A DNA stretch of 64,000 bases from Lactarius indigo. Lineage: Eukaryota; Basidiomycota; Agaricomycetes; Russulales; Russulaceae. The notes beneath the pieces were generated by a model. It saw only the letters and a program-made list of their open reading frames with translations, was not told the DNA's origin and did no database searches. Position numbers and translations under genes: made by a program. Below are positions 1 to 64,000 of the stretch, piece by piece. Within the stretch, counting starts at the first letter, position 1, and every line of letters starts with the position of its first letter. The DNA is taken from NCBI GenBank assembly GCA_025766275.1, contig JAFKAC010000184.1, positions 16,208-80,207 on the forward strand. Reading direction: 5' to 3'.

Positions 1-110
1 TAGTCACACTTACACGGACGAACGGGGTTACATTGCATCTGTATACTTTTTTTTTTTTTTTTGAAACATCGGTATATTTTGATTCTTGCCTTAATCCCTT
101 AATCATCGCC
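1..110 (-). pseudogene. Downstream part of an interrupted coding sequence (base layer)
   Basis: Read on the minus strand, this stretch continues the frame of the fragment at 30443-30573 if the 30-kb element at 119-30434 is removed and one 8-bp target duplication is kept; the junction reads ...ILTPHP then AMIKGLRQ. A run of about 16 T (A on the minus strand) at 49-62 follows, after which coding is doubtful. The product is not recognised. The window edge cuts it off. It could belong to a host gene or to a still older transposon. Confidence 0.4.
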
Positions 111-118
111 GGATGAGG
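111..118. repeat. Left target-site duplication GGATGAGG of the Tnp2-like element
   Basis: The 8 bp directly before the left terminus CCCAGTCAAAA are repeated at 30435-30442 directly after the right terminus. A 7-bp reading (GATGAGG) is also possible because the terminal G/C run is ambiguous. Confidence 0.7.
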
Positions 119-947
119 CCCAGTCAAAACCCCGATGAACGAAACAGGATAGGAATGAATTCGATTGAATTGATTCAATCGAATTCAACTTTCCGGACTA
201 TATCCGATCAGATTCATTCGTGTGTTGTAAATAATTGATATTTGTTGCATGCAATTGCACAACGATTGATTTCGCCCGTTGAATCTTATTGATATCCGTT
301 GAATCTTACTGAATGTTGTTGAACCATGCACAAACGCGGAGAATTGAATTACAATGAGTTCAATTGATCTGAGTCCGTTCTACTGCAATACACGACAAAA
401 GAATTCATTCTACACTACCAAGAAGCTACCAATTCGACCGAGGCTCCAGCGAGGTCTTCAAGCCGGCGTCGAGCCAGCAGTTTTCTTCTTCATCACCTCG
501 AGTTCGTGCCGGGTATATGTCTGTAGATACAATTGGGTTAGATCGTGTCAGGTGAGAAATGGATGACTTACCATGCGGGTATCTTCGTCCAACTCGTTCC
601 ATATCTTCGCAAATTCATCGCGTGTCACTTGATGGTCCTTGAGGAAGTCGATTGCGTAGAGGTTCCTATGGGGCTGTGTTAGGTCAAGTGGTCGAAATGA
701 TCCCGATACGTACCTCGCAGTTGTGCTCTTTCCGGGGCGCATGATGCCCGCTTTCTTCGTCTTGGTCTTCGAGGCTCTCTTATCGGTCTTGCTGGTCGCC
801 TCCGAGGCATCGCCAGACGACGCTGCTCCAGGCGTTGGAGCACTCGTCACTGTGTCCGTCGCCGTCGTCGGCGCGTCGTCGGTTGTGTTGGTGGATTCGC
901 GTTCGGGGCCGGGCTTTGCAGGGACGCCATTGGTGGCGGTCGACGGT

Positions 948-955
948 GCACCTTC
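948..955. repeat. Left 8-bp target-site duplication of the KDZ element (GCACCTTC)
   Basis: GCACCTTC is repeated at 19975-19982. Keeping one copy restores an open reading frame on the minus strand. Eight base pairs is the duplication length known for Zisupton/KDZ transposons. Confidence 0.85.
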
Positions 956-1021
956 ACATAATGGCGCAAGTTAGTGACAATGTGTATGTAAAAGCCCATG
1001 TGCATATAGACCTTACAGGTT

Positions 1022-2700
1022 GTTGAAACCCATGTGGGCCCATCAAGCAAGAGTGAGCATATATCATGAGTGGGCCCATGGATAGAACTGCCAAGATAAA
1101 TGAATGGGCCAATTGTAGTAGCTGGGAAGTTTTGTCAATAGTATACAGTGGGCCCATGGTTAAACTCATTGAGAGCTGCCAAACACATTGAGTGGGCCCA
1201 CAATCAAGGCATAGTATAAATTGACCTATTACATTGGTGAAACCACATGGGCCCATGGATCGAACTGCCGAGATAAATGGATGGGCCAATTGGCACAGCT
1301 AGGAAGAGTTGTCAATATATTAGAATGGGCCCATTGTTGAGCCTACAAAGACCTGCCAAACATCTTGAGTGGGCCCATGATCAGGCAGGGTGTAAATTGA
1401 CCTATTACATTGGTAAAACCACATGGGCCCATCAAGTAAGAGGGGCATATATCATGAGTGGGCCCATGGATCAAACTGCCAAGATAAATGGACAGGCCAA
1501 TTGGCACAGCTAGGAAGAGTTGTCAATATATTAGAATGGGCCCATTGTTGAGCCCACAGAGAGCTGCCGAACATCTTGAGTGGGCCCATGATCAGGCAGG
1601 GTGTAAATTGACCTATTACATTGGTGAAACCACATGGGCCCATCAAGCAAGAGTGGGCATATGTGATGAGTGGGCCCATGGATAGAACTGCCAAGATAAA
1701 TGGATGGGCCAATTGGCACAGCTAGGAAGAGTTGTCAATATATTAGAATGGGCCCATTGTTGAGCCCACAGAGAGCTGCCGAACATCTTGAGTGGGCCCA
1801 TGATCAGGCAGGGTGTAAATTGACCTATTACATTGGTGAAACCACGCAGGCCCATCAAGCAAGAGTGGGCATATGTGATGAGTGGGCCCATGGATAGAAC
1901 TGCCAAGATAAATGGATGGGCCAATTGGCACAGCCAGGAAGAGTTGTCAATATATTAGAATGGGCCCATTGTTGAGCCCACAGAGAGCTGCCGAACATCT
2001 TGAGTGGGCCCACGATCAGGCAGGGTGTAAATTGACCTATTACATTGTTGAACCCACATGGCCCCATCAAGCAAGAGTGGGCATATATCATGATTGGGCC
2101 CATGGATAAAACTGCTGAAATAAATGGATGGGCCAATTGGCACAGCTAGGAAGAGTTGTCAATAGTTTAGAGTAGGCCTGCGGTTGAACTCATCGAGAGC
2201 TGCCGAACAACTTGAGTGGGCCCATGATCTAGACATAGTGTAAATGGACCTATTACATCGATCAACCCTCGTGGGCCCATCAAGTAGCAGTGGGCATATA
2301 TCATGAGTGGGCCCATGGATAGAACCGCTGGCATAAAAGGATGGGCCATGGACACTGATTGGAAAAACTGCCGAGATAAACGAATGGGCCAATTGGCACA
2401 GCTTAGAAGAGTTGTCAATAATTTAGAGTGGGCCTGGGTTGAACTCATTGAAAGCTGCCGAACACATTGAACAGACCCACGATCTAGTAATAGTGTAAAT
2501 AGACCAATTACATAGGTAAAACCCATGTGGGCCCATCAAGTAACAGCTGGTATATATCATTAGTGGGCCCATTGATAGAGCTGCCGAATAGCTCAGATTG
2601 GCCATGGACACTGATTGGCAAAACTGCTGAGATAAATGGGTGGGCCAATGGCCATAGTCGTGAATTGCTGTTGATGGTTTGCAGTTGGCCTAGAATTGAA
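1022..2700. repeat. Left subterminal tandem array of the KDZ element, unit about 212 bp
   Basis: Four well-preserved units start near 1277, 1488, 1700 and 1912 (period 211-212 bp), with diverged units on both sides to about 2700. Each unit contains several TGGGCCCA palindromes, the phrase AACTGCCAAGATAAATG, a TTGACCTATTACAT block, and in most units AGCTGCCGAA (1562, 1774, 1986, 2198, 2453, 2579). Open frames that cross the units on both strands are artefacts of the period not introducing stops. Confidence 0.9.
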
Positions 2701-2988
2701 TCACAGAGAGCTACCAACCATCCTCACTGGGACTACTTAAGCCCTACAATGTTCCTGCAAATAATACCGACGGTCCCAAATGGCCTCTACATCACCCTCA
2801 TAGCACCTTTACTGAGTATCTTACATTGTGCTGGTGTCCTTTTTGGAGATCCCGACTTTGTCATTTGAGTTGCCCATTATCCTTTATCATATCAACCAGC
2901 AATCTCTTCTGGGTGTACTTAAATTGCATCTGAATCAAGGCTGCTATATGCGTACTATTTAAGTATTCGACACCGCTATATAATGTTC

Positions 2989-3943
2989 TACGCCTCAATA
3001 TTGTCCAGCTCATCTACCATAGCGTCTACAACCTCACTCAAAGCAATCTCCCTCTCATAAATCCGCCAAGCTTGGACGTAGATCCGCCGAAGTCTTACAG
3101 CTTCGGCACGTAAGATCGACACCCGAGTTCCCAGGTCGTACTCTTCTTGCTAGAAAGAAACAATGGTCAGTTTTCACTATGCTAGGTTGACAATGTGGCG
3201 CACCAGCTCTGAAGGTGCTTCCTCCTGACTGACCTCACCTTCCTTTATCTCAGAGTTGCTGGGAGATGGGGCACGATCACCCCAATTCCAAGCTGTGCAC
3301 ACAGAGTTAGAGACATATATAATCAGTAGAAATGAGACTTACTGCGAGCTGCCGAATGGCTGCCGAAGGTCTCTCTGGCCTCGGTAGGTAGAGAGACGCC
3401 TGTCCCAGATCTTTCCTCCTGTGTTGGCACTGGGTCAATGCTGGGTTGTTGAGTCCCTAGAACCAGTGGGGCTTCCATCCTCGACGCAGGGTCAGTCCCC
3501 TGATCTTGGATGTCAGGTGAGGTCGGCATATCCTTGCCGAAGTTGTCTTGAGATTCTGGTGAAGGCAGCTTGTCCACACCAAAGTTGCGTTGTCCATGCG
3601 AAGAGGGTGACAAGGGTGACCCATCCCTGCCAAGATTGTGTTGGCGTTGGGGGGATGGTGACATATCCATGCCGAAACTATGTCGGCGTTGAGGAGAGGG
3701 TGACCCACCCATGCCGAAACTGTATTGGTGTTGAGGGGATGACAACCCACTCATACCGAAGCTGCGTTGACTTTGAGGGGAGGGTGACCCATCCATGCCA
3801 AAGCTGTGTTGGCTTCGTGGAGAGGGCGACCCATCCATGCCAAAATCGTCTTGACCTTTGGCAGATAATGGCGCATCTCTTCCGGTCACAAGCTGCCGAG
3901 TGTCAACCGATAGTGCAAGAAAAGGGCGAGACATAGCTAGCAA
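2989..3943 (-). CDS. Unrecognised KDZ-element protein with FGMDGSPSP repeats
   Basis: The first exon (3943 to about 3345; the second Met at 3934 is an alternative start) encodes a low-complexity protein built on an imperfect 12-14 residue repeat of the type FGMDGSPSPQSQ, present about nine times. Two introns follow (about 3285-3343 and 3150-3205), and the last exon ends at a TAG at 2989-2991 after a helical, Arg/Glu-rich segment (LRAEAVRLRRIYVQAWR, IYEREIAL) that could form a coiled coil. It is divergent from the Cys-cluster gene at 4179, sharing a 235-bp promoter with a CGGCAGCT site at 4091. No domain is recognised. It may be a structural or DNA-organising protein of the element; that is a guess. 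Confidence 0.7.
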
Positions 3944-4178
3944 AGAAGTGGGACAGTTTGATGAGGCGGTGATAAGGGAGACTCAATGCGGAATGAGCCT
4001 ATATATCTAGATTGCTTATTACGCAAGAGACACTCAAGATTCATTACTGTTTTTTGCTGAGTCAGGTTCCAGATTCCAGATCGGTAGTTTCGGCAGCTCG
4101 GCAGCATGCCGCTTGTTGACCTCGCTTCAATGTGGCAACGTAAACTGCCAACACACTTTTTTCTTACCCACCAACGCC
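3944..4178. promoter_or_regulatory. Divergent promoter of the KDZ element with CGGCAGCT site
   Basis: This is the only spacer between the minus-strand gene at 2989-3943 and the plus-strand gene at 4179. It contains CGGCAGCT at 4091-4098 followed at once by CGGCAGCATGCCG, 81 bp upstream of the plus-strand start. Promoter function is inferred from position. Confidence 0.5.
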
Positions 4179-5793
4179 ATGAATTCCCTCCTCCATATCA
4201 CCGCTAGGGTTGAGGCCGCTGTTGCAAGCTATGTCAGCGTTTGCGATGTTGCTGACAGGGCTGAATGGGAACGCCGCTTTGAGGAAGAGAAGGTACGTAC
4301 TTAATTCAATTGCAGTTTCCATCCAATCCCCATTTGAACTAGGTCCTCATGACGCGAGAGTTCAGGAGGCTCCGGCGAAATTCGGGGGACCTGCCAGCGC
4401 TACACCCAACGCTAGCCACCTTGTATATCGTCCTCGATGCCAAGGGGGATTTGTCAGACATCGGCAGGGGGCACCCTTCAATTAACAAGCACAAATATTA
4501 CCTGCCCAGTGCCAAATTCCCCGCCGACATCTCGCACCTATTGCCTCCAAATGAGGGCCGCTGGTGGGAGCACCTTGGTAAGTCACTGTTCACCTTTCCC
4601 TCAAACACAGTCTAAACCTCCACAGCTGCCAAGCATGGGGATGGGGGGGTGCCCGCTGGAAATGCAGCACCAAGTCCTACACCGCCACCACCACCACCAC
4701 CTTCACCTCCTCGTCGGCACCTGCCGAAGGTGACGCTCATCATGGGCCCACCTCCTGAAGACTCAGAAGACGAGATGGAGGTAGACCAGCTGGAGGAGGT
4801 GAGCAATAATACTTCCCCATTTACGTTTTGTTTCTGATTAACTCCATAAGTCCCCTGAGCCTCCCTCAATCCACAAGAAGGGAAAGAAGAAGGCAGCTGG
4901 TTCGGCAGCTACCTCGAGGAAGCGCAAGCTTACTTCACCACCGCCGCGCCGTTCCAAGAAGCGGAATGTGCCAGTCCGACTCCCTCCCAAAGTGATAGGA
5001 GACGAGTTGGAGAGTGAGGACGACGACGACGACGAGTATGAATTTTCGGTGCGTAGTTATATATTTTCATTAAGATTCGGCTGAAAGAACTTGGTGATAG
5101 TGTGAAAGATGCATCAAGGCCAATGTGCACTGCGAGCCACAGCCGACAGCTCCCTGCTTGCGCTGCCAAAGCAGCAAGGTGGGGTGCAGCTTGATGCCGC
5201 CAAACTCGAAGACAGGCAAGACCGATCGGCGCCACCTGAAGCCGGAAGTGGTGTGCAGGTACCGCATCGCTCAGTACAAGGTGCGGGAAGGAAAGCAGCC
5301 CGCAGCTGCATACAGGAAGACGTCGGAGGCGTCAGACTCGGCAGCATCAGCCTCAAGGTTGGTTGAGGGGCTGACGCTGTACAGCACGTCATCCAACGCA
5401 GCGTCTCCAGCTTCGCTGGCCCCCACGGCGCCTGACTCTCCCACCTCTCCCAACCCCTCTGCCACCGACACCACTGCCACCGCTACCGCCGCTGCAGCTG
5501 CCGGTCCCTCCGCTCCTGCTGCAGCTGCCGGTGCTGCCGATGCCACCCCCGCGATCACTCCCTCCCTCCGTCGGCGCTTGCAACCTGCACGACGCCTTGT
5601 GCCAGTTGTGGAGGTGCCAATGCCCTCACACTTGGTTCTGTCATCCTCTCGGCAGCGTTCTGGGGTTTCGGCAGCTCAAGCACCTCAGGAAGTTCCTGAG
5701 CACAACTCTGCCGAAAGGATCCAACACCTGGAGATGAGGTTGGCGGATGTCGAGGAGAAATTGGAGGTGTTGATGAAAGGCGGTGGGGCATAA
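4179..5793 (+). CDS. KDZ-element protein with Cys cluster, basic region and C-terminal coiled coil
   Basis: The gene starts at MNSLLHIT and has five or six short exons: 4179-4291, about 4343-4578 (MTREFRRLRR, INKHKYYLPS, EGRWWEHL), a Pro-rich exon, an exon with a Lys/Arg-rich probable nuclear signal (KKGKKKAAG, SRKRKLT, RRSKKRNV) and an acidic run, and the final exon from about 5107 to the TAA at 5791. The final exon opens with a CIKANVHC...PCLRCQSSKVGC cluster, resembling half-degenerate Zn(II)2-Cys6 binuclear clusters of fungal DNA-binding proteins. It is followed by an Ala/Pro/Thr-rich linker and a predicted coiled coil (RIQHLEMRLADVEEKLEVL). It is the best candidate in the element for a sequence-specific DNA-binding protein. 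Zinc binding and DNA binding are inferred, not shown. Confidence 0.7.
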
Positions 5794-5949
5794 AAGGCTG
5801 ATTAGGCCTTCATGTTTTCTGTTTCATCAAGTATAAGTTTTTGCAACACATCTGTATATCGACTACGACGAATGGACAATAGATACTACAATGAGGACTT
5901 GTGATACCATGAATTAGAGAGTGGATGGAGAAAGGTGATACAAAGACTG

Positions 5950-8335
5950 CTAGCGACGCGCTCTCTTCCTAGAATACATATTGCTACCCCTATTGGGAAC
6001 TTCAGGTTCTAGATACAACAAAGAAGTCATTACTTACTGCGTTTGCTTGACCCGCTCTGTAGGCCGTGTTGAACACCCTGAGCGCCGAGTCTCAGGCTGT
6101 GCATTTATGGTGGGGTTGCTGACTTTTTGACGCTTGGGGGGACGAGTATCGGCAGCTGTGTCGGGAACTGGTCTATGAGTGGTAGATGCCTCGGCAGCTT
6201 GATCCGCCCTTGAGCTTCCTGTTGTAGAGTGGCGTTGTGTGATAATGCGAGGGCGAGGGCGAGTGTGAGGGGGTGCAGCGTTGGGTGGGTGCGGAGATGG
6301 ATCTCGATCTCCCTGTCCCAGCTCCTCACACACCTCGGCACCATTTCCATGCCTTTGGCTGCTGGTGCTGTGGTGAGGGTGAGGCTTAAGGTGCGGAAAA
6401 AGATGGTAAGCATCTCCCATCAACACAAGGAGCTTACTTACATCGCTTGGACCCCCAGCGCTGTCTTCTTGGCCATTACCGTCAGCCCCCTCTTTGGTTA
6501 GAGCATTTCCATCTCCAGGGGTTTCTTCATCATTTCCTTGTGCCTGACGCCCCCAGACATCTCTCATCTTGAAACGGAATGGGATCTCGCCGGCAGCTTG
6601 CCTTTGCGTCCAGTGTTTGAGCAATGCATTGACATCCTCTTGGCGAATGTGATGGTACTGAGTGAGCGTAACACCGGCCGGCAGGTACTTGGAAAGGATG
6701 AAGTCACCTGGGGTCTCTTTCAGTCTGGCCCATGGGATTCTGCCCTTTCCCCCGCCCACGGCAATCTCTGATAAGTTCATAAGTGATAGGTCTACTACAA
6801 GCTGTAGCTCACTTACTGTACGTCTCGCCCATGAACCTGCCGATGAGGTACTTCCTGTACATGAGACCCTCGCGTTCGATGGCTTCCCATCTCGGCAGCA
6901 TGGGATACCCATTCTTGTCTATCACCAGCTTGATAATTGGCGTTGCATCCTTCCCTTTTCCCTCCTCTTCGCTGTCATTGCTAGCATGGACTCCTATAAA
7001 GGTGCCGCATTAGCACACTTCCCTTGAAGCAAAATAGACTCCCACCAAAGGACTCGGCAGTCCATCTTGAGAAGTCCTCGACCATTGGGTCCCTCTGCCA
7101 GTCTTTGTGTCGCGATTTGAAGGACGTTCCACCCAATTCGTTATTGATGTCATGGCTAGGTAATAGGTCGCTAGATTGTAAGTAGATAGAATTTGATACT
7201 CACAACATGATCGCCGGTTCGCCATCACTGTCGCAGTAGCCTGCTAATATGGCAACCCGTACACCATATTGGCGGTACATGGACTCAGAAAAATCTCGCA
7301 TGGTGTTGATACCATGTTTCCCAAACATCCTTGATAGGACTTAGTTACTTCCCACACGATAGAGTGCTTGGCATGCACGTACCGCTGCTGCTGCCGAGGG
7401 GGAGCCTGTTGCTCTGTCCATTTCTTCGCCTCCGCTCTGTACTTCACCCATGTATGTTCATCTAATCTCTGGCTGATCACCTTGATGGACTTTTTGTAGC
7501 AACCAAGGTAGGCTGCCGATCCCCGCTTCGACCCAGACATTTCGAGAGCCATCTTGTCAAGTTCCTTTCGGTGAACATCAACCAAAATGTCGTGATATGT
7601 CCATTTTCTGTGACAAAACTGGCATCGTCTTCGCTCCCGTCGGCACCTGTTATAAAGGAATCGGCGTACAAACTACGAAATATGAGAGCGGTGCAACATT
7701 GTTGAGGCTAAAGCAAACATACCATTTCTACGCCATCTCTATTGAAGCCCACGCCTTGTCACCAACTTTTCTTGATGCTGTCAACGGAAACTTGGATGAT
7801 TTTGGACCGAGAATCTGGGTCGGCAGCTCGGAATGCAGCAATGTGCCTCTGCAATATGTCGGTTTGTTCATCTGTTAGTTCAATACTCTGGCTTGAGTGT
7901 GAAGCAATGTCAATGGAGGGCGTCTGTGTAAACAACAAGTGTACCCACCTCGCTTGACCCATACTATCACTTTCTTCGTTTCCGGGAGCTACACCCTCTT
8001 GAGTGACCATGTCTAGATCGCCAGGTGCGATCGAATCCCTGTCCAAGGTCACATTTTAGCAGTCATACATTAGACCAGAATACACACCTCTCATTTTCTG
8101 TGCTACCTCCCTCCTCATCATCGGTAGGAACGCCCCTTCGAGCGATGACATGTAAATCACCAGAGATGATTGACACCCTATCGAAAGATAAATCTGAGCA
8201 GTTAGACTGCAGGCAAAAATTGTAGTCGCTGTCATCAGGGTCTTCAGAGTCTGAAGACTCAATGCCTGGCCCTTTGCGCTCAACCTCTTTGGTAGGCTTG
8301 GTAGGCTTTTTCATTTGTTTGCTGGTGTTCGGCAT
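5950..8335 (-). CDS. Large multi-exon KDZ-element protein of unknown function
   Basis: The gene starts at 8335 (MPNTSKQMKKPTKP, a Lys-rich start followed by an acidic stretch) and is spliced through about ten exons to a basic end QKRARR at 5950-5952. Recognisable coding blocks include DEQTDILQRHIAAFRAADP, MALEMSGSKRGSAAYLG, WEV-type block near 7340, YRQYGVRVAILAGYCDSDG (7218-7310), HDINNELGGTSFKSRHKDW (7080-7150), IIKLVIDKNGYPMLPRW (6890-6960) and GRIPWARLKETPGDFI (6640-6770), then a Pro/Thr-rich tail. The order of globular blocks suggests a real conserved protein, but I cannot name a domain. It is divergent from the TET/JBP gene with 184 bp between start codons, suggesting joint regulation. 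Exon borders are by eye. Confidence 0.65.
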
Positions 8336-8519
8336 CGGGAAGGTAGGTTTTTCAAGAGGGATAGACTTAAGGTCTAAAGGTTCGGCAGCTTTAAGGCATT
8401 ATATCACGTGCCAACTTGTGCTCGGCAGCGTGGGATTGTTTATCGGGAGCTCAACTCCCACGGAATCCGCATGTATCGGCAGCTAATCATCTTCATTCAA
8501 GTCCCTTGACGCTGAGGAA
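8336..8519. promoter_or_regulatory. Divergent promoter of TET/JBP and its neighbour, with two CGGCAGCT sites
   Basis: CGGCAGCT occurs at 8393-8400 (58 bp from the minus-strand start) and 8477-8484 (36 bp from the plus-strand start), with a further CGGCAGCG near 8421. Shared regulation is an inference. Confidence 0.55.
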
Positions 8520-9814
8520 ATGCAGGCTTTCCAGCTCCCTCAGACGTGCACACTCTCCCCCCTGAGTCTGTCCCATCTCTGTGCCGAATACCTCCGTGCT
8601 CAGTTCCAATACAAGTTAAACCAGCGCTCCTCTCAGCCAATCAGCGTTGCTAAGGCACCACGAGCTCCCTTGATGCTGCCGGTGCCTCTAATTTCAGAGC
8701 TGGATCGAATTGCACTCACTCTGGTGGATGCATTCATGAACCGTGGTTAGTGACACAGACTGGGCACTCAGACATATATCCTGAGACAATCCAAGCAGTG
8801 CAGATAAACTGGGATATTACACGTTATGCAGATAAGCTCCCAATGAAGCCAAACAATCCAGGAACCCAGGTGTCCAAGCAGAAAGAGGCCAGCCTGAAGA
8901 GGCAATATCCTCCGCTGGAGGGTACGGCAGCTGCCCTTACCATTTCAAGGCCCTGCATTGTCATTGACAACCAAGGAATGATATTGGCATGGCATCTTCC
9001 TGGAATCTTGAATGATTCTCGGCAGGTAAGTTTACTCACCTTGTCCGATCACCGCATCAAATATAATGTATTTTAGGGTGAAATGATGGCAGCAACAGAG
9101 AAGCTACATTTTTTGTTGAGCAAGCATCAAAGTAGCACATCTTGGCGTGTTGATCCAGAAATATTTCCTTCAGGGCTAGAGGGCCTTCAGGGGGTGATCA
9201 ACATATCACCTGCATGGTTCCAACAAGGACATGAGGTGAATTTTCTCTACCAGTAATGTTTTATCATTCAGCAGCTGATTTCAATTGAGATGGTACAACC
9301 ACACCCCCAGGTCGGTGCGGCTTTGAGAAAGCCAGCTGTCTTGGACTGGCTAGATTGCATCACTCAATCCAATTCAATATTGAGTGCAATCCTGGCTGTC
9401 ATTCATCCGGAGCTTTATAATACCGGTCAGGATACCTTCAAACGGCTAAGAGAATGTGCCGAGATCCAGCCACAGGATGTCCTCCGTCAATGGACATCCG
9501 TTTTCAACGGCGTCTCTGTCATTTGTAATCGCCTCACGCCGCCACATCGGGACGGAAATTCCAGGAAACAATGGTATGATTTGCTGGCGTCTGTTGGGCG
9601 CTACCGAAATTGCAATTTGAGGCTGCCGGGAATTGGACTCTCGCTGGAGTATGGTCCTGGTTCAGTAGTTGGCCTGTTAGGGGGGACGCTGGAGCATGAA
9701 GTGCACAATTTTGAAGGAGAAAGAGTATGCTACGCATACTTCATGAGGGATAGAGTACATGAGTGGGCAGGGGTTCCAGGGAATTCTTGGATGAACATAG
9801 CCCACTATCAGTAA
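8520..9814 (+). CDS. TET/JBP-family 2-oxoglutarate/Fe(II) dioxygenase, fungal KDZ-linked type (apparent frameshift near 8747)
   Basis: The catalytic exon 9287-9814 carries the double-stranded beta-helix signature: the iron-binding HxD in TPPHRDG, the strand LRLPGIGLSLEYGPGSVVG, the distal iron His in LEHEVHNF and the 2-oxoglutarate Arg in GERVCYAYFMRDRVHEW. Enzymes of this family oxidise 5-methylcytosine or thymine bases in DNA; in mushrooms they are expanded together with KDZ transposons. Upstream exons are 8520-8750, 8751-9025 and 9077-9235. The first ends NRG at a TAG (8748-8750), while the coding frame continues one base out of phase (LVTQTGHSDIYPE). No intron of usable length explains this, so a 1-bp deletion or a sequence error is likely. 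If real, the N-terminus is lost but the catalytic domain could still be made from a later start. Confidence 0.85.
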
Positions 9815-11076
9815 CATAGCGACTGTCAAAGCTTTCTCCTATATATCTTTTCTTGACTTAGCAAGGCCAGAATTCGATACCACTAGCAATGGGAATCAGT
9901 GTAATAGGGCATGGCTATTATGGTATATCTATGATTTCGGCAGCTCACTGTCGGTGCAAGGTTTCACAAATATAAAGAAATATTGTTATTTTTGCGGCAG
10001 CTCACCAAACGTCTTGAACAGAAATGGTGATCCATAGTAAATTACAATCCCTCTCTATGAAAAATCTCTCTCAGCTCCCTCTCCTGAGCTGCCAGACAAC
10101 ACTCTATTTGGGGCATTACCAATGACATCTCATTCATTGGCTAGCTACTAACATCAGACCTGGGTGATGCTATGATATAGGGAAGATGTAGTTTCTGGAT
10201 CTTCCTCCTTAACAGATACCCTTATCGCTGCAGGATCTGAGCTCTACACTGCTAGGAAACTACATCAGCATATTTGGGCATACCCCCCATGGCGGATCCA
10301 TGGCTTCGGTAGCTCATTTGTTAGTACGATATTTTGCAGATACAACATTATATTGTTTTTCGGTAGATCAGTAAATGTCTCTGGAGCGATAATTCCTGGT
10401 AATTGTCCCTCAGCCAAGTCAAACTGTTTGCCATCTTAATGGGGTGTACTCATGTCACACTCCTAGAGACCATACTATCGAGCCTTGTCTCAATCACAAG
10501 AGAAATATCTTGTTTTTTGTCAAGACAGACGGCATCTGTGTTATCTCTGTGTTATATTGCCGAGGCTGCCGAGATGGTAATATGGTCTAGTACACTTTCG
10601 GTAGCTACCAATCAACCAAATGGTAGAAACCCTAAAATAATGACAGACACTGCTGCCAGGTACCTTGAGAAGGCACACTTTTGCATAAACAGAACTGTTG
10701 ACCCCAAATTTGTGCTTCACAGTTGAGGATGAACGAAGCAACATGCTATCAAAGGGTATCTCATGTCATATACAATAGATAAAATATGTGCTACATGAGA
10801 GAACAGCCTGAAGTGGTTTAAGTAGTTGCCGATAGTAGTGTAAGTGACCACAGGTCCAGTCCAGTCCAGTTTAACAGCACAAAGTGGTTTGATTGGCTGC
10901 CAAACCTGGTTTATCTAAGCTACCGACAGTAGCGTGAGTGACCACAGGTCAAGTCCGGACCGCAAAATCCACAGACGCAATACCCAGCCAGCCAAAGCTG
11001 CCGACAGGTTAATTGGAGGCGCTGCTTCTTCAGGGACATATACTGCAACACACGACACATCCATTCTTAGTTTCCC
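9815..11076. other. Gene-free spacer inside the KDZ element
   Basis: No convincing coding exon is seen in 1.26 kb. The spacer holds CGGCAGCT at 9938, 9995 and 10996 (the last 74 bp before the KDZ transposase start), one-mismatch copies CGGTAGCT near 10308 and 10604, and a diverged tandem duplication of about 95 bp (around 10820-10866 and 10915-10960, sharing GTGACCACAGGTC). Confidence 0.6.
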
Positions 11077-14000
11077 ATGGCACGCAAGGGTGTGAAGGCA
11101 TCCAAATTCCTCCACAGAAAGTCTAAGGCTAAGGTGATTGAGTGGGTGTCCCGAGAAGGCTCCCGAGGAACCAGAAATATCCCGGTAGAAGTAGGCACCT
11201 CAACAAATCTGCCGACACCAAGACAAGATGCTGGCAGAATGGAGATAGACAACCATGGGGCAATATTGGATGAAACCGACCCTGTGTCCATGGATGTTGA
11301 TGAGACAATCTGGATAGAGGAGCCATTCATACCTGAACAGACGAGAGTGGGTTTGCATCCATGCCCTTCTCCAATAGTATTTTACATGTTCTCCCAGTCC
11401 CAGCACATATACATGGAAGAATTTATTCCTAGGATTGGCCCCTACTTGCGTTGCCTCCTCAACTCTGAGGGTGTCCCAGCTATGACAATGTGCCAGGGCT
11501 GCATGTCTGCCCCATTTGAGTGGAGATGTACCGACTGCTTCCCTGCTCTGGTGCTCTGCAAGGAGTGCTGCCGAAAATCACATAACCGGCTTCCGTTCCA
11601 CAGGGTTCAGAAGTGGACAGGGAAATACTTCATGCCGTCGTGGTTGCGGGAGGTTGGGATATGCTTGCGTCTTGGGCACTCTGGGGATTTGTGCCCAATT
11701 CAAAGTGTGCGTTGCCAACCCTTTTATTTTTTAAATCTCATTCCAAAAAATACAGTCACAGAGGTGCTATGATGCTGACGAAGACTGCCAGGTCGGTAGC
11801 CACAGAGAGTATCATGCAGCTGCCGACCTTGGCTTCGACAGTCCAAAACCTGGGTGTCATGATAAAGAGGGAAATCAAATAATAACTGTCATTGATAGGT
11901 CTGGAATCCACGAGATTGGCGTCAGCTGGTGCTTCTGCCCTGAAGCTCCCGAGCACGACATGCAGTTGATGATGGCAGGGCTCTTTCCAGCCACATTTCA
12001 CAACCCAAAGACAGCATTTACCTTCCGGGTGCTAGAAGACTTCCATTTGGACAATCTTGAATGCAAGACGACTCCAAGCCAATTTTTCAGTTGCCTAAGG
12101 AGACTCACAAATGATGAGTTTCCAAATTCAGTGCCGGTAAGAGAACTTAGCACATCTGCCGATAGCAGACTAATCGGCAGCTTTAGGACCGATATCGGGA
12201 GCTGCTGAGGGTCTCCCGGCAGTGGAGAGTACTCATTTCCCGGAAGAGATTCGGTTTCGGGTATGGGGAGAATGAAGAACAGAAGCCGGGATCAACAGCT
12301 ATATTCTGTGCTTTGTGTGCACAACCTGGAATCAACCTCCCCGAGGATTGGAGAGAGTTTGAAAATAGGTGTGTCAATAGTCTTCGGTACCTAGTAACTG
12401 CCGACATATTACTTTAGCAAAACCCTTTTCATGCGGGGCTTCATGATGGATGGGAACTTCCAGGCAGAGCACATGAAGATGAGGAATCCCGAGAATGACA
12501 TTCCACTCTCTGAAGGTACAGGATTCATGGTCAGTCAAAAGTCATATGAATTGCACCTGAAATCGGCAGTTGAGAGGCGGCAGGTAAGCACTATCTCTGG
12601 TATTTCGGCAGGGGAGGGTTGACACTTGAGCAGAGATCGACATGCCATGACCACCGTGCAGTAAATAATGTAAACAAGCACGGCGGACACCTTGAATCGA
12701 CTGGAATTGGTGCCACTGCGTGCATTCATGGGGCTTTTGTGCCCGATTCTGTTGTTGACTTTCAAAAGGGAGAAGCGTGAGTTCTTATATCTATCTGCAT
12801 ACAATGAGTGAAAATCAACCCTCCAAAAGCCAGAAGAATATGGACTATTCCATATTCAAGGCCCTAAACTTCAATATGGAGGGGATAGAGGCCGCCCTCA
12901 TCTGCTATGATGTCATGTGTCAATGGAGTGTTCATATGAAGGAGAGGGTTATCGGCAGCAACTATCTCAAACTTCCTGACAGCCTGGAGCTCAGGTTGGG
13001 CATTGGTCTTTTTCATATCCATGGGCATCAAGATACCTGCCTAGCTAGGTATTCGCCCAGCTTCATCAAAGGAGGCCGACAAATAGATGGCGAGACCATC
13101 GAAACACTTTGGGCTCCACTCAATGAGATCTCCAGAAGTACGAGGGGGATGTCAACATCGCATCGCAGGGAGGTCATAGATGACCATATGAATGACTCAA
13201 ATTGGAAGAAGCTTATTGACCTAGGCAAGTTCCCTCCTACAGATACCACATCAGTGCTTACGTGGGTTGGGTAGTCAATGCTGTGTCTAGACGCTACCGA
13301 AAGGCACTTTCGGGAGCCACAATCAGCACGGCAGCATTTGAGTCCATAAATGTATTGGCAAGTACGGAGAGTGTTGAGGCTTGGAGCGCCGAAGAGGAGT
13401 ATGCACAAAGGGAGCGAGGTCATGACGTCAAAGTCATGGACATCTATGACATCAAGAGGAAACAATGTGGGTACAATTACTCTATGATATGTTTGCCTGA
13501 CATCAGGTTTCAGTCCCATCGCGTGCAGAGATACTTCTTGAATTGACACAGAAGGAGACTGAGGGCTCTAGCCATAAGGGACATGCTGTATGGCTTAGCA
13601 GTGGATTGAAGATTCAGGAGTCACAGTAGGATTCTCGGCACCTTCTCCAGTGAGACATCTGATCGTGATTTCACAAAAAACATAGGTTATCCCTTCAAGC
13701 ACTGGTGAGGAAGATTGGATCCCATCCAACACCAGATCAACAGAGGGATATTACCTTGAAGCGTGCCCGACTCCAAGAAAGAGTTGACGCATTCCAAAAG
13801 CAGGCAGCTAACATTCTTCAAGACCCCCACGACAGCGGAGATGACTACTGGGACAATGCCCCAAGAAGAGAAACCTATATTGGTGTAGAATTTGATGGCA
13901 CTGATGAAGGAGAAGACGATGAGGATTGCACTTCATCTGCCGAAGAACATGATCAAATGGAGTTTCCAGGAAATTGCTCTACCAATGGCAGTGTGGATGC

Positions 14001-14820
14001 AGAGTATATCTTGTTGCATCTTCCTTCACATCTTGGACGTGACTGGTGTGATGGAAATTCTGCCGAAGCCCTGGCGAAGGCAGAAATACATCTACGGGAG
14101 GGACAACTGAACGATTCCCTACATCACATTCGCATCTCCCTAGGCCACAAATCTTATCTGTTCAGACAGGATGTTCGTCCGGCACGTACACAAAGACTCA
14201 AAACACACGCTTGGGCAGAAGTACATGCTGCCGAGTCAACAGTTCAGCATCATGCCCGGGTGTATATTCGTGCCCGGCAGGCAATGGTAAACCTTGGAGC
14301 CGGCACCTCTCTCCTTGATCGATACAAAGTCTTGAGGCGCCAGGACTTGAGTGTCAAGACAAGTGTAATTGCCCCTCATGTACGTGGCCAGCGGAATAAA
14401 TCATTGCCCTGGTTTTGGACAATGGACATTCAGAGAGATGCCGACATTGGGGAATGGATGGAAGACTGTGCGTAGCTCTCTGTTCACACACACTCAAACA
14501 ATATAACGCTCTATACAGTCTACCGAGTACATTGGCTTCGGGCAAAAGCTCAAAAGATGCGATGGATAGAAGAACTTCAGTGTCTTCAAGTTGAGATGGA
14601 GTCCGCTGTCAGGTTTTTTAGGCATCAAGAGCAATTTTGGCAAGCAAAGCAGGAGCTCCTTGAGCCCCAGTCACAGTCAGGGCATGCTGCGTGGGCAGCC
14701 AAACAGAGTGCAATGTGGTGCTCGATGGCTATTCAGGCAGAGTCCAGGTTTACTGCTTTACTCAGGAGTAATCCGCCTCCTGAGTTTGCTAAAGTTCTAC
14801 GGCTGCAACCAAGTAGATGA
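11077..14820 (+). CDS. KDZ transposase with N-terminal CxC2-like cysteine cluster
   Basis: The gene starts at MARKGVKASKFLHRK and is spliced through about ten exons to a TGA at 14818. Near residues 145-200 lies the cysteine cluster (MCQGCMSAPFEWRCTDC, LCKECCRKSH, HSGDLCP) known as CxC2, which is associated with KDZ transposases. The catalytic part follows: DGNFQAEHMKMRNPE (12453-12500), CIHGAFVPD, LICYDVMCQW with a likely catalytic Asp, GIGLFHIHGHQDTC, and DGETIETLWAPLN with a likely catalytic Glu. The C-terminal region ends with the family-typical VYRVHWLRAKAQKMRW and a helical tail. It would cut and reinsert the element, generating the 8-bp duplications seen at its borders. A CGGCAGCT site lies 74 bp upstream. 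Exon joins were judged by eye and some may be wrong, but no clear disabling mutation was found. Confidence 0.9.
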
Positions 14821-14935
14821 GTTTAATAACTTTCGCATAGCGCTGCCGATTAGCTATCGGTAGTCAGTGGGAGCTTAAAACTACAATTCCTTTAGAAATA
14901 AATCTGTTTCATTCCCTCATTTACAATTAGGCCTG

Positions 14936-15211
14936 CTATATAGTCTCCAACGGAAAGTCAGAGTTATCTCTATAAAGGGAAACAGATTGGATGTTTTGCT
15001 TCACTGCAGCTAGCCATGAGTCACCGGTAGGTGTTTGTGGCTTGGGCTGCCGGTGGAGGGTCTCTGCTAACGACATTCTATTAGCACATAGCTGGCGGGA
15101 GGGCTGCCGATATATGGGCTTGTGACAGGCATGTGCCACAGGCATTTCCTCACACAAGCAACAGAAACTTCAAATGGAGATGTCTCGGAGTCATGTGCAT
15201 GATGCAGCATG
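14936..15211 (-). CDS. Possible small KDZ-element gene
   Basis: A minus-strand start at 15211 opens MLHHAHDSETSPFEVSVAC and a second open block (MSLAETLHRQPKPQTPTGD, LAAVKQNIQSVSLYRD) runs to a TAG at 14936. A clean splice joining them could not be fixed. It would be divergent from the gene at 15319, with a CGGCAGCT site at 15245 between them. Nothing is recognised in it, and it may not be a gene. Confidence 0.3.
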
Positions 15212-15318
15212 GGCGTATACTCACTTAAGATCATCAGCACTCATCGGCAGCTCCCGAAGGCAGCTTCTTAAGCATAGAGATTCCATTCCATTTGCACATC
15301 AATTCACATCCGCATACC

Positions 15319-15996
15319 ATGTCCACTGAAATCGGCACCTCCATACTAGACGCTGCACTCGCCTACATTGGCCAGAGAATATCCATTATCCTTCTCAAAC
15401 CTGCCGATATTGACAAAAACTATATCGGCAGCTTACACAAGGAAGTGGTAAGCATTACTCAATGTGCTAGGAATATCTTTTCACCAGAAATTGGACTTAG
15501 CTTGCTGCTGTATGGATTATTGGCCTTCTGTCGTCTAGCGGCAGCTCCCCTCAAGTGCCAGAGTCGGTCAGGATTGCCTTTCGTGGGTTTTCAGACATTA
15601 GGAACCCAGGGTCCTATATGGCTCCCGAAGCAAACCAGCAGCTAGAGGGAATGTTCCAGGCAGCTGGCATTCCTCAATTTAATTTTACAGAGTGGTGGAA
15701 ATTTGAAGGGGAGACAATGAAAGAACCATTCGATGTCCGTGAGGAGGTAGTAGTGGGGTTGCTGCGTGCTCTAGAGATGGTATGTACCTCGTTTCATTTA
15801 CTGATCCACAAATTAACCAGTGCTGTAGCAGGAAGCTAGCACGCAACTTCGCGCTAGAATAGTAGGGAAATTCAAAGAAGCACAGGAACTGGTCAAGGAA
15901 ATTGAGAACCAGGTTAATTCCCTTTACGATATGATCTCCAATGGTTTTGAGAGTCTTGAGGGAGAGGCCTCTCGTTTGGAAGAAAACATGGGTTAA
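15319..15996 (+). CDS. Small unrecognised KDZ-element protein with C-terminal coiled coil
   Basis: Three exons can be followed: 15319-15447 (MSTEIGTSILDAALAY, LLKPADIDKNYIGSL), about 15547-15778 (VRIAFRGFSDIRNPGSYM, FNFTEWWKFEGETMKEPFD), and about 15829-15996 (RARIVGKFKEAQELVKEIE, then a heptad-like stretch ending EENMG). The protein is about 170 residues. The final exon is helical and charged, consistent with a coiled coil. A CGGCAGCT site lies 67 bp upstream of the start, and two more lie within the gene. No family is recognised. Confidence 0.6.
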
Positions 15997-16031
15997 TGAG
16001 AATTATATTTCTATGTCTTCGTGAAAATCAA

Positions 16032-16530
16032 CTACAGTTTTCCATCCCCCCCTGCTAAGACATCTACCAAAACCATCTCATTTTCCAAATCACTCAAAAG
16101 GTCTTCCAATTTTTCTTTCCTTATCACCTTCCACTTTTTCAGGAAGCCAGCATTAGATCTGGCTTTTGAAAGCCATTCCGCAGAAACACCCTTTGGAGGG
16201 TCCTGTGTTGTGTTAGCTTCGGCAGATCAGATGACATTCCAAATCACCTTATCTATGAGCTTTTGAATCACAGGTTGTAAGAGCACCACATTTTTTGGGA
16301 CCTCACTAAAACCTCCGTTGGAGGGCCCTGTCATTTCCCTCTGATGTCGACCTGCATCAGAATCTGTTTCACTGAGGAATGAAACACCCTTCCAGAATTC
16401 AGAGCGCATCTACAGGCATTGGTTTAGTGCCCTGGTTAGGCATTAGTTTGATCCACACACTGCCTCCTTAAAGTTGTTCTCCTCTAACTCAGAGACATGC
16501 TTTTGTATCTCTGAATCGTTTCCCTGCATG
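16032..16530 (-). CDS. Small unrecognised KDZ-element protein
   Basis: Three minus-strand exons join in frame with canonical borders: 16530-16464 (MQGNDSEIQKHVSELEENN), 16410-16246 (MRSEFWKGVSFLSE, then LLQPVIQKLIDK) and 16200-16032 (DPPKGVSAEWLSKARSNA, LKKWKVIRKEKLEDLLSDLE). The protein is about 130 residues, charged and largely helical. It is divergent from the gene at 17156; the 625-bp spacer contains the 41-bp repeat array. No domain is recognised. Confidence 0.55.
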
Positions 16531-16555
16531 GTAGATGGAAGCATGTTTCAGCGAC

Positions 16556-16990
16556 ACAATCAGGTGCTGCCGATAAGCTCGCAGTGACCCAATAAGTTTC
16601 TGCCGATAAACTTACAATGGCCCAATCAGGTGCCGCCGATAAGCTCGCGGTGGCCTATCAGTTGCTGCCCATAAACCTGTTGCTGCTGATCAAGTTGCAG
16701 TGGCCCAATCAAGTGCTACCGATAAAATTACAATGGCCCAATCAGGTGCTGCCGATAAACTTGCACCAGCCTAATTAGGTGATGCCGATAAACTTTGCGG
16801 TAGCCCAATAGCCCAATCAGGTGCTGCCGATAAGCTCATGGCAGCCTAATCAGATAATGGCCATAAGCTTGCCATGGCCCAATCAGCAACTTTTGATATA
16901 TTTGGAATGGTCCAGTCAGGTGCTACCAATAAGCTTGTAGCAGCCTACCCGGTGATGCAATAAACTCATAGCTGCCCAATCAGACGCTGC
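16556..16990. repeat. Degenerate 41-bp tandem array in a divergent spacer of the KDZ element
   Basis: About ten imperfect units follow the pattern CAATCAGGTGCTGCCGATAA plus GCTYGCAGTGGCC, at a spacing close to 41 bp. Each unit carries a GCTGCCGATAA word, related to the AGCTGCCG word found across the element. The array sits between the start codons at 16530 (minus) and 17156 (plus), so it may act as a promoter-binding cluster. Confidence 0.8.
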
Positions 16991-17155
16991 TAGGAGAAAT
17001 GCTGTGATGGCCTGTATTATATACCCACACTAGCTGCCGACAGAACCTGAACGCTCTGATAGGACAGTTGACAATATATCTGCATGGGCCATGATTACAG
17101 ACCTGCATATGCGCTCTGTACTGCCTCCCCCTGGATCTACTACCAGCTCTATTCC

Positions 17156-18542
17156 ATGTCAACATCCATGCTCGGTCTAACCAAAGATGAACAAACTCTT
17201 CACCACCATGCCGCTATGCTCAAAAATGGGCTAGAAGCATACCGCACATGCACACACCAAGATGAAATAAAGTGGAAGAATTTATTGAGAGCACGCTTGG
17301 TATCCTAGTGTGCTTTCCATCTGCTTCTACAAGCTAAGCTCAGATATTTCTAGAGAGAATCGATGAACTATTTTGTTGATGCGAATACAAGAAGTCCCAC
17401 ACCTCCCCGTGTTCACCCACTCCTATTGAGCCTTGCTTTGATGTTCAACGAGTCTGAAACCTCCCTGAACATGAGAGCTGTCTCTGAGGATAATCCAAAG
17501 GTGTTAAGTAGCAACTATTATACTTCACCCAAAGATCTTCCACCGCTGGACATACATCTACCTGGTCAAAATGGTACGGTACTGTTCTCTGATGTTCATG
17601 GGTCTCTACTTACATCGGCAGCTTCCTGTGGCGAATGTATGGTACCTAAGCTTCAAGAAGGTTCGGCGATGGTAAGCAATGTAGCAATGAGTATCCCGTC
17701 GGCAGCTTCCGTTCTGGAATCTATGGCACCTGAACCTCAAGACGATTCAACAGAGGTTGACCATTCAATAGTCACTATTCCTAGCAATGGGAAGAAGCAG
17801 CAGTGTGCTGCTGGTGGCGGTCTTCGGAGTGAGTCCCATATTTTATCCCACAGATGCACTGAGAAATAAAATTGCTGCCGAAGAAATTGTCACAAGATCG
17901 GCAGAAAAACAGAAAGCTGCCGATGACTGTACTAAAGCAATCACCGGTACTATGCCAAAGAGACAAGATAATGGAAACGTAAGTGATTGGATTGAAACAT
18001 AAAGCTGGCCCAAAGATCCAAGATCTATTATTCCTGCAGGTTCTACACGACACTCCAAATACCTGTAGTTCAAAGGTAGCTAGGCTACGAGATAAAGCCA
18101 AGGGTAAGATGGCTAAGCACACAAACCCGCCAAAGGGAGATGGGCCAAATGTCAGGGACGAGGGGAAGCAGTCCAAGACAGTGTTTATAAAGGACAAGCC
18201 TTCGCCCCAAGAAGAGAATGCCAATGAAAGCAGGGAGGAAGGCAATGAGCCAGCAATCTCATGTGTGTTCACTGAAGTTTACATCTGGTTTTACACTCAT
18301 CGTGCATACTGTCAGTTCGAGGCGAAGACAACAATAGTGTCGTCAGAGACCTAGAAAAAGAGGTCCAGGCTCTGAAAAGTAGATGCGAGGGGCAAGACAA
18401 GATGATTGAGGACCTGAAATCGAGATGTGAGACACATGAGAGGGTCCTTGAGATGCTTCGGCAGGAAATTGTGCAGCTTCATGACGGCCAGAAGACTCTA
18501 AATACCATGTATGATGGAAAGAGCTATGATCTCATGCCATAA
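17156..18542 (+). CDS. KDZ-element coiled-coil protein
   Basis: Exons can be joined from MSTSMLGLTKDEQTLHHHA (17156-17308) through about 17360-17826, 17850-17980 and 18042-18270 to a last exon from about 18315 to the TAA at 18540. The middle is Ser/Pro-rich with repeated CMVPKLQ/SMAPEPQ-like phrases, followed by a Lys/Ala-rich helix (NKIAAEEIVTRSAEKQKAA). The last exon encodes a strong heptad pattern (VVRDLEKEVQALKSRCE, MIEDLKSRCETHERVLEML). A CGGCAGCT site lies at 17032, 117 bp upstream, and others at 17615 and 17700 lie in the coding region. No family is recognised. Confidence 0.6.
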
Positions 18543-18603
18543 CTATAGTTCAAGTAGACCCTGTGGCTATTGCGAGTGTAATCAGGTTCATCAGCATCAA
18601 TCA

Positions 18604-19910
18604 TACATGCCGATTATGGGCCCACACGAGATATATGTTCGGCAGCCGTCGCTACCTACTGTGGGCCATTACGAGCTAATCAGCAGTAGCACAAATGCCT
18701 TCCTATGGGCCCAGACATGTATATTGTCAGATGCATGATAGGTTGAATTGGGCCAATGCGAGCTCATCGGCAGAATATACAAGTGGCCATCGTAGGCCAA
18801 TACAAGCTAGTTGGCAGAATACGCACATGGCTGCCATGGGCCCACACGAGATATATGTTCGGCAGCCGTCGCTACCTACTGCAGGCCATTACGAGCTAAT
18901 TGGCAGTAGCACAAATGCCTTCCTATGGGCCCAGACATGTATATTGTCAGATGCATGATAGGTTGAATTGGGCCAATGCGAGCTCATCGGCAGAATATAC
19001 AAGTGGCCATCGTAGGCCAATACAAGCTAGTTGGCAGAATACGCACATGGCTGCCATGGGCCCACACGAGATATATGCTCGGCAGCCGTCGCTACCTACT
19101 GCGGGCCATTACGAGCTAATTGGCAGTAGCACAAATGCCTTCCTATGGGCCCAGACATGTATATTGTCAGATGCATGATAGGTTGAATTGGGCCAATGCG
19201 AGCTCATCGGCAGAATATACAAGTGGCCATCGTAGGCCAATACAAGCTAGTTGGCAGAATATGCACATGGCTGCCATGGGCCCACACGAGATATATGTTC
19301 GGCAGCTGTCACTACCTACTGCGGGCCATTACGAGCTAATTGGCAGTAGCACAAATGCCTTCCTATGGGCCCAGACATGTATATTGTCAGATGCATGATA
19401 GGTTGAATTGGGCCAATGCGAGCTCATCGGCAGAATATACAAGTGACCATCGTAGGCCAATACAAGCTAGTTGGCAGAATATACACATGGCTGCCATGGG
19501 CCCACACGAGATATATGTTCGGCAGCTGTCGCCACCTGCTATGGGCCATCACAATATCATCGGCAACAGCACAAGCTTGGTCTTATGTGCACATCGTCGG
19601 CCTACACAAAGCTCTTGTTCGGCAGCTTTCCTGCTTGCCCTGGGCCATTACAATTGCATCGGCAGCAGCAAATGCCAGTCCTATGGGCCCATACGTGTAT
19701 ATTGTCAATGACATTGCAATTTAATTCTGGGCCAATACAAGCTCATTGCCAGATACCCCCCATTTGTCCTGGGCCTATACATGGACCTTGTGCAGTTTCC
19801 CTATATGTGTTTGGTTGGCCCATACGATGCCTATACAGAATACATATTCATGGGCCCATACATCTATATGCGCTTAAGTCACACAATGGGCCCATGTGGG
19901 CTTTGCCGAT
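18604..19910. repeat. Right subterminal tandem array of the KDZ element, unit 220 bp
   Basis: Nearly identical units repeat every 220 bp (comparable points at 18680, 18900, 19120 and 19340), followed by diverged units to about 19910. Each unit holds ATGGGCCCACACGAG, TTCGGCAGCCGTCGC or TTCGGCAGCTGTC, ATGGGCCCAGACATG and CGGCAGAATATACA. The GGCAGC word is on the opposite strand relative to the left array, so the two ends are mirror images in this respect. Open frames over the units are repeat artefacts. Confidence 0.9.
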
Positions 19911-19974
19911 GCGCTCGTGAAATTGTCACGTGGGCTCTGCCGAGTACAATGACCCAAATCTGCGTCATGGGCTC

Positions 19975-19982
19975 GCACCTTC
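19975..19982. repeat. Right 8-bp target-site duplication of the KDZ element
   Basis: GCACCTTC matches 948-955 exactly and lies at the point where the minus-strand frame of the interrupted accessory gene resumes. Confidence 0.85.
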
Positions 19983-20330
19983 CGGAGCTTGGTCAGGGGT
20001 GCTTGCCGTTGCGTCCATCATCCGTGCGTCGTCGTTTGTGCCGGCTGAGTCGGGACGGGGAGCAGGTCCTAGCAGGGTGTGGTCAGTAACTGTTGTTGTT
20101 GTGATAGCATAAAGAGCGTACCTTCCTGGGTTTGGATGTTGGCGTCTTCTGATGGCGGTACTGGAGGGGTAGTTGGGGCAGGAGTCTTCCGGACGATGTC
20201 GGCGCTGGGAATCAAGTTAGCGAAAACAGGTGTGTGGGGTCACAGAGACGTACAGTGGGTTCGGGATAATCTTCGTCAAAGCATGTTGTTAGTCCCGTAG
20301 AATGCGAGTGGGATGATAGTGGACGTACGG

Positions 20331-22763
20331 CATCAGGAAAAATGGTATCCTAGAATTTTTTAAAAAATTTAACAAATTTCAGAAAAATGGTAATATATGT
20401 TAAGAAATAAGCTGTTTTTCCGATTTTCCAAAATTGTTAAGATAGGTGAGATAAAAACCTCCCTCCAAATTTCCAGTTAGATTTGGTAAAATCTTACCAA
20501 ATATCCGAATAAATGGACATATCTCAGCATATATTGGGTGAATATGTCCAAAATTGCATCACAAACAGCAGAGTATTTTAGTTGCAAACAAGGGCACTCA
20601 GTTATAGTTGCATCAAAAAAACAATAATATATTGTAACTAACAAGAGTACATGAAACTACAATTGATACAGGGTAAGTGAGGGCAGTGACATGGTCATGG
20701 CAATGGCCGATGTGTGGCGGGGTGGCAGTGGGACAGGTAGCGGCAGTGTCATGGATTGCCATAGGCTTGCAGGTTCAATATAAGAAAAAAAGCGAAACCA
20801 AAAAATCAAATAAAAAAAAAAACTTATCTAAATATTGAGCCAAGTGTGTGGCGGCGACATTGCCACGACCGGCGTGGTGGTAAGCGAGGGAGACAGTGGT
20901 CCTGCACGAGTTCAACATTAAAAGAAAAAAAAAAAAGAAAAAAAAAAAAACTTATCTAGATTTGTGGAGCCGAGGTAGGAGGGCGTGGGGTCACGACAGG
21001 GCTTGCACGTAGCAAGTCGGCACTGTGGTGGGGGTCTTGCGTCCATGTTGGGAATGTCGCCGTGGACCGGCGTGGTGGAAAGGCGAAGTCGTTGAGGCAC
21101 GGCGGTTGGAGGGGACGGCGTGGTGCCGTTGTCCTGTCTTGCATGTGGCGAGGCGGTGGCGAGGACCTGCGAGGTGAGGTCCGAGGTGCATTGCATGCGC
21201 TGGAGAAGCAAGATGAGAAAAAGAAAAAGAAAAAGAGAGAAAAAAAAAACATATCTTGTCTGCTGGGCCGAAGCCCAGCTCGTCGTCAGCCGCCTCTTCG
21301 TGATGAGTGTGGTGAGGAACGGCGGCGGCGGGCGTTGGGGCTGAGGAAAGGAGGTGGCGGCTTGCATAGCCGGCGCTCGCCGCAGACGAGCGAGGTGTGG
21401 GCGTCGTCCTTGCGTACAGCGGGTGTGGTGGTAGATCCTTGAGTGGCCCGTTAAAAGAAAACAAAAAAAAAAAAACGTACCGTCGGCTGCATCTTGCGTT
21501 GGCCGTGGGAGTGGAGGTCACGCTGGCCGGGCTGAGATGGTGGTGGTGTGGGCGGGTGCAGTGGCCTGGATATCAGCGTGATGAGAGACGAGAAAAAAAA
21601 AAGACTTACTGTATCCAAGATGTAGGAGGGAGGTGACGTGGCGACTGGGCGTGGCGACTTAGAAAAAAATCGTCAAGCGGAGGCTTAATCTGTGGCGTGA
21701 AGGCGTGAAGGCGTGAACGCGTGAACACCCACTCACTCCATTTCCTCTCAACGCTCCCCCACCTGGGGTTTTTTTTTCTTCTCTTCCCACCACGCACGTG
21801 GGCCACCTCCACAGCCTACGCCAGAGGAAAGACGCGGTTGGGGAAGAGCCGGACTTCGGTTCAATGCATAAGTTTTTTTTTTTCTTTTTTTTCTTTTTTT
21901 CTTTCATTCTTTTTTTCCGTTTGCAGGACCCCCCGTGCACATGAACCACCACGGCCGTGGCCATACCGGCCTCATCGCTACCCCCGACGCGGCATGCCAT
22001 GCCCCGACCGCCAACCCGCCACCACGCCGCCCCAACCTGGCGTCCAAGACCCCGCCACCCCCAACTTAACACCACGCCGCCCCGTTATATCACGCAAGAC
22101 CCCGCTGCCGTCGCCGCCGACCTGCCACGCTACGCCAATGCGGCGTGCAAGACCCCGCCACCACCGACCCGCCGCGCCACCCCAGTACGCCCACCACCAC
22201 CTGCGCCACGCCGCCCCAACACGCCACGCAAGACCCCACCGCGCGGCCTCAAGACCCCGCCACCGCCGACCCGCCACGCTGCCTCATCACGGCATGCAAG
22301 GCCCCGTCACGCGGCTTCAAGACCCCGGCGCCACCGCTGCCCCAGCACGCGGCTTCAAGACTCCGCCACTACCGGCATACCCCCACACCACCCCGACACG
22401 CCACGCAAGACCCCCACTGCCATGTTTCCCTAATACATTAATTAAACTGTAGTTACATGTACTCTTCTCAGTCAAATATATTATTGTTTTTTGAATGGAG
22501 CTACAGTTCACTAAGTTGCACTGAAGTGCTTTGCTGGATGTGATGTAAATTTGGACACATTCAGTCAAAACATACTGAACATGTGTTCATTTATGCAGAT
22601 ATTTGGTAATATTTCCCAAAATATAACTAGATATTAGAGGGGAGGTCTTTATCTTGCCAATTTTTCACAACTTTTGAAAAATCATAGCAATTATTCATAT
22701 ATTACCATTTTTCTAAAAGTTTTGAAATTTTTTAAAAATTCTAGGATACCGTTTTTCCTGATG
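20331..22763. mobile_element. 2.4-kb non-autonomous element with about 330-bp terminal inverted repeats
   Basis: The ends CATCAGGAAAAA (left) and its inverse (right) begin inverted repeats traceable for about 330 bp (20331-20665 versus 22430-22763) with many substitutions. The interior has no credible coding sequence: it is GC-rich, made of diverged repeats that alternate poly-A/poly-T runs (20810, 20930, 21240, 21465, 21595, 21660, 21870) with GCAAGACCCCGCC-like phrases. It interrupts the accessory gene just before an exon end. A dinucleotide AT duplication is the best fit because it lets the gene frame continue into the next exon, but 2 bp is weak evidence. Family unknown. Confidence 0.8.
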
Positions 22764-22939
22764 ACTATGGACACCTCTGTGTCAGGGCCACCAGTCGTCG
22801 CAGTAGCATGTTGAGTATTGGATGGTCCTGGCAGACCTTCGGGGGCACCAGACGTCGTGGGACCCTGATCCTCATGCACGGTGGGTGTGTTGCCGCCGTC
22901 TGTTGCCGTAGGCACAATGGGTGGTGCAGGTTGGGTGGA

Positions 22940-23290
22940 AGGGGCGATGGTCGAGATTGGTGAGTCAAGGGTCGGACGAGAAGTGGACGGCGACGTGGGA
23001 GACGCGCCACGTGTGCGCCGAGTGCCAGAGCGTGCATTGGATTGAGAAGTGGACGGCGACGTGGGAGACGCGCCACGTGTGCGCCGAGTGCCAGAGCGTG
23101 CATTGGATCGAGAAGTGGAGGGCGACATGGGGGACGCGCCACGTGTGCGCCGAGTGCCAGAGCGCGCATTGGATCGAGAAGTGGAGGGCGACATGGGGGA
23201 CGCACCATGTGTGCGCCGAGTGCCAGAGCGTGTATTGGGTCGAGAAGTGGAGGGCGATGTTGCAGACGTGCTACGCGTGCGCCGAGCGAC
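22940..23290. repeat. 66-bp coding repeats in the accessory gene
   Basis: Five near-identical 66-bp units each encode a 22-residue minus-strand repeat of the type SGTRRTRGASPMSPSTSRSN, basic and Ser/Thr-rich, within the accessory protein. Confidence 0.85.
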
Positions 23291-24882
23291 AGCGCGTGCC
23301 TTGGGTCGCACTGGAGGGCGGGATGGAGAAGAAACGGATGGGGTGGGATCATCGATGATCTCGTCGACGTCCTCTTCCTCGTCGAAGTTGAAGTCCTCTT
23401 CCTCTTCGTCGTCATCAACGATCTGTCGGCGTGACCTGGGACCCGAGCTACGACCAATCCGGCGTGATTTCCAGGCCACCGCGGGGCTTGCAGTATGCGA
23501 GCGTTTCCGAACGCTATCAGTGGGAGTCTCGTTGTTGGGGTATCGCATCTGGTACCAGTGGGTGTAGTCGATTGTTGGGATGGAGTTGGCCTTGTAGTGA
23601 GAGTCACAGAGTCGGAGGATAGGGTACTTAGCTTCGACCCTCCGCCAGTACTCTCGGTGACGCCACGGCTTCACCTTCCCCCACGGCTGTCCAATCGGTC
23701 CGTATTTATCGCACATAGATGCCCAGATTTCTCGGGAGTAGGCCTGTATGTTGGCCACCTCATGACCATCCAACATCGTCCCGTCTTCGTACTCGAGGAA
23801 CCAAAATTGCCGGTTTTCACCTGCGGCCGCTGGTCCTCTGCGCACGGAACCATTTGATGAGAACTCCTTTCGTCAATTGAATTCCGCTCTTCGTTGATGC
23901 TTGAACCAGTAGTTGATCGCGGGGAAATCCGCAGGATCCATGTCGGAGGGGGGTTCGTCGATCTCGTCGATATTGGCGGCAGGCGGGTTCGGGGCTCTGG
24001 AGGCGATCCCCTGAATCGCTTTCCTGTAATTACATACTGTAAGATTATCCTCTGGACGAGTGACGGCGGACTTACTCGAGGGTCTCGAGGCTTGCGGTTA
24101 GCTTGATGTTCTCCGTGTATAGGTGCATATATACGGGGTTTTGTGCGCCGAAGAGGTCCTCATGAGTGGCTTGGGAGAGGATGCGATTTTTTTCCTGCGA
24201 CAATAGTAATTAGGTGCGAACAACGGGTGCTTGCACTTACCTGGGATCTCATATGGAATGACCCGGAGGCGTTGACTGAATGTCGACCGTGTGAGGCCTC
24301 ACTGGGGGGGGTGTCAGTATCTTTCGGCCCAGGGTAAGGCGACCAAAGTGAAGTAGGCGGGTGGTGGTATGACTGAGTATGCGGATCGCGAGCTAGCATA
24401 TAAGAGTCTAGAGAACGAGGGGCCTCCCTAGTGTGGTAACCGGTAGAACCAGAATCTAGAGAACGAGGGGGCTCCCTAGTGTGGTAATTGGTAGAACCAG
24501 TGTCTGAGAAGCGACCGTCGCCTAGCTGAGAATGGAGCAATTCCGTCATGGGACCAGGCGTAAACGACATCGTGTACAACGCGTGCAAATCCCAAGTGAT
24601 TTTCAGGGCGGTTCTTGCGTATCAAATTAGCAATTTGTAGACTAGATTCAAGGGAAACGTAAAAGCCGTGGAGAAAGCCTGAGAGGGATACGTAAACGCC
24701 GAGGAGAAGACGGTGGAGAGCCAGGGAGAAGGTGTATGCCGTCGGCGGTAATTGTAAGTAGTGTATATCATCCGAGATTACCTTTCTCGCCTATTTTGGC
24801 TGTTCCCATCTACTATACAGTTTAAGCCACATTCAGCCACATCTATATCCAATTCCTTCGGGTTTACAATACACGTTCGATA

Positions 24883-25488
24883 ATGTCTACTAGCGAGGCA
24901 CCCTCTGGTGACGAAATCTCTGGCGACAGCTTGACTCCTAAGGCTATCAAAGCCATCGAAAAGCAAAGGGTTCGCGCAGCGAATATGGGAGTTATTCATG
25001 AAGCAACACTGGAGGACTTGTTGCACTGCCGCAACTGCGCGGTGTTTCGGATCTTGGCTGAACGCAACGAGCTATTACGCGAACGGTAATTCTACTTCAG
25101 ACTCGCTTCGTCTCGCGATCTCGGACTTAATTATCGTACCAAGCATCGAGCTCGGCGCTAAGGAAATTGAATATTCTGAGTTTGACTACTTGGACGGACC
25201 TCCAGGCCCCCCTCGACCCTATGCCATCGTTACGGACATTGGGATACTCCGGTATTATACCAAGAAGCCTTCCTGGGCACGTTACCCTCAGGACGTAAGT
25301 ACTTGGTAGCGTTCCCGCTCGCGTGTCTGACTAGCGCTGACTTCTTGTAGCGACGTGTCTTCCACAAAGGCGTACAGACGATTGATCAAGATACTGATCC
25401 CGATCCTGACACTACACTTGCCGACGTCGACCCTAAAATCCTCGTGGAGAGTAGCGATACTCAGAATAAAAAAAGGAAGCTCATGTAG
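24883..25488 (+). CDS. Small unrecognised gene of the Tnp2-like element
   Basis: Exon 1 (24883 to about 25087) encodes MSTSEAPSGDEISGDSLT and CRNCAVFRILAERNELLRER. A 58-bp intron with a CTTAAT branch-like word leads to exon 2 (about 25145-25297; IELGAKEIEYSEFDYLDG, IVTDIGILRYYTKKPSW), and a second intron (about 25298-25350) to exon 3, ending KKRKLM at the TAG 25486-25488. The protein is about 150 residues, acidic, with a basic C-terminus that could be a nuclear signal. No family is recognised. Confidence 0.55.
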
Positions 25489-26576
25489 TTACATTATGAT
25501 GTAAATCGACTGCAGTAATCGATTGGCGTTTTGCTGTCACTCTAATCACGACTTCTCTGCGTGATTACTACCGCTTACCTCATATCCAATATCTCTCGTC
25601 TCTGTCTTTTTTTATCGTTGTTCTTTGTCTCTCTCGTCGGCTCCCTTGTCTCTTGTTGTCTTGTCTTCGTCTTTTTATACTGTCGTCCTCTGTCCCGCTC
25701 CCATTCTAGTATATCTCACCGACACACTTCCTTGGGATTTCTGTATCGATACGGGCGCATGCGCGAGGCCACCTGATAACTCTACCCGGGTCCCACTTTC
25801 TCTGTATCGCCCACCCCTCTCCCAACCGCCACTCCATCCTGCCGAGAACTACTCCTTGTCTCCCACTCCTCGTCTGTCACCCGACCACCCCACGGCCACT
25901 CCTGGCTATCTGCAAGACCATATCTATATTCCACTGCGCATCGCATCATGCCCGTCGTTAGATACGGAGGGGAGGCCAGCGCCATACGATATAGTGCCTC
26001 GGTCCTTCCCCCATGCCATGCGTACGTCCCTTCCCGCTCTCTCATTGATGTAGGCGTCTGACACACCCTCTTTCATACCTGCCTCAGTCTTTCTGTCACC
26101 TGGCCACCCCCACGGCCACCACTGGCTACCTGCAAGACTCCACCTACGGCCCTTCTGCGCCTTGCGTCGTGCCCGCTGTTAGATACGGAGGGTAGGCCAG
26201 CGCATTTGGGGTAGAGCCTCAGTCCTTCCTTCGTTCCGTGCGTATGTCCATGCCCCATCTCTCTCGTCGACGCAGAGGTTCGACTTACAACCCGCCCAGT
26301 CTTCCTATATCCGCTTCCCGTGTGTTTGTCCGCCCCCCTTCCATATCCTATGCCATCCCTCTCGCCGCTCCCATTCCCTCCATTCCAACATCATAGATAG
26401 AGCATATCTGTCAGTTGATCACATGTACCTACGTTCCGTCTTGTCGCTTGAATACAATGTCGTTTCTTCCAGCTCCATCACGCGTGAAGTGAGAGACCCA
26501 CTGTCGCCCAACGATCGGTTCACTTAGGCATACCGTTCTAAGTTATGGCGGATGCAAATACGATGAAAATTCATTT
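25489..26576. repeat. Gene-free spacer with a diverged direct duplication
   Basis: No coding exon is supported. A segment at about 25888-26040 is repeated in diverged form at 26107-26255; both contain CCCACGGCCAC, GTTAGATACGGAGGG, AGGCCAGCGC and CCTCAGTCCTTC/CCTCGGTCCTTC. The rest is C/T-rich. Confidence 0.6.
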
Positions 26577-29500
26577 TTATTCATCGAGAACGACATCCTC
26601 TGTTTCTGCTACGTCTAGCCCAGGCTTCTCAAGTAGAAAATATCGAGAACTTCGGTCTCCTTCACGTGGCGTCATGGGCACCATAGCTACGACGGACATG
26701 ATATCTTTCACATGTACGATCTGCAACGCCGCCTGACCCCGGTATATGCATGAGTATACTGTGTTTGAAGACGCTTCCAGCAAGCCAAGGTCTGGCTCAG
26801 ACCAGACTGAGACCAGCGCATATGCGCACTCTATACCAGAGTGGCCACTTCGGAAGTAGAATTGTACCTCGCCGATAAGGAAGGATTCCATCGTAGCAAA
26901 CTAGGAAAATAAGATGTGAATGTCAACTTCATGGTAATGTCACTCACCTTTACGTTGCGGGAACGACGGACACTCTCAGAAGGGCCCGCCCATTCAGTCT
27001 CCTTCCACGCACAGCGAGCAATCTGCAGGTTAGGGAGGCGAAGGTGAGCCCATCGGATGTACTTTGGCCGCCAGCCAAAGGGTACTTGGCCATCTTCTGA
27101 GTCCGAACACAAGAACGCGCGGATTGTATCCGCCTGTTCTCCCACAAGAGTGACGCCAGTCTCATCCCGAGCCCTGAGAAGAACATAGCCATCACCAAGG
27201 TCGACAGCACCTCGTGGTAGACTTGGGGCGTCTGGCTCTAAGTCGGGCAGAATCGCGTGGATGGCGGAGAACTGTGAGCGGCGCAGTCCGCAGTTTGCGA
27301 TGTTTGCATATGGGTTTGAAGGTTGCTTGACTTCCTCCCCCAGGTTGCCAATAGTATGCTCCAGAGTCCACTGAGATGAATAGACGCCAGGTCCCAGACG
27401 AACGGCATCTGGAGCGAGATGAGAAAGCCCGTGGATGCTCTGTCGACAGAAGTGAAGTCGCGACACCATTCAGCAGTAATAGATCGCTTCATATTCTTCG
27501 GTAAAGTCGAGCATGAGTTGCTGAGCCTTTTGAAGCTGGGAGACCGAGATTGCACGCTGTTGGAGGAGCCGAACAGCAGACGCTAGCTTGCAGAAGTTTA
27601 GCCAATAGCGCTGCGGAAGAATGCCATAGAGTAACGCCGGGCAGTATCCAAAGACATAGACTAAGAACTCCCATGCTTTGTAGCCACTGGATATCTTCTC
27701 GGCGGGGTTCCGAGGAGGGCAATCGAATGACCCTGGCAGGTATGGGCGGCAGCGCGCTACGTCCTGGCCATGCGTTTTCCAAGTGTCTCCGACAAGCACG
27801 ACCCAGTCCCAGAGCTTCTTTGAGTCATTCTTGTCACAGTCTATAGTCCCGCGCCAGAGACTTATGAGCAAATCAGGAAGATTGATCACGATTATGTGCA
27901 TGTGGTCGATAGCCAAGCATCCGGGGAGACCGGTCGAGTGTTTCGAATCCAGACCCAAGAAAATACTCGGTTTGCACAGGCCAGTCTCTTTCCGATTCTG
28001 TTTGAACTGCGTGTCGGTGCGACTCTGAAGAAGAAGAGTCAGGTTCTCAAAGTACAACTCGGATGATGCCTTCGGCAGTCGAAAGGCATCGACATCGCCG
28101 TGATCGCACCCAGGAAGGTCGTAGTTCAGCGGTTTGAGGAGTGCTGGGTAATAATGGGGACCCCCCGGCTTGTGACGCCCTCTCAAGCCGCAGTATTCGC
28201 GACATCCGTACACGCTGTGGTGTCCCACCTGCCCATGCAGCGCGGCTAGACCAGGTCCGTCCACAGTGCCCAAGAAGAAGAATGGACGTGAAGTGAACAC
28301 ACGCCCTGTGGAACAGTCCCACACGTGTAGTCCGTCCCTCTGGAGCGCAGAAAGGTGGTGCAAGCCGGTGTAGACGAACGAGTCCAAGTTCTTAGGCTTG
28401 CTTGGACCAGGAATAAAGCCACCCGGCAGCACGTATTTCTTTTTGTATCGTAAGTCGGGTGCCAGATCCAGTAGAACCCAGATATAAATCCAGCAATCTG
28501 ATTGCTTGCTCTGATATAACTGCGCGCCGTCGATAGAGAGCATCAATACAGTGTCGTCGGACGAGAGATTGCCGCGGAGTGCCGCGTCGAGGAGGAGGGA
28601 GCTGCAGTACACGTCGTCGTAAACGTCAATAGAGCCACCAGCACGTAGCCTAGCCAGCAAAGGCTCCATCACTCGACGTCGGTGACCCATGTTCCATGCG
28701 CTTTGGTGTGACCGATACTGCACTTGAATCTGCGGTCCCACAGGTATCGTTAGAGCTTGCTTACGAGGTACGGATACGACTCTGCCCCCACGGGTGACAG
28801 AGTTGTACCGCGGCGAAGAACACTCGGGACAAGTGTGAAGCTCCGAGAATGGTCCAGAGAACGCCACGCAAGACTCATAGCACATATCGGTCATAACAGG
28901 GACTACCCCCGTCAGCTCAGTGATCGTCCGCTTCATGCGATCGTATGACTGGAATTCTGCGTCGGGAACGTACTCCCTTAGAGCAGAGCAAACACTATCG
29001 TAAGTCACCCGAGATCCATTTACAGTCCCTAAGAGAAGCCTCAAAGTAAGTCTTAGCTCCTTGCTGATGCTGATAGGCTCTGTCAGAGGAGAGCGCAACC
29101 GTTCGCAAACGTCGTCAGGAATAGGGTCGCCGTCTAAGGATGCGCGCGAGAGTCCCTTGATAAACTCCACAGACGTGCGAAGTGCGTCGAGGTGAGGTAC
29201 GACGGTATCCGGATCCCAGTCGTTTGGACCTCCAGGGAGATCGTCAGGCTGCGCATCACGCCCGACGTACACACCCGCATCTCCCTGTTGGTTATTGGTG
29301 TTGTCCGGGGGTGGGGTATGCACCCGTTGTGTATCACGATCCCCCGGAGAACCCTGCCGCGCAGGGGAGGGTATACCTGTGCCCTCGTCGTTTTCAGGTC
29401 GAGGGGACTCGGGTGGGGTATGCACCCATTGTGCGTCACGATCCCCTAGAGAACCCTGCCGTGCAGGGGAGGGTATGCCTGGACCCTCGTCGTTTTCAGG

Positions 29501-29791
29501 TCGAGGGGATTCGGTGTTCCTAACCGTGGCCTGAGTCCCGGGCTGGTGCGATACCTGGCATAGCTCTTGTTCTGATGGGCCGGGCGCAGGGTCATCGTCT
29601 TGCGTGGGGTGGTTACTCTCCGTGTGGTCACCTGTGTGCGCATGATTGTCGGGTGACTGCTCTCCCGGGGTACCACGATCCGAGTCTAATCGAGCGTGCT
29701 TCCTGTTTGCCGTGGTGCGCGAGCGCGACCCAGTCGCCCTAGTGCGAGTCGATGGGTGTCTTGATGCTGGATAGCCGTTGGGGAACGACAT
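26577..29791 (-). pseudogene. Tnp2/Plavaka-type transposase with an in-frame stop
   Basis: The start at 29791 opens a Ser/Arg-rich tail with two copies of a ESPRPENDEG...PARQGS repeat. The conserved core follows: a Cys-rich segment (MCYESCVAFSGPF, CPECSSPRYN), the acidic catalytic motif LMLSIDGAQLYQSKQSD, FFLGTVDGPGLAALHGQVG with a zinc-type cluster (YGCREYCGL), GLPGCLAIDHMHIIVINLPD, and a C-terminal half (SIHGLSHLAPDAVRLGPG, QWTLEHTIGNLGEEVKQ, SNPYANIAN). One intron (about 26892-26940) leads to the last exon, ending at 26577 (VWSEPDLGLLEAS, YFLLEKPGLD). The frame is otherwise uniform, but TGA at 27470-27472 interrupts it (YYC stop MVSRLHF), where relatives have an Arg-like codon. This is most simply a CGA-to-TGA transition. 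Confidence 0.85.
29290..29515. repeat. Tandem coding repeat at the transposase N-terminus
   Basis: Two copies of about 100-110 bp share GGGTGGGGTATGCACCC, AGAACCCTGCCG and GTCGTTTTCAGGTCGAGGGG, encoding duplicated PRPENDEG-type segments. Confidence 0.7.
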
Positions 29792-30434
29792 AGGACCATC
29801 TTACATGCGCGAGATCCAGTGAGCACAAGAGTCGTGGATTGGGCAATATACTCAACATACGATCATCGACCCTCCGATACTTCGCATGGTCGTAATACGT
29901 CGTCTTTGACACAGGGCGAAGTATCTTGCAGTGTCTTGAGCATCCACATTTATAGATACGCGCCCGTGGGTCACCCGACGTCGGCATCAGATCAGTCCAG
30001 AGTGACAGAGTACGTGGAGAGGGACAATGCCGAGAAGTCTCCAGAAACACGATATCAGAAAGAAACGAACAGACGCAGATAGCGGCCGAGGGTCGAGACG
30101 AGAGCCAGAGCCAAAGGTACGCAGGACGAGAAGAGGAGAACAACGACTTGATACTCGTTTCAGACATGTTGCAGCTCACAGGTACCAAATGTGGCATTCA
30201 CATATTCGTGCGTGCAATGTCCCGCAACGAGGGCGGCGCAAAGAGCAGCACAATGAGGGCATCCATGTTGTGGGTGCAGCAATATTCAAGATTATTCATT
30301 CGCATTGAATTGTATGGAATAATTCAAATCTGTACGCAATATAATTTGAGCGGAGTCAACAGAATTCACCCGCCACCAATCCCAGTCATTTTCATTCGAC
30401 TCAATTCATCAGGATTCATCGGGATTTTGACTGG

Positions 30435-30442
30435 GGATGAGG
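30435..30442. repeat. Right target-site duplication GGATGAGG
   Basis: Matches 111-118 and lies directly after the right inverted repeat of the Tnp2-like element. Confidence 0.7.
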
Positions 30443-30573
30443 CGTCAGGATGAGTTCGTTTTGAATGGCGGCGAACATATTATGTTTCGGGTGATTGATA
30501 GGCCACTCACAAGGGTTGTAGATGCCCCCAATCTTGGGCACATGGTGCCACAGCGGCGTCTCTACGTTCAAGT
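30443..30573 (-). pseudogene. Exon fragment of the interrupted base-layer coding sequence
   Basis: On the minus strand this segment is fully open and protein-like (LNVETPLWHHVPKIGGIYN, EWPINHPKHNMFAA, QNELILT). It lies between the mariner-like element and the Tnp2-like element. Across the latter it joins in frame to 110-1, and across the former an intron-like 3' end (CAACAACACTTTAG) is found at about 40381-40394. The product is not recognised. It is evidence that both elements landed in the same coding sequence. Confidence 0.5.
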
Positions 30574-30575
30574 TA

Positions 30576-30615
30576 AGGTAGGGGCCATCAGGAACTCGCA
30601 CCCCTTTATGTAAGC
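30576..30615. repeat. Left 40-bp terminal inverted repeat of the mariner-like element
   Basis: Exactly inverted at 40339-40378. Preceded by TA at 30574-30575. Confidence 0.9.
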
Positions 30616-31316
30616 ATTTTGTCGTCTTCATCGTTTCTTCTTCTCCTCCCTCACTCATCACAATAGCCAAAAAGTAAAATATGAGAAGTAAAGGGAACTG
30701 TACCTTCTTTGACTCCCATTTTTTTTTTTTGAAAAATATTTTGATTTCGGTGAATAGAAGTGAAAACAATTTTTTTTCATTAAAACTCAATATCTCGACG
30801 TTTACAGTCGATCTAAACCAACTTGCTGAAGTCGAGCAAAAAGTGGTGGCCGCACACGTGACAGTAAAGTCACGTGCATGTATTAGTCATGATGACAAAC
30901 ACGGTGAAGTGGTTCACCCGCTAAAGCTCCCGCTGTCTCAAAAATCAACATTTATGCCGAGGAAAAAACCAGCGAATCAATCGCGCCTCCAAAATGTCAA
31001 GAAGGCCCAAGCCAGAAGGGCCCAGAAGTTCAAGGAATCCAGTCCAGGTGCGACTTGGCCTCGGTAACGTTTGGTCACATGATTGACCGACCCTGCAGCG
31101 ACGCGCCTCCCAAGTGAGGACTCGGAAGTGACTGAAATCGAAGTGGGCGAGCCGGAGATTTACCCGGACATCGTGGAATTGTCCGTGGCCGATTATAATT
31201 CAATTCCGGCACCCCAGAGCTCACCAAGGCAAGCCCCGGCACCTGAAGGGTCCAGAAAATGCGTGCACGCATCTTATCACACCGGAAAATCAGAAAGAAC
31301 CATCAGAAGGCACAAA

Positions 31317-31941
31317 TGATGAACAGCACACAGAAGTAGCATACTCACAGTGGACTAAGAGGACTGTGGTGAGATATACTGAGTGGCTGGAAAGCAGCAA
31401 CAGGAGTCTAGCAGAGTAAAGCAAGAGTGTCTGGCACACAAACAGTGAGAACTGATGTTGTTACATTTGGAGGGAAGGAAGCTTACCTGGCACACAAACA
31501 GTGAGAACTGATGTGGACCAGGAGCGTACATGGTACTCTACTTATACTCCTACAGAGGGTGACAGTAGTACAAGGTAAGTAACGCTAGTCACAGAATACA
31601 AAGGTGCTATTGTTCTACAAAGGGACAAAAGAGTGGACGCTTTGAGAACAAGGAAAAGGAGAACAAGGAGAGTCCAGAACTAGATGATATCATACTGACA
31701 TCATAATAAAGATAGTACCAAGTAGAGAACAAAGAGAAGTACAAAAGCGTTATACAACACAGAGTCCGGATGTATGATGTCATAGAAGTACAGTGATGTC
31801 ATAGATGACGCAATGGTAAGTCCAGATTGTACAGATCAAATAGTATCTAATTTACAAGTCCTGTATATCTAATCTAAAGCAGTCCATGCTGCAAGTCCGG
31901 TCCGTACGAGCCGCTAAGTGCGCAAGGGTCACTTATCAACA
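31317..31941 (-). repeat. 3' LTR of the copia element
   Basis: A 625-bp copy of 37066-37690. Within it the phrase CTGGCACACAAACAGTGAGAA is itself repeated twice. Confidence 0.95.
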
Positions 31942-31960
31942 TCTCCCCGTGATCTACAAT

Positions 31961-34900
31961 CTAAGTACACACAAGTCCCATGTCGTCATTGTGCTTCTGC
32001 AGCAGGACACGCGGTAGTGACTTTGTGAAGCCGTCCGCAACCATATCCACAGTAGGAGTTCTAATGAGGGTGATGGTCCCCTTTTCGATGTACTCCCTGA
32101 TAACATGATGCCGTATGGCAATGTGCTTAGACCGTCTCCCAGTGACAGGGTTCAAGGCCAAGTCAATGGCACCCTTATTGTCACCATGAAGTGGGATGGG
32201 GTCGTCGACCTCGTACCCGAGTTCCGTGAGGAAGCTCTGATACCACGCAGCCTGGTTAGCTGCGTCGGTCATGGCCATGTATTCCGCTTCCGTTGTGTTT
32301 TGGGCAACAGTCTTTTGCTTGCGCGAAGACCAGCTTATTGCACCGTTAGCTAGTAGGAACACATAACCAGAGGTGGAGTGGCGGTCGTCAGTCTGATCAG
32401 CCAAACTGGAATCAGTGTAGCCATGAAGGCCATCGCCATTGGCGCCATCATAGACAATACGCATATCCATAGTTCCCACTAAGTAGGACAGGACATACTG
32501 CGCAAGTCGCAGATGTTGTGGTGAGGGATTCGCTGCGTACTGCGCCAAACGTGACACAGCGAAGGAGATATCTGGCCTAGTGCCAATCTGCACATAAAGC
32601 AGACTCCCAATCAAGGATTGGTAGTGGGAAATATCTGAGGCAGTTGCCTGCGACGTATATTTAACCAGGTGCTCGTCAGCACCAGCGGGCAAGGGTGTGT
32701 TGTGTGGTGTGGCATCAGACATGCCAAAGCGTTCAAGGACATCCTTGATGTAGCCAGACTGATCTATTTCGATGCGTCTAAGGGAGCGGTCGCGCACAAT
32801 GCGCATACCAAGATAAGACTCTATCTCCCCGAGATCTGTCATCTCATAGCGTTCAGACAAGTCTGACTTCAAACGCTTGATACCACTCAGCGAGGGACCC
32901 AGTATAGTGATGTCGTCAACGTAGACAATAACGAAGAGTGGATCATACCCCTCCCGTTGAGGCATCACATATATGCCAGCATCAGCAAACGTCCGCTTAA
33001 AGCCGAGTGCAGTGAGCACTCCATGGAATTGTAAGTTCCATGCGCGGGAGGCCTGTTTGAGACCATAGATCGCCTTAACCAGGCGACACACCTTCGTCTC
33101 AGAGCCAGTGACAGTGAAACCTTGTGGCTGCTCCATGTAAATCTCCTCGTCAAGCACGCCATTGAGAAAAGCAGACTTAACATCCATCTGATGGATGTGC
33201 CAGTCCTCCAGCGCGGCCAACGCCAGAAGTAAACGTAGCGACTCAAATCGTGCGACGGGAGAGAAGGTTTCATCAAAATCTACGCCAGGGATCTGCGTGA
33301 ATCCCTTAGCCACCAAGCGAGCTCTGTAGCGGCCATCCGCTTTGAGCTTGAAGACCCATTTGGATTTTACTGCCTTTCGATTAGGCGGGAGATCCACTAA
33401 CTCCCAAGTCCCATTTTTTGCTAGGGCGTCCATCTCATACTGACACGCCTTGGTCCACTCATCTGCAGCTGCAGACCGCATGGCCTCTGCATAGGTTGCA
33501 GGGTCTCGGCCTACAAAGGCAGCAGCTAATAATTCCGCATACCCCAGACGCCTGCCGCGCCATGCCGCATTGTCCGCATTGAAGTAGCGCGGATTAGGGA
33601 CAGGGGCACGAGCACTGCGCCTTGGTGCATTGTCCATCTCGCGCAACAGCTGACTACGCTGTGCACGATCCTCAAATCCCCCAGGCATTTCTGGTGAGGG
33701 AGGAGGGACATGGCGCATAATGCGCGTTGCACTAGGACGTGGAGGGGGTGAAGTGGGAGTGGTCTGCTCACGTTTAGGTGTGGTGGGCAGTGCTGGCAAA
33801 GCAGGTGGTGGAGTGGTGGAGCGTGGTTGGACTTGTGGGGGGTCTAGGAGCTTTTCAACATCCTCCTCCTCACTACTACTGGAGTGTGCAGGGGAGGGGG
33901 CTCGCATTGGTGGTAACGCCGGCGGGTGAGGCACGGCAGTCACTGTTGTGCTAGGCACGACTGGTGGTGAAGGTGTGGGGTGTGTCTCAACACCCTGAAG
34001 GGACGGGAAGCTACTCTCGTCGAATGTCACATCCCTGGACACTCGAACGGAGCGGGTTGAGCGGTCCCAGAGCTTATAGCCCTTAGATTCGGGCTCAAAC
34101 CCGATAAGCGTGACCTCAATGGCCTTCGCATCCAATTTGCGACGCTTATCAGCGGGTACGTGCATGTACCCTTTGCATCCGAAGACGCGAAGATGTGAGA
34201 CATCAGGCACTTTGCCAGAGTGCCAGAGCTCATAGGGAGTGCGCCACTTAAGCCCACGGACTGGAGAGCGGTTATAGATGTGCACAGCTGCGCACACCGC
34301 ATGCTCCCAGAAGCCTTTAGACATGCCAGCTGTGTGGAGCATGGACATTGCCTTATCCATAATGGTGCGGTTAAACCGCTCGGCTTTCCCGTTGGACTGT
34401 GGTGAACCCGGCATCGTGAGGTGATGCTCTATCCCTTTCTGCTTAAGAATGTCCTGCGTGACACTCGACATGTATTCGCCACCGCGGTCAGAGTGCAGAG
34501 CGCGCAGTTTATGGCCAGACTGGGTTTCACCCCAAGCCAAATACATCTGCAGCGATTTAGCAAACTGATCCTTCGACTTAAGGAAGTGGACCACAGTGAA
34601 CTTAGTGTGGTCGTCTATGAAGGTGGCTGTATACGTCGAGCCTTGCAGGGACTGAGTTTGCATAGGACCGGCGAGGTCACTGTGCACAATCTCAAATTGA
34701 CGAGTTGTCCTCTTATTTGAGGACGCAGAAAAGGGTTGGCGAGTGGACTTACCCATCTCGCACCCACGGCAGACTGTGTGGGCCGTGGTAGAGCTATCTA
34801 TGTCCATGCCAGTAGTGGCAGAGGGACCATGCGCCTTCAGCGCTGCAGAGGAGATGTGTCCCATGCGTTGATGCCAGATATCAAGTGTGGCAGCACTTGA

Positions 34901-36283
34901 TTTTGTGTGGGCGTTGAGGCCGACGCTGGCTGCGTCCAACCAGTAAAGGTTGTCCTCAAGGTAGCCTTTGGCCACACACTTTTGATTGATAGATATTTTA
35001 AATGAGCCACTATCAAAGGCAATCTCAGCACCTTTTTGTGCTAGGGCGCGCGTCGACAAGAAGCGCGTCTTCACCTGTGGTAGGTGTAGCACATTACTGA
35101 GGGTGATAGAGATACCCTGGCTCGTTGTAAAGACGACAGACCCGACACCCACTTGGTCTATAGTGGACTTATCACCCAGGCGTACAGTGCCTTTAGTTGG
35201 GGTGTAGTCCTTGAAGTCAGACCGATGTGGTGTAATGTGGTGTGTAGCACCACTGTCCATCATCCATCGCACACGCGAGGCAGCATACAAGGCAACACCA
35301 ATTGATTCAGAGGCCCAGTCTATGGCGGGCTCTTCGACCTCCTTAATAGAGGCGGTGGTAGGTACAAGAATGTGACTATTGGCAGCCTTGTTGCCTGCTT
35401 TCTCTTTCTCCTTTGCGTCAGCCTCATCCTTCTTCCTCTTCCTGCAGTCAGGCTTGATATGGCCCTTTTTGTTGCAGTAGTGGCAAGTAAGACTGGAGTG
35501 GTCCTTCTTGCCCTTCTTGCCCGTCGGCTTGACGGGGGCCACCTTGTTGAGGGAGGAGCCAGAGGGCCCAGAGCGGCGAGCCTCTTCCGACACTATGCAC
35601 GCAATTATTTCAGCGTGCTTGAGTGTGGAGGGGGCCCCACTGGCGAGGATTGTTGAGGCCAACACCTCATAAGAGGGCGGCAATGCGTGTAGGAGAATGA
35701 GACAGTACTGGACGTCAGAGACACCCATCTGTGCGTTGGAAAGGGCAACCCTTAGCTCATTGAGCTTGGCCAGCTGAGCGGCCATGGGTGCAGAGTCGTC
35801 GAGGCGGGCTTGTGTTATCTGAATCCACAAATTAAAAATGGTGGTGCTGCCCGAAGCACCTCCATATACGTCCTTGAGCTTGGCCCACTTGTCCTTAAAG
35901 GTAGGATAGGCAGTGTTATCTGCCACAAGCGAGTAGACATCTGGTTTGAGGTAAAGGCGGAGGTACGCCTTGGAACGACGCTGGACTGAGTCCCACTCAT
36001 CTGTAGTGATACCAGATGGGGGTGTATCCAGAGTGAACACATCCTCAGCTTCGTGCAGCGTGAGGATGGCTTCAATGGTCCCAGACCATTCGTTCCAACC
36101 AGTGCCATCAAACTGTTCAAGGCGGATGCCAGAGGGCATGCCAAAGGTTGCACCATACGCGGCAGATACGCGTGTGGAGGGAGTGGATCCAGAAGGAGGA
36201 GGGAGTGAGCCTCCTGCAGAGCCACCAGTGGGGCTGGGAGGAGCACCAGCACCGGCAGCAGGGGTAGATGAAGAGCCAGACAT
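31961..36283 (-). CDS. Copia Gag-Pol polyprotein, intact
   Basis: A single 1440-residue frame contains in order: Gag (LEQFDGTGWNEWSGTIEAIL, UBN2-like), a CCHC zinc knuckle (CHYCNKKGHIKPDC, about residue 270), aspartic protease (MMDSGATHHI, about 345), a pre-integrase HxxxH region (WHQRMGHIS), integrase with a DDE core (HSDLAGPM, FIDDHTKFT, HSDRGGEYMS, SNGKAERFNRT), reverse transcriptase (KWVFKLKADG, DVKSAFLNG, the YVDDITILG active site at about 1110) and RNase H (GYTDSSLADQ, TTEAEYMA). The order integrase before reverse transcriptase defines Ty1/copia. No stop or frameshift is present, so it may be active. Confidence 0.95.
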   Translation of the reverse strand: MSGSSSTPAAGAGAPPSPTGGSAGGSLPPPSGSTPSTRVSAAYGATFGMPSGIRLEQFDGTGWNEWSGTIEAILTLHEAEDVFTLDTPPSGITTDEWDSVQRRSKAYLRLYLKPDVYSLVADNTAYPTFKDKWAKLKDVYGGASGSTTIFNLWIQITQARLDDSAPMAAQLAKLNELRVALSNAQMGVSDVQYCLILLHALPPSYEVLASTILASGAPSTLKHAEIIACIVSEEARRSGPSGSSLNKVAPVKPTGKKGKKDHSSLTCHYCNKKGHIKPDCRKRKKDEADAKEKEKAGNKAANSHILVPTTASIKEVEEPAIDWASESIGVALYAASRVRWMMDSGATHHITPHRSDFKDYTPTKGTVRLGDKSTIDQVGVGSVVFTTSQGISITLSNVLHLPQVKTRFLSTRALAQKGAEIAFDSGSFKISINQKCVAKGYLEDNLYWLDAASVGLNAHTKSSAATLDIWHQRMGHISSAALKAHGPSATTGMDIDSSTTAHTVCRGCEMGKSTRQPFSASSNKRTTRQFEIVHSDLAGPMQTQSLQGSTYTATFIDDHTKFTVVHFLKSKDQFAKSLQMYLAWGETQSGHKLRALHSDRGGEYMSSVTQDILKQKGIEHHLTMPGSPQSNGKAERFNRTIMDKAMSMLHTAGMSKGFWEHAVCAAVHIYNRSPVRGLKWRTPYELWHSGKVPDVSHLRVFGCKGYMHVPADKRRKLDAKAIEVTLIGFEPESKGYKLWDRSTRSVRVSRDVTFDESSFPSLQGVETHPTPSPPVVPSTTVTAVPHPPALPPMRAPSPAHSSSSEEEDVEKLLDPPQVQPRSTTPPPALPALPTTPKREQTTPTSPPPRPSATRIMRHVPPPSPEMPGGFEDRAQRSQLLREMDNAPRRSARAPVPNPRYFNADNAAWRGRRLGYAELLAAAFVGRDPATYAEAMRSAAADEWTKACQYEMDALAKNGTWELVDLPPNRKAVKSKWVFKLKADGRYRARLVAKGFTQIPGVDFDETFSPVARFESLRLLLALAALEDWHIHQMDVKSAFLNGVLDEEIYMEQPQGFTVTGSETKVCRLVKAIYGLKQASRAWNLQFHGVLTALGFKRTFADAGIYVMPQREGYDPLFVIVYVDDITILGPSLSGIKRLKSDLSERYEMTDLGEIESYLGMRIVRDRSLRRIEIDQSGYIKDVLERFGMSDATPHNTPLPAGADEHLVKYTSQATASDISHYQSLIGSLLYVQIGTRPDISFAVSRLAQYAANPSPQHLRLAQYVLSYLVGTMDMRIVYDGANGDGLHGYTDSSLADQTDDRHSTSGYVFLLANGAISWSSRKQKTVAQNTTEAEYMAMTDAANQAAWYQSFLTELGYEVDDPIPLHGDNKGAIDLALNPVTGRRSKHIAIRHHVIREYIEKGTITLIRTPTVDMVADGFTKSLPRVLLQKHNDDMGLVCT

Positions 36284-37065
36284 TGGGATGATTTATCTAT
36301 CGCCGAGGAGCAGTCAGCGATAGTGCTTCATAGTTTGCAAGACAAAGATAGAGGGGGATACCACTCCTGTCTGTGATTCTGTAAGGCCAGAACGCTAACG
36401 CGTCCTGCCTCCTGATAGTATGCCAGTGATACAAGGGCTAGGCCCAGGTTGAAGGAATCCCTTTGCCATACCATGAGCTAGCTGCCAGCCAGGATGTGTC
36501 TAAGACACAGCTCAAATGGTTTGCGTCAGGGGGAAGTTGAAGGGAATGCTTTCAGAGCCCAAGGCTGTCTACCTCAGCCTCCTCGGCCTGTTGGTTGCCT
36601 CATCGCCACAAGTGGCTTTACTGAATCCTTTCCCATTGCCGCTACAAGGCAGGTATCTGGTTGCAGAACACCATAGTGGTGAACACCCCCCAGAGCCTGA
36701 ACCAGGTTTTACACTCCCATGGTGAGGAGATCCTGCGCCCAGTGTGGAGCACCAGAGACAGCTGGCGCTAAGCTCCACAATACACAGCCCAGTGGGCCAT
36801 GCACGCCTGGATATTTTGAAGTTAAGGGGCTACCAGACCCAGTCTCCTTGCGCATAGCGCAGGGGCTAGGAAAACAGTAGGGGTGAAAGTAGGACTACTG
36901 GGCAGTACATACACAGGAGGTTCCTAAGCAGAGACAAGTGGCGCCCCACTGCTCTCTGCCTTGGGCAAGGCTGGTAAGGCCCCAGACAGACCTTAGCCTG
37001 GTGTGTCCTCCTAGGAAGACAGTGACCAGCCAAGTGGAGTGGCTAGGGCACCAGGGCCCATAACC
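36284..37065 (-). other. Copia untranslated leader
   Basis: This is the 782 bp between the polyprotein start and the 5' LTR. No coding sequence is supported. It should contain the primer-binding site and packaging signals. Confidence 0.6.
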
Positions 37066-37690
37066 TGATGAACAGCACACAGAAGTAGCATACTCACAGT
37101 GGACTAAGAGGACTGTGGTGAGATATACTGAGTGGCTGGAAAGCAGCAACAGGAGTCTAGCAGAGTAAAGCAAGAGTGTCTGGCACACAAACAGTGAGAA
37201 CTGATGTTGTTACATTTGGAGGGAAGGAAGCTTACCTGGCACACAAACAGTGAGAACTGATGTGGACCAGGAGCGTACATGGTACTCTACTTATACTCCT
37301 ACAGAGGGTGACAGTAGTACAAGGTAAGTAACGCTAGTCACAGAATACAAAGGTGCTATTGTTCTACAAAGGGACAAAAGAGTGGACGCTTTGAGAACAA
37401 GGAAAAGGAGAACAAGGAGAGTCCAGAACTAGATGATATCATACTGACATCATAATAAAGATAGTACCAAGTAGAGAACAAAGAGAAGTACAAAAGCGTT
37501 ATACAACACAGAGTCCGGATGTATGATGTCATAGAAGTACAGTGATGTCATAGATGACGCAATGGTAAGTCCAGATTGTACAGATCAAATAGTATCTAAT
37601 TTACAAGTCCTGTATATCTAATCTAAAGCAGTCCATGCTGCAAGTCCGGTCCGTACGAGCCGCTAAGTGCGCAAGGGTCACTTATCAACA
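37066..37690 (-). repeat. 5' LTR of the copia element
   Basis: Same 625-bp sequence as 31317-31941; on the minus strand it starts TGTTGATAAG and ends TTCATCA. It supplies the promoter for the minus-strand polyprotein. Confidence 0.95.
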
Positions 37691-40338
37691 ACAAAAAGGC
37701 CAAGAGAGATCTTGAAGCACAAGGTTTCTTCTCATTGCAGGAATTCTTGAGGCGGAAGGCAGAAGGCGCGAGGCAAGAATCCACTGGAGCCACCCAGAGC
37801 GAGGAGAACGAGATGCGCGACTCAGACAAGGGCATAGCCAACGAGGATATGCACGAGGCCGAAGTGACCGATGTCGTGTGCCATGCAGACGGTGGCACTG
37901 TGTCAGTAAATGCGCTTGAAGTGGGGGATGATGCCAGGTCGGCCAACGACGGGAACGGGGTGGCGGAAAACCTGCACAGTGCCAGAGGCGGCACAATGGC
38001 GATACGGCTTGAAGAGGAGGAGGAAACCGAGACCGAAGATGAGACCAGGGAGGCAACAGAAAGCATGATGTCGATGCACGGGCTCTCTAGCGGCGATCTT
38101 AGCGACTTGGAGCTGGAGACTCACTGGGGACCTTCTTGGACAGTTCTGTACGAAAACGAAGAGTCATCTTCGTCTTGCGGCAGCGACCTGAGCGATCCTG
38201 AAGACCTCAATGACACCGACCCAAAGGAGCTTAACGGCGTTCACCACGGGAATGCCCCCGGTGATGCAGCCACTCAGCGGCCCGTGGTCAATGTCACCGA
38301 GCTCCTTCAAGACCGTGCAAAATTGCGGGCCATGCGAGAGGAGTTATCCCTCAAGATCAGAAGCACAAGTCTCAACTTGGACTCGGTGCTTCGTGGTCGT
38401 GCAGTAGCGATGATCGGGTTGTTGAACCTGTATCTGAACGAATCTCTGGGCTTCACCTGGAAGCGTGCCTCGGAAATCTTTGCGAAGTCCGAAGGGCGCG
38501 GTATGTCTCGCGCGCGAGCCATCCGACAATGGGTGGTTAACTTTGTGCGCACTCGAGAGCTTCCGAGTCACAAGCATGGCAAAACTCGGCCATCTGTGTT
38601 GAACGACGAAGGGGTTGTTAATGAAATCAAACTTGCCCTCAGTGAGAAGGCGAAACGCGGATCCCTCACGGCAGCTGGTGTTATGGAAGTCGTTTCGAGC
38701 CCAGAGGTGCAGGCCCAATTGACGCAAGCTGGCATCCACAAGCCATCGATATCGATGCGCACCTCGCGTCGTTGGTTAATCAACTTGGGGTGGCGGTTCG
38801 GCAGACACCAGAATGGCATGTATGTTGATGGCCATGAACGCGAGGATGTCGTGGAATATAGGAAGGGATTTGTGGCTCGATTTAAGCAATACGAGCGTCG
38901 CTTTCACACCTGGGATGATGCGGGGAATGAGCTGCCTCGCCCCTCGGGCTTCCCCGTGCCCGAGGCGAACGGCCGCTTTCGTCTTGTTCTCATCACTCAC
39001 GATGAATCGATTTTTTATCAAAACGACCAACGGCAAACATACTGGGGCTGTCCCGGCAAGAATGTTCCAAGACCAAAGGGAGAAGGCCTCACCCTGATGG
39101 TTTCGGACTTCTTGACTGCAGATTGGGGCCCACTGCGCGACAACGATGGGTGCGTTATCACTGGCCCTTTCCCTTCCAATCCCACTCATGCTCACACAGT
39201 GACGCCCGGGTGTTCTTCCGGCCTGGGAAGAACAGGGACGGCTGGTTCACGGCAAACGACCTGCTTGTCCAGGTAGAACGCGCTATCGATATTTTTGAGG
39301 GGCTCACCGGTGGCTACGCGCAAGGGTTGTTTCTCTTCGACAATGCGCCAAGCCACCAGAAGTGTGCAGATGATGCGATTTCGGCTCGACGGATGGTCAA
39401 AGGTGCGTCGTTGTTTATTCCTTGGATACTTTATCCTCACTCCCCCCAGGTCCGAAGCACGGATGGACGCATCATCTCAACGGAGTGCGCATGCGTGACG
39501 GTAAATTACCAACCGGGGAGCCACAACCTTTTTATTACCCAGACAACCACCCCTCCATGCCTGGCTGGTTCAAGGGCATGGAGCAAATCATTCGTGAACG
39601 CGGGCTGTGGCCCGAAGCAGGGCTGGCCACTCAGTGTTGGCAGTTCAAGTGCCCCCCTGGCCGCGTGGACTGCTGCTGCCGGCGCATCCTTTTCCTCCAG
39701 CCTGATTTCGTTGCTGAGAAATCACAGCTCGAGGAATTCATCAGGTCGCGCGGCCACATTTGCGACTTTTACCCGAAATATCACTGTGAGCTCAATTTTA
39801 TTGAGCAATATTGGGGCGCAGCCAAAGCTCGATACCGTGCCGCCCCCCGAGAAAAGACCGCCCTCGGAATGAAGCAAATTGTGAAGGAGAGCCTTGACAG
39901 CGTCCCCCTTCTTCACATCCGAAGGTCAGTATTTTTTTTTTGTTTTGTTTCGTGGCTCATTCCCTCACAGGTTTGCGAACCGAGCCGCGCGTTTTATTAC
40001 CGCTTACAGGGACGGGCTGTCAGGTGCACAAGCAGCGTGGGCGAATAAAAAATATCACGGACATCGCACGTTACCGCCCCAAAGTATTCTTGAAGCGAAG
40101 GAAACCGTCTATTAGATTCTGTAGCTTAGTAGCCTACAGAGAAATGCGCATACATCGATAATGCTTGAATTGTCACTCTTGAGTTGTCTGTCAGCTCGCA
40201 ACAACTTGCCCGGGATCACAATGATGCCAAGCTCAATAACCCTAAACACGCAAACCCCAGGCCAGGATTTTTCCCAAGTCAACCCTCTCGCCGTGGCCGC
40301 TTACGTACACATTATATAATCTAACCCTAGGGTTTATA

Positions 40339-40378
40339 GCTTACATAAAGGGGTGCGAGTTCCTGATGGCCCCTACCT
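40339..40378. repeat. Right 40-bp terminal inverted repeat of the mariner-like element
   Basis: Exact inverse of 30576-30615. Followed by TA at 40379-40380. Confidence 0.9.
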
Positions 40379-40380
40379 TA

Positions 40381-40987
40381 CTAAAGTGTTGTTGATTGAG
40401 CCAATTTGCACCTGCTTCCTGACACTTTCCTACGCTGATCTCGGGATTATTATTTTTTTCTCTTCGTCTGGACTCAGTTCTTTGGTCTTGTAATTACGAT
40501 TTCCCAGCGGGTTGAAGTGGACCAGTTAGCTTTGGCGGGATTCACTATGACCACGCGGCGCGAACCCAAGAACCCATAGACAATGTGTCTCGTGCTCCTT
40601 ACTCATCGAAGTAAATTACACGAGCGCAAGAAAGTACGAATCAAAGGTCAATCCCGGAAACACCGTCAGGGAAGTTTACCTGTTCGTCCCAATCCCCAGA
40701 CCGGTACAAAATAGGGCGGTCACATACCTGCCTACCATTAGGGTGGCGTCGTACGCACAGTACAGTAAGCACCGGAGAAAGAGTGGGCGTCGCGATGCTT
40801 CGAGAAGTTCATTCAGTCAAGCGCCCGATTCCTAGGCTTGATCAAGGCCCGATCCCACATGGGAACGAGGACGGGAAGCGTGTCGATACAATGCAAGTGT
40901 CATCGAGGGTGTTAATATTGATGACAGAAAAGCCGCCAGGTATTAGTTTCCGGTGGCTTCCATACTCCATGAGATCAACTATCCAAA
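40381..40987. other. Intergenic stretch
   Basis: About 600 bp with no coding exon I can support. Its left edge on the minus strand ends in an intron-like acceptor that would serve the interrupted base-layer coding sequence; the rest may hold that gene's upstream exons or its promoter. Confidence 0.4.
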
Positions 40988-42678
40988 CTACAATTCCTCC
41001 ATCGCACGCTCAATTGAATCCCGGGCTTCGACCACTTTTTCTGCAACAAATGCTGCAAGAATGTTCGCCTTGACCTTGATCTCATCAATCTTTGCGGGTG
41101 CCAGGGTACGTTTCTGTAAGATTGACGCAAGGCTTTAGACGGTGGAAGAGGAGTGTCGTCAGTCAGGGTAACACGTAAGATTAAATAGTCGCAGTGACGA
41201 AACAAGGGGGGTATACGTACCGCTTTGATTCCTTGGTAATATAATCTTCACTTCCATTGACCACTTTCTCCATCACTCGGAGATAGTGGTTGGCCGCTGG
41301 GCCAACCTGCGCGGCGAGACTAACGGCTTCCTTGTATACGGCGTCACGCGCGGCACCAGTTGCGACGAAGAATTTACTGGCCAGTGAGTCGAAGTCGGTG
41401 CTACGACCGGCCTGTAAGTAGGGTGGATATCAGGGATCGAATCATGATTAGAGGAAACCATGAACACCGACCTGACTGTTCAGACCGCCACCCACAGCAC
41501 GGTGAGTGCCACACTTCTCGTTCAGGAACTCGACGAAGTCGGCCTCCTCACGGCCACCTTCGTATGCGATGGGCTCGCCACCCTTAGGGAAGAACTTAAT
41601 CGTAGGGAAAGATTGGATTTCATACTTGAGGGCAAGAGGTCGGTTAGCTTCGGAGTCCGCCTCGATGTTTGCAACGATACACTGAAGGAGCCTCAATAAG
41701 ATGTAAACTTGGTTTGCGGGATCGACTTACGTTGGTCTCGGGGAGGAAGGTCTTCGCAACTATGAACGGACGTGAGAAACACCAAGATTTAGGGAAGGTC
41801 GTGTCTACCTTGCTCGTAAATGGGCTTCAGTTTCTTGCAGTGGCCACACCAAGGGGCAGTGAACGTGACAATTGTATCGTGGTCCTTGTTCTGTAAGAGA
41901 ATACATTAAGTAAAAAAAGATGCATGAAAAGGTAATAAAACACGTACGAAGACGACTTCGTCGAAAGTGTGGGTGTCAAGGATGACCGTCGCGGGAGGAG
42001 GAGGGGGTTTAATGTTTGATTTGATGCCTGATTTCTGCGTGATGCTGTGAAAAAGGGTGCATGAGTAAAATCGGGTTGTAAATAAATGACTAGACGAACG
42101 CACAAATTCACTAGTGAGTCAAGATCACGGCCCCCCTCGTAGTCCGACACAGAGCCTTGAGCATCAAACCACTTCAGAGCTGTTGCAATTAATAACAGAG
42201 ATACAAAGTGCGAGATAAGGGAACGCACTAGGAAAGCCAGTAACGCCGTATTTCTGTCCCAGAGGCTTGCCGGCACCGTCGGCATCGACTTTGGCAACGA
42301 CAACCTTTTCTTTGGCGTGGCTGAATGCATCTCCCAATTGCTCATAAACAGGTGCAAGATTCTGTATACATCAACTTGAGCGAGAGTCATGGGGCAGCGT
42401 CACGCAGCGTCTCACCTTGCAGTGTCCGCTAATTAGGACGGCACTTTAGCGACGAGGGCTCAGAAGGAAGAGTAAAGGACATACCACCAAGGTGCGAAAC
42501 TAAGGGCACGTCAATGTCAACGTGGAGTAAAGCTGAGAGAAGCGGCGCACAATTCTACGAGACCTGGCTTGCCCTGTCCAATGACGCTGTCAAAGTTGGT
42601 GGGGTCTAAGTCCAGGACATTGGAGGCGTAGGCCCCGGCGAGCAGTGATAACGAAAGGATTGACAATGAAAACTTCAT
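40988..42678 (-). CDS. erp38: Protein disulfide isomerase, ERp38/P5 type with ERp29-like C-terminal domain
   Basis: The protein starts [20 protein letters not shown], a clear signal peptide. Two thioredoxin domains follow, each with an active WCGHC: the first in [19 protein letters not shown], the second in [18 protein letters not shown] (41822-41895). Family signatures include [34 protein letters not shown] and [17 protein letters not shown]. The C-terminal helical ERp29-like domain ([39 protein letters not shown]) ends at 40988-40990. It would form and rearrange disulfides of secretory proteins in the endoplasmic reticulum. No classical KDEL is present at the end (MEEL), as in many fungal members. 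The first active site is split over two tiny exons, 42485-42499 (15 bp) and 42416-42428 (13 bp). Nothing suggests the gene is damaged. Confidence 0.9.
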
Positions 42679-44242
42679 GGACGTCGTAGCTGAGAAAGAA
42701 TACTAAACTACTACGTGGAACTTAAACGTCACTTCCAGAGTGGCCCTCATTACATCAGCACAAAGTCACGTCAGCGACTGGGCGAAGCACAAGCACACCG
42801 TGACTCAGCGTCAAGGAAATATTATTGTATCAATATTCGAACTTTACTTTACGACGGCTTTGCAACGAAATTCACACCGCATACTTCATTTTCTGCACAT
42901 TCCTGCACACCTCCCTGCTGATGTCCGTTGGTCGACTTATCCCTCCTCCGAGCCGACTTTGTTCCCGGCGCACCGAACTTCGCGGGCACGTGTTTCGCTT
43001 GTTCGTTCTCTTAAGTTAGTTGTGGCAGCGGCCATGGTAGGGTTCATACGTCTATCGATAATTGTGCCGTCCACTCGGACTGTGTCAGGCCGTGATCGCG
43101 TGATCACTTGTTTATTTAGACGAAACGAAATCGTGAGTGATCCCTCCATTCGATCTATGCCCCAAGTCCCGACATCCCCACAACTACACCCAATACCGAT
43201 TGCCTTCCTCCAGGAGGCACACTGGACCTCCTTTAGAGGAGTTGTGTTGGATCATGTGGTTCGATACCATTCCTCTAAAGAAGGGAGTCAGTAACACTGG
43301 TCTCCATTTATCTACACTGGCAAAGGCCAAGATTTTCACGCTACAAAAACATGGCCTTCGGTGCATGCGAGGAATTCGTGCCTCAATCATCGAATACACG
43401 ACCAACAGCTGCAATCACCTTCGCTCACTCGGCGGTGTCCCAGAACGAGAACGAATTTGCGAGTATCGCCACACTTGTAGATCGCATGCTTACTTACACT
43501 TTTTACAGATTCAATTAATTGAGGCTGCTGGGTTTTGTCCAAACCTAAAGTTCGTCAATACTACTTCTCGTATAGCGGCAAACTTGAAACCCGACATCTC
43601 TCTTTTCTGGTACTGACCCCAACGGTCTGTGGACTTGCTCCGAGAGTCCGCCGCCGCCAGACTGGAGGGCTGTCGGCCTGTGGGTCGAGAACAAGGAAGA
43701 GGGAGGCAACATATTTCGTGATCTGGAACAGATAGAAAGAGACGCGACAGAACATCAAGACCTAAAAAGCCACATACGGTGAACAGAAGGCGCTTGTCGA
43801 GTCAGCTGCCAGTTGATCACCTACACCTCTGCTATTCATTGTTCTCAGTTTCGCATATTCTCTTTGGTGATATTGGTCACCTACTTCGCTGGGATCACAG
43901 CAGCGCGATATATATGAGAACAACCCCGAGATGAGCCAGTTTCCTCCAAGAATTTAGTCATTATAGCAACGAGTGCCGTGTACATTGATAACTGTATCAT
44001 CTGACTGTTGGTTGTTTTTCTCGACCCACCCCTCTGACCCAGTTTCAATGGCAAAGAATTCTGGTCCCTGATTAGTAATTCCGAAGTATCGCATCTACAA
44101 ATTAGGATGAGATCAGACGGTATCGTCATCGCCGAAGCTATGGTAAACCGTGTAAATGACTCAGCACATCTTGTTGCTTAAAAGGCCCACCCTCGGTGCT
44201 TATTCACTCAACGCATACTAGACTGCTACGTTCGCGGTAGAC
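42679..44242. other. Intergenic region with a kinase-like relic
   Basis: Between the disulfide isomerase (minus) and the WD-repeat gene (plus), which are divergent, lies 1.56 kb. Apart from the relic at about 43250-43790 I see no coding sequence; the outer parts should hold the two promoters. Confidence 0.5.
43250..43790 (+). pseudogene. Degenerate fragment resembling a FunK1-type fungal kinase
   Basis: The stretch AAGFCPNLKFVNTTSR then LKPDISLF (to 43611) resembles the N-terminal region of FunK1-like kinases of Basidiomycota. One shifted frame later, DPNGLWTC, DWRAVGLWVENKEEGG and NIFRDLEQIE (43615-43758) continue in protein-like fashion to a stop. The frame change near 43612 and the missing catalytic part mark it as a relic. 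The family call rests on recalled motif patterns. Confidence 0.4.
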
Positions 44243-45704
44243 ATGGCACCAAGCGACCAGCCAACGCACGGAGAAGAGGAAGAAGACGGCGAAGAGTACC
44301 TCGAAGACGGCGATGTATACGCTGAAGTTGATCAAGGCGATGAGCCCATGGACGAGGACGAGGGCGTGGGCGATGAAATCGTCTGGGAGGACAACTCTAT
44401 CCGGCACTTCCCAGGGCACGAGGGACCCGTCTACGCCGTTGCCGCACATCCCATCGCACCTGTGGCGGCGTCCGGCGGCGGAGACGATTTCGGCTACATT
44501 TGGGACGTCACAAACGGCGAGACTATTGTGAAGCTGACGGGTCATGCGGATAGCGTGACGGCGACGGCATTCAGTTCAGATGGCGAGATGGTCTCAACGG
44601 GTGGCATGGACGGTCGGGTCCGAGTGTGGAGAAGGGTCGGAACGGACGATTACAAGACCTGGGAGTTCCTGACCGAGTTGCAAGGGCCCGACGAAGTAAT
44701 GGTACGCCCCTCCACTATTCGCAAGTGCAGACACGGGAATTAATCATCAAATCTTCTACAGTGGTTGCGTTGGCATCCCAAAGGACCAGTATTACTGGCT
44801 GGTTCCAACGACAGCACAGTTTGGCTATGGCAACGTACGAGACAGATAGTATCATGGTTCGATCCGACGAAAACTCATCTTGTGCCACAGTGCCGTCTGG
44901 CAATACGATGCAAGTTTTTGCGGGTCACACAGGGCCTGTTCAGTGCGGAGATTTCACTCCAGACGGTAGGTGAGCGCCACCCGATCGCAAAAGATGCAAA
45001 CGAACGTGTTGCGTTTCTCAGGTAAACGCATCATAACTGCATGCGGTGACAACACCCTTATTTATTGGGACCCCCGGTCGCCCACACCACTTTTCAAGCT
45101 GACAGGGCAAGACGCGCGATTCGATTTGGGTGGCATCACTTCACTCGCCGTCAACCCCGCCTCAACTATTGCCGTTGTCGGCGGGGCGAATGGTGGCGTC
45201 CGCGTCGTCGGCCTGAGCAAAGGGGAGGTCATCTCGGCCCTCGGCGGCCATGCCGAGGAGCAGAGTGTCGAAGCGATTGTCTTCGTCAATATCATCGGCG
45301 CTGTTGATGGCTCTAGCACACCCGCTGCACCGGTCGGTGCGGGCACAGTCGTTACTGGCGCGACAGATGGGAAAGTATGTATATGGGATCTCAACACAAA
45401 TCGGTTGCGTACGACGCTCGAGCATAAAGTAGGTTGCTGCCTTCCCTCGTTTTTGGTTTGGTGGTGACCTTTGATCACATAGGATGCCGTTACGAGCCTG
45501 TTGGTGCACCCAACAAAACCGCATCTCGTCATTTCGTCCTCTGCAGATCATACCCTCCGGACATGGGATGCGCGAGCCGGCGTTCTCGTACGGGAGCACA
45601 AGGGGCATCAAGAGCTCATCAACGGTGCTGCGTTGGGACGTAATGGAGAGGTTGTGGTTAGTGCGGGCGATGATGGTGCTTGCTTGGTTTTTGACACGGA
45701 ATAG
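44243..45704 (+). CDS. sqt1: WD-repeat protein of the AAMP/Sqt1 family (60S ribosome assembly)
   Basis: The start MAPSDQPTHGEEEEDGEEYL opens a strongly acidic N-terminus, characteristic of this family. WD repeats follow (HFPGHEGPVYAVAAHP, LTGHADSVTATAFSSDG, RVRVWRR, WLRWHPKGPVLLAGSNDST, FAGHTGPVQCGDFTPDG, ACGDNTLIYWDPR, TGATDGKVCIWDLN, LRTWDARAG) and the protein ends LVFDTE at 45702-45704. Introns lie at about 44702-44760, 44833-44892, 44967-45020 and 45429-45482. In yeast Sqt1 is the chaperone of ribosomal protein uL16 (Rpl10) in late large-subunit assembly; the acidic N-terminus and beta-propeller seen here fit that. Length about 400 residues is typical. The neighbours are unrelated in function. 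Confidence 0.85.
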
Positions 45705-46084
45705 AAAGACCAACGGACGGGTGAGCAGACTGATATACTGTTATTGTACGATTCACTGCGGTCTTGGAAATCAACTAAGTAGATGTGCTCTTGTCATTCA
45801 GTTCTACCGTAGATCGCTAATTAAGCCTGATCAGCTGCTAAACTAGCTCTAATGAAAACATTGGCCTAACCCTTATTCGACTTTTGCTCGAGACCTGACC
45901 AGGGCTGACCATCGTTGCGGGCTGATTGGGTACTTCGTGGATCGGCACTGTCCTATTGCCACGAATCTGCCTACGTGGCTCGATTTATGGCCGCGTGCGA
46001 ACGCAACGAAGCAGGCGATAAGATACGATATAATTATTCTATACAAGCACGTACACTATAAACGGATAGCCCCTACCTTAAAGC
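45705..46084. other. Convergent intergenic spacer
   Basis: Short spacer between two genes that end towards each other. Nothing coding is seen; it should hold both 3' untranslated regions. Confidence 0.5.
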
Positions 46085-49000
46085 TCACATGTCCCATTCG
46101 TCCCATAGTTGCTCCGTGCGAACGATTGGAGCCCTCGCGTCGATTGCCGTGGTTTGTACTAGCTCCACAAGCTTCTCGCTGAGGCCGCTTGCGTCGTCGA
46201 CATTGCCAGTCATCCCAGCAACGAGCATATCCGATCCCGTCAAACCAGAATGGAGGAGCCGCACATCGTTCGCTTCTATTACCTGGATGAGCCTTCCCGA
46301 GGCAACGGCGCGCACCTCAATGAATCCGGGGGAGAAAAGTAATAGGTGGGGCCCACGATGCGCAAATGCCGAGGCTTTGCACTCCCACGGAATGTAACCA
46401 CCCCCCGGACGAGCGGGCTTGCCGAACTTATTGATGTAGCAACCGAGTTCTAGACAATGATAACTGTCAGACAACGAAGAAGCGAGTGGAGAGGGGTTGA
46501 CCATCGTAGACGATAAGCATCTCGGGCTTCTCACATCTCACTACTCCCAAAGACTTCGCGTCCTCGCACTTCTCTTTGAGTAGACGCAGCGAAGCACCCG
46601 TTGAATCGGAAAAATCTGGCGCCAACATCGGCGAGGAAACTGTCATACTTCATGGACGGTCAATACATAATCGAGTGAGTAAAGGTAAACTCACTTCATC
46701 GGTTTCAAGATATAAACGGATTTTGACGCGCAAATTGCTACAGAATGGGGAAGAAATGACACGTCGTACGTATCTCGTGGAACAGGCACCGGCTGTTACA
46801 GATTGATTAGTTGGACATTCAATCTTTCGAGGAAGTGTTGGGAGACTGACAGAACCAAAGGACCGATATGAGGATGCGATGCGATTCTCGTTCGGGTGAA
46901 TCGGTTCTAGTATGCTCAACGTAACGTTCAAAAAACTCTTCGTCGCGTAGGCAACTGTTTGAAGGTGAACCACTGGGTGCTGGCCGGAAATAATATTGAA
47001 TTGCTTACCCATAGTTCGATTAGCAACACGACCTGCTTTACAAAATAGGACATTCCCCTCTTTCTGAGCTAGCCTTTCAGCAGAGTCGTTGAGTTCCTGA
47101 ATCGTTGCACCTCCCTGAGAAACGCGGATAAACAGATCGAGAGGATAGGAAAATAGAGCAGTTTCACAATGGACAATGACATTGTTGGACTCGGGGAGGG
47201 CGATTATGGAAGTTGGCTTAATGAAGTCCAAAACTCTTCGGAACGCTGCCCTCAATCGAGTCAGTCATTGAGAGAGGAAAGAACGCGGTAACTCACAAGA
47301 GTCTGTACGCATGCCAACGTGAATGCCATTGGTGCAGCCTACAGCGAGATAGTTCCTACCTTGGCTTGCTAAAAGTATCATGAGCGTTGATCGGCAGGAA
47401 GGCAAAGCACTCACGAAGTACAGCTGCGCATAAGATGCGACCAGTAAAGCGGGTCCCCTGGGCATACGGTATGCGAGAAGGAACACGGAAGAAGCCGTCG
47501 TTCAGAGGTTGGGGCGCATACCACTGCGGTCGATGATGAGGTTAGGAAGGTCAAAACGGGTGTAGAAGTACCTTGTTTGCGTCTTGCCTGGCTTTCCGCA
47601 CACCAATCGCCTCGACTAGTGCTTTGTGCCACCTTTCCCTTGCCGCCGTCGTCGGTGCGTAAAGGGTGTACCGACGATCTGCCCTAGCGCCAGCATGATA
47701 TATGGAAAATGGGTACACGTTCTGCTTGGTCGAACTTATGTTGATGAAGCTGCCATTGTCTGCACGCTCCTTTCGAACTTCTGGGGCGCCATCAAAAGAC
47801 CCTAATCCGAGATATTCAAGTGGGATTGGCTATACGAGGAAACTTGGGTAAGCGAAGAAGCCCCAGGAACAGGGCAGCAGAGCCATTTACCCTCCACACA
47901 AAACGTCGCTTTATCGTCGTTGGTGATTTCGTTTCCTCGTTGAGTAACAAGACTTGTACAAGTCAGTAGATCTAAGAGAGGGACGACGGCGTGACTACGC
48001 ACAGTAGTTGTCTGACAAGGCACCAAAAACATCGCTCCACGAACGGCGGGCGTCGGATTTCTGCCTTACAAGGGGTCCAGAATGGACCAGAGTTCTAGAC
48101 TCGTCATCCACGTCTAGGTCCTGGAAGGGATTGTGAGCGAAGAATCGTCATATACGTCGGACTTACAGTGACTTCCCCGGGTGGAAAGACCAAGGTTTCG
48201 TAAAGTGTCCGATAGTTGACCTTGCCTTCTGCGGCTGTGATTCCAGGTTCTGAGCTCTTAATGAAGTCTTGCATGACAGTGAGGACTATGGGAATTGTTT
48301 CAAGGTCTGGATGATCCGCGGCGGTCAGCTTCTGAATTCGCTCAAGAACCAACTTCAATCTGGGCAATCGAGTGATAGGACGAGAGAGTAAGGTCTTAAA
48401 ATCACGTTTTCTCAAACGAGGATCTTCCGAGCACTTTCGGATGAAGTCATTGTAGCGAGGATTCTGGTCAAGTTCTTTCCTATGAAGTTCCAACGACAAA
48501 GGGGAGTGTTTGATATAGGACTCGTATTCAGGTGTGAACCAGAACGCGTCTAGGACCGGTCAATCAAGGGAATTAGGTATGCCATGGAACATGGCTTACA
48601 ATCTAGAATGATGTCTGCTACGCTCTGTACAAGAGGATGCTGATCCCTCTGGCGTGTCAGAAGAGTCCCGAGCATGCGTTGATGATGGCCCGATATCTTG
48701 TTCAAATTCCAAAATACTTCGGAAACGAACGTCTTTCCCCTCGCTTCACTCATCACTTCGTATGGGGCACTTAATAGTGGCGTGATGTAGACCTAGAAGC
48801 AGACTCAGTCGCACAGTCGGGGAAGATCGAACTGATCATACATCTTGTACGATCCGCAGGTCGTTGACATAGTCTAGTTCTGACTTGAATACCTCGAACA
48901 AGGCGGACTGCCTCTCGACCTCTTTCTTTCCAAGAGCTTCGAGTGCCTGGGGCGGGACGAACCGAGCCCATTCTTGCTGGGATTCAGGGACATTGCCGGC

Positions 49001-49697
49001 TTGAAATGATTCCAATCCTGCTGGCGAGTCAAGACTATCCATGCATCGTATTAATTCACGTGCATATTGTCGTCAGAACTGGCTGATACCTGGGTTTACT
49101 AGTGTCCAGAGGTGTCTCTGGAGCCACGTGCTGGGTCAGAGGCTGGATACAATTAGCGTCGGCTGTCAACGAATTCGATGAACCAAACGCCACCTGTGCG
49201 TCATTGATTTCAGGGTTGGCGATGAAATTACGGGGCGGGAGGGCAGGAGGGGGGGCAGGACTTGGTCGAGGGGAAATTCCCTGATCACTCCTATAGTCCC
49301 GATTGGGAGGTGTGAGTGGCCGATAGGTGGCCTTGCCTGAGCTCGCGCGATATAGTTGAGGCTCAGGAAACTTCAGGGTCCCCGAGTCCAGCGCATACGA
49401 GCTGATCGCCCTCTGGCGTTGGAAAGTTGGAGGAGAGAAATCATGCTGATTTGTCGAGCTAGGAGAGAGGTAGTCGTACTGCGGAAAGGGAGTGGGTGAG
49501 GCTTGTCGATAAGAGTTCTGAACCAAATCCGACGTCGATGGGGGGTCGGGTTGGGGCTGTCGCCTTGAGCCTCGGTTGCTTGGTGACGTTGACGTTGGGA
49601 TTGACTGCATGCCAATAATAACTTTGAAGAGTATTGTGCGACTAGTGACTGTAGCTGTAAAAGGTTGACCACTCTCTGACTCTGCCTTTCCTTTCAT
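46085..49697 (-). CDS. Rho guanine nucleotide exchange factor with DH, PH and CNH domains (Rom2 type)
   Basis: The N-terminus (49697, or 49610 at MQSIPTSTSPSNRGSR) is Ser/Pro-rich and disordered. The DH domain follows (LFEVFKSELDYVNDLRIVQ, VFWNLNKISGHHQRML, KELDQNPRYNDFIRKC, LLSRPITRLPRLKLVLERIQ), then a PH domain (RTLVHSGPLVRQKS, WSDVFGALSDNYLL, RRYTLYAPTTAARERWHKAL) and a C-terminal citron-homology/CNH domain (NYLAVGCTNGIHVGMR, IIALPESNNVIVHCETALF, YPLDLF, PWECKASAFAHRGPHLLLF), ending at 46085-46087. This layout is that of fungal Rho1 activators Rom1/Rom2, which load GTP on Rho1 at the plasma membrane for cell-wall integrity signalling. Numerous short introns interrupt it. Its start lies only about 90-180 bp from the divergent gene at 49789. 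Confidence 0.85.
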
Positions 49698-49788
49698 CTC
49701 CCCGACATACTCAAACTGGCGTTGGTTTTTAAAGGTGCCGTTATCCCCTGCCTTACGCCTCGTTGTCTAAAACTTTTCACTTCAGTGC
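49698..49788. promoter_or_regulatory. Compact divergent promoter between RhoGEF and an unknown gene
   Basis: Only 91 bp separate the outermost possible start codons (178 bp if the RhoGEF starts at 49610). Shared control is inferred from the spacing. Confidence 0.45.
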
Positions 49789-52011
49789 ATGCCAGTCAAC
49801 GGCGAACCCACTCTGCCCGTCCAAGTCGAAGACGATGGATCGCTGTTCGGTTCCCCTCCATCATCTCCGGTCAGAGGTAGGTCACCGCAACTAGCGCTAC
49901 CCACAGGCCCAAGGTCTGCAGAAAACGTGGGGACCATTGCACTTCCTGGTTCCCATTACTATTCTGAACTTGCCCTCGATCCGGCAGTTTTACATTCGGA
50001 CGGTCGAACACCAACGAGAATTTCAGACACACCTTCCACGATCCCTCAGATCTCCTCTTCATCCACCTTGCATTCTTCTTCCTTTAACCCGGCACCGTCC
50101 CACAAATCGTCCAAGGCTCCCAGAAACTCACATAATGGTAAGGAGCGTTCTACCACGCCACGCCCCCCTGCCCCAACAATCGACTTCCCCGATCCCAGTG
50201 AACCCCTGCCTTCCAACTTCCTGCGTAGTCAACAGGCCCTGCTGGGGCACGCGGGCCTGATTGGTGGATTGAAACCGTCGACTCTTTCCATAAGGTATCA
50301 CAAAGGCGCGACATCGCAGAATCCGATTATCATCGAAGATGAGCTCGACCCACCATTGTTAGGAAAGCACAGTACCCTTTCCCTCACTTCTACTCCCCTT
50401 CCACCCCCGACGAGCGAAGAGGTCGTTTCATCTCTCGTAAAGCAGAGAAATATCTTCCCTGTGCTGGAGTCTTTGCTGCGACTACTTTCAGGTACAGGCG
50501 TCCCCTGCACTTCTCCGGTGGCCACGTTCTCTTGTCCTTCTGATTTCGCAAGCTCGAGTTCTGGTGGATCAGGACCAGCACTAAAGCGTCGAAAACTCAA
50601 TTCAGTTCCTGCGGGGGCCGCGGATTGGGATGTACCATACCCTTTCCAACAAGGAGAAGGACCAAGCCAATATCGCCGCCATTGGGAAAAGGAGCGCCTC
50701 AAACAACTTCTTTCTCAGCTTGTAGTCCTTATCAAAGGCGCCAGGCGATCTGCTGCTACCAGGACATACCTTCAACAACACGCAGGTCGTTCATCTACTG
50801 TCCCTCTACCTCAGGAGTCGTCGAGCCAGATGACCTCTCAGCAGCAGCCCATTCCTCCTGATATGCAATCCCGAGACAAAGACGACACGCCGCCTGGCCA
50901 TCTCCAAATCAAGGATATCACCAACACGCCAACGATACTGCATCAGGTTCCACAGATACCAGCGGCCACACCATTGGATGACTTCATGTCGTTTCTCTGT
51001 TCTCCTACGCCTCGCGAGTCTACCCCATCCAATCTTACGCCGTCCTCATCGTCTTTCGAATTTCTCCCACATCACCATTCCCAAACTTCCTCACATTCCA
51101 CCGCTTCTAATCAACTCTCGCCAGACGTTCAGAGGCTGCTGACCATAATTCGCCAAAGCTCGATACAGACCGTAGTCGCTAGCGGCGAATCTCCTGGACT
51201 GACAGACCCACATTCATCCTGTTCTAATTCTGCAGACCAGCTTCCGTTGCACGAGAACGCCATCGCTACCAGCTCAACCCCAGACTCCGTGATCGATCCG
51301 GCACTATTGGACATATCACATAATCACCATTCAGACCTAGTTGATCCTTCAGTAAACTCTACTGGTCAGGATCCCCCAACGCCGACAATGTTGCAATCCC
51401 CTATTACGTCGACCAGCTCCCTCTTTGGCCCCCTGACACCCCGGGAGGACCTCTACTCAGAACCGGATGTCTATCGACCGGAGCAAGGTACGTTGCAACT
51501 GTCGTCTCGTTTCTTTCATAGTCCTCAAACGCGAGTTACTCCTATAGCGGAAGATCCAATTAGGGCTGCTACTTTATTGCTACAGGCCCTGATATCTGCA
51601 CCGTCACAAGCAACTCAGTCGAAGGCACAATCGCAGCCACCCCCTTCCTCACATTTTCTGAGCGGGGAGTTACAATCCCCAGTGCCAACTTTACCTTCAG
51701 AACAGTTTGAGACCTCGACAACTACGGCAACACCCCCAATATCCAGGGCTTCTTCAGCGGCGCCGAGACCATGGCCAGCTGCACCCGGGACCGCCCCACC
51801 TTCCAGGGTTCCTTCCGTAATGGACCAACGGCGCCCAAGCCGGGCTTCCACCGGAAGCAAAGCACTGAACAAGCAAGAGATAATACAGCGTGCAAAGGAG
51901 CGACGACAGCAGCTCATTGCAGAGCTGGAAAAGGCGAAGGTGGAGCTTTGGGAGGCAACAATCGAACAGGGTGTGTTAAGCCATCTGATGAAGGACCACG
52001 GTCGTCTGTAA
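49789..52011 (+). CDS. Unrecognised 740-residue Ser/Pro-rich protein with C-terminal coiled coil
   Basis: An uninterrupted frame starts MPVNGEPTLPVQVEDDGSLF. Most of it is low-complexity Ser/Thr/Pro-rich, with many SP/TP sites. Two ordered-looking parts stand out: a helical segment at about residues 215-330 (LVKQRNIFPVLESLLRLLSG, RRHWEKERLKQLLSQLVVLI) and the end at about 695-740 (LNKQEIIQRAKERRQQLIAE, LEKAKVELWEATIEQG), a probable coiled coil. Predicted disorder with terminal helices would fit a scaffold or regulator in the nucleus, but no family is recognised. It has no intron, unlike its neighbours. It is divergent from the RhoGEF. Confidence 0.85.
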   Translation: MPVNGEPTLPVQVEDDGSLFGSPPSSPVRGRSPQLALPTGPRSAENVGTIALPGSHYYSELALDPAVLHSDGRTPTRISDTPSTIPQISSSSTLHSSSFNPAPSHKSSKAPRNSHNGKERSTTPRPPAPTIDFPDPSEPLPSNFLRSQQALLGHAGLIGGLKPSTLSIRYHKGATSQNPIIIEDELDPPLLGKHSTLSLTSTPLPPPTSEEVVSSLVKQRNIFPVLESLLRLLSGTGVPCTSPVATFSCPSDFASSSSGGSGPALKRRKLNSVPAGAADWDVPYPFQQGEGPSQYRRHWEKERLKQLLSQLVVLIKGARRSAATRTYLQQHAGRSSTVPLPQESSSQMTSQQQPIPPDMQSRDKDDTPPGHLQIKDITNTPTILHQVPQIPAATPLDDFMSFLCSPTPRESTPSNLTPSSSSFEFLPHHHSQTSSHSTASNQLSPDVQRLLTIIRQSSIQTVVASGESPGLTDPHSSCSNSADQLPLHENAIATSSTPDSVIDPALLDISHNHHSDLVDPSVNSTGQDPPTPTMLQSPITSTSSLFGPLTPREDLYSEPDVYRPEQGTLQLSSRFFHSPQTRVTPIAEDPIRAATLLLQALISAPSQATQSKAQSQPPPSSHFLSGELQSPVPTLPSEQFETSTTTATPPISRASSAAPRPWPAAPGTAPPSRVPSVMDQRRPSRASTGSKALNKQEIIQRAKERRQQLIAELEKAKVELWEATIEQGVLSHLMKDHGRL

Positions 52012-52287
52012 AAGTTGATTGGTAATCCCGCTGTTCTGGTAGACAGCTTATTGTGCATCACACATGATGAATAATTGACACCGTGCGACAGACACGGGAA
52101 CGTTCGCCACGCTTCGTGATCGTGAAGAGCATCAGGAGCGACCTCGTCGTAATTGCGCTCGCCTACACGGATGCTTATAAGTTATGCTGACGCGATTTGA
52201 TCTGCGGCCGGCCGAAAGGCGACCGGCGTGAAGTCGACCCAGTTCATTTAAAAGCAGCTACGACGCTGACTGGAAAGTCGCCAAAAA
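52012..52287. other. Short intergenic spacer
   Basis: Contains the 3' end of the upstream gene and the promoter of the oxidoreductase; a TTTAAAAG word at 52247-52254 lies about 40 bp before the start codon. Confidence 0.4.
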
Positions 52288-53762
52288 ATGTCCCAAAAAC
52301 ACTACACACAAATCGTGCTCAATGAGCGCCCCATCACAGACATCACGCCCACCACTTTTCGTATTGAGAAGGTGCCTTTCAATCTCAAGCCTGGTGCAGG
52401 TGAAGTCCTCGTGCAAGTCAACTGGCTTTCACTAGACCCTGTTATGCGGGGCTGGTTAAGCGATGCTAGGAGCTACCTCCCCCTTGTTCAAATTGGTGAA
52501 GTCATGCGGTCTCTTGGTTTGGCCACCGTTGTGCAGGTAGGTGTAGGCTCCGAACTCCAACCTGGTGATGTTGTGCAGTGCATGCCTGGTAGGTCACATC
52601 AATACTGGTGCTCGCTCGCGAACTTTGTGCTTATGGGCAAGTTGGACGGAGTTTACTGTCTTGAAAGAAAAGGCAGCCCGAAAACTTGAGTGAGCGCAGT
52701 CAGTCATGAGTTAGGTTATAGACTAAGACGTACTAGGATTCCACCAGGGGGTCAGCTACTCGACCTTTTGGGACCTTTGGGACCTAGTGGTGCGTAGCTT
52801 ATAGCGTTTCTGCGAACCGTCATCTAATTTGACCACGCTTCAGGTGGCGTAACGGCTTATTTCGTATGTCGTTATTGTCGGGGTTTCGCCTGCATGCTTC
52901 TAATCGTGCAACTCAGGGTCTGTTGGACGTTGCAAAGATCAAAGCTGGTGAGACTCTGGTCGTCTCTGCCGCTGCCGGCTCTGTGGGATCTGTGGCATGT
53001 CAGATCGGTAAAATATATGGCGCGAAAGTGATTGGAATTGCTGGCTCAGACGACAAGTGTCGCTGGCTCAAAGAAGAGCTCAAGATAGACGCAGCCCTGA
53101 ACTATAAGAGCCCAACGTTCCAGGACGAGTTCAAAGACGCAGTTGGATACCTCGATGTGTTCTTTGACAACGTCGGTGGTGAGATATTGGACTTTGCATT
53201 GACGAGGTTGAACAAGGGAGCGCGGATTGCTTTGTGCGGTGAGTCACGCACGGCCCAGTACGCGGGTCAAGGTCACGGTCGTGATCACTGATATCCTTCG
53301 TTAGGTGCCATATCCCAGTACAGTGCGCTAATCGCGTGCGTACTCGGACTAATTATTGACGCTCATGTCCGTTTAGTTGCACCAGAGACAAAGGGTATCT
53401 CTGCTTACGTAAATATCGTTTCAACGAGCAAAGATCGAAGGCTTTGTTATGTAAGAATACGACTTCTGTCTTCCGAGTCCGGCCTCTGACTGAGAGCGCC
53501 ATCTCTCGTAGTGCTGACTATGCCGGTCGCTTTCCTGAGGCTTTTACCGACCTCGGCAAGTGGATTTCCGAGGGTCGTATAATTCGCAAGTTCCACGTCG
53601 TCGAGGGGTTGGAAAAGGCACCAGAGTCGCTCCCCCTGCTGTTCTCTGGAGGAAACACAGGAAAACTGTTTGTTCCTCCGTCCCCTTGTCCTCACATTAT
53701 TTCTCTGATTCGTTGGGCTTTTTAGGGTAGTCCACGTTTCAGGCCCTGATGGGGACCTTTAA
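52288..53762 (+). pseudogene. Medium-chain NADP-dependent oxidoreductase (leukotriene B4 dehydrogenase/CurA type), apparently frameshifted
   Basis: The start MSQKHYTQIVLNERPITDI leads into the GroES-like part (VLVQVNWLSLDPVMRGWLSD, QIGEVMRSLGLATVVQV). Six short introns follow; exons encode WTEFTVLKEKAARKLE, GGQLLDLLGPLG, GVTAYF, and the Rossmann part LVVSAAAGSVGSVACQIGK, VIGIAGSDDKCRWLKEEL, VFFDNVGGEILDFALTRL, GARIALC, GAISQY. Near 53423 the frame breaks: NIVS is followed by QRAKIEGFV only after a 2-bp loss (or 1-bp gain). The last exons encode DYAGRFPEAFTDLGKWI, RKFHVVEGLEKAPESLP and end VVHVSGPDGDL at 53760-53762. No zinc-binding residues are present, as usual for this group. Unless the shift is a sequence error, the enzyme lacks its end and is inactive. 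Confidence 0.8.
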
Positions 53763-54148
53763 ACAAATGGTGAAAATATCTAACCGATATCTATTACGAA
53801 CTACTTCTGAGCTGATTCCTTCGAATAGTTCGTGACCTGTTTATCGGCACCATGTCTCTCTCCCTATGGACTGCATTGCGTAGAAGCGGCACTCTGAAAT
53901 CAACTAAGCATGGAACCGAGCTTGTCATTGAGAGCGCACTCTATCTTGCCTCGAATATCATTTAATCAATACCTTCGAAATGCCAAACACGAGTCGTAGT
54001 CCTTCCTGTCCATCCGACACGGATAATAAGCACTTACTTGCCACCTTCCGCTCCGTGACGGTGCCTCATGCCTCAAGCCTGACCCGGTAGAGGTTCCCAG
54101 TGTTGGCCGAATGTCCACGACGCCGCTATACGTAACTGACAAACCAGA

Positions 54149-54223
54149 AGCTATCTCCTTCGTATGCAGATCGGCGATGTCACTCGGTCCATCGGACTGA
54201 GCACCGTTGTGGAGGTTGTGAAG
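54149..54223 (+). pseudogene. Relic of a second oxidoreductase copy
   Basis: The translated phrase MQIGDVTRSIGLSTVVEVVK matches VQIGEVMRSLGLATVVQV of the gene at 52288 at the same place relative to a splice site, with synonymous changes. Nothing else of the gene is recognisable nearby. Confidence 0.55.
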
Positions 54224-55158
54224 GTTCGTTGCAATCCAGCGACATCTTGGGCGTCAAATTCCCCGTTGTATTGACCTGGCGAACACCGACACGAACGCCA
54301 TCGGTCGTTCCTTCGGCTGGGTAGTGGACAGTCTGAATGATTATTTCTGTAGTACTAGCTACCTGATCTCTTGGGACCACCGATATGCACTATTGTCCCA
54401 TAGCTAATTAGATAAGGAGGAGGGAATGCGGTTCGCAATGGCCCGAAACAATACAACCAAGTTCCTTCAAAAACTGACTGAGGACGTTAACAATAATTCA
54501 AATTAGGTAGCAACGACGTCGAACAAGCTGTCATCCACGGTCACTGGTCACCGGTCATACGTACGAAGGTACACTACTGCACTACTTTCGACAAACGGCA
54601 AAGCACAACAACTTCAAGGCGGCCAAAGCTTGAGCTCCAGAATGAACGACATCCCAAGGCTCAAGTGACCTTGGACAGAAAAAGTAGTGATATCCGATAT
54701 ATTACAACAGTAATTGCGCTACAACACATGGTACAGCACATGGTAAGCCGACAACGTATCACTTGTGCTACAAAGGGTATAAAGTAATGAGATGTAGGTA
54801 TTTTGACGCTCTTAATACGATCTTGGGCTATTAGGTCTGTAACAATGACTGTGATGCATCATTTCGCGTCGTGTCTTTCATGGGAAACCCGCGTTGACAT
54901 TCGTCTGGCCTTCACATTGAACAGCTAGGAAAGTAAAGTCGTTAACCAAGACAACCGGAGACAGGTTCAGAATAACTCAGAGAGAAGGAAAACGTATGAA
55001 ATCCCTGCAGAAGCTCAGGAACAGCTTCTAGTTGATTATTATTTAAACGCCTCATCTTGATGCACAACACAGGTTGGACAACGGCTTGCAGACTTACTTG
55101 AAATGACGCGCAACGAATCGAGGACTGGGAGCGGATAGTTAGGCACCGGTCGAAATGT

Positions 55159-55787
55159 TCAAAACAGAGGACAAGAAAATATCAGAAAGGGTTGCCCGAG
55201 AAATGAGCTGTGGCGGGCAATTTCGGCAGTGAAAAATACGAAGACCGTCGTGTTTGAGAGCATCATACTAACGGCGCTGGCCAGAGAGGAAGGCATACCG
55301 CTCACCTGAATACTACGAACTACATACACCAGAAACCCAACTCGGAAGTGAGTCGCGCGTGGTAGGCATCCTGGAAACGAGGTCAACTCTCAGTTGGGAC
55401 ATAGGTTCAAGAGGATCAGAAGAAATAAAACAGCCAAGTTTTGTCGTCAATCTCGAACCGTGTAATTCGGACGAGATCAGGCGGTAAATCCATGAAGGAG
55501 CATCATTATGAGTTAGCGAGGATGGAAGACTCACCCAAATACGATTGCGTTCTCCGAACACGGCCAAGATCACTTACGGTCCTGCAATAGTCGGTATTAT
55601 CAGCGTCTAGGCTCGAAGAGTCGAGTCGAGGAAGTAACGGGCGTTCAGAAAGATAATGATGTGTGAGCATTGAACAAGAGTTCTCAGATACTCTAGTTTG
55701 AAAAGCATTTTGAATCGTCCTAACGTAGGTGGGTCGATGGCTGAGAATCCACTGACCTGCTGGATGCAGAATTTCAGAAGTAGTCAT
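55159..55787 (-). pseudogene. Possible remnant of a multi-pass membrane protein
   Basis: Minus-strand blocks such as ILAVFGERNRIWV (about 55563), ATHFRVGFLVYVVRSIQVSG and VSMMLSNTTVFVFFTAEIARH (about 55200-55340) look like pieces of a serpentine fungal membrane protein. They are in different frames and lack a coherent start. The family cannot be assigned with confidence. Confidence 0.3.
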
Positions 55788-56191
55788 CTGGTAGAAAAAC
55801 CGGGGAGCTGGGTCATTGGGAAGGACGTGAGCACATAGCTAATGACGAAAGGATTGAACAAGAAAAAGACCGATCAGTGTAACTATGACATATAATAAGT
55901 CTTAGCAGCGCCGATTAAAGGTAAAGCGACGTGCTCGTGCTGACGTGAATGCTCATCTTGTCGATTGGAAAGGCAAAGGTGAGGAAATATAAGCTCACCT
56001 TGAGTTTCAATGGCCGTCGTCCTAGAAAGAAAGCAAACCTCGAAATTCAGAAAACTTAACAATACGTCTGTACATGGAAGGTTGTTCTCACGCGGTGACC
56101 ACGTGATCGCCTCACTGACCGCCCTTTCCGGCCCGTGTGTCGCATCCGAGCGAGCTTGGACCCCGTTCAGTGGGGCTAGTCATTTTCTGCA

Positions 56192-57485
56192 ATGCAACGC
56201 CCTCTTGTGTCTCCGTTGAGATCTATATTTAAATTGCCCTGCTCTCAGAGTCAAGCTTTCAGTGTGTTTTTGTCTCAGGTGCATTCTACTTACAAAGCCA
56301 CCCAACAGGGTATTTCAGGACGAGTATAACCCCCGTGGACCTTAGATATGATGTTCTTCATCCAAAGGACGCCTCGAAAGCGGAAAGGCCGTTAGTTATT
56401 CTCCATGGGCTCTTGTATGTAATTGGTTCCGATATTTGCGTTTCGACTTTTACTGACGGTTGGGCCCACACCGTGTGGCAGTGGGATGAAACGGAATTGG
56501 CAGTCGCTGTCCAAGGCATTTCTCCGTGACATCCAGCGACCCGTATATACTGTAGTGAGTGGTGCCTTTACTTTCGGGTAGGAATGATTTTCCCATTCCA
56601 TTACAGGATCTCCGTAACCATGGTTCATCTCCTCATGCCGTACCGATGAATTACGAAGCAATGGCCACCGATGTCATCCACTTTCTGCAGTCGCATTCGC
56701 TCTCGAATGTTTCCCTCCTCGGACACTCTATGTGAGACCCAAACGTTCATCTCTCAAGCGTGCGCCTCGGCACCTCTTTGACTTTACATCAGGGGTGGAA
56801 AAGTCGCCATGACCGTTGCCCTCTCCCCAGTTCTCCCCGCTGGTACGATTGAGCACCTCATAATAGCTGATGTCGCGCCGTCGAGCGCAGCGCTCTCCTC
56901 CGAGTTCCAAGGCTACATCGAAGCTATGAGCAAAATAGAGAAGAGTAGAGTCACTTCTCGAAAAGAAGCACAAGACATCCTCGCGCCTTATGAGCCGGTG
57001 GGTCTCTTTACTACTACGGCCGCATTTTCTTTTACCGATTATGCCTCTCCGCTAGGATCCGATGACGCGCGCTTTTCTCTTGACCAACCTTGACTCCACC
57101 GCACATCCTCTCAAGTTTCAAGTTCCACTCGACATCATTGGCGCCTCGATCCCCGACCTCGGCAGTTTCCCGTACAAACCGGGTGAGCGGACCTGGCACG
57201 GCAACACGCTTTTCGTCAAGGGTTCAAAGAGTAAATACATCAACAAGAACAACATTCCCATTGCTCGAGAGTTTTTCCCGAGCATGTCCCTCGAGACGAT
57301 AGATGCCTCCCACTGGGGTGCGTATTAGTTTTCCCAGCTTTCCATACCTTACTGATTCTTTTCTGGGCCTGTAGTTCATGCAGATAGGTATGGTGCCATT
57401 TGGCGTAATTGGGTATCATTGGCTGATGCTGTTCCGCAGGCCGAATGAGTTCAAGCAGCTCGTCGTAGATTTCATCACACGCTGA
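56192..57485 (+). CDS. imo32: Alpha/beta hydrolase of the ABHD11/Imo32 family, probably mitochondrial
   Basis: Exons join to SITPVDLRYDVLHPKDASK, RPLVILHGLF (oxyanion HG), then after an intron at 56414-56479 GMKRNWQSLSKAFLRDIQRP, DLRNHGSSPHA, FLQSHSLSNVSLLGHSM and GGKVAMTVAL, giving the nucleophile elbow GHSMGG. Later exons carry LIIADVAPSSAALSSEF, LFVKGSKSKYINKNNIP and the catalytic His in IDASHWVHAD, ending DFITR at 57483-57485. Family members are serine hydrolases of about 280-320 residues found mainly in mitochondria. The exact start is uncertain: ATG at 56192 needs an intron to reach the conserved frame, and the sequence from about 56265 onward is clearly coding. Catalytic residues are complete. 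Confidence 0.85.
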
Positions 57486-57681
57486 TAGACATAGTGTACC
57501 ATATGACCTTATCAGGTCACTCACTCACTTGTTCACTTTCGTCCTGATTTTCCGTGTCTTCGAGCGTCTCTCTTCTATCATCACAAACAGTATATCATTG
57601 CAACTTGGGTATCGGACCACAGCATTCCAAGATAACAGCAGATCGAGCAAGCATGTCTATCGACTAATCCTTGCCAACGCC

Positions 57682-59166
57682 TTACACCTCCGCGACTTCC
57701 TTCCCTCTGCAGACTCCACGTTCCAGATCGACGTCCCAGCCACTCGCCTTACTCTCCCACCTGGAAGAATCGACACACTCTGCCTCATACCCTGGCTTGC
57801 AGCCGCTGCTGCTGGCAGCTCCAATTGTGAGCAGTCCGAGTTTCTGTGGGAGCAGCAGCGGACGCATGCCTCTCCTTGGCCCGGCAGTGGTCTCACTCTC
57901 GTGCGTGCTCGTATTCACGGGCACGAGCGTCCGCACACCCCTCGATAACTTCTCCCCAGCGACGCCGGCGTTTGCGTTTGCGAGCAAGCGTGAATTCTCC
58001 AACTCCCCATTCGTGTGCTGCGCGTACGTCAACTGCGGCGCGGATGCCGCGTGCACTGGAGCACGATAGACAGATGCAGATCCCACGGTCGCTGCGCGCA
58101 TGCGCTTCTTGGCGCGGCGGTGCGGCGAGCAATCGCATGCCCACGCCCACGCCGACAAGTCGTACGCGTCACCGAGACCAAGCGCGGCCCATTCGTCGGG
58201 GGCGTAGTACCCGCTTCCGTGCGTCCCAAAAGGGTCCTCCCTTTCCCGACTATGAATGTCCTTTCTATTGGCTGCGCCACCCATCATGTAGCGCTGCAGC
58301 GTGACGTTGGGGCTTGATGCGCGGCGTGCGGCTAACGGAAGAGAGAATGAAATGGGGAATGCGAGCGAGAGTGGCGAGCGCGCCGTGATACTTGCGGAGA
58401 GCGTGCGGAATCGTCCGCGGGTGCGTGGGTCCCGGCGGAGATGACCCCCACGCAGCGTGGCAGGCCTCCCTGGGGACTCCGTGGCTACACATTCTCTAGT
58501 TTCAGGGAAGTGAATGCTACTTCGCGGTACCAAGGGCATCGTCGTCGGCGTCGCCGGCGTTACTGGCGTACGGGGGGCAGTGGTGGTGGAGCCGGAGGAG
58601 GACGCACAGGAGTCGGTTGGGCTGGGGAAGTCGTATCCCAACTCGAGTTGGAGCTCTAGCCCGAGGGCAGATGACACACTCCAGCGAGGGAGTGGTAATG
58701 GCGATGGCAAGCGGCAGGTACCCACTGGGGGCTCGGAAGAGAGTAAGGGCGCCTCGAACGGCCCCTCTCCCTCTTGCATTTCCTCCTCGTCTTCCTCCTC
58801 GTCTTCTCCTTTCGCTCCTTCCTTCCCTTTCCCTACCGTCACCGCAGCTACGCGCGCAGCTATGCGCGCATACATTGCCTGCTTCTTCGCTATGCGGCGC
58901 TCCCTCATCTGTGCTTTGAGCTTGCGCGCACGGAGACAAGCCCACACTTTCGTCCTTGCCATGGAAATCGTTGGTGGTATGCGACTCGCAGCACCCGACG
59001 GGGACGGGGGTATCGGCGTGGGAGGACGATGGGTGCGTGTGGCAGAGGCGTCCTTCTGGCTGCCGCTGGTATGTAGGCATTGGAACCAGATGGAGACAAA
59101 GAGGCCACGTGCACGCCGCCAAAAGGTGCGCATGTGCAGGAAGAGGACGCGGAAGATGGTGTCCAT
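57682..59166 (-). CDS. Unrecognised 494-residue low-complexity protein
   Basis: A continuous minus-strand frame starts MDTIFRVLFLHMRTFWRRAR with a hydrophobic/aromatic N-terminal stretch. It contains a basic helical region (LRARKLKAQMRERRIAKKQA), an acidic run of Glu/Asp at about residues 120-135, several Ser/Thr/Pro-rich stretches and a Cys/Trp patch (AWAWACDCSPHRRAKKRM). No intron is needed. The GC-rich composition makes overlapping frames open as well, so existence of this gene rests on length alone. Function unknown. Confidence 0.55.
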   Translation of the reverse strand: MDTIFRVLFLHMRTFWRRARGLFVSIWFQCLHTSGSQKDASATRTHRPPTPIPPSPSGAASRIPPTISMARTKVWACLRARKLKAQMRERRIAKKQAMYARIAARVAAVTVGKGKEGAKGEDEEEDEEEMQEGEGPFEAPLLSSEPPVGTCRLPSPLPLPRWSVSSALGLELQLELGYDFPSPTDSCASSSGSTTTAPRTPVTPATPTTMPLVPRSSIHFPETRECVATESPGRPATLRGGHLRRDPRTRGRFRTLSASITARSPLSLAFPISFSLPLAARRASSPNVTLQRYMMGGAANRKDIHSREREDPFGTHGSGYYAPDEWAALGLGDAYDLSAWAWACDCSPHRRAKKRMRAATVGSASVYRAPVHAASAPQLTYAQHTNGELENSRLLANANAGVAGEKLSRGVRTLVPVNTSTHESETTAGPRRGMRPLLLPQKLGLLTIGAASSSGCKPGYEAECVDSSRWESKASGWDVDLERGVCRGKEVAEV

Positions 59167-59627
59167 CTATCCAGGTATGTACCGTGGCTCACCTGCGAGA
59201 GCGACAAACCAAGTTGGTGTATCCCAGTTTCGCCTGGCTTGATCCAAACTTGTCAGCCTCATTTACTGATTAGATAAGATCGTGTGAGAATTTTAAACCA
59301 TGATGCATGATGCATGATGCTTGGGCAACACGCCTTGTGTGCTGATCTTCGTCTGCTTGCGCCTCGATGTAGAGGGCGTTCAAGACTCTGTTCTTGGTCT
59401 TGTCTTGCAATGCACGTTGTGCTCTGCTGTACACAGGATTCTGTTCCACTTCTAGAAAACGTGAGACTCTTCACTCGTGCCTTGAGGCGGCTCTCTCGAG
59501 TCTGATAAATATCGTCGTGATGCTTGACTATCAACACCGCGCTCTTCAACTCTCCCTGCTTCTCCCTGGTAATCATTCGACGCTCTCTCGAATCTTCAGC
59601 CCTCGTTATTTCACCACAAGTCACGAG

Positions 59628-60190
59628 CATGTCTCTCCCAGGAGAATGGGTTGATAGCTACTCCCCCCAAGACACCGGCAATGCCCCACCACAACCGGAT
59701 AGCTCTGACAACATCCAAAGACCAAACGTCAATATCGTTCCCAGGGTAATTTCGTTTATCGAACATACCCCTACATCGCGCTCATCGTTCCTAGGCATAT
59801 CATCCCTCTGAGCGCCTGTCCCTGGAGTTTTGGGACCATCGCCGACTCGCCGAACATGCTTCGGCGATGATGCCGTTAGATTGCGCATCTGCCGCGGTGG
59901 ACTTTATTCTCACAGACAACATTACTGGATCTTTCCTGTTTCGCTACACTAACCAAATCGACGAGTAGGCACAACTACACGTCATGTATCCGCCCTTACT
60001 CTTCTAGGCTAACTTTTCCTCCATTCTCCAGGATTATTTTAGGAGATAAGGATAAGTGTGAATTGACGCGCAGGATAGCACGAATAGTCCCCTTCTGGAT
60101 CCCGTGGCGGAGAGAACGGTTCACGTTTGAGAGCTACAGTCTTCCCAAGCTCGTCGAGGATCTGAACGCAAAGTTCGATCTGTGTCAGTG
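59628..60190 (+). CDS. Small unrecognised protein
   Basis: Exon 1 (59628-59744) encodes MSLPGEWVDSYSPQDTG to NVNIVPR; a 52-bp intron leads to exon 2 (about 59797-59966; AYHPSERLSLEFWDHRRLAE, CASAAVDFILTDNITGSFLF), and a further intron to exon 3 (about 60031-60186; ILGDKDKCELTRRIARIVPF, ERFTFESYSLPKLVEDL). Canonical splice borders keep one frame, giving about 145 residues. The last part has basic and aromatic residues typical of a folded domain, but no family is recognised. The 3' end is uncertain. Confidence 0.5.
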
Positions 60191-60258
60191 ACCAAATAAA
60201 GATAACACATGAACATTTGTAGTACTTACCCAGGTAACTAGCAGGTGATACTTCCCTC

Positions 60259-60852
60259 TTGACTTCCCTGGTTGCCAGTGAGGAGGCCGAAGACTTGGAG
60301 GACAGAACCGCCTCCCCTTCCACGTTACCATCAAACTCGGACTCAGAGCGGCCTGACCCCGACTCCGCCAAGGAGTCCGAACACCACCTATCATTGGTGG
60401 AACATTGTGGACAGGCGCAGTTCGAAACCCATTTCCCTCTCGACGTTACTCTACTCCAATCGTCCCTAAGTCAGGACATTTTTACGTCTCCCACACTCTT
60501 AGAAATGGGGTTCCAGCACGACTTCCCTGCCGCCCCTGCCTTTTCAATGCCTAGCGTGCAGATGCCCGCGGCGCGTGTAGCTGGACGTTCGACTCCAATA
60601 AGGTCATCAGGACCGGAGGCGCCGGGGGACTCGGAGCGGACGGGCCATCGCCCAAAAGGAGGGCAAAGGAACAGGCGCATGTCGGCGGTGGTTGCGCCCG
60701 GGTGTCCACTTCTTTGCTTCGGGGTACTCCTGGATTTGTCCAGGCGTCTTCTGATTCCTCGTGCACTCGCCTTTTCTCCACGGCAACTCATCACGAATAT
60801 CGAAGAAACTCGACCGAACCAAGCCGAGCTCGACCAATCACATGTATCGTAG
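60259..60852 (+). CDS. Possible Ser/Pro-rich protein, perhaps part of the preceding gene
   Basis: An open frame starts MTSLVASEEAEDLEDRTAS and runs 197 codons; the first two thirds are acidic and Ser/Pro-rich (SNSDSERPDPDSAKESEHH, PAFSMPSVQMPAARVAG), followed by a basic segment (RTGHRPKGGQRNRRMS). The end of the frame loses protein character after about 60700, suggesting an intron or a wrong frame there. No domain is recognised. Confidence 0.35.
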   Translation: MTSLVASEEAEDLEDRTASPSTLPSNSDSERPDPDSAKESEHHLSLVEHCGQAQFETHFPLDVTLLQSSLSQDIFTSPTLLEMGFQHDFPAAPAFSMPSVQMPAARVAGRSTPIRSSGPEAPGDSERTGHRPKGGQRNRRMSAVVAPGCPLLCFGVLLDLSRRLLIPRALAFSPRQLITNIEETRPNQAELDQSHVS

Positions 60853-61789
60853 TAGTCGTCTATCCTTTTGTACAATGTGTTGCCGTGTCCTATGATGTAC
60901 ATGAAATGCCCACCAGTCATGACCGCAGATCCCCATGCCGGTTCAAGTCCCCATCGGCCGCATCTTCCGTGCGTGCGCCACTGCAGATCTCAAGTCGCTA
61001 GGCAACAGAGTAGCGTAGTAGTACCGCAATTGGAGCATGTTGTGCGCACGTTCATGGGCCAGGGCACGTTTCCGCTAGTTACCCTTCCAGTCTTAGCTAG
61101 GAACAACATTCGGCTCAGACGTCACTATATCGGTTCAGTACGCTCAAAGAAATAAGCCTTCTAATTTGTCAAGTATGGTCATCGCGACGGGTGAGTTCGT
61201 AGTGAGTCATGATAGCGTACAGTGACAGGAAATGGATTGCACCAGAGCGGAAGAACAAAGGGAGCGGAACAATAAACCACAGTTATAGTATACAGGGGGA
61301 AGAAACGTCGTGGCGCGGCAGCAATAGGTACAGATCGTGGTTGTCGGCAAACGGGGTAGATAATCATCGTGAAGGGGAATGAAAACAATTATATAATGGA
61401 GGTATACAGCGACGGATCACTGAGGCCACTGTAAGGGCCCGGACAACGTAGGCAGTATTAGGTGTCACGGTGCGCCGGGACACGCAACCTTGCGTTGGGG
61501 GTATGACAGGTAGACAACTACAGTCAGGGGTGTTATCTGGGTGTTCAGGAACACCGCAAAGTTTCAGAACTTGTTGAGCGGCCAAAGACAGCGCGCGGTC
61601 GACTAAAGGTCTGTGAACACCTCGACACCAGTCGGAGTAACGTATCCCAATCGAACAGGGTCTAAGCGGATGGGGAAATAGGTCGTCCCACCGACGGAAC
61701 GAGGAACAAATTCGTGATCTTCACGCAAAATTTTCAATCAAGATCATGCATTTGGATTTCCTTTTAAAAAGACTCACAGGAAATTCTGC
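60853..61789. other. Gene-free stretch
   Basis: About 0.9 kb in which I see no supported coding exon, repeat or RNA gene on either strand. Confidence 0.4.
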
Positions 61790-62328
61790 TCATAGGGGCA
61801 GTGGTAGCGGCCGAGTGCGCATACGGGTTCGCCACGCCGGAGGAAAGGCAGTACGGACCAGAAGGAACAGGACTACCACGCGGGCTGCTCGCAGAAGATG
61901 ACGCAAGCGAAGGGCAAGTTGAAGGGCCGATCGACCCTCCGAAAGAACTGGGGCGCGATGGCAGGCGAGAGTAATCATGGAGGCTAGAAGAAAAAAAAAC
62001 AAAAAGTCAAAGATGAAAAAGCCAATTAGCACCATAGACCACATGATTAGTGGACGACAACGCACAAGTGACAATTTATGCCATAGGGGCACCAGCCCAG
62101 GTGATGCTCAAAGTGCCTGCAAGGGGTCTGCGCGCGCTGCTCCAGAACGTCATGGGGTAAGGATATTTGCAGAGCGGCATCGCGGTGTCGCAGACTCGGA
62201 AAGACCGCTTCAGCTAATTGGAACTGCGGAGGCTTCACGTTGCCTTGATAGGGCGCGAGCGTCCTTGTCGAGGTATACCCCGCGATTGATGGGACGTCAA
62301 CGTCAGTCCTTCGCGTACGGGAGCTCAT
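61790..62328 (-). CDS. Possible small spliced gene, unrecognised
   Basis: A minus-strand start at 62328 opens MSSRTRRTDVDVPSIAGYTS and TLAPYQGNVKPPQFQLAEAV. After a likely intron ending TTCTTCTAG (about 61985) a Ser-rich block (LHDYSRLPSRPSSFGG, NPYAHSAATTAPMSRISC) continues past 61800. Splice joins are uncertain. No family is recognised. Confidence 0.35.
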
Positions 62329-63405
62329 GTGGGTAGTAGAAGTGGCCAGATGACATTTTGGAATTAAAGATGATCAGGTGACTACGTGTGAAGAGGAAAC
62401 GTCAGCCATTGGCTAGCTGTTAGAAATGTGAAAAGAGACGAACTGTTAGACGCGAAGGATATTTTGCTGTCTTTGAGATCTATGTGTGTGCGCGAACTAG
62501 GGCACCTGGGACGAGGAGTGTTGGTTTGGGAGAAATACTGGGATGAGAGAGCTGAGAGGAGTCATTGTAAATCCGAACTAATTTATAGACGGGAGGGACT
62601 GATAATGTGGCGAGGAGGTCGCTGCGACCACTGCGCCTTGACCGTAGTTCAAAAGGCTACTTTCATGGTCAATGGGGCGACGACGCGCTGCCACAAAAGA
62701 CAAAGTGAGACGCTCTACCAAAAATGGTGCCCACGTGACGGACAGCCTAACTTCAAGCCACATTCATTGTCTTGGATACCTCAAACCACTCTGATACCCC
62801 CGCCGACTTTGGCTACGAGGCTGAACAAGGTGGCGCGCATTACTTCTTGTGGTGACGGACAATACACTGGTCGAGGTCACTGTCGTGTTCTTTGTTAGGT
62901 GCCATATCTCGGTACAGTGCGCCAATTGCTGGGGATAGTTCACTAAATATCCCAGTGAATTGACGAAAATCGATGGAAGTCATTACCTTTCGATTATAGA
63001 TGATTGTTGTACGATTAAATATAGACTTCATCAAACGGTATTGATTTTGCACCTCGCACTGCAGTCAATTTTTATGTATTACTTGTATTAATCATGGATT
63101 TCTAAAACATCGACTCAATCTTAGAGAAGCGACGCCGACTCAGTCCAAAAATTACTACAGGGCTGGCAAGGCAGGGCTGTCCAGACCTGCGCCCAAGCAT
63201 GTGGCATCCACGGGGCAATGCCGATGAGGACGACAGTGGGCCGAGCAAGTTGGAGACAGGGCATGTGGGCAGAGAATGGGCAAAAAGAGAAACAATGGTC
63301 CAGATTGAGTGTATAAGCATGAGTGACTTGGATCCAGGGGTTGGGGTGCTCGAGACAGACAGCACGAGGGGAGGGAAGTGGTTCGAGTGCCCTGCATACG
63401 TTTGA
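62329..63405. other. Intergenic stretch with an oxidoreductase relic
   Basis: No intact gene is supported. The only interpretable part is the relic at 62795-62945; an open frame over 62428-62898 has no protein character except at that relic. Confidence 0.45.
62795..62945 (+). pseudogene. Fragment of the oxidoreductase, including intron sequence
   Basis: About 150 bp match 53195-53330 at DNA level: CTACGAGGCTGAACAAGG (LTRLNKGARI region), GGTCGAGGTCACTGTCGTG in the intron, and TTAGGTGCCATATCTCGGTACAGTGCG at the next exon start. Because the intron is included, this is a genomic duplicate, not a processed copy. Confidence 0.6.
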
Positions 63406-63998
63406 TCAGTGCCGATGGACACTATCGCCAGGCTTCTTGGCAGCCGCCTTCGCTTCCCTCTTAAGAGATATTCATCAATAGGTGCAGTGAAAATAATAAG
63501 GAAATACACGTCAAAGTCGGCGGCGAGACCTTGACCACCGGGCTGCTGTTTGTTCCACTGGCGCATGCAAACGTTTCTAGAGACAAATGTTAGTATGTTG
63601 GATGCTACCCGAGTGAAAAGCACTTGATAGTGATCGTGCCAGTGGGTTCAGCTAAAGCAGTCGCGACCTTTTGTTTCTTCAATGTTGTGACCGTGGTCTT
63701 GCCCTCAGCCTTTCGCTTTTTCTCCAGGTTGGCCATAGCTCGTTCGAGACGGAGGTTGGGAATGGGTATACTTGCGGGGACTGGGTCGGGATGGATGCGA
63801 ATGGGGGTCTGACTGTCGGATGGACCTGCCATGGGTGTCTGCGTCGTTCGGATGGCGCTGGAGGTGGACGGCCGAGGAAGTGGAAGGTTCATTAGTTGCC
63901 TCAATACCGTTGATGCGCAGATGTGCCTCCAGTTGAGCATACAGCTTACGACGAACGACAGACCTGCGACTGGTCTTAGGCTTCGTCTTAGGTGGCAT
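63406..63998 (-). CDS. Unrecognised basic protein, spliced; frame unclear near the N-terminus
   Basis: The start MPPKTKPKTSRRSVVRRKLY at 63998 gives a basic N-terminus followed by AQLEAHLRINGIEATN. Further on, another frame is clearly coding (IPIPNLRLERAMANLEKKRK, TTLKKQKVATALAE, TGTITIKCFSLG), and two introns (about 63585-63614 and 63448-63497) lead to NVCMRQWNKQQPGGQGLA and an end at 63406 (REAKAAAKKPGDSVHRH). No good intron joins the first block to the second near 63850-63890, so a frameshift or unusual splice is present. The second block suggests a coiled coil. Function unknown. Confidence 0.45.
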
Positions 63999-64000
63999 GG

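What the first reader, a model, noticed from the sequence alone, without database searches (positions are those of the whole stretch)
956..19974. An 8-bp word, CGGCAGCT, marks the whole KDZ element
By eye I find about 34 exact copies of CGGCAGCT/AGCTGCCG between 956 and 19974 (for example 4091, 8393, 8477, 9938, 10996, 12175, 15245, 17032, 19300, plus six in the left array). With equal base frequencies about 0.6 would be expected on both strands. I noticed one copy (38669) in the remaining 45 kb. Copies sit in coding, intronic and intergenic DNA and stop at the element borders. A word kept against drift across a whole transposon implies recognition by an element-encoded protein. The nearest known parallel is the VANC proteins of Arabidopsis VANDAL transposons, which bind short words dispersed in their own element and counteract silencing. 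Here the same element encodes a TET/JBP base oxidase, and the word contains a CpG, so a fungal, self-directed demethylation or anti-silencing system is a reasonable hypothesis.
Basis: partly seen in the sequence, partly recalled or inferred. Interest (0 to 1): 0.92.

Follow-up and report, generated by a model that had tools for sequence, protein, structure and literature searches.

The report
Transposons stamped with family-specific DNA words
A family of large mushroom transposons carries a short DNA word every few hundred bases along its whole length, related families carry different words, and each encodes its own zinc-cluster protein that probably reads the word, much as some plant transposons recognise and un-silence themselves.

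Summary
CGGCAGCT occurs 35 times in 956-19974 and once in the rest of the window. The true core is TCGGCAG(C): 39 TCGGCAGC in the 15.9-kb body, shuffles mean 0.46, maximum 4. It is family-specific: a 77%-identical relative (B) shares it. Family D carries CTCGGAC(G); families G and H carry the gapped dyad CGG-N5-CCG (26 sites each, shuffle means 0.84 and 0.53). All are in one genome, Lactarius indigo. Words are selected: word CpGs are kept between A and B 52/69 versus 248/596 elsewhere. In G/H the two triplets are conserved while the spacer is not. Copies within A and within B lose word CpGs at the ordinary rate, so this is not mutational shielding. Each of the six families sampled encodes its own Zn2Cys6-like protein, the protein type whose classical site is a CGG dyad; the sixth (E) has no clear word. 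In A and B the cluster fits Pfam Zn_clus best with its halves swapped. TET/JBP is not the common factor: it is near 33 of 39 A/B KDZ genes, 0 of 80 in D, E, F, G, H. Binding and anti-silencing remain inferred.

The parts
956..19974 (.). KDZ (Kyakuja-type) transposon, family A
   Evidence: identical 8-mer GCACCTTC at 948-955 and 19975-19982 as candidate target-site duplication (7-bp reading GCACCTT also possible); CpG o/e 0.55 against 0.93 in the 44 kb after it; KDZ, CxC2 and Tet_JBP domains inside
1563..19666 (.). span of the 52 exact TCGGCAGC words (both strands): 1563, 1775, 1987, 2199, 2454, 2580, 3348 ... 19299, 19519, 19619, 19659
   Evidence: full list; counts and controls
1060..2660 (.). 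left tandem array (177/212/256-bp units) rich in end word TGGGCCCAT, also carrying 6 CGGCAGCT
18616..19549 (.). right tandem array (220-bp units) with end word and TCGGCAG
4179..5793 (+). gene for a Zn2Cys6-like protein (annotated relatives about 474 aa; five exons by my reading), candidate reader of the word
   Evidence: assembled query 96% identical over 100% of its length to annotated L. indigo protein P0001; homologue in family B
5101..5187 (+). cysteine cluster CERC-x6-C-x7-CLRC-x6-C
   Evidence: Pfam Zn_clus matched best in swapped half order; weak fold match to Gal4/Leu3/Ppr1
6037..8398 (-). conserved gene of unknown function
   Evidence: 40-67% aa identity to B in open frames of this strand; 27-29% similarity in E, G, H; no Pfam match above cut-off
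8487..9814 (+). TET/JBP dioxygenase gene (Tet_JBP domain in 9290-9814)
   Evidence: PF12851, 66.6 bits, cut-off 34.9; that the open frames upstream, conserved with B, are its exons is inferred
11077..14811 (+). KDZ transposase gene with CxC2 (about 11828-12115) and KDZ (12816-13202) domains
   Evidence: PF18803 93.5 bits; PF18758 110.4 bits; conserved open frames against B

Best explanation
The word is the binding site of the element's own Zn2Cys6-like protein (4179-5793). Each KDZ family sampled encodes a version of this protein with an N-terminal domain, an acidic/basic linker, a two-part cysteine cluster and (by eye in A and G) a coiled coil. Five of six families sprinkle a matching CGG-containing word along their whole length, about one per 0.3-0.5 kb in A, G and H; in A it lies in exons as well as outside them. 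The protein would coat and mark its own family's DNA. Most likely this keeps the element open against methylation-based silencing; in families A and B the element's TET/JBP oxidase could act as a local effector. Shown here: the words, their family specificity, selection on the A/B and G/H words, the matching cluster genes, and CpG decay typical of methylated DNA. Inferred: that this protein binds this word (about 0.65), and that the purpose is anti-silencing rather than transcription or transposition (about 0.4-0.45).
For: Words: TCGGCAGC 52 in A and 56 in the B neighbourhood; CTCGGAC 71 in the D neighbourhood, 12 against shuffle mean 0.87 with arrays cut; CGG-N5-CCG 26 each in G and H against 0.84 and 0.53. 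Words stop at borders that I set from the conserved right-end segments: G 26 inside, 0 in the 7.65 kb beyond; D 70 inside, 1 beyond. Genome places: 40 of the 100 listed CGGGAnnTCCGC places lie within 15 kb of a G or H KDZ gene (about 1.3% of the genome), 0 near A, 0 near B, 1 near D. Selection: TCGGCAG 22 shared, 14 A-only, 11 B-only, against 46/148/194 for 299 permuted words, one-sided p=1.7e-5; word CpGs kept 52/69 versus 248/596 (A/B) and 33/39 versus 53/110 (G/H); G/H identity CGG 0.94/0.92/1.00, spacer 0.75-0.81, CCG 1.00/0.92/0.94. No mutational shield: A 14/184 versus 180/1675, B 16/156 versus 150/1452 word versus other CpGs mutated among copies. Cluster genes in all six families sampled, Zn2Cys6-like spacing; the more similar clusters go with the same word (A/B, G/H). 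CGG-N5-CCG is the architecture of classical dimeric Zn2Cys6 sites (recalled; Gal4, Ppr1 and Leu3 are the weak fold matches). End word and body word are distinct.
Against: No binding, expression or methylation data. Family E has a cluster gene but only a weak, post hoc, CGG-free candidate word; its best gapped dyad (z 6.5) is within the control range (best controls 7.6 and 6.3). Pfam Zn_clus is sub-threshold for full annotated proteins in native order (P0001 11.4 bits, cut-off 21; P0013 and P0019 no hit), and the G cluster gives no Zn_clus match in either order, although G/H has the most Zn2Cys6-like word. The fold match is weak (Gal4 at E 2.2, probability 0.16, rmsd 17.3 A over the whole alignment). 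G/H exact-site conservation (7 of 10 versus 35 of 84 control dyads) is not strong alone. D's word lies largely in tandem arrays, and its conservation was not tested. CpG shortage is not special to these elements: the mostly unrelated J stretch has o/e 0.45. Families were sampled by one element each (six families, three distinct strong words).
Confidence: 0.55

Rival explanations
1. The KDZ transposase (through its CxC2 cysteine cluster) or a transposase complex binds the body word, to load or compact the element for transposition.
For: CxC2 domain present in A (93.5 bits); KDZ genes define all these families; other DNA transposons carry subterminal transposase sites (recalled).
Against: A separate end-concentrated word GGCCCAT (37 left, 17 right, 4 body) already fits end recognition, and GGCCCAT also occurs in the last 300 bases of D (2) and E (3), though not G (0), while the body words differ. 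G/H's CGG-N5-CCG has the form of a Zn2Cys6 dimer site (recalled).
Confidence: 0.2
2. The cluster protein is an ordinary activator of the element's own genes; the dispersed words are enhancer-like sites or have accumulated around several promoters.
For: Most characterised Zn2Cys6 proteins are transcription factors (recalled); the element has several genes, so promoters are spread out.
Against: Words are about as dense in coding-like as other DNA (30 in 8969 bp, 27 in 6931 bp) and no 1-kb bin of 15 lacks one.
Confidence: 0.15
3. A host zinc-cluster protein binds the word (host silencing, or a host factor exploited by the element).
For: Fungal genomes encode many Zn2Cys6 proteins (recalled).
Against: Words differ between families in one genome, and families with similar element-encoded clusters share a word; sites for a host silencer should be lost, not kept.
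Confidence: 0.06
4. The word is a neutral relic of an old minisatellite or of biased composition or mutation.
For: Tandem arrays containing the word exist at the ends and at 16549-16795; D's word is largely in arrays.
Against: 42 of 52 TCGGCAGC copies count as non-redundant by their flanks; lineage-specific words at aligned positions where the other element has none; word bases conserved above flanks between families but not shielded within families.
Confidence: 0.04

Closest known systems
VANC/VANDAL anti-silencing system of Arabidopsis (PMC5735166, PMC10398659)
   Same: Element families carry short motifs specific to their own family (YAGTATTAY for VANC21, AGTTGTCC and AGTTGTAC for VANC6), related families have different motifs, tandem repeats carry part of them; methylated host DNA is the setting.
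   Different: Unrelated protein (Zn2Cys6-like, not DUF1985/DUF287), KDZ instead of VANDAL (Mutator-like, recalled) transposons, fungus instead of plant; words in coding-like as well as other DNA; binding and demethylation shown for VANC, not here.
TET/JBP-encoding Kyakuja transposons of Agaricomycetes (PMC12730594)
   Same: KDZ transposase plus TET/JBP gene, 7-bp duplication reported there (7 or 8 bp here).
   Different: The main text of that paper has 0 occurrences of 'zinc' and 'VANC' and speculates that mushroom TET/JBP acts without target specificity; here a candidate targeting protein and target word are found, also in KDZ families without TET/JBP nearby. Right end here is not TG.
Zn2Cys6 (Gal4-type) binuclear cluster proteins, PF00172
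   Same: Six cysteines with nearly the right spacing, CGG-containing sites, CGG-N5-CCG dyad in G/H, probable coiled coil; weak best fold matches are Gal4, Ppr1, Leu3.
   Different: In A and B the halves match the profile better in swapped order; encoded by a transposon; sites lie throughout the encoding element.
Subterminal transposase-binding repeats of DNA transposons such as En/Spm or Ac (recalled)
   Same: The end word GGCCCAT in arrays at both ends resembles them.
   Different: The body word is spread over the whole element and differs between families.

Membership tests
VANC-like anti-silencing system | short motif strongly enriched in the element family over the genome | tested here: met
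VANC-like anti-silencing system | related families have different motifs | tested here: met
   A/B TCGGCAGC, D CTCGGAC, G/H CGG-N5-CCG
VANC-like anti-silencing system | motifs mainly in non-coding DNA and tandem repeats | tested here: not met
   3.34 per kb coding-like, 3.90 per kb other in the A body; D is closer to this pattern, with many copies in arrays
VANC-like anti-silencing system | VANC protein homology (DUF1985/DUF287) | tested here: not met
   no such Pfam match in P0001, P0013, P0019, P0023, P0029, P0017 at E up to 10
VANC-like anti-silencing system | element protein binds the motif and causes loss of methylation | not testable with these tools
   needs EMSA/ChIP and bisulfite data
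Zn2Cys6 binuclear cluster (PF00172) | C-x2-C-x6-C-x5..12-C-x2-C-x6..8-C (pattern recalled) | tested here: met
   A, B, E as stated; D, G, H have seven residues in the first long gap, so are near matches
Zn2Cys6 binuclear cluster (PF00172) | Pfam score above cut-off in native order | tested here: not met
   full proteins: P0001 11.4 bits, P0013 and P0019 no hit; isolated A core 21.3 against 21 but as two partial stretches, B core 18.5, D core 15.4, H core none
Zn2Cys6 binuclear cluster (PF00172) | Pfam score above cut-off with halves swapped | tested here: inconclusive
   A 29.2 and B 23.6 above 21; D 16.8, H 12.2, E 7.9 below; G none; 0 of 10 shuffled controls passed, run on the duplicated form only
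Zn2Cys6 binuclear cluster (PF00172) | fold | tested here: inconclusive
KDZ / Kyakuja transposon | KDZ transposase domain and CxC cluster | tested here: met
   PF18758, PF18803 CxC2
KDZ / Kyakuja transposon | 7-bp target-site duplication with 5'-CA..TG-3' ends | tested here: inconclusive
   7/8-bp identical flanks at 948-955 and 19975-19982; left end CA in the 7-bp reading, right end ..CTC, not TG
KDZ / Kyakuja transposon | TET/JBP gene (of TET-bearing Kyakuja) | tested here: met
   PF12851 66.6 bits; in D, E, F, G, H relatives 0 of 80

The most novel reading that the evidence does not exclude
KDZ transposons of mushrooms run a self-recognition system unrelated by descent to plant VANC: each family encodes a half-swapped Zn2Cys6 protein that coats its own DNA through a family-specific word kept every few hundred bases, and protein and word change together as families split. 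In the A/B lineage a captured TET/JBP oxidase is steered to the element's own CpGs by this protein, giving programmable, self-directed base oxidation.
Probability: 0.33. Interest if true: 0.94.

Novelty: new variant of a known kind. Interest (0 to 1): 0.82.

Why it matters
How transposons overcome methylation-based silencing is known in molecular detail for very few elements, VANDAL of Arabidopsis being the main one (recalled). An independent solution in fungi, with a compact zinc-cluster reader and at least three word types in one genome, would show that element-wide self-marking is a recurring strategy. It makes the open question of how transposon-encoded TET/JBP enzymes find targets directly testable with a 30-aa domain and 8-12-bp probes. 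If the swapped zinc cluster is real, it is also an unusual arrangement of a very common fungal DNA-binding domain.

Tried and rejected
Rejected: (1) 'CGGCAGCT is a chance or composition effect'. (2) 'The word needs TET/JBP': D, G, H have words without it nearby. (3) I first took the KDZ gene at C262:59 kb (J, L070) for a separate family without cluster and without word, that is, a negative control (note); one search showed a truncated A-type fragment with an insert of about 730 bp and unrelated upstream DNA, so it is no control and is not counted. (4) EM motif refinement ran too permissive and was not used. (5) Spacing regularity: not different from random in A and G, borderline in H (P lower 0.039). 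(6) Family E: candidate GGAAGTGA/GGAAATAA 11 against 0.91, chosen after looking, so inconclusive. (7) AlphaFold of the full G protein was poor (mean pLDDT 41.9) and was not searched; it only suggests a helical N-terminus and a long helix at 372-407. (8) PDB sequence search with the D cluster: nothing up to E 10. (9) In the first copy comparison reverse-strand loci were misoriented; it was repeated and only that is used; there one A locus more than 15% from the majority sequence (L044) was dropped from the mutation counts, leaving 17 of 18, and 12 of 12 B loci were kept. (10) Whole-protein Pfam scores of the duplicated clusters add up several stretches and overstate the case; the single-copy scores are the ones to use, and no shuffled control was run for those. 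(11) The B neighbourhood also holds 17 CGTCCGAG, probably from a neighbouring D-type element, since its last 1.5 kb is 95% identical to D. KDZ family labels come from open-frame length: I assigned 119 of 175 matches, a few fragments among them by place; the listing was cut, so counts are lower bounds. For one search an earlier list was used (A 20, B 18, D 18, G 24, H 15). Papers: PMC5735166 abstract and sections 5 (part 1), 9, 10; PMC10398659 abstract; PMC12730594 abstract, sections 19, 26 and passages; PMC8889193 passages; PMC12810828 passages; PMC7473861 search listing only; the 2014 PNAS report of KDZ and TET/JBP in fungi is recalled, not held and not seen. 'Not in print' rests on searches and the look inside one paper; none would show a paper outside that library.
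Full report
OBSERVATION. CGGCAGCT/AGCTGCCG occurs 35 times in 956-19974 and once (38669) in the rest of the window. Tandem arrays contribute only part of this: with arrays removed 27 remain in 15.9 kb. The better core is TCGGCAG followed by C (52 of 77 copies) and then often T (29 of 52). TCGGCAGC is the top 8-mer of the element, 52 copies, 42 of them non-redundant by their flanks, 39 in the body against a shuffle mean of 0.46 and maximum of 4, and 0 in the 44 kb that follow. Two control 20-kb stretches of the window had no ungapped word of comparable strength (best z 5.4 and 5.2 against 36.6). Both strands are used equally, 39 and 38 for TCGGCAG.

ANATOMY. The element is flanked by GCACCTTC on both sides. 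It encodes, left to right, a cysteine-cluster protein (4179-5793), an unknown minus-strand gene (6037-8398), TET/JBP (8487-9814) and the KDZ transposase with CxC2 (11077-14811). Two words divide the element: GGCCCAT is packed into the ends (37 left, 17 right, 4 in the body), TCGGCAG is everywhere (8, 12, 57). In the body TCGGCAG is about as dense in open frames conserved with B as elsewhere (30 in 8969 bp, 27 in 6931 bp).

SPECIES. The cysteine-cluster protein is 96% identical to an annotated Lactarius indigo hypothetical protein (P0001), and a contig length given for other hits (302280) equals that of G000 contig C262. The genome is 90.3 Mb. It holds 175 KDZ-domain matches, a lower bound.

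OTHER FAMILIES. I fetched one element neighbourhood each for B (C50), D (C215), E (C90), G (C67), H (C201) and one that proved to be a truncated A fragment (J, C262). B shares TCGGCAGC (56 in 20 kb). D has no TCGGCAGC but 45 GTCCGAGA and 41 CGTCCGAG, that is CTCGGAC, 71 in all; many lie in short-period arrays, but with arrays cut 12 remain against 0.87. G showed nothing above background with ungapped words, but a gapped scan found CGG-N5-CCG (fuller form GCGGAnnTCCCG), 26 sites against shuffle mean 0.84. H, fetched afterwards, has the same dyad, 26 sites in 10 kb against 0.53. E is weak: its best gapped dyad has z 6.5 where the controls reach 7.6 and 6.3. Words stop where the element seems to stop (borders set by me from the conserved right-end segments): G 26 inside and 0 in the next 7.65 kb; D 70 and 1. 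Across the genome, 40 of the first 100 listed CGGGAnnTCCGC places lie within 15 kb of a G or H KDZ gene, 0 of 100 near A, 0 near B, 1 near D; the genome total is 166+183 against 67+94 for the reversed pattern. CTCGGACG totals 1973+2172 against 1510+1450, a smaller excess.

SELECTION. A and B align over 9.77 kb at 77%. There TCGGCAG is shared at 22 places, A-only at 14, B-only at 11; for 299 permuted CG-containing words the figures are 46, 148 and 194 (one-sided p=1.7e-5). So words are kept more often than other words, and some are present in one lineage where the other has none. CpGs inside words are kept 52/69 against 248/596 outside; in G/H 33/39 against 53/110 (both directions pooled, so the p-values there are somewhat optimistic). 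In G/H the two triplets are 92-100% identical while the 5-base spacer (75-81%) is at flank level (few sites, 11 distinct): a footprint of a protein that touches two CGG triplets. The elements are CpG-poor (o/e 0.52-0.73 in the A element and the B, D, E, G, H stretches, some with flanks, against 0.93 in host DNA of the window) with excess TpG/CpA, as expected of methylated DNA; the mostly unrelated J stretch is as poor (0.45), so this is not special to these elements. Among copies within A and within B, word CpGs decay like others (14/184 against 180/1675; 16/156 against 150/1452), so the word is not merely protected from mutation. No such tests were made for D's word.

CANDIDATE READER. Each of the six families has a cluster C-x2-C-x6/7-C-x7..12-C-x2-C-x6-C, preceded by further conserved exons with an acidic/basic linker (annotated hypothetical proteins P0001, P0013, P0019). 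The A and G proteins have heptad-like segments after the cluster by eye, and there is a long helix at 372-407 in a low-confidence model of P0019. The cluster resembles Zn2Cys6 of Gal4 type: a model of the A cluster has Gal4 as its only Foldseek match (E 2.2, probability 0.16) and Ppr1, Leu3, Gal4 and Pho7 as the second-look matches listed; none of these scores is strong. Pfam Zn_clus matches the halves in the wrong order (A residues 1-12 to profile 20-31, B 1-13 to 20-32, D 23-35 to 2-14; none for E, G, H). Put in swapped order, single clusters match over nearly the whole profile: A 29.2, B 23.6 (cut-off 21), D 16.8, H 12.2, E 7.9, G none; native order gives A 21.3 and B 18.5 as two partial stretches, D 15.4 partial, H none (E and G native cores were not in that call). 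Ten Cys-fixed shuffles of the duplicated form gave none above cut-off (best 11.9). I read this as a half-swapped Zn2Cys6 cluster, likely but not proven, and least supported in G.

TET/JBP IS AN ADD-ON.

MECHANISM. Best reading: the cluster protein binds words along its own element and marks or opens it, an anti-silencing role by analogy with VANC, whose motifs are likewise short and family-specific and whose binding goes with hypomethylation (PMC5735166). Differences from VANC: no protein homology, words in coding-like DNA. Rivals are transposase loading, ordinary gene activation, a host factor, and neutral relics, with evidence in their sections. The steps 'protein binds word' and 'binding counters silencing' are inferred.

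NOVELTY. In the searches made I saw no listed paper on a zinc-cluster protein or dispersed words in KDZ elements, going by titles and abstract openings; the 2025 paper on TET-bearing Kyakuja has no occurrence of zinc or VANC and speculates on non-specific TET action in mushrooms. I call it a new variant of a known kind: VANC-like self-marking, in another kingdom, with another protein.

Noticed in passing
window 1060-2660 and 18616-19549: End arrays with palindromic TGGGCCCA and ATGGGCCC (37 and 45 in the element, 1 and 1 outside); GGCCCAT also occurs near the right ends of D and E. Probably transposase end sites.
   Followed up: partly
window 6037-8398 (-): Conserved gene of unknown function, with distant similarity in E, G and H elements and no Pfam match above cut-off.
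   Followed up: partly
L031-L060: 15 of 18 A copies differ by 0.7% or less from their majority sequence over 3.4 kb, so the family moved recently; CpG transitions are the largest class in B copies (156 of 448).
   Followed up: partly
G000:C112:436940-437368: The best-scoring Tet_JBP match of the genome lies more than 12 kb from any listed A/B KDZ gene (as do 3 others of 39); possibly a host or orphan TET.
   Followed up: no
G000:C11:143975-150830: Five TCGGCAGCT within 7 kb without a listed A/B KDZ gene on that contig (the list was cut); candidate non-autonomous or broken copy that kept its words.
   Followed up: no
L070 8001-10000: Truncated A-type KDZ (95-98% identical) split by an insert of about 730 bp.
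   Followed up: partly
window 3613-3860 and 16549-16795: Short tandem repeats inside the element (42/84-bp; 33-bp units containing TGCTGCCGATAA), possible nurseries of new words.
   Followed up: no
window 22977-23308: Five 66-bp tandem copies outside the element.
   Followed up: no
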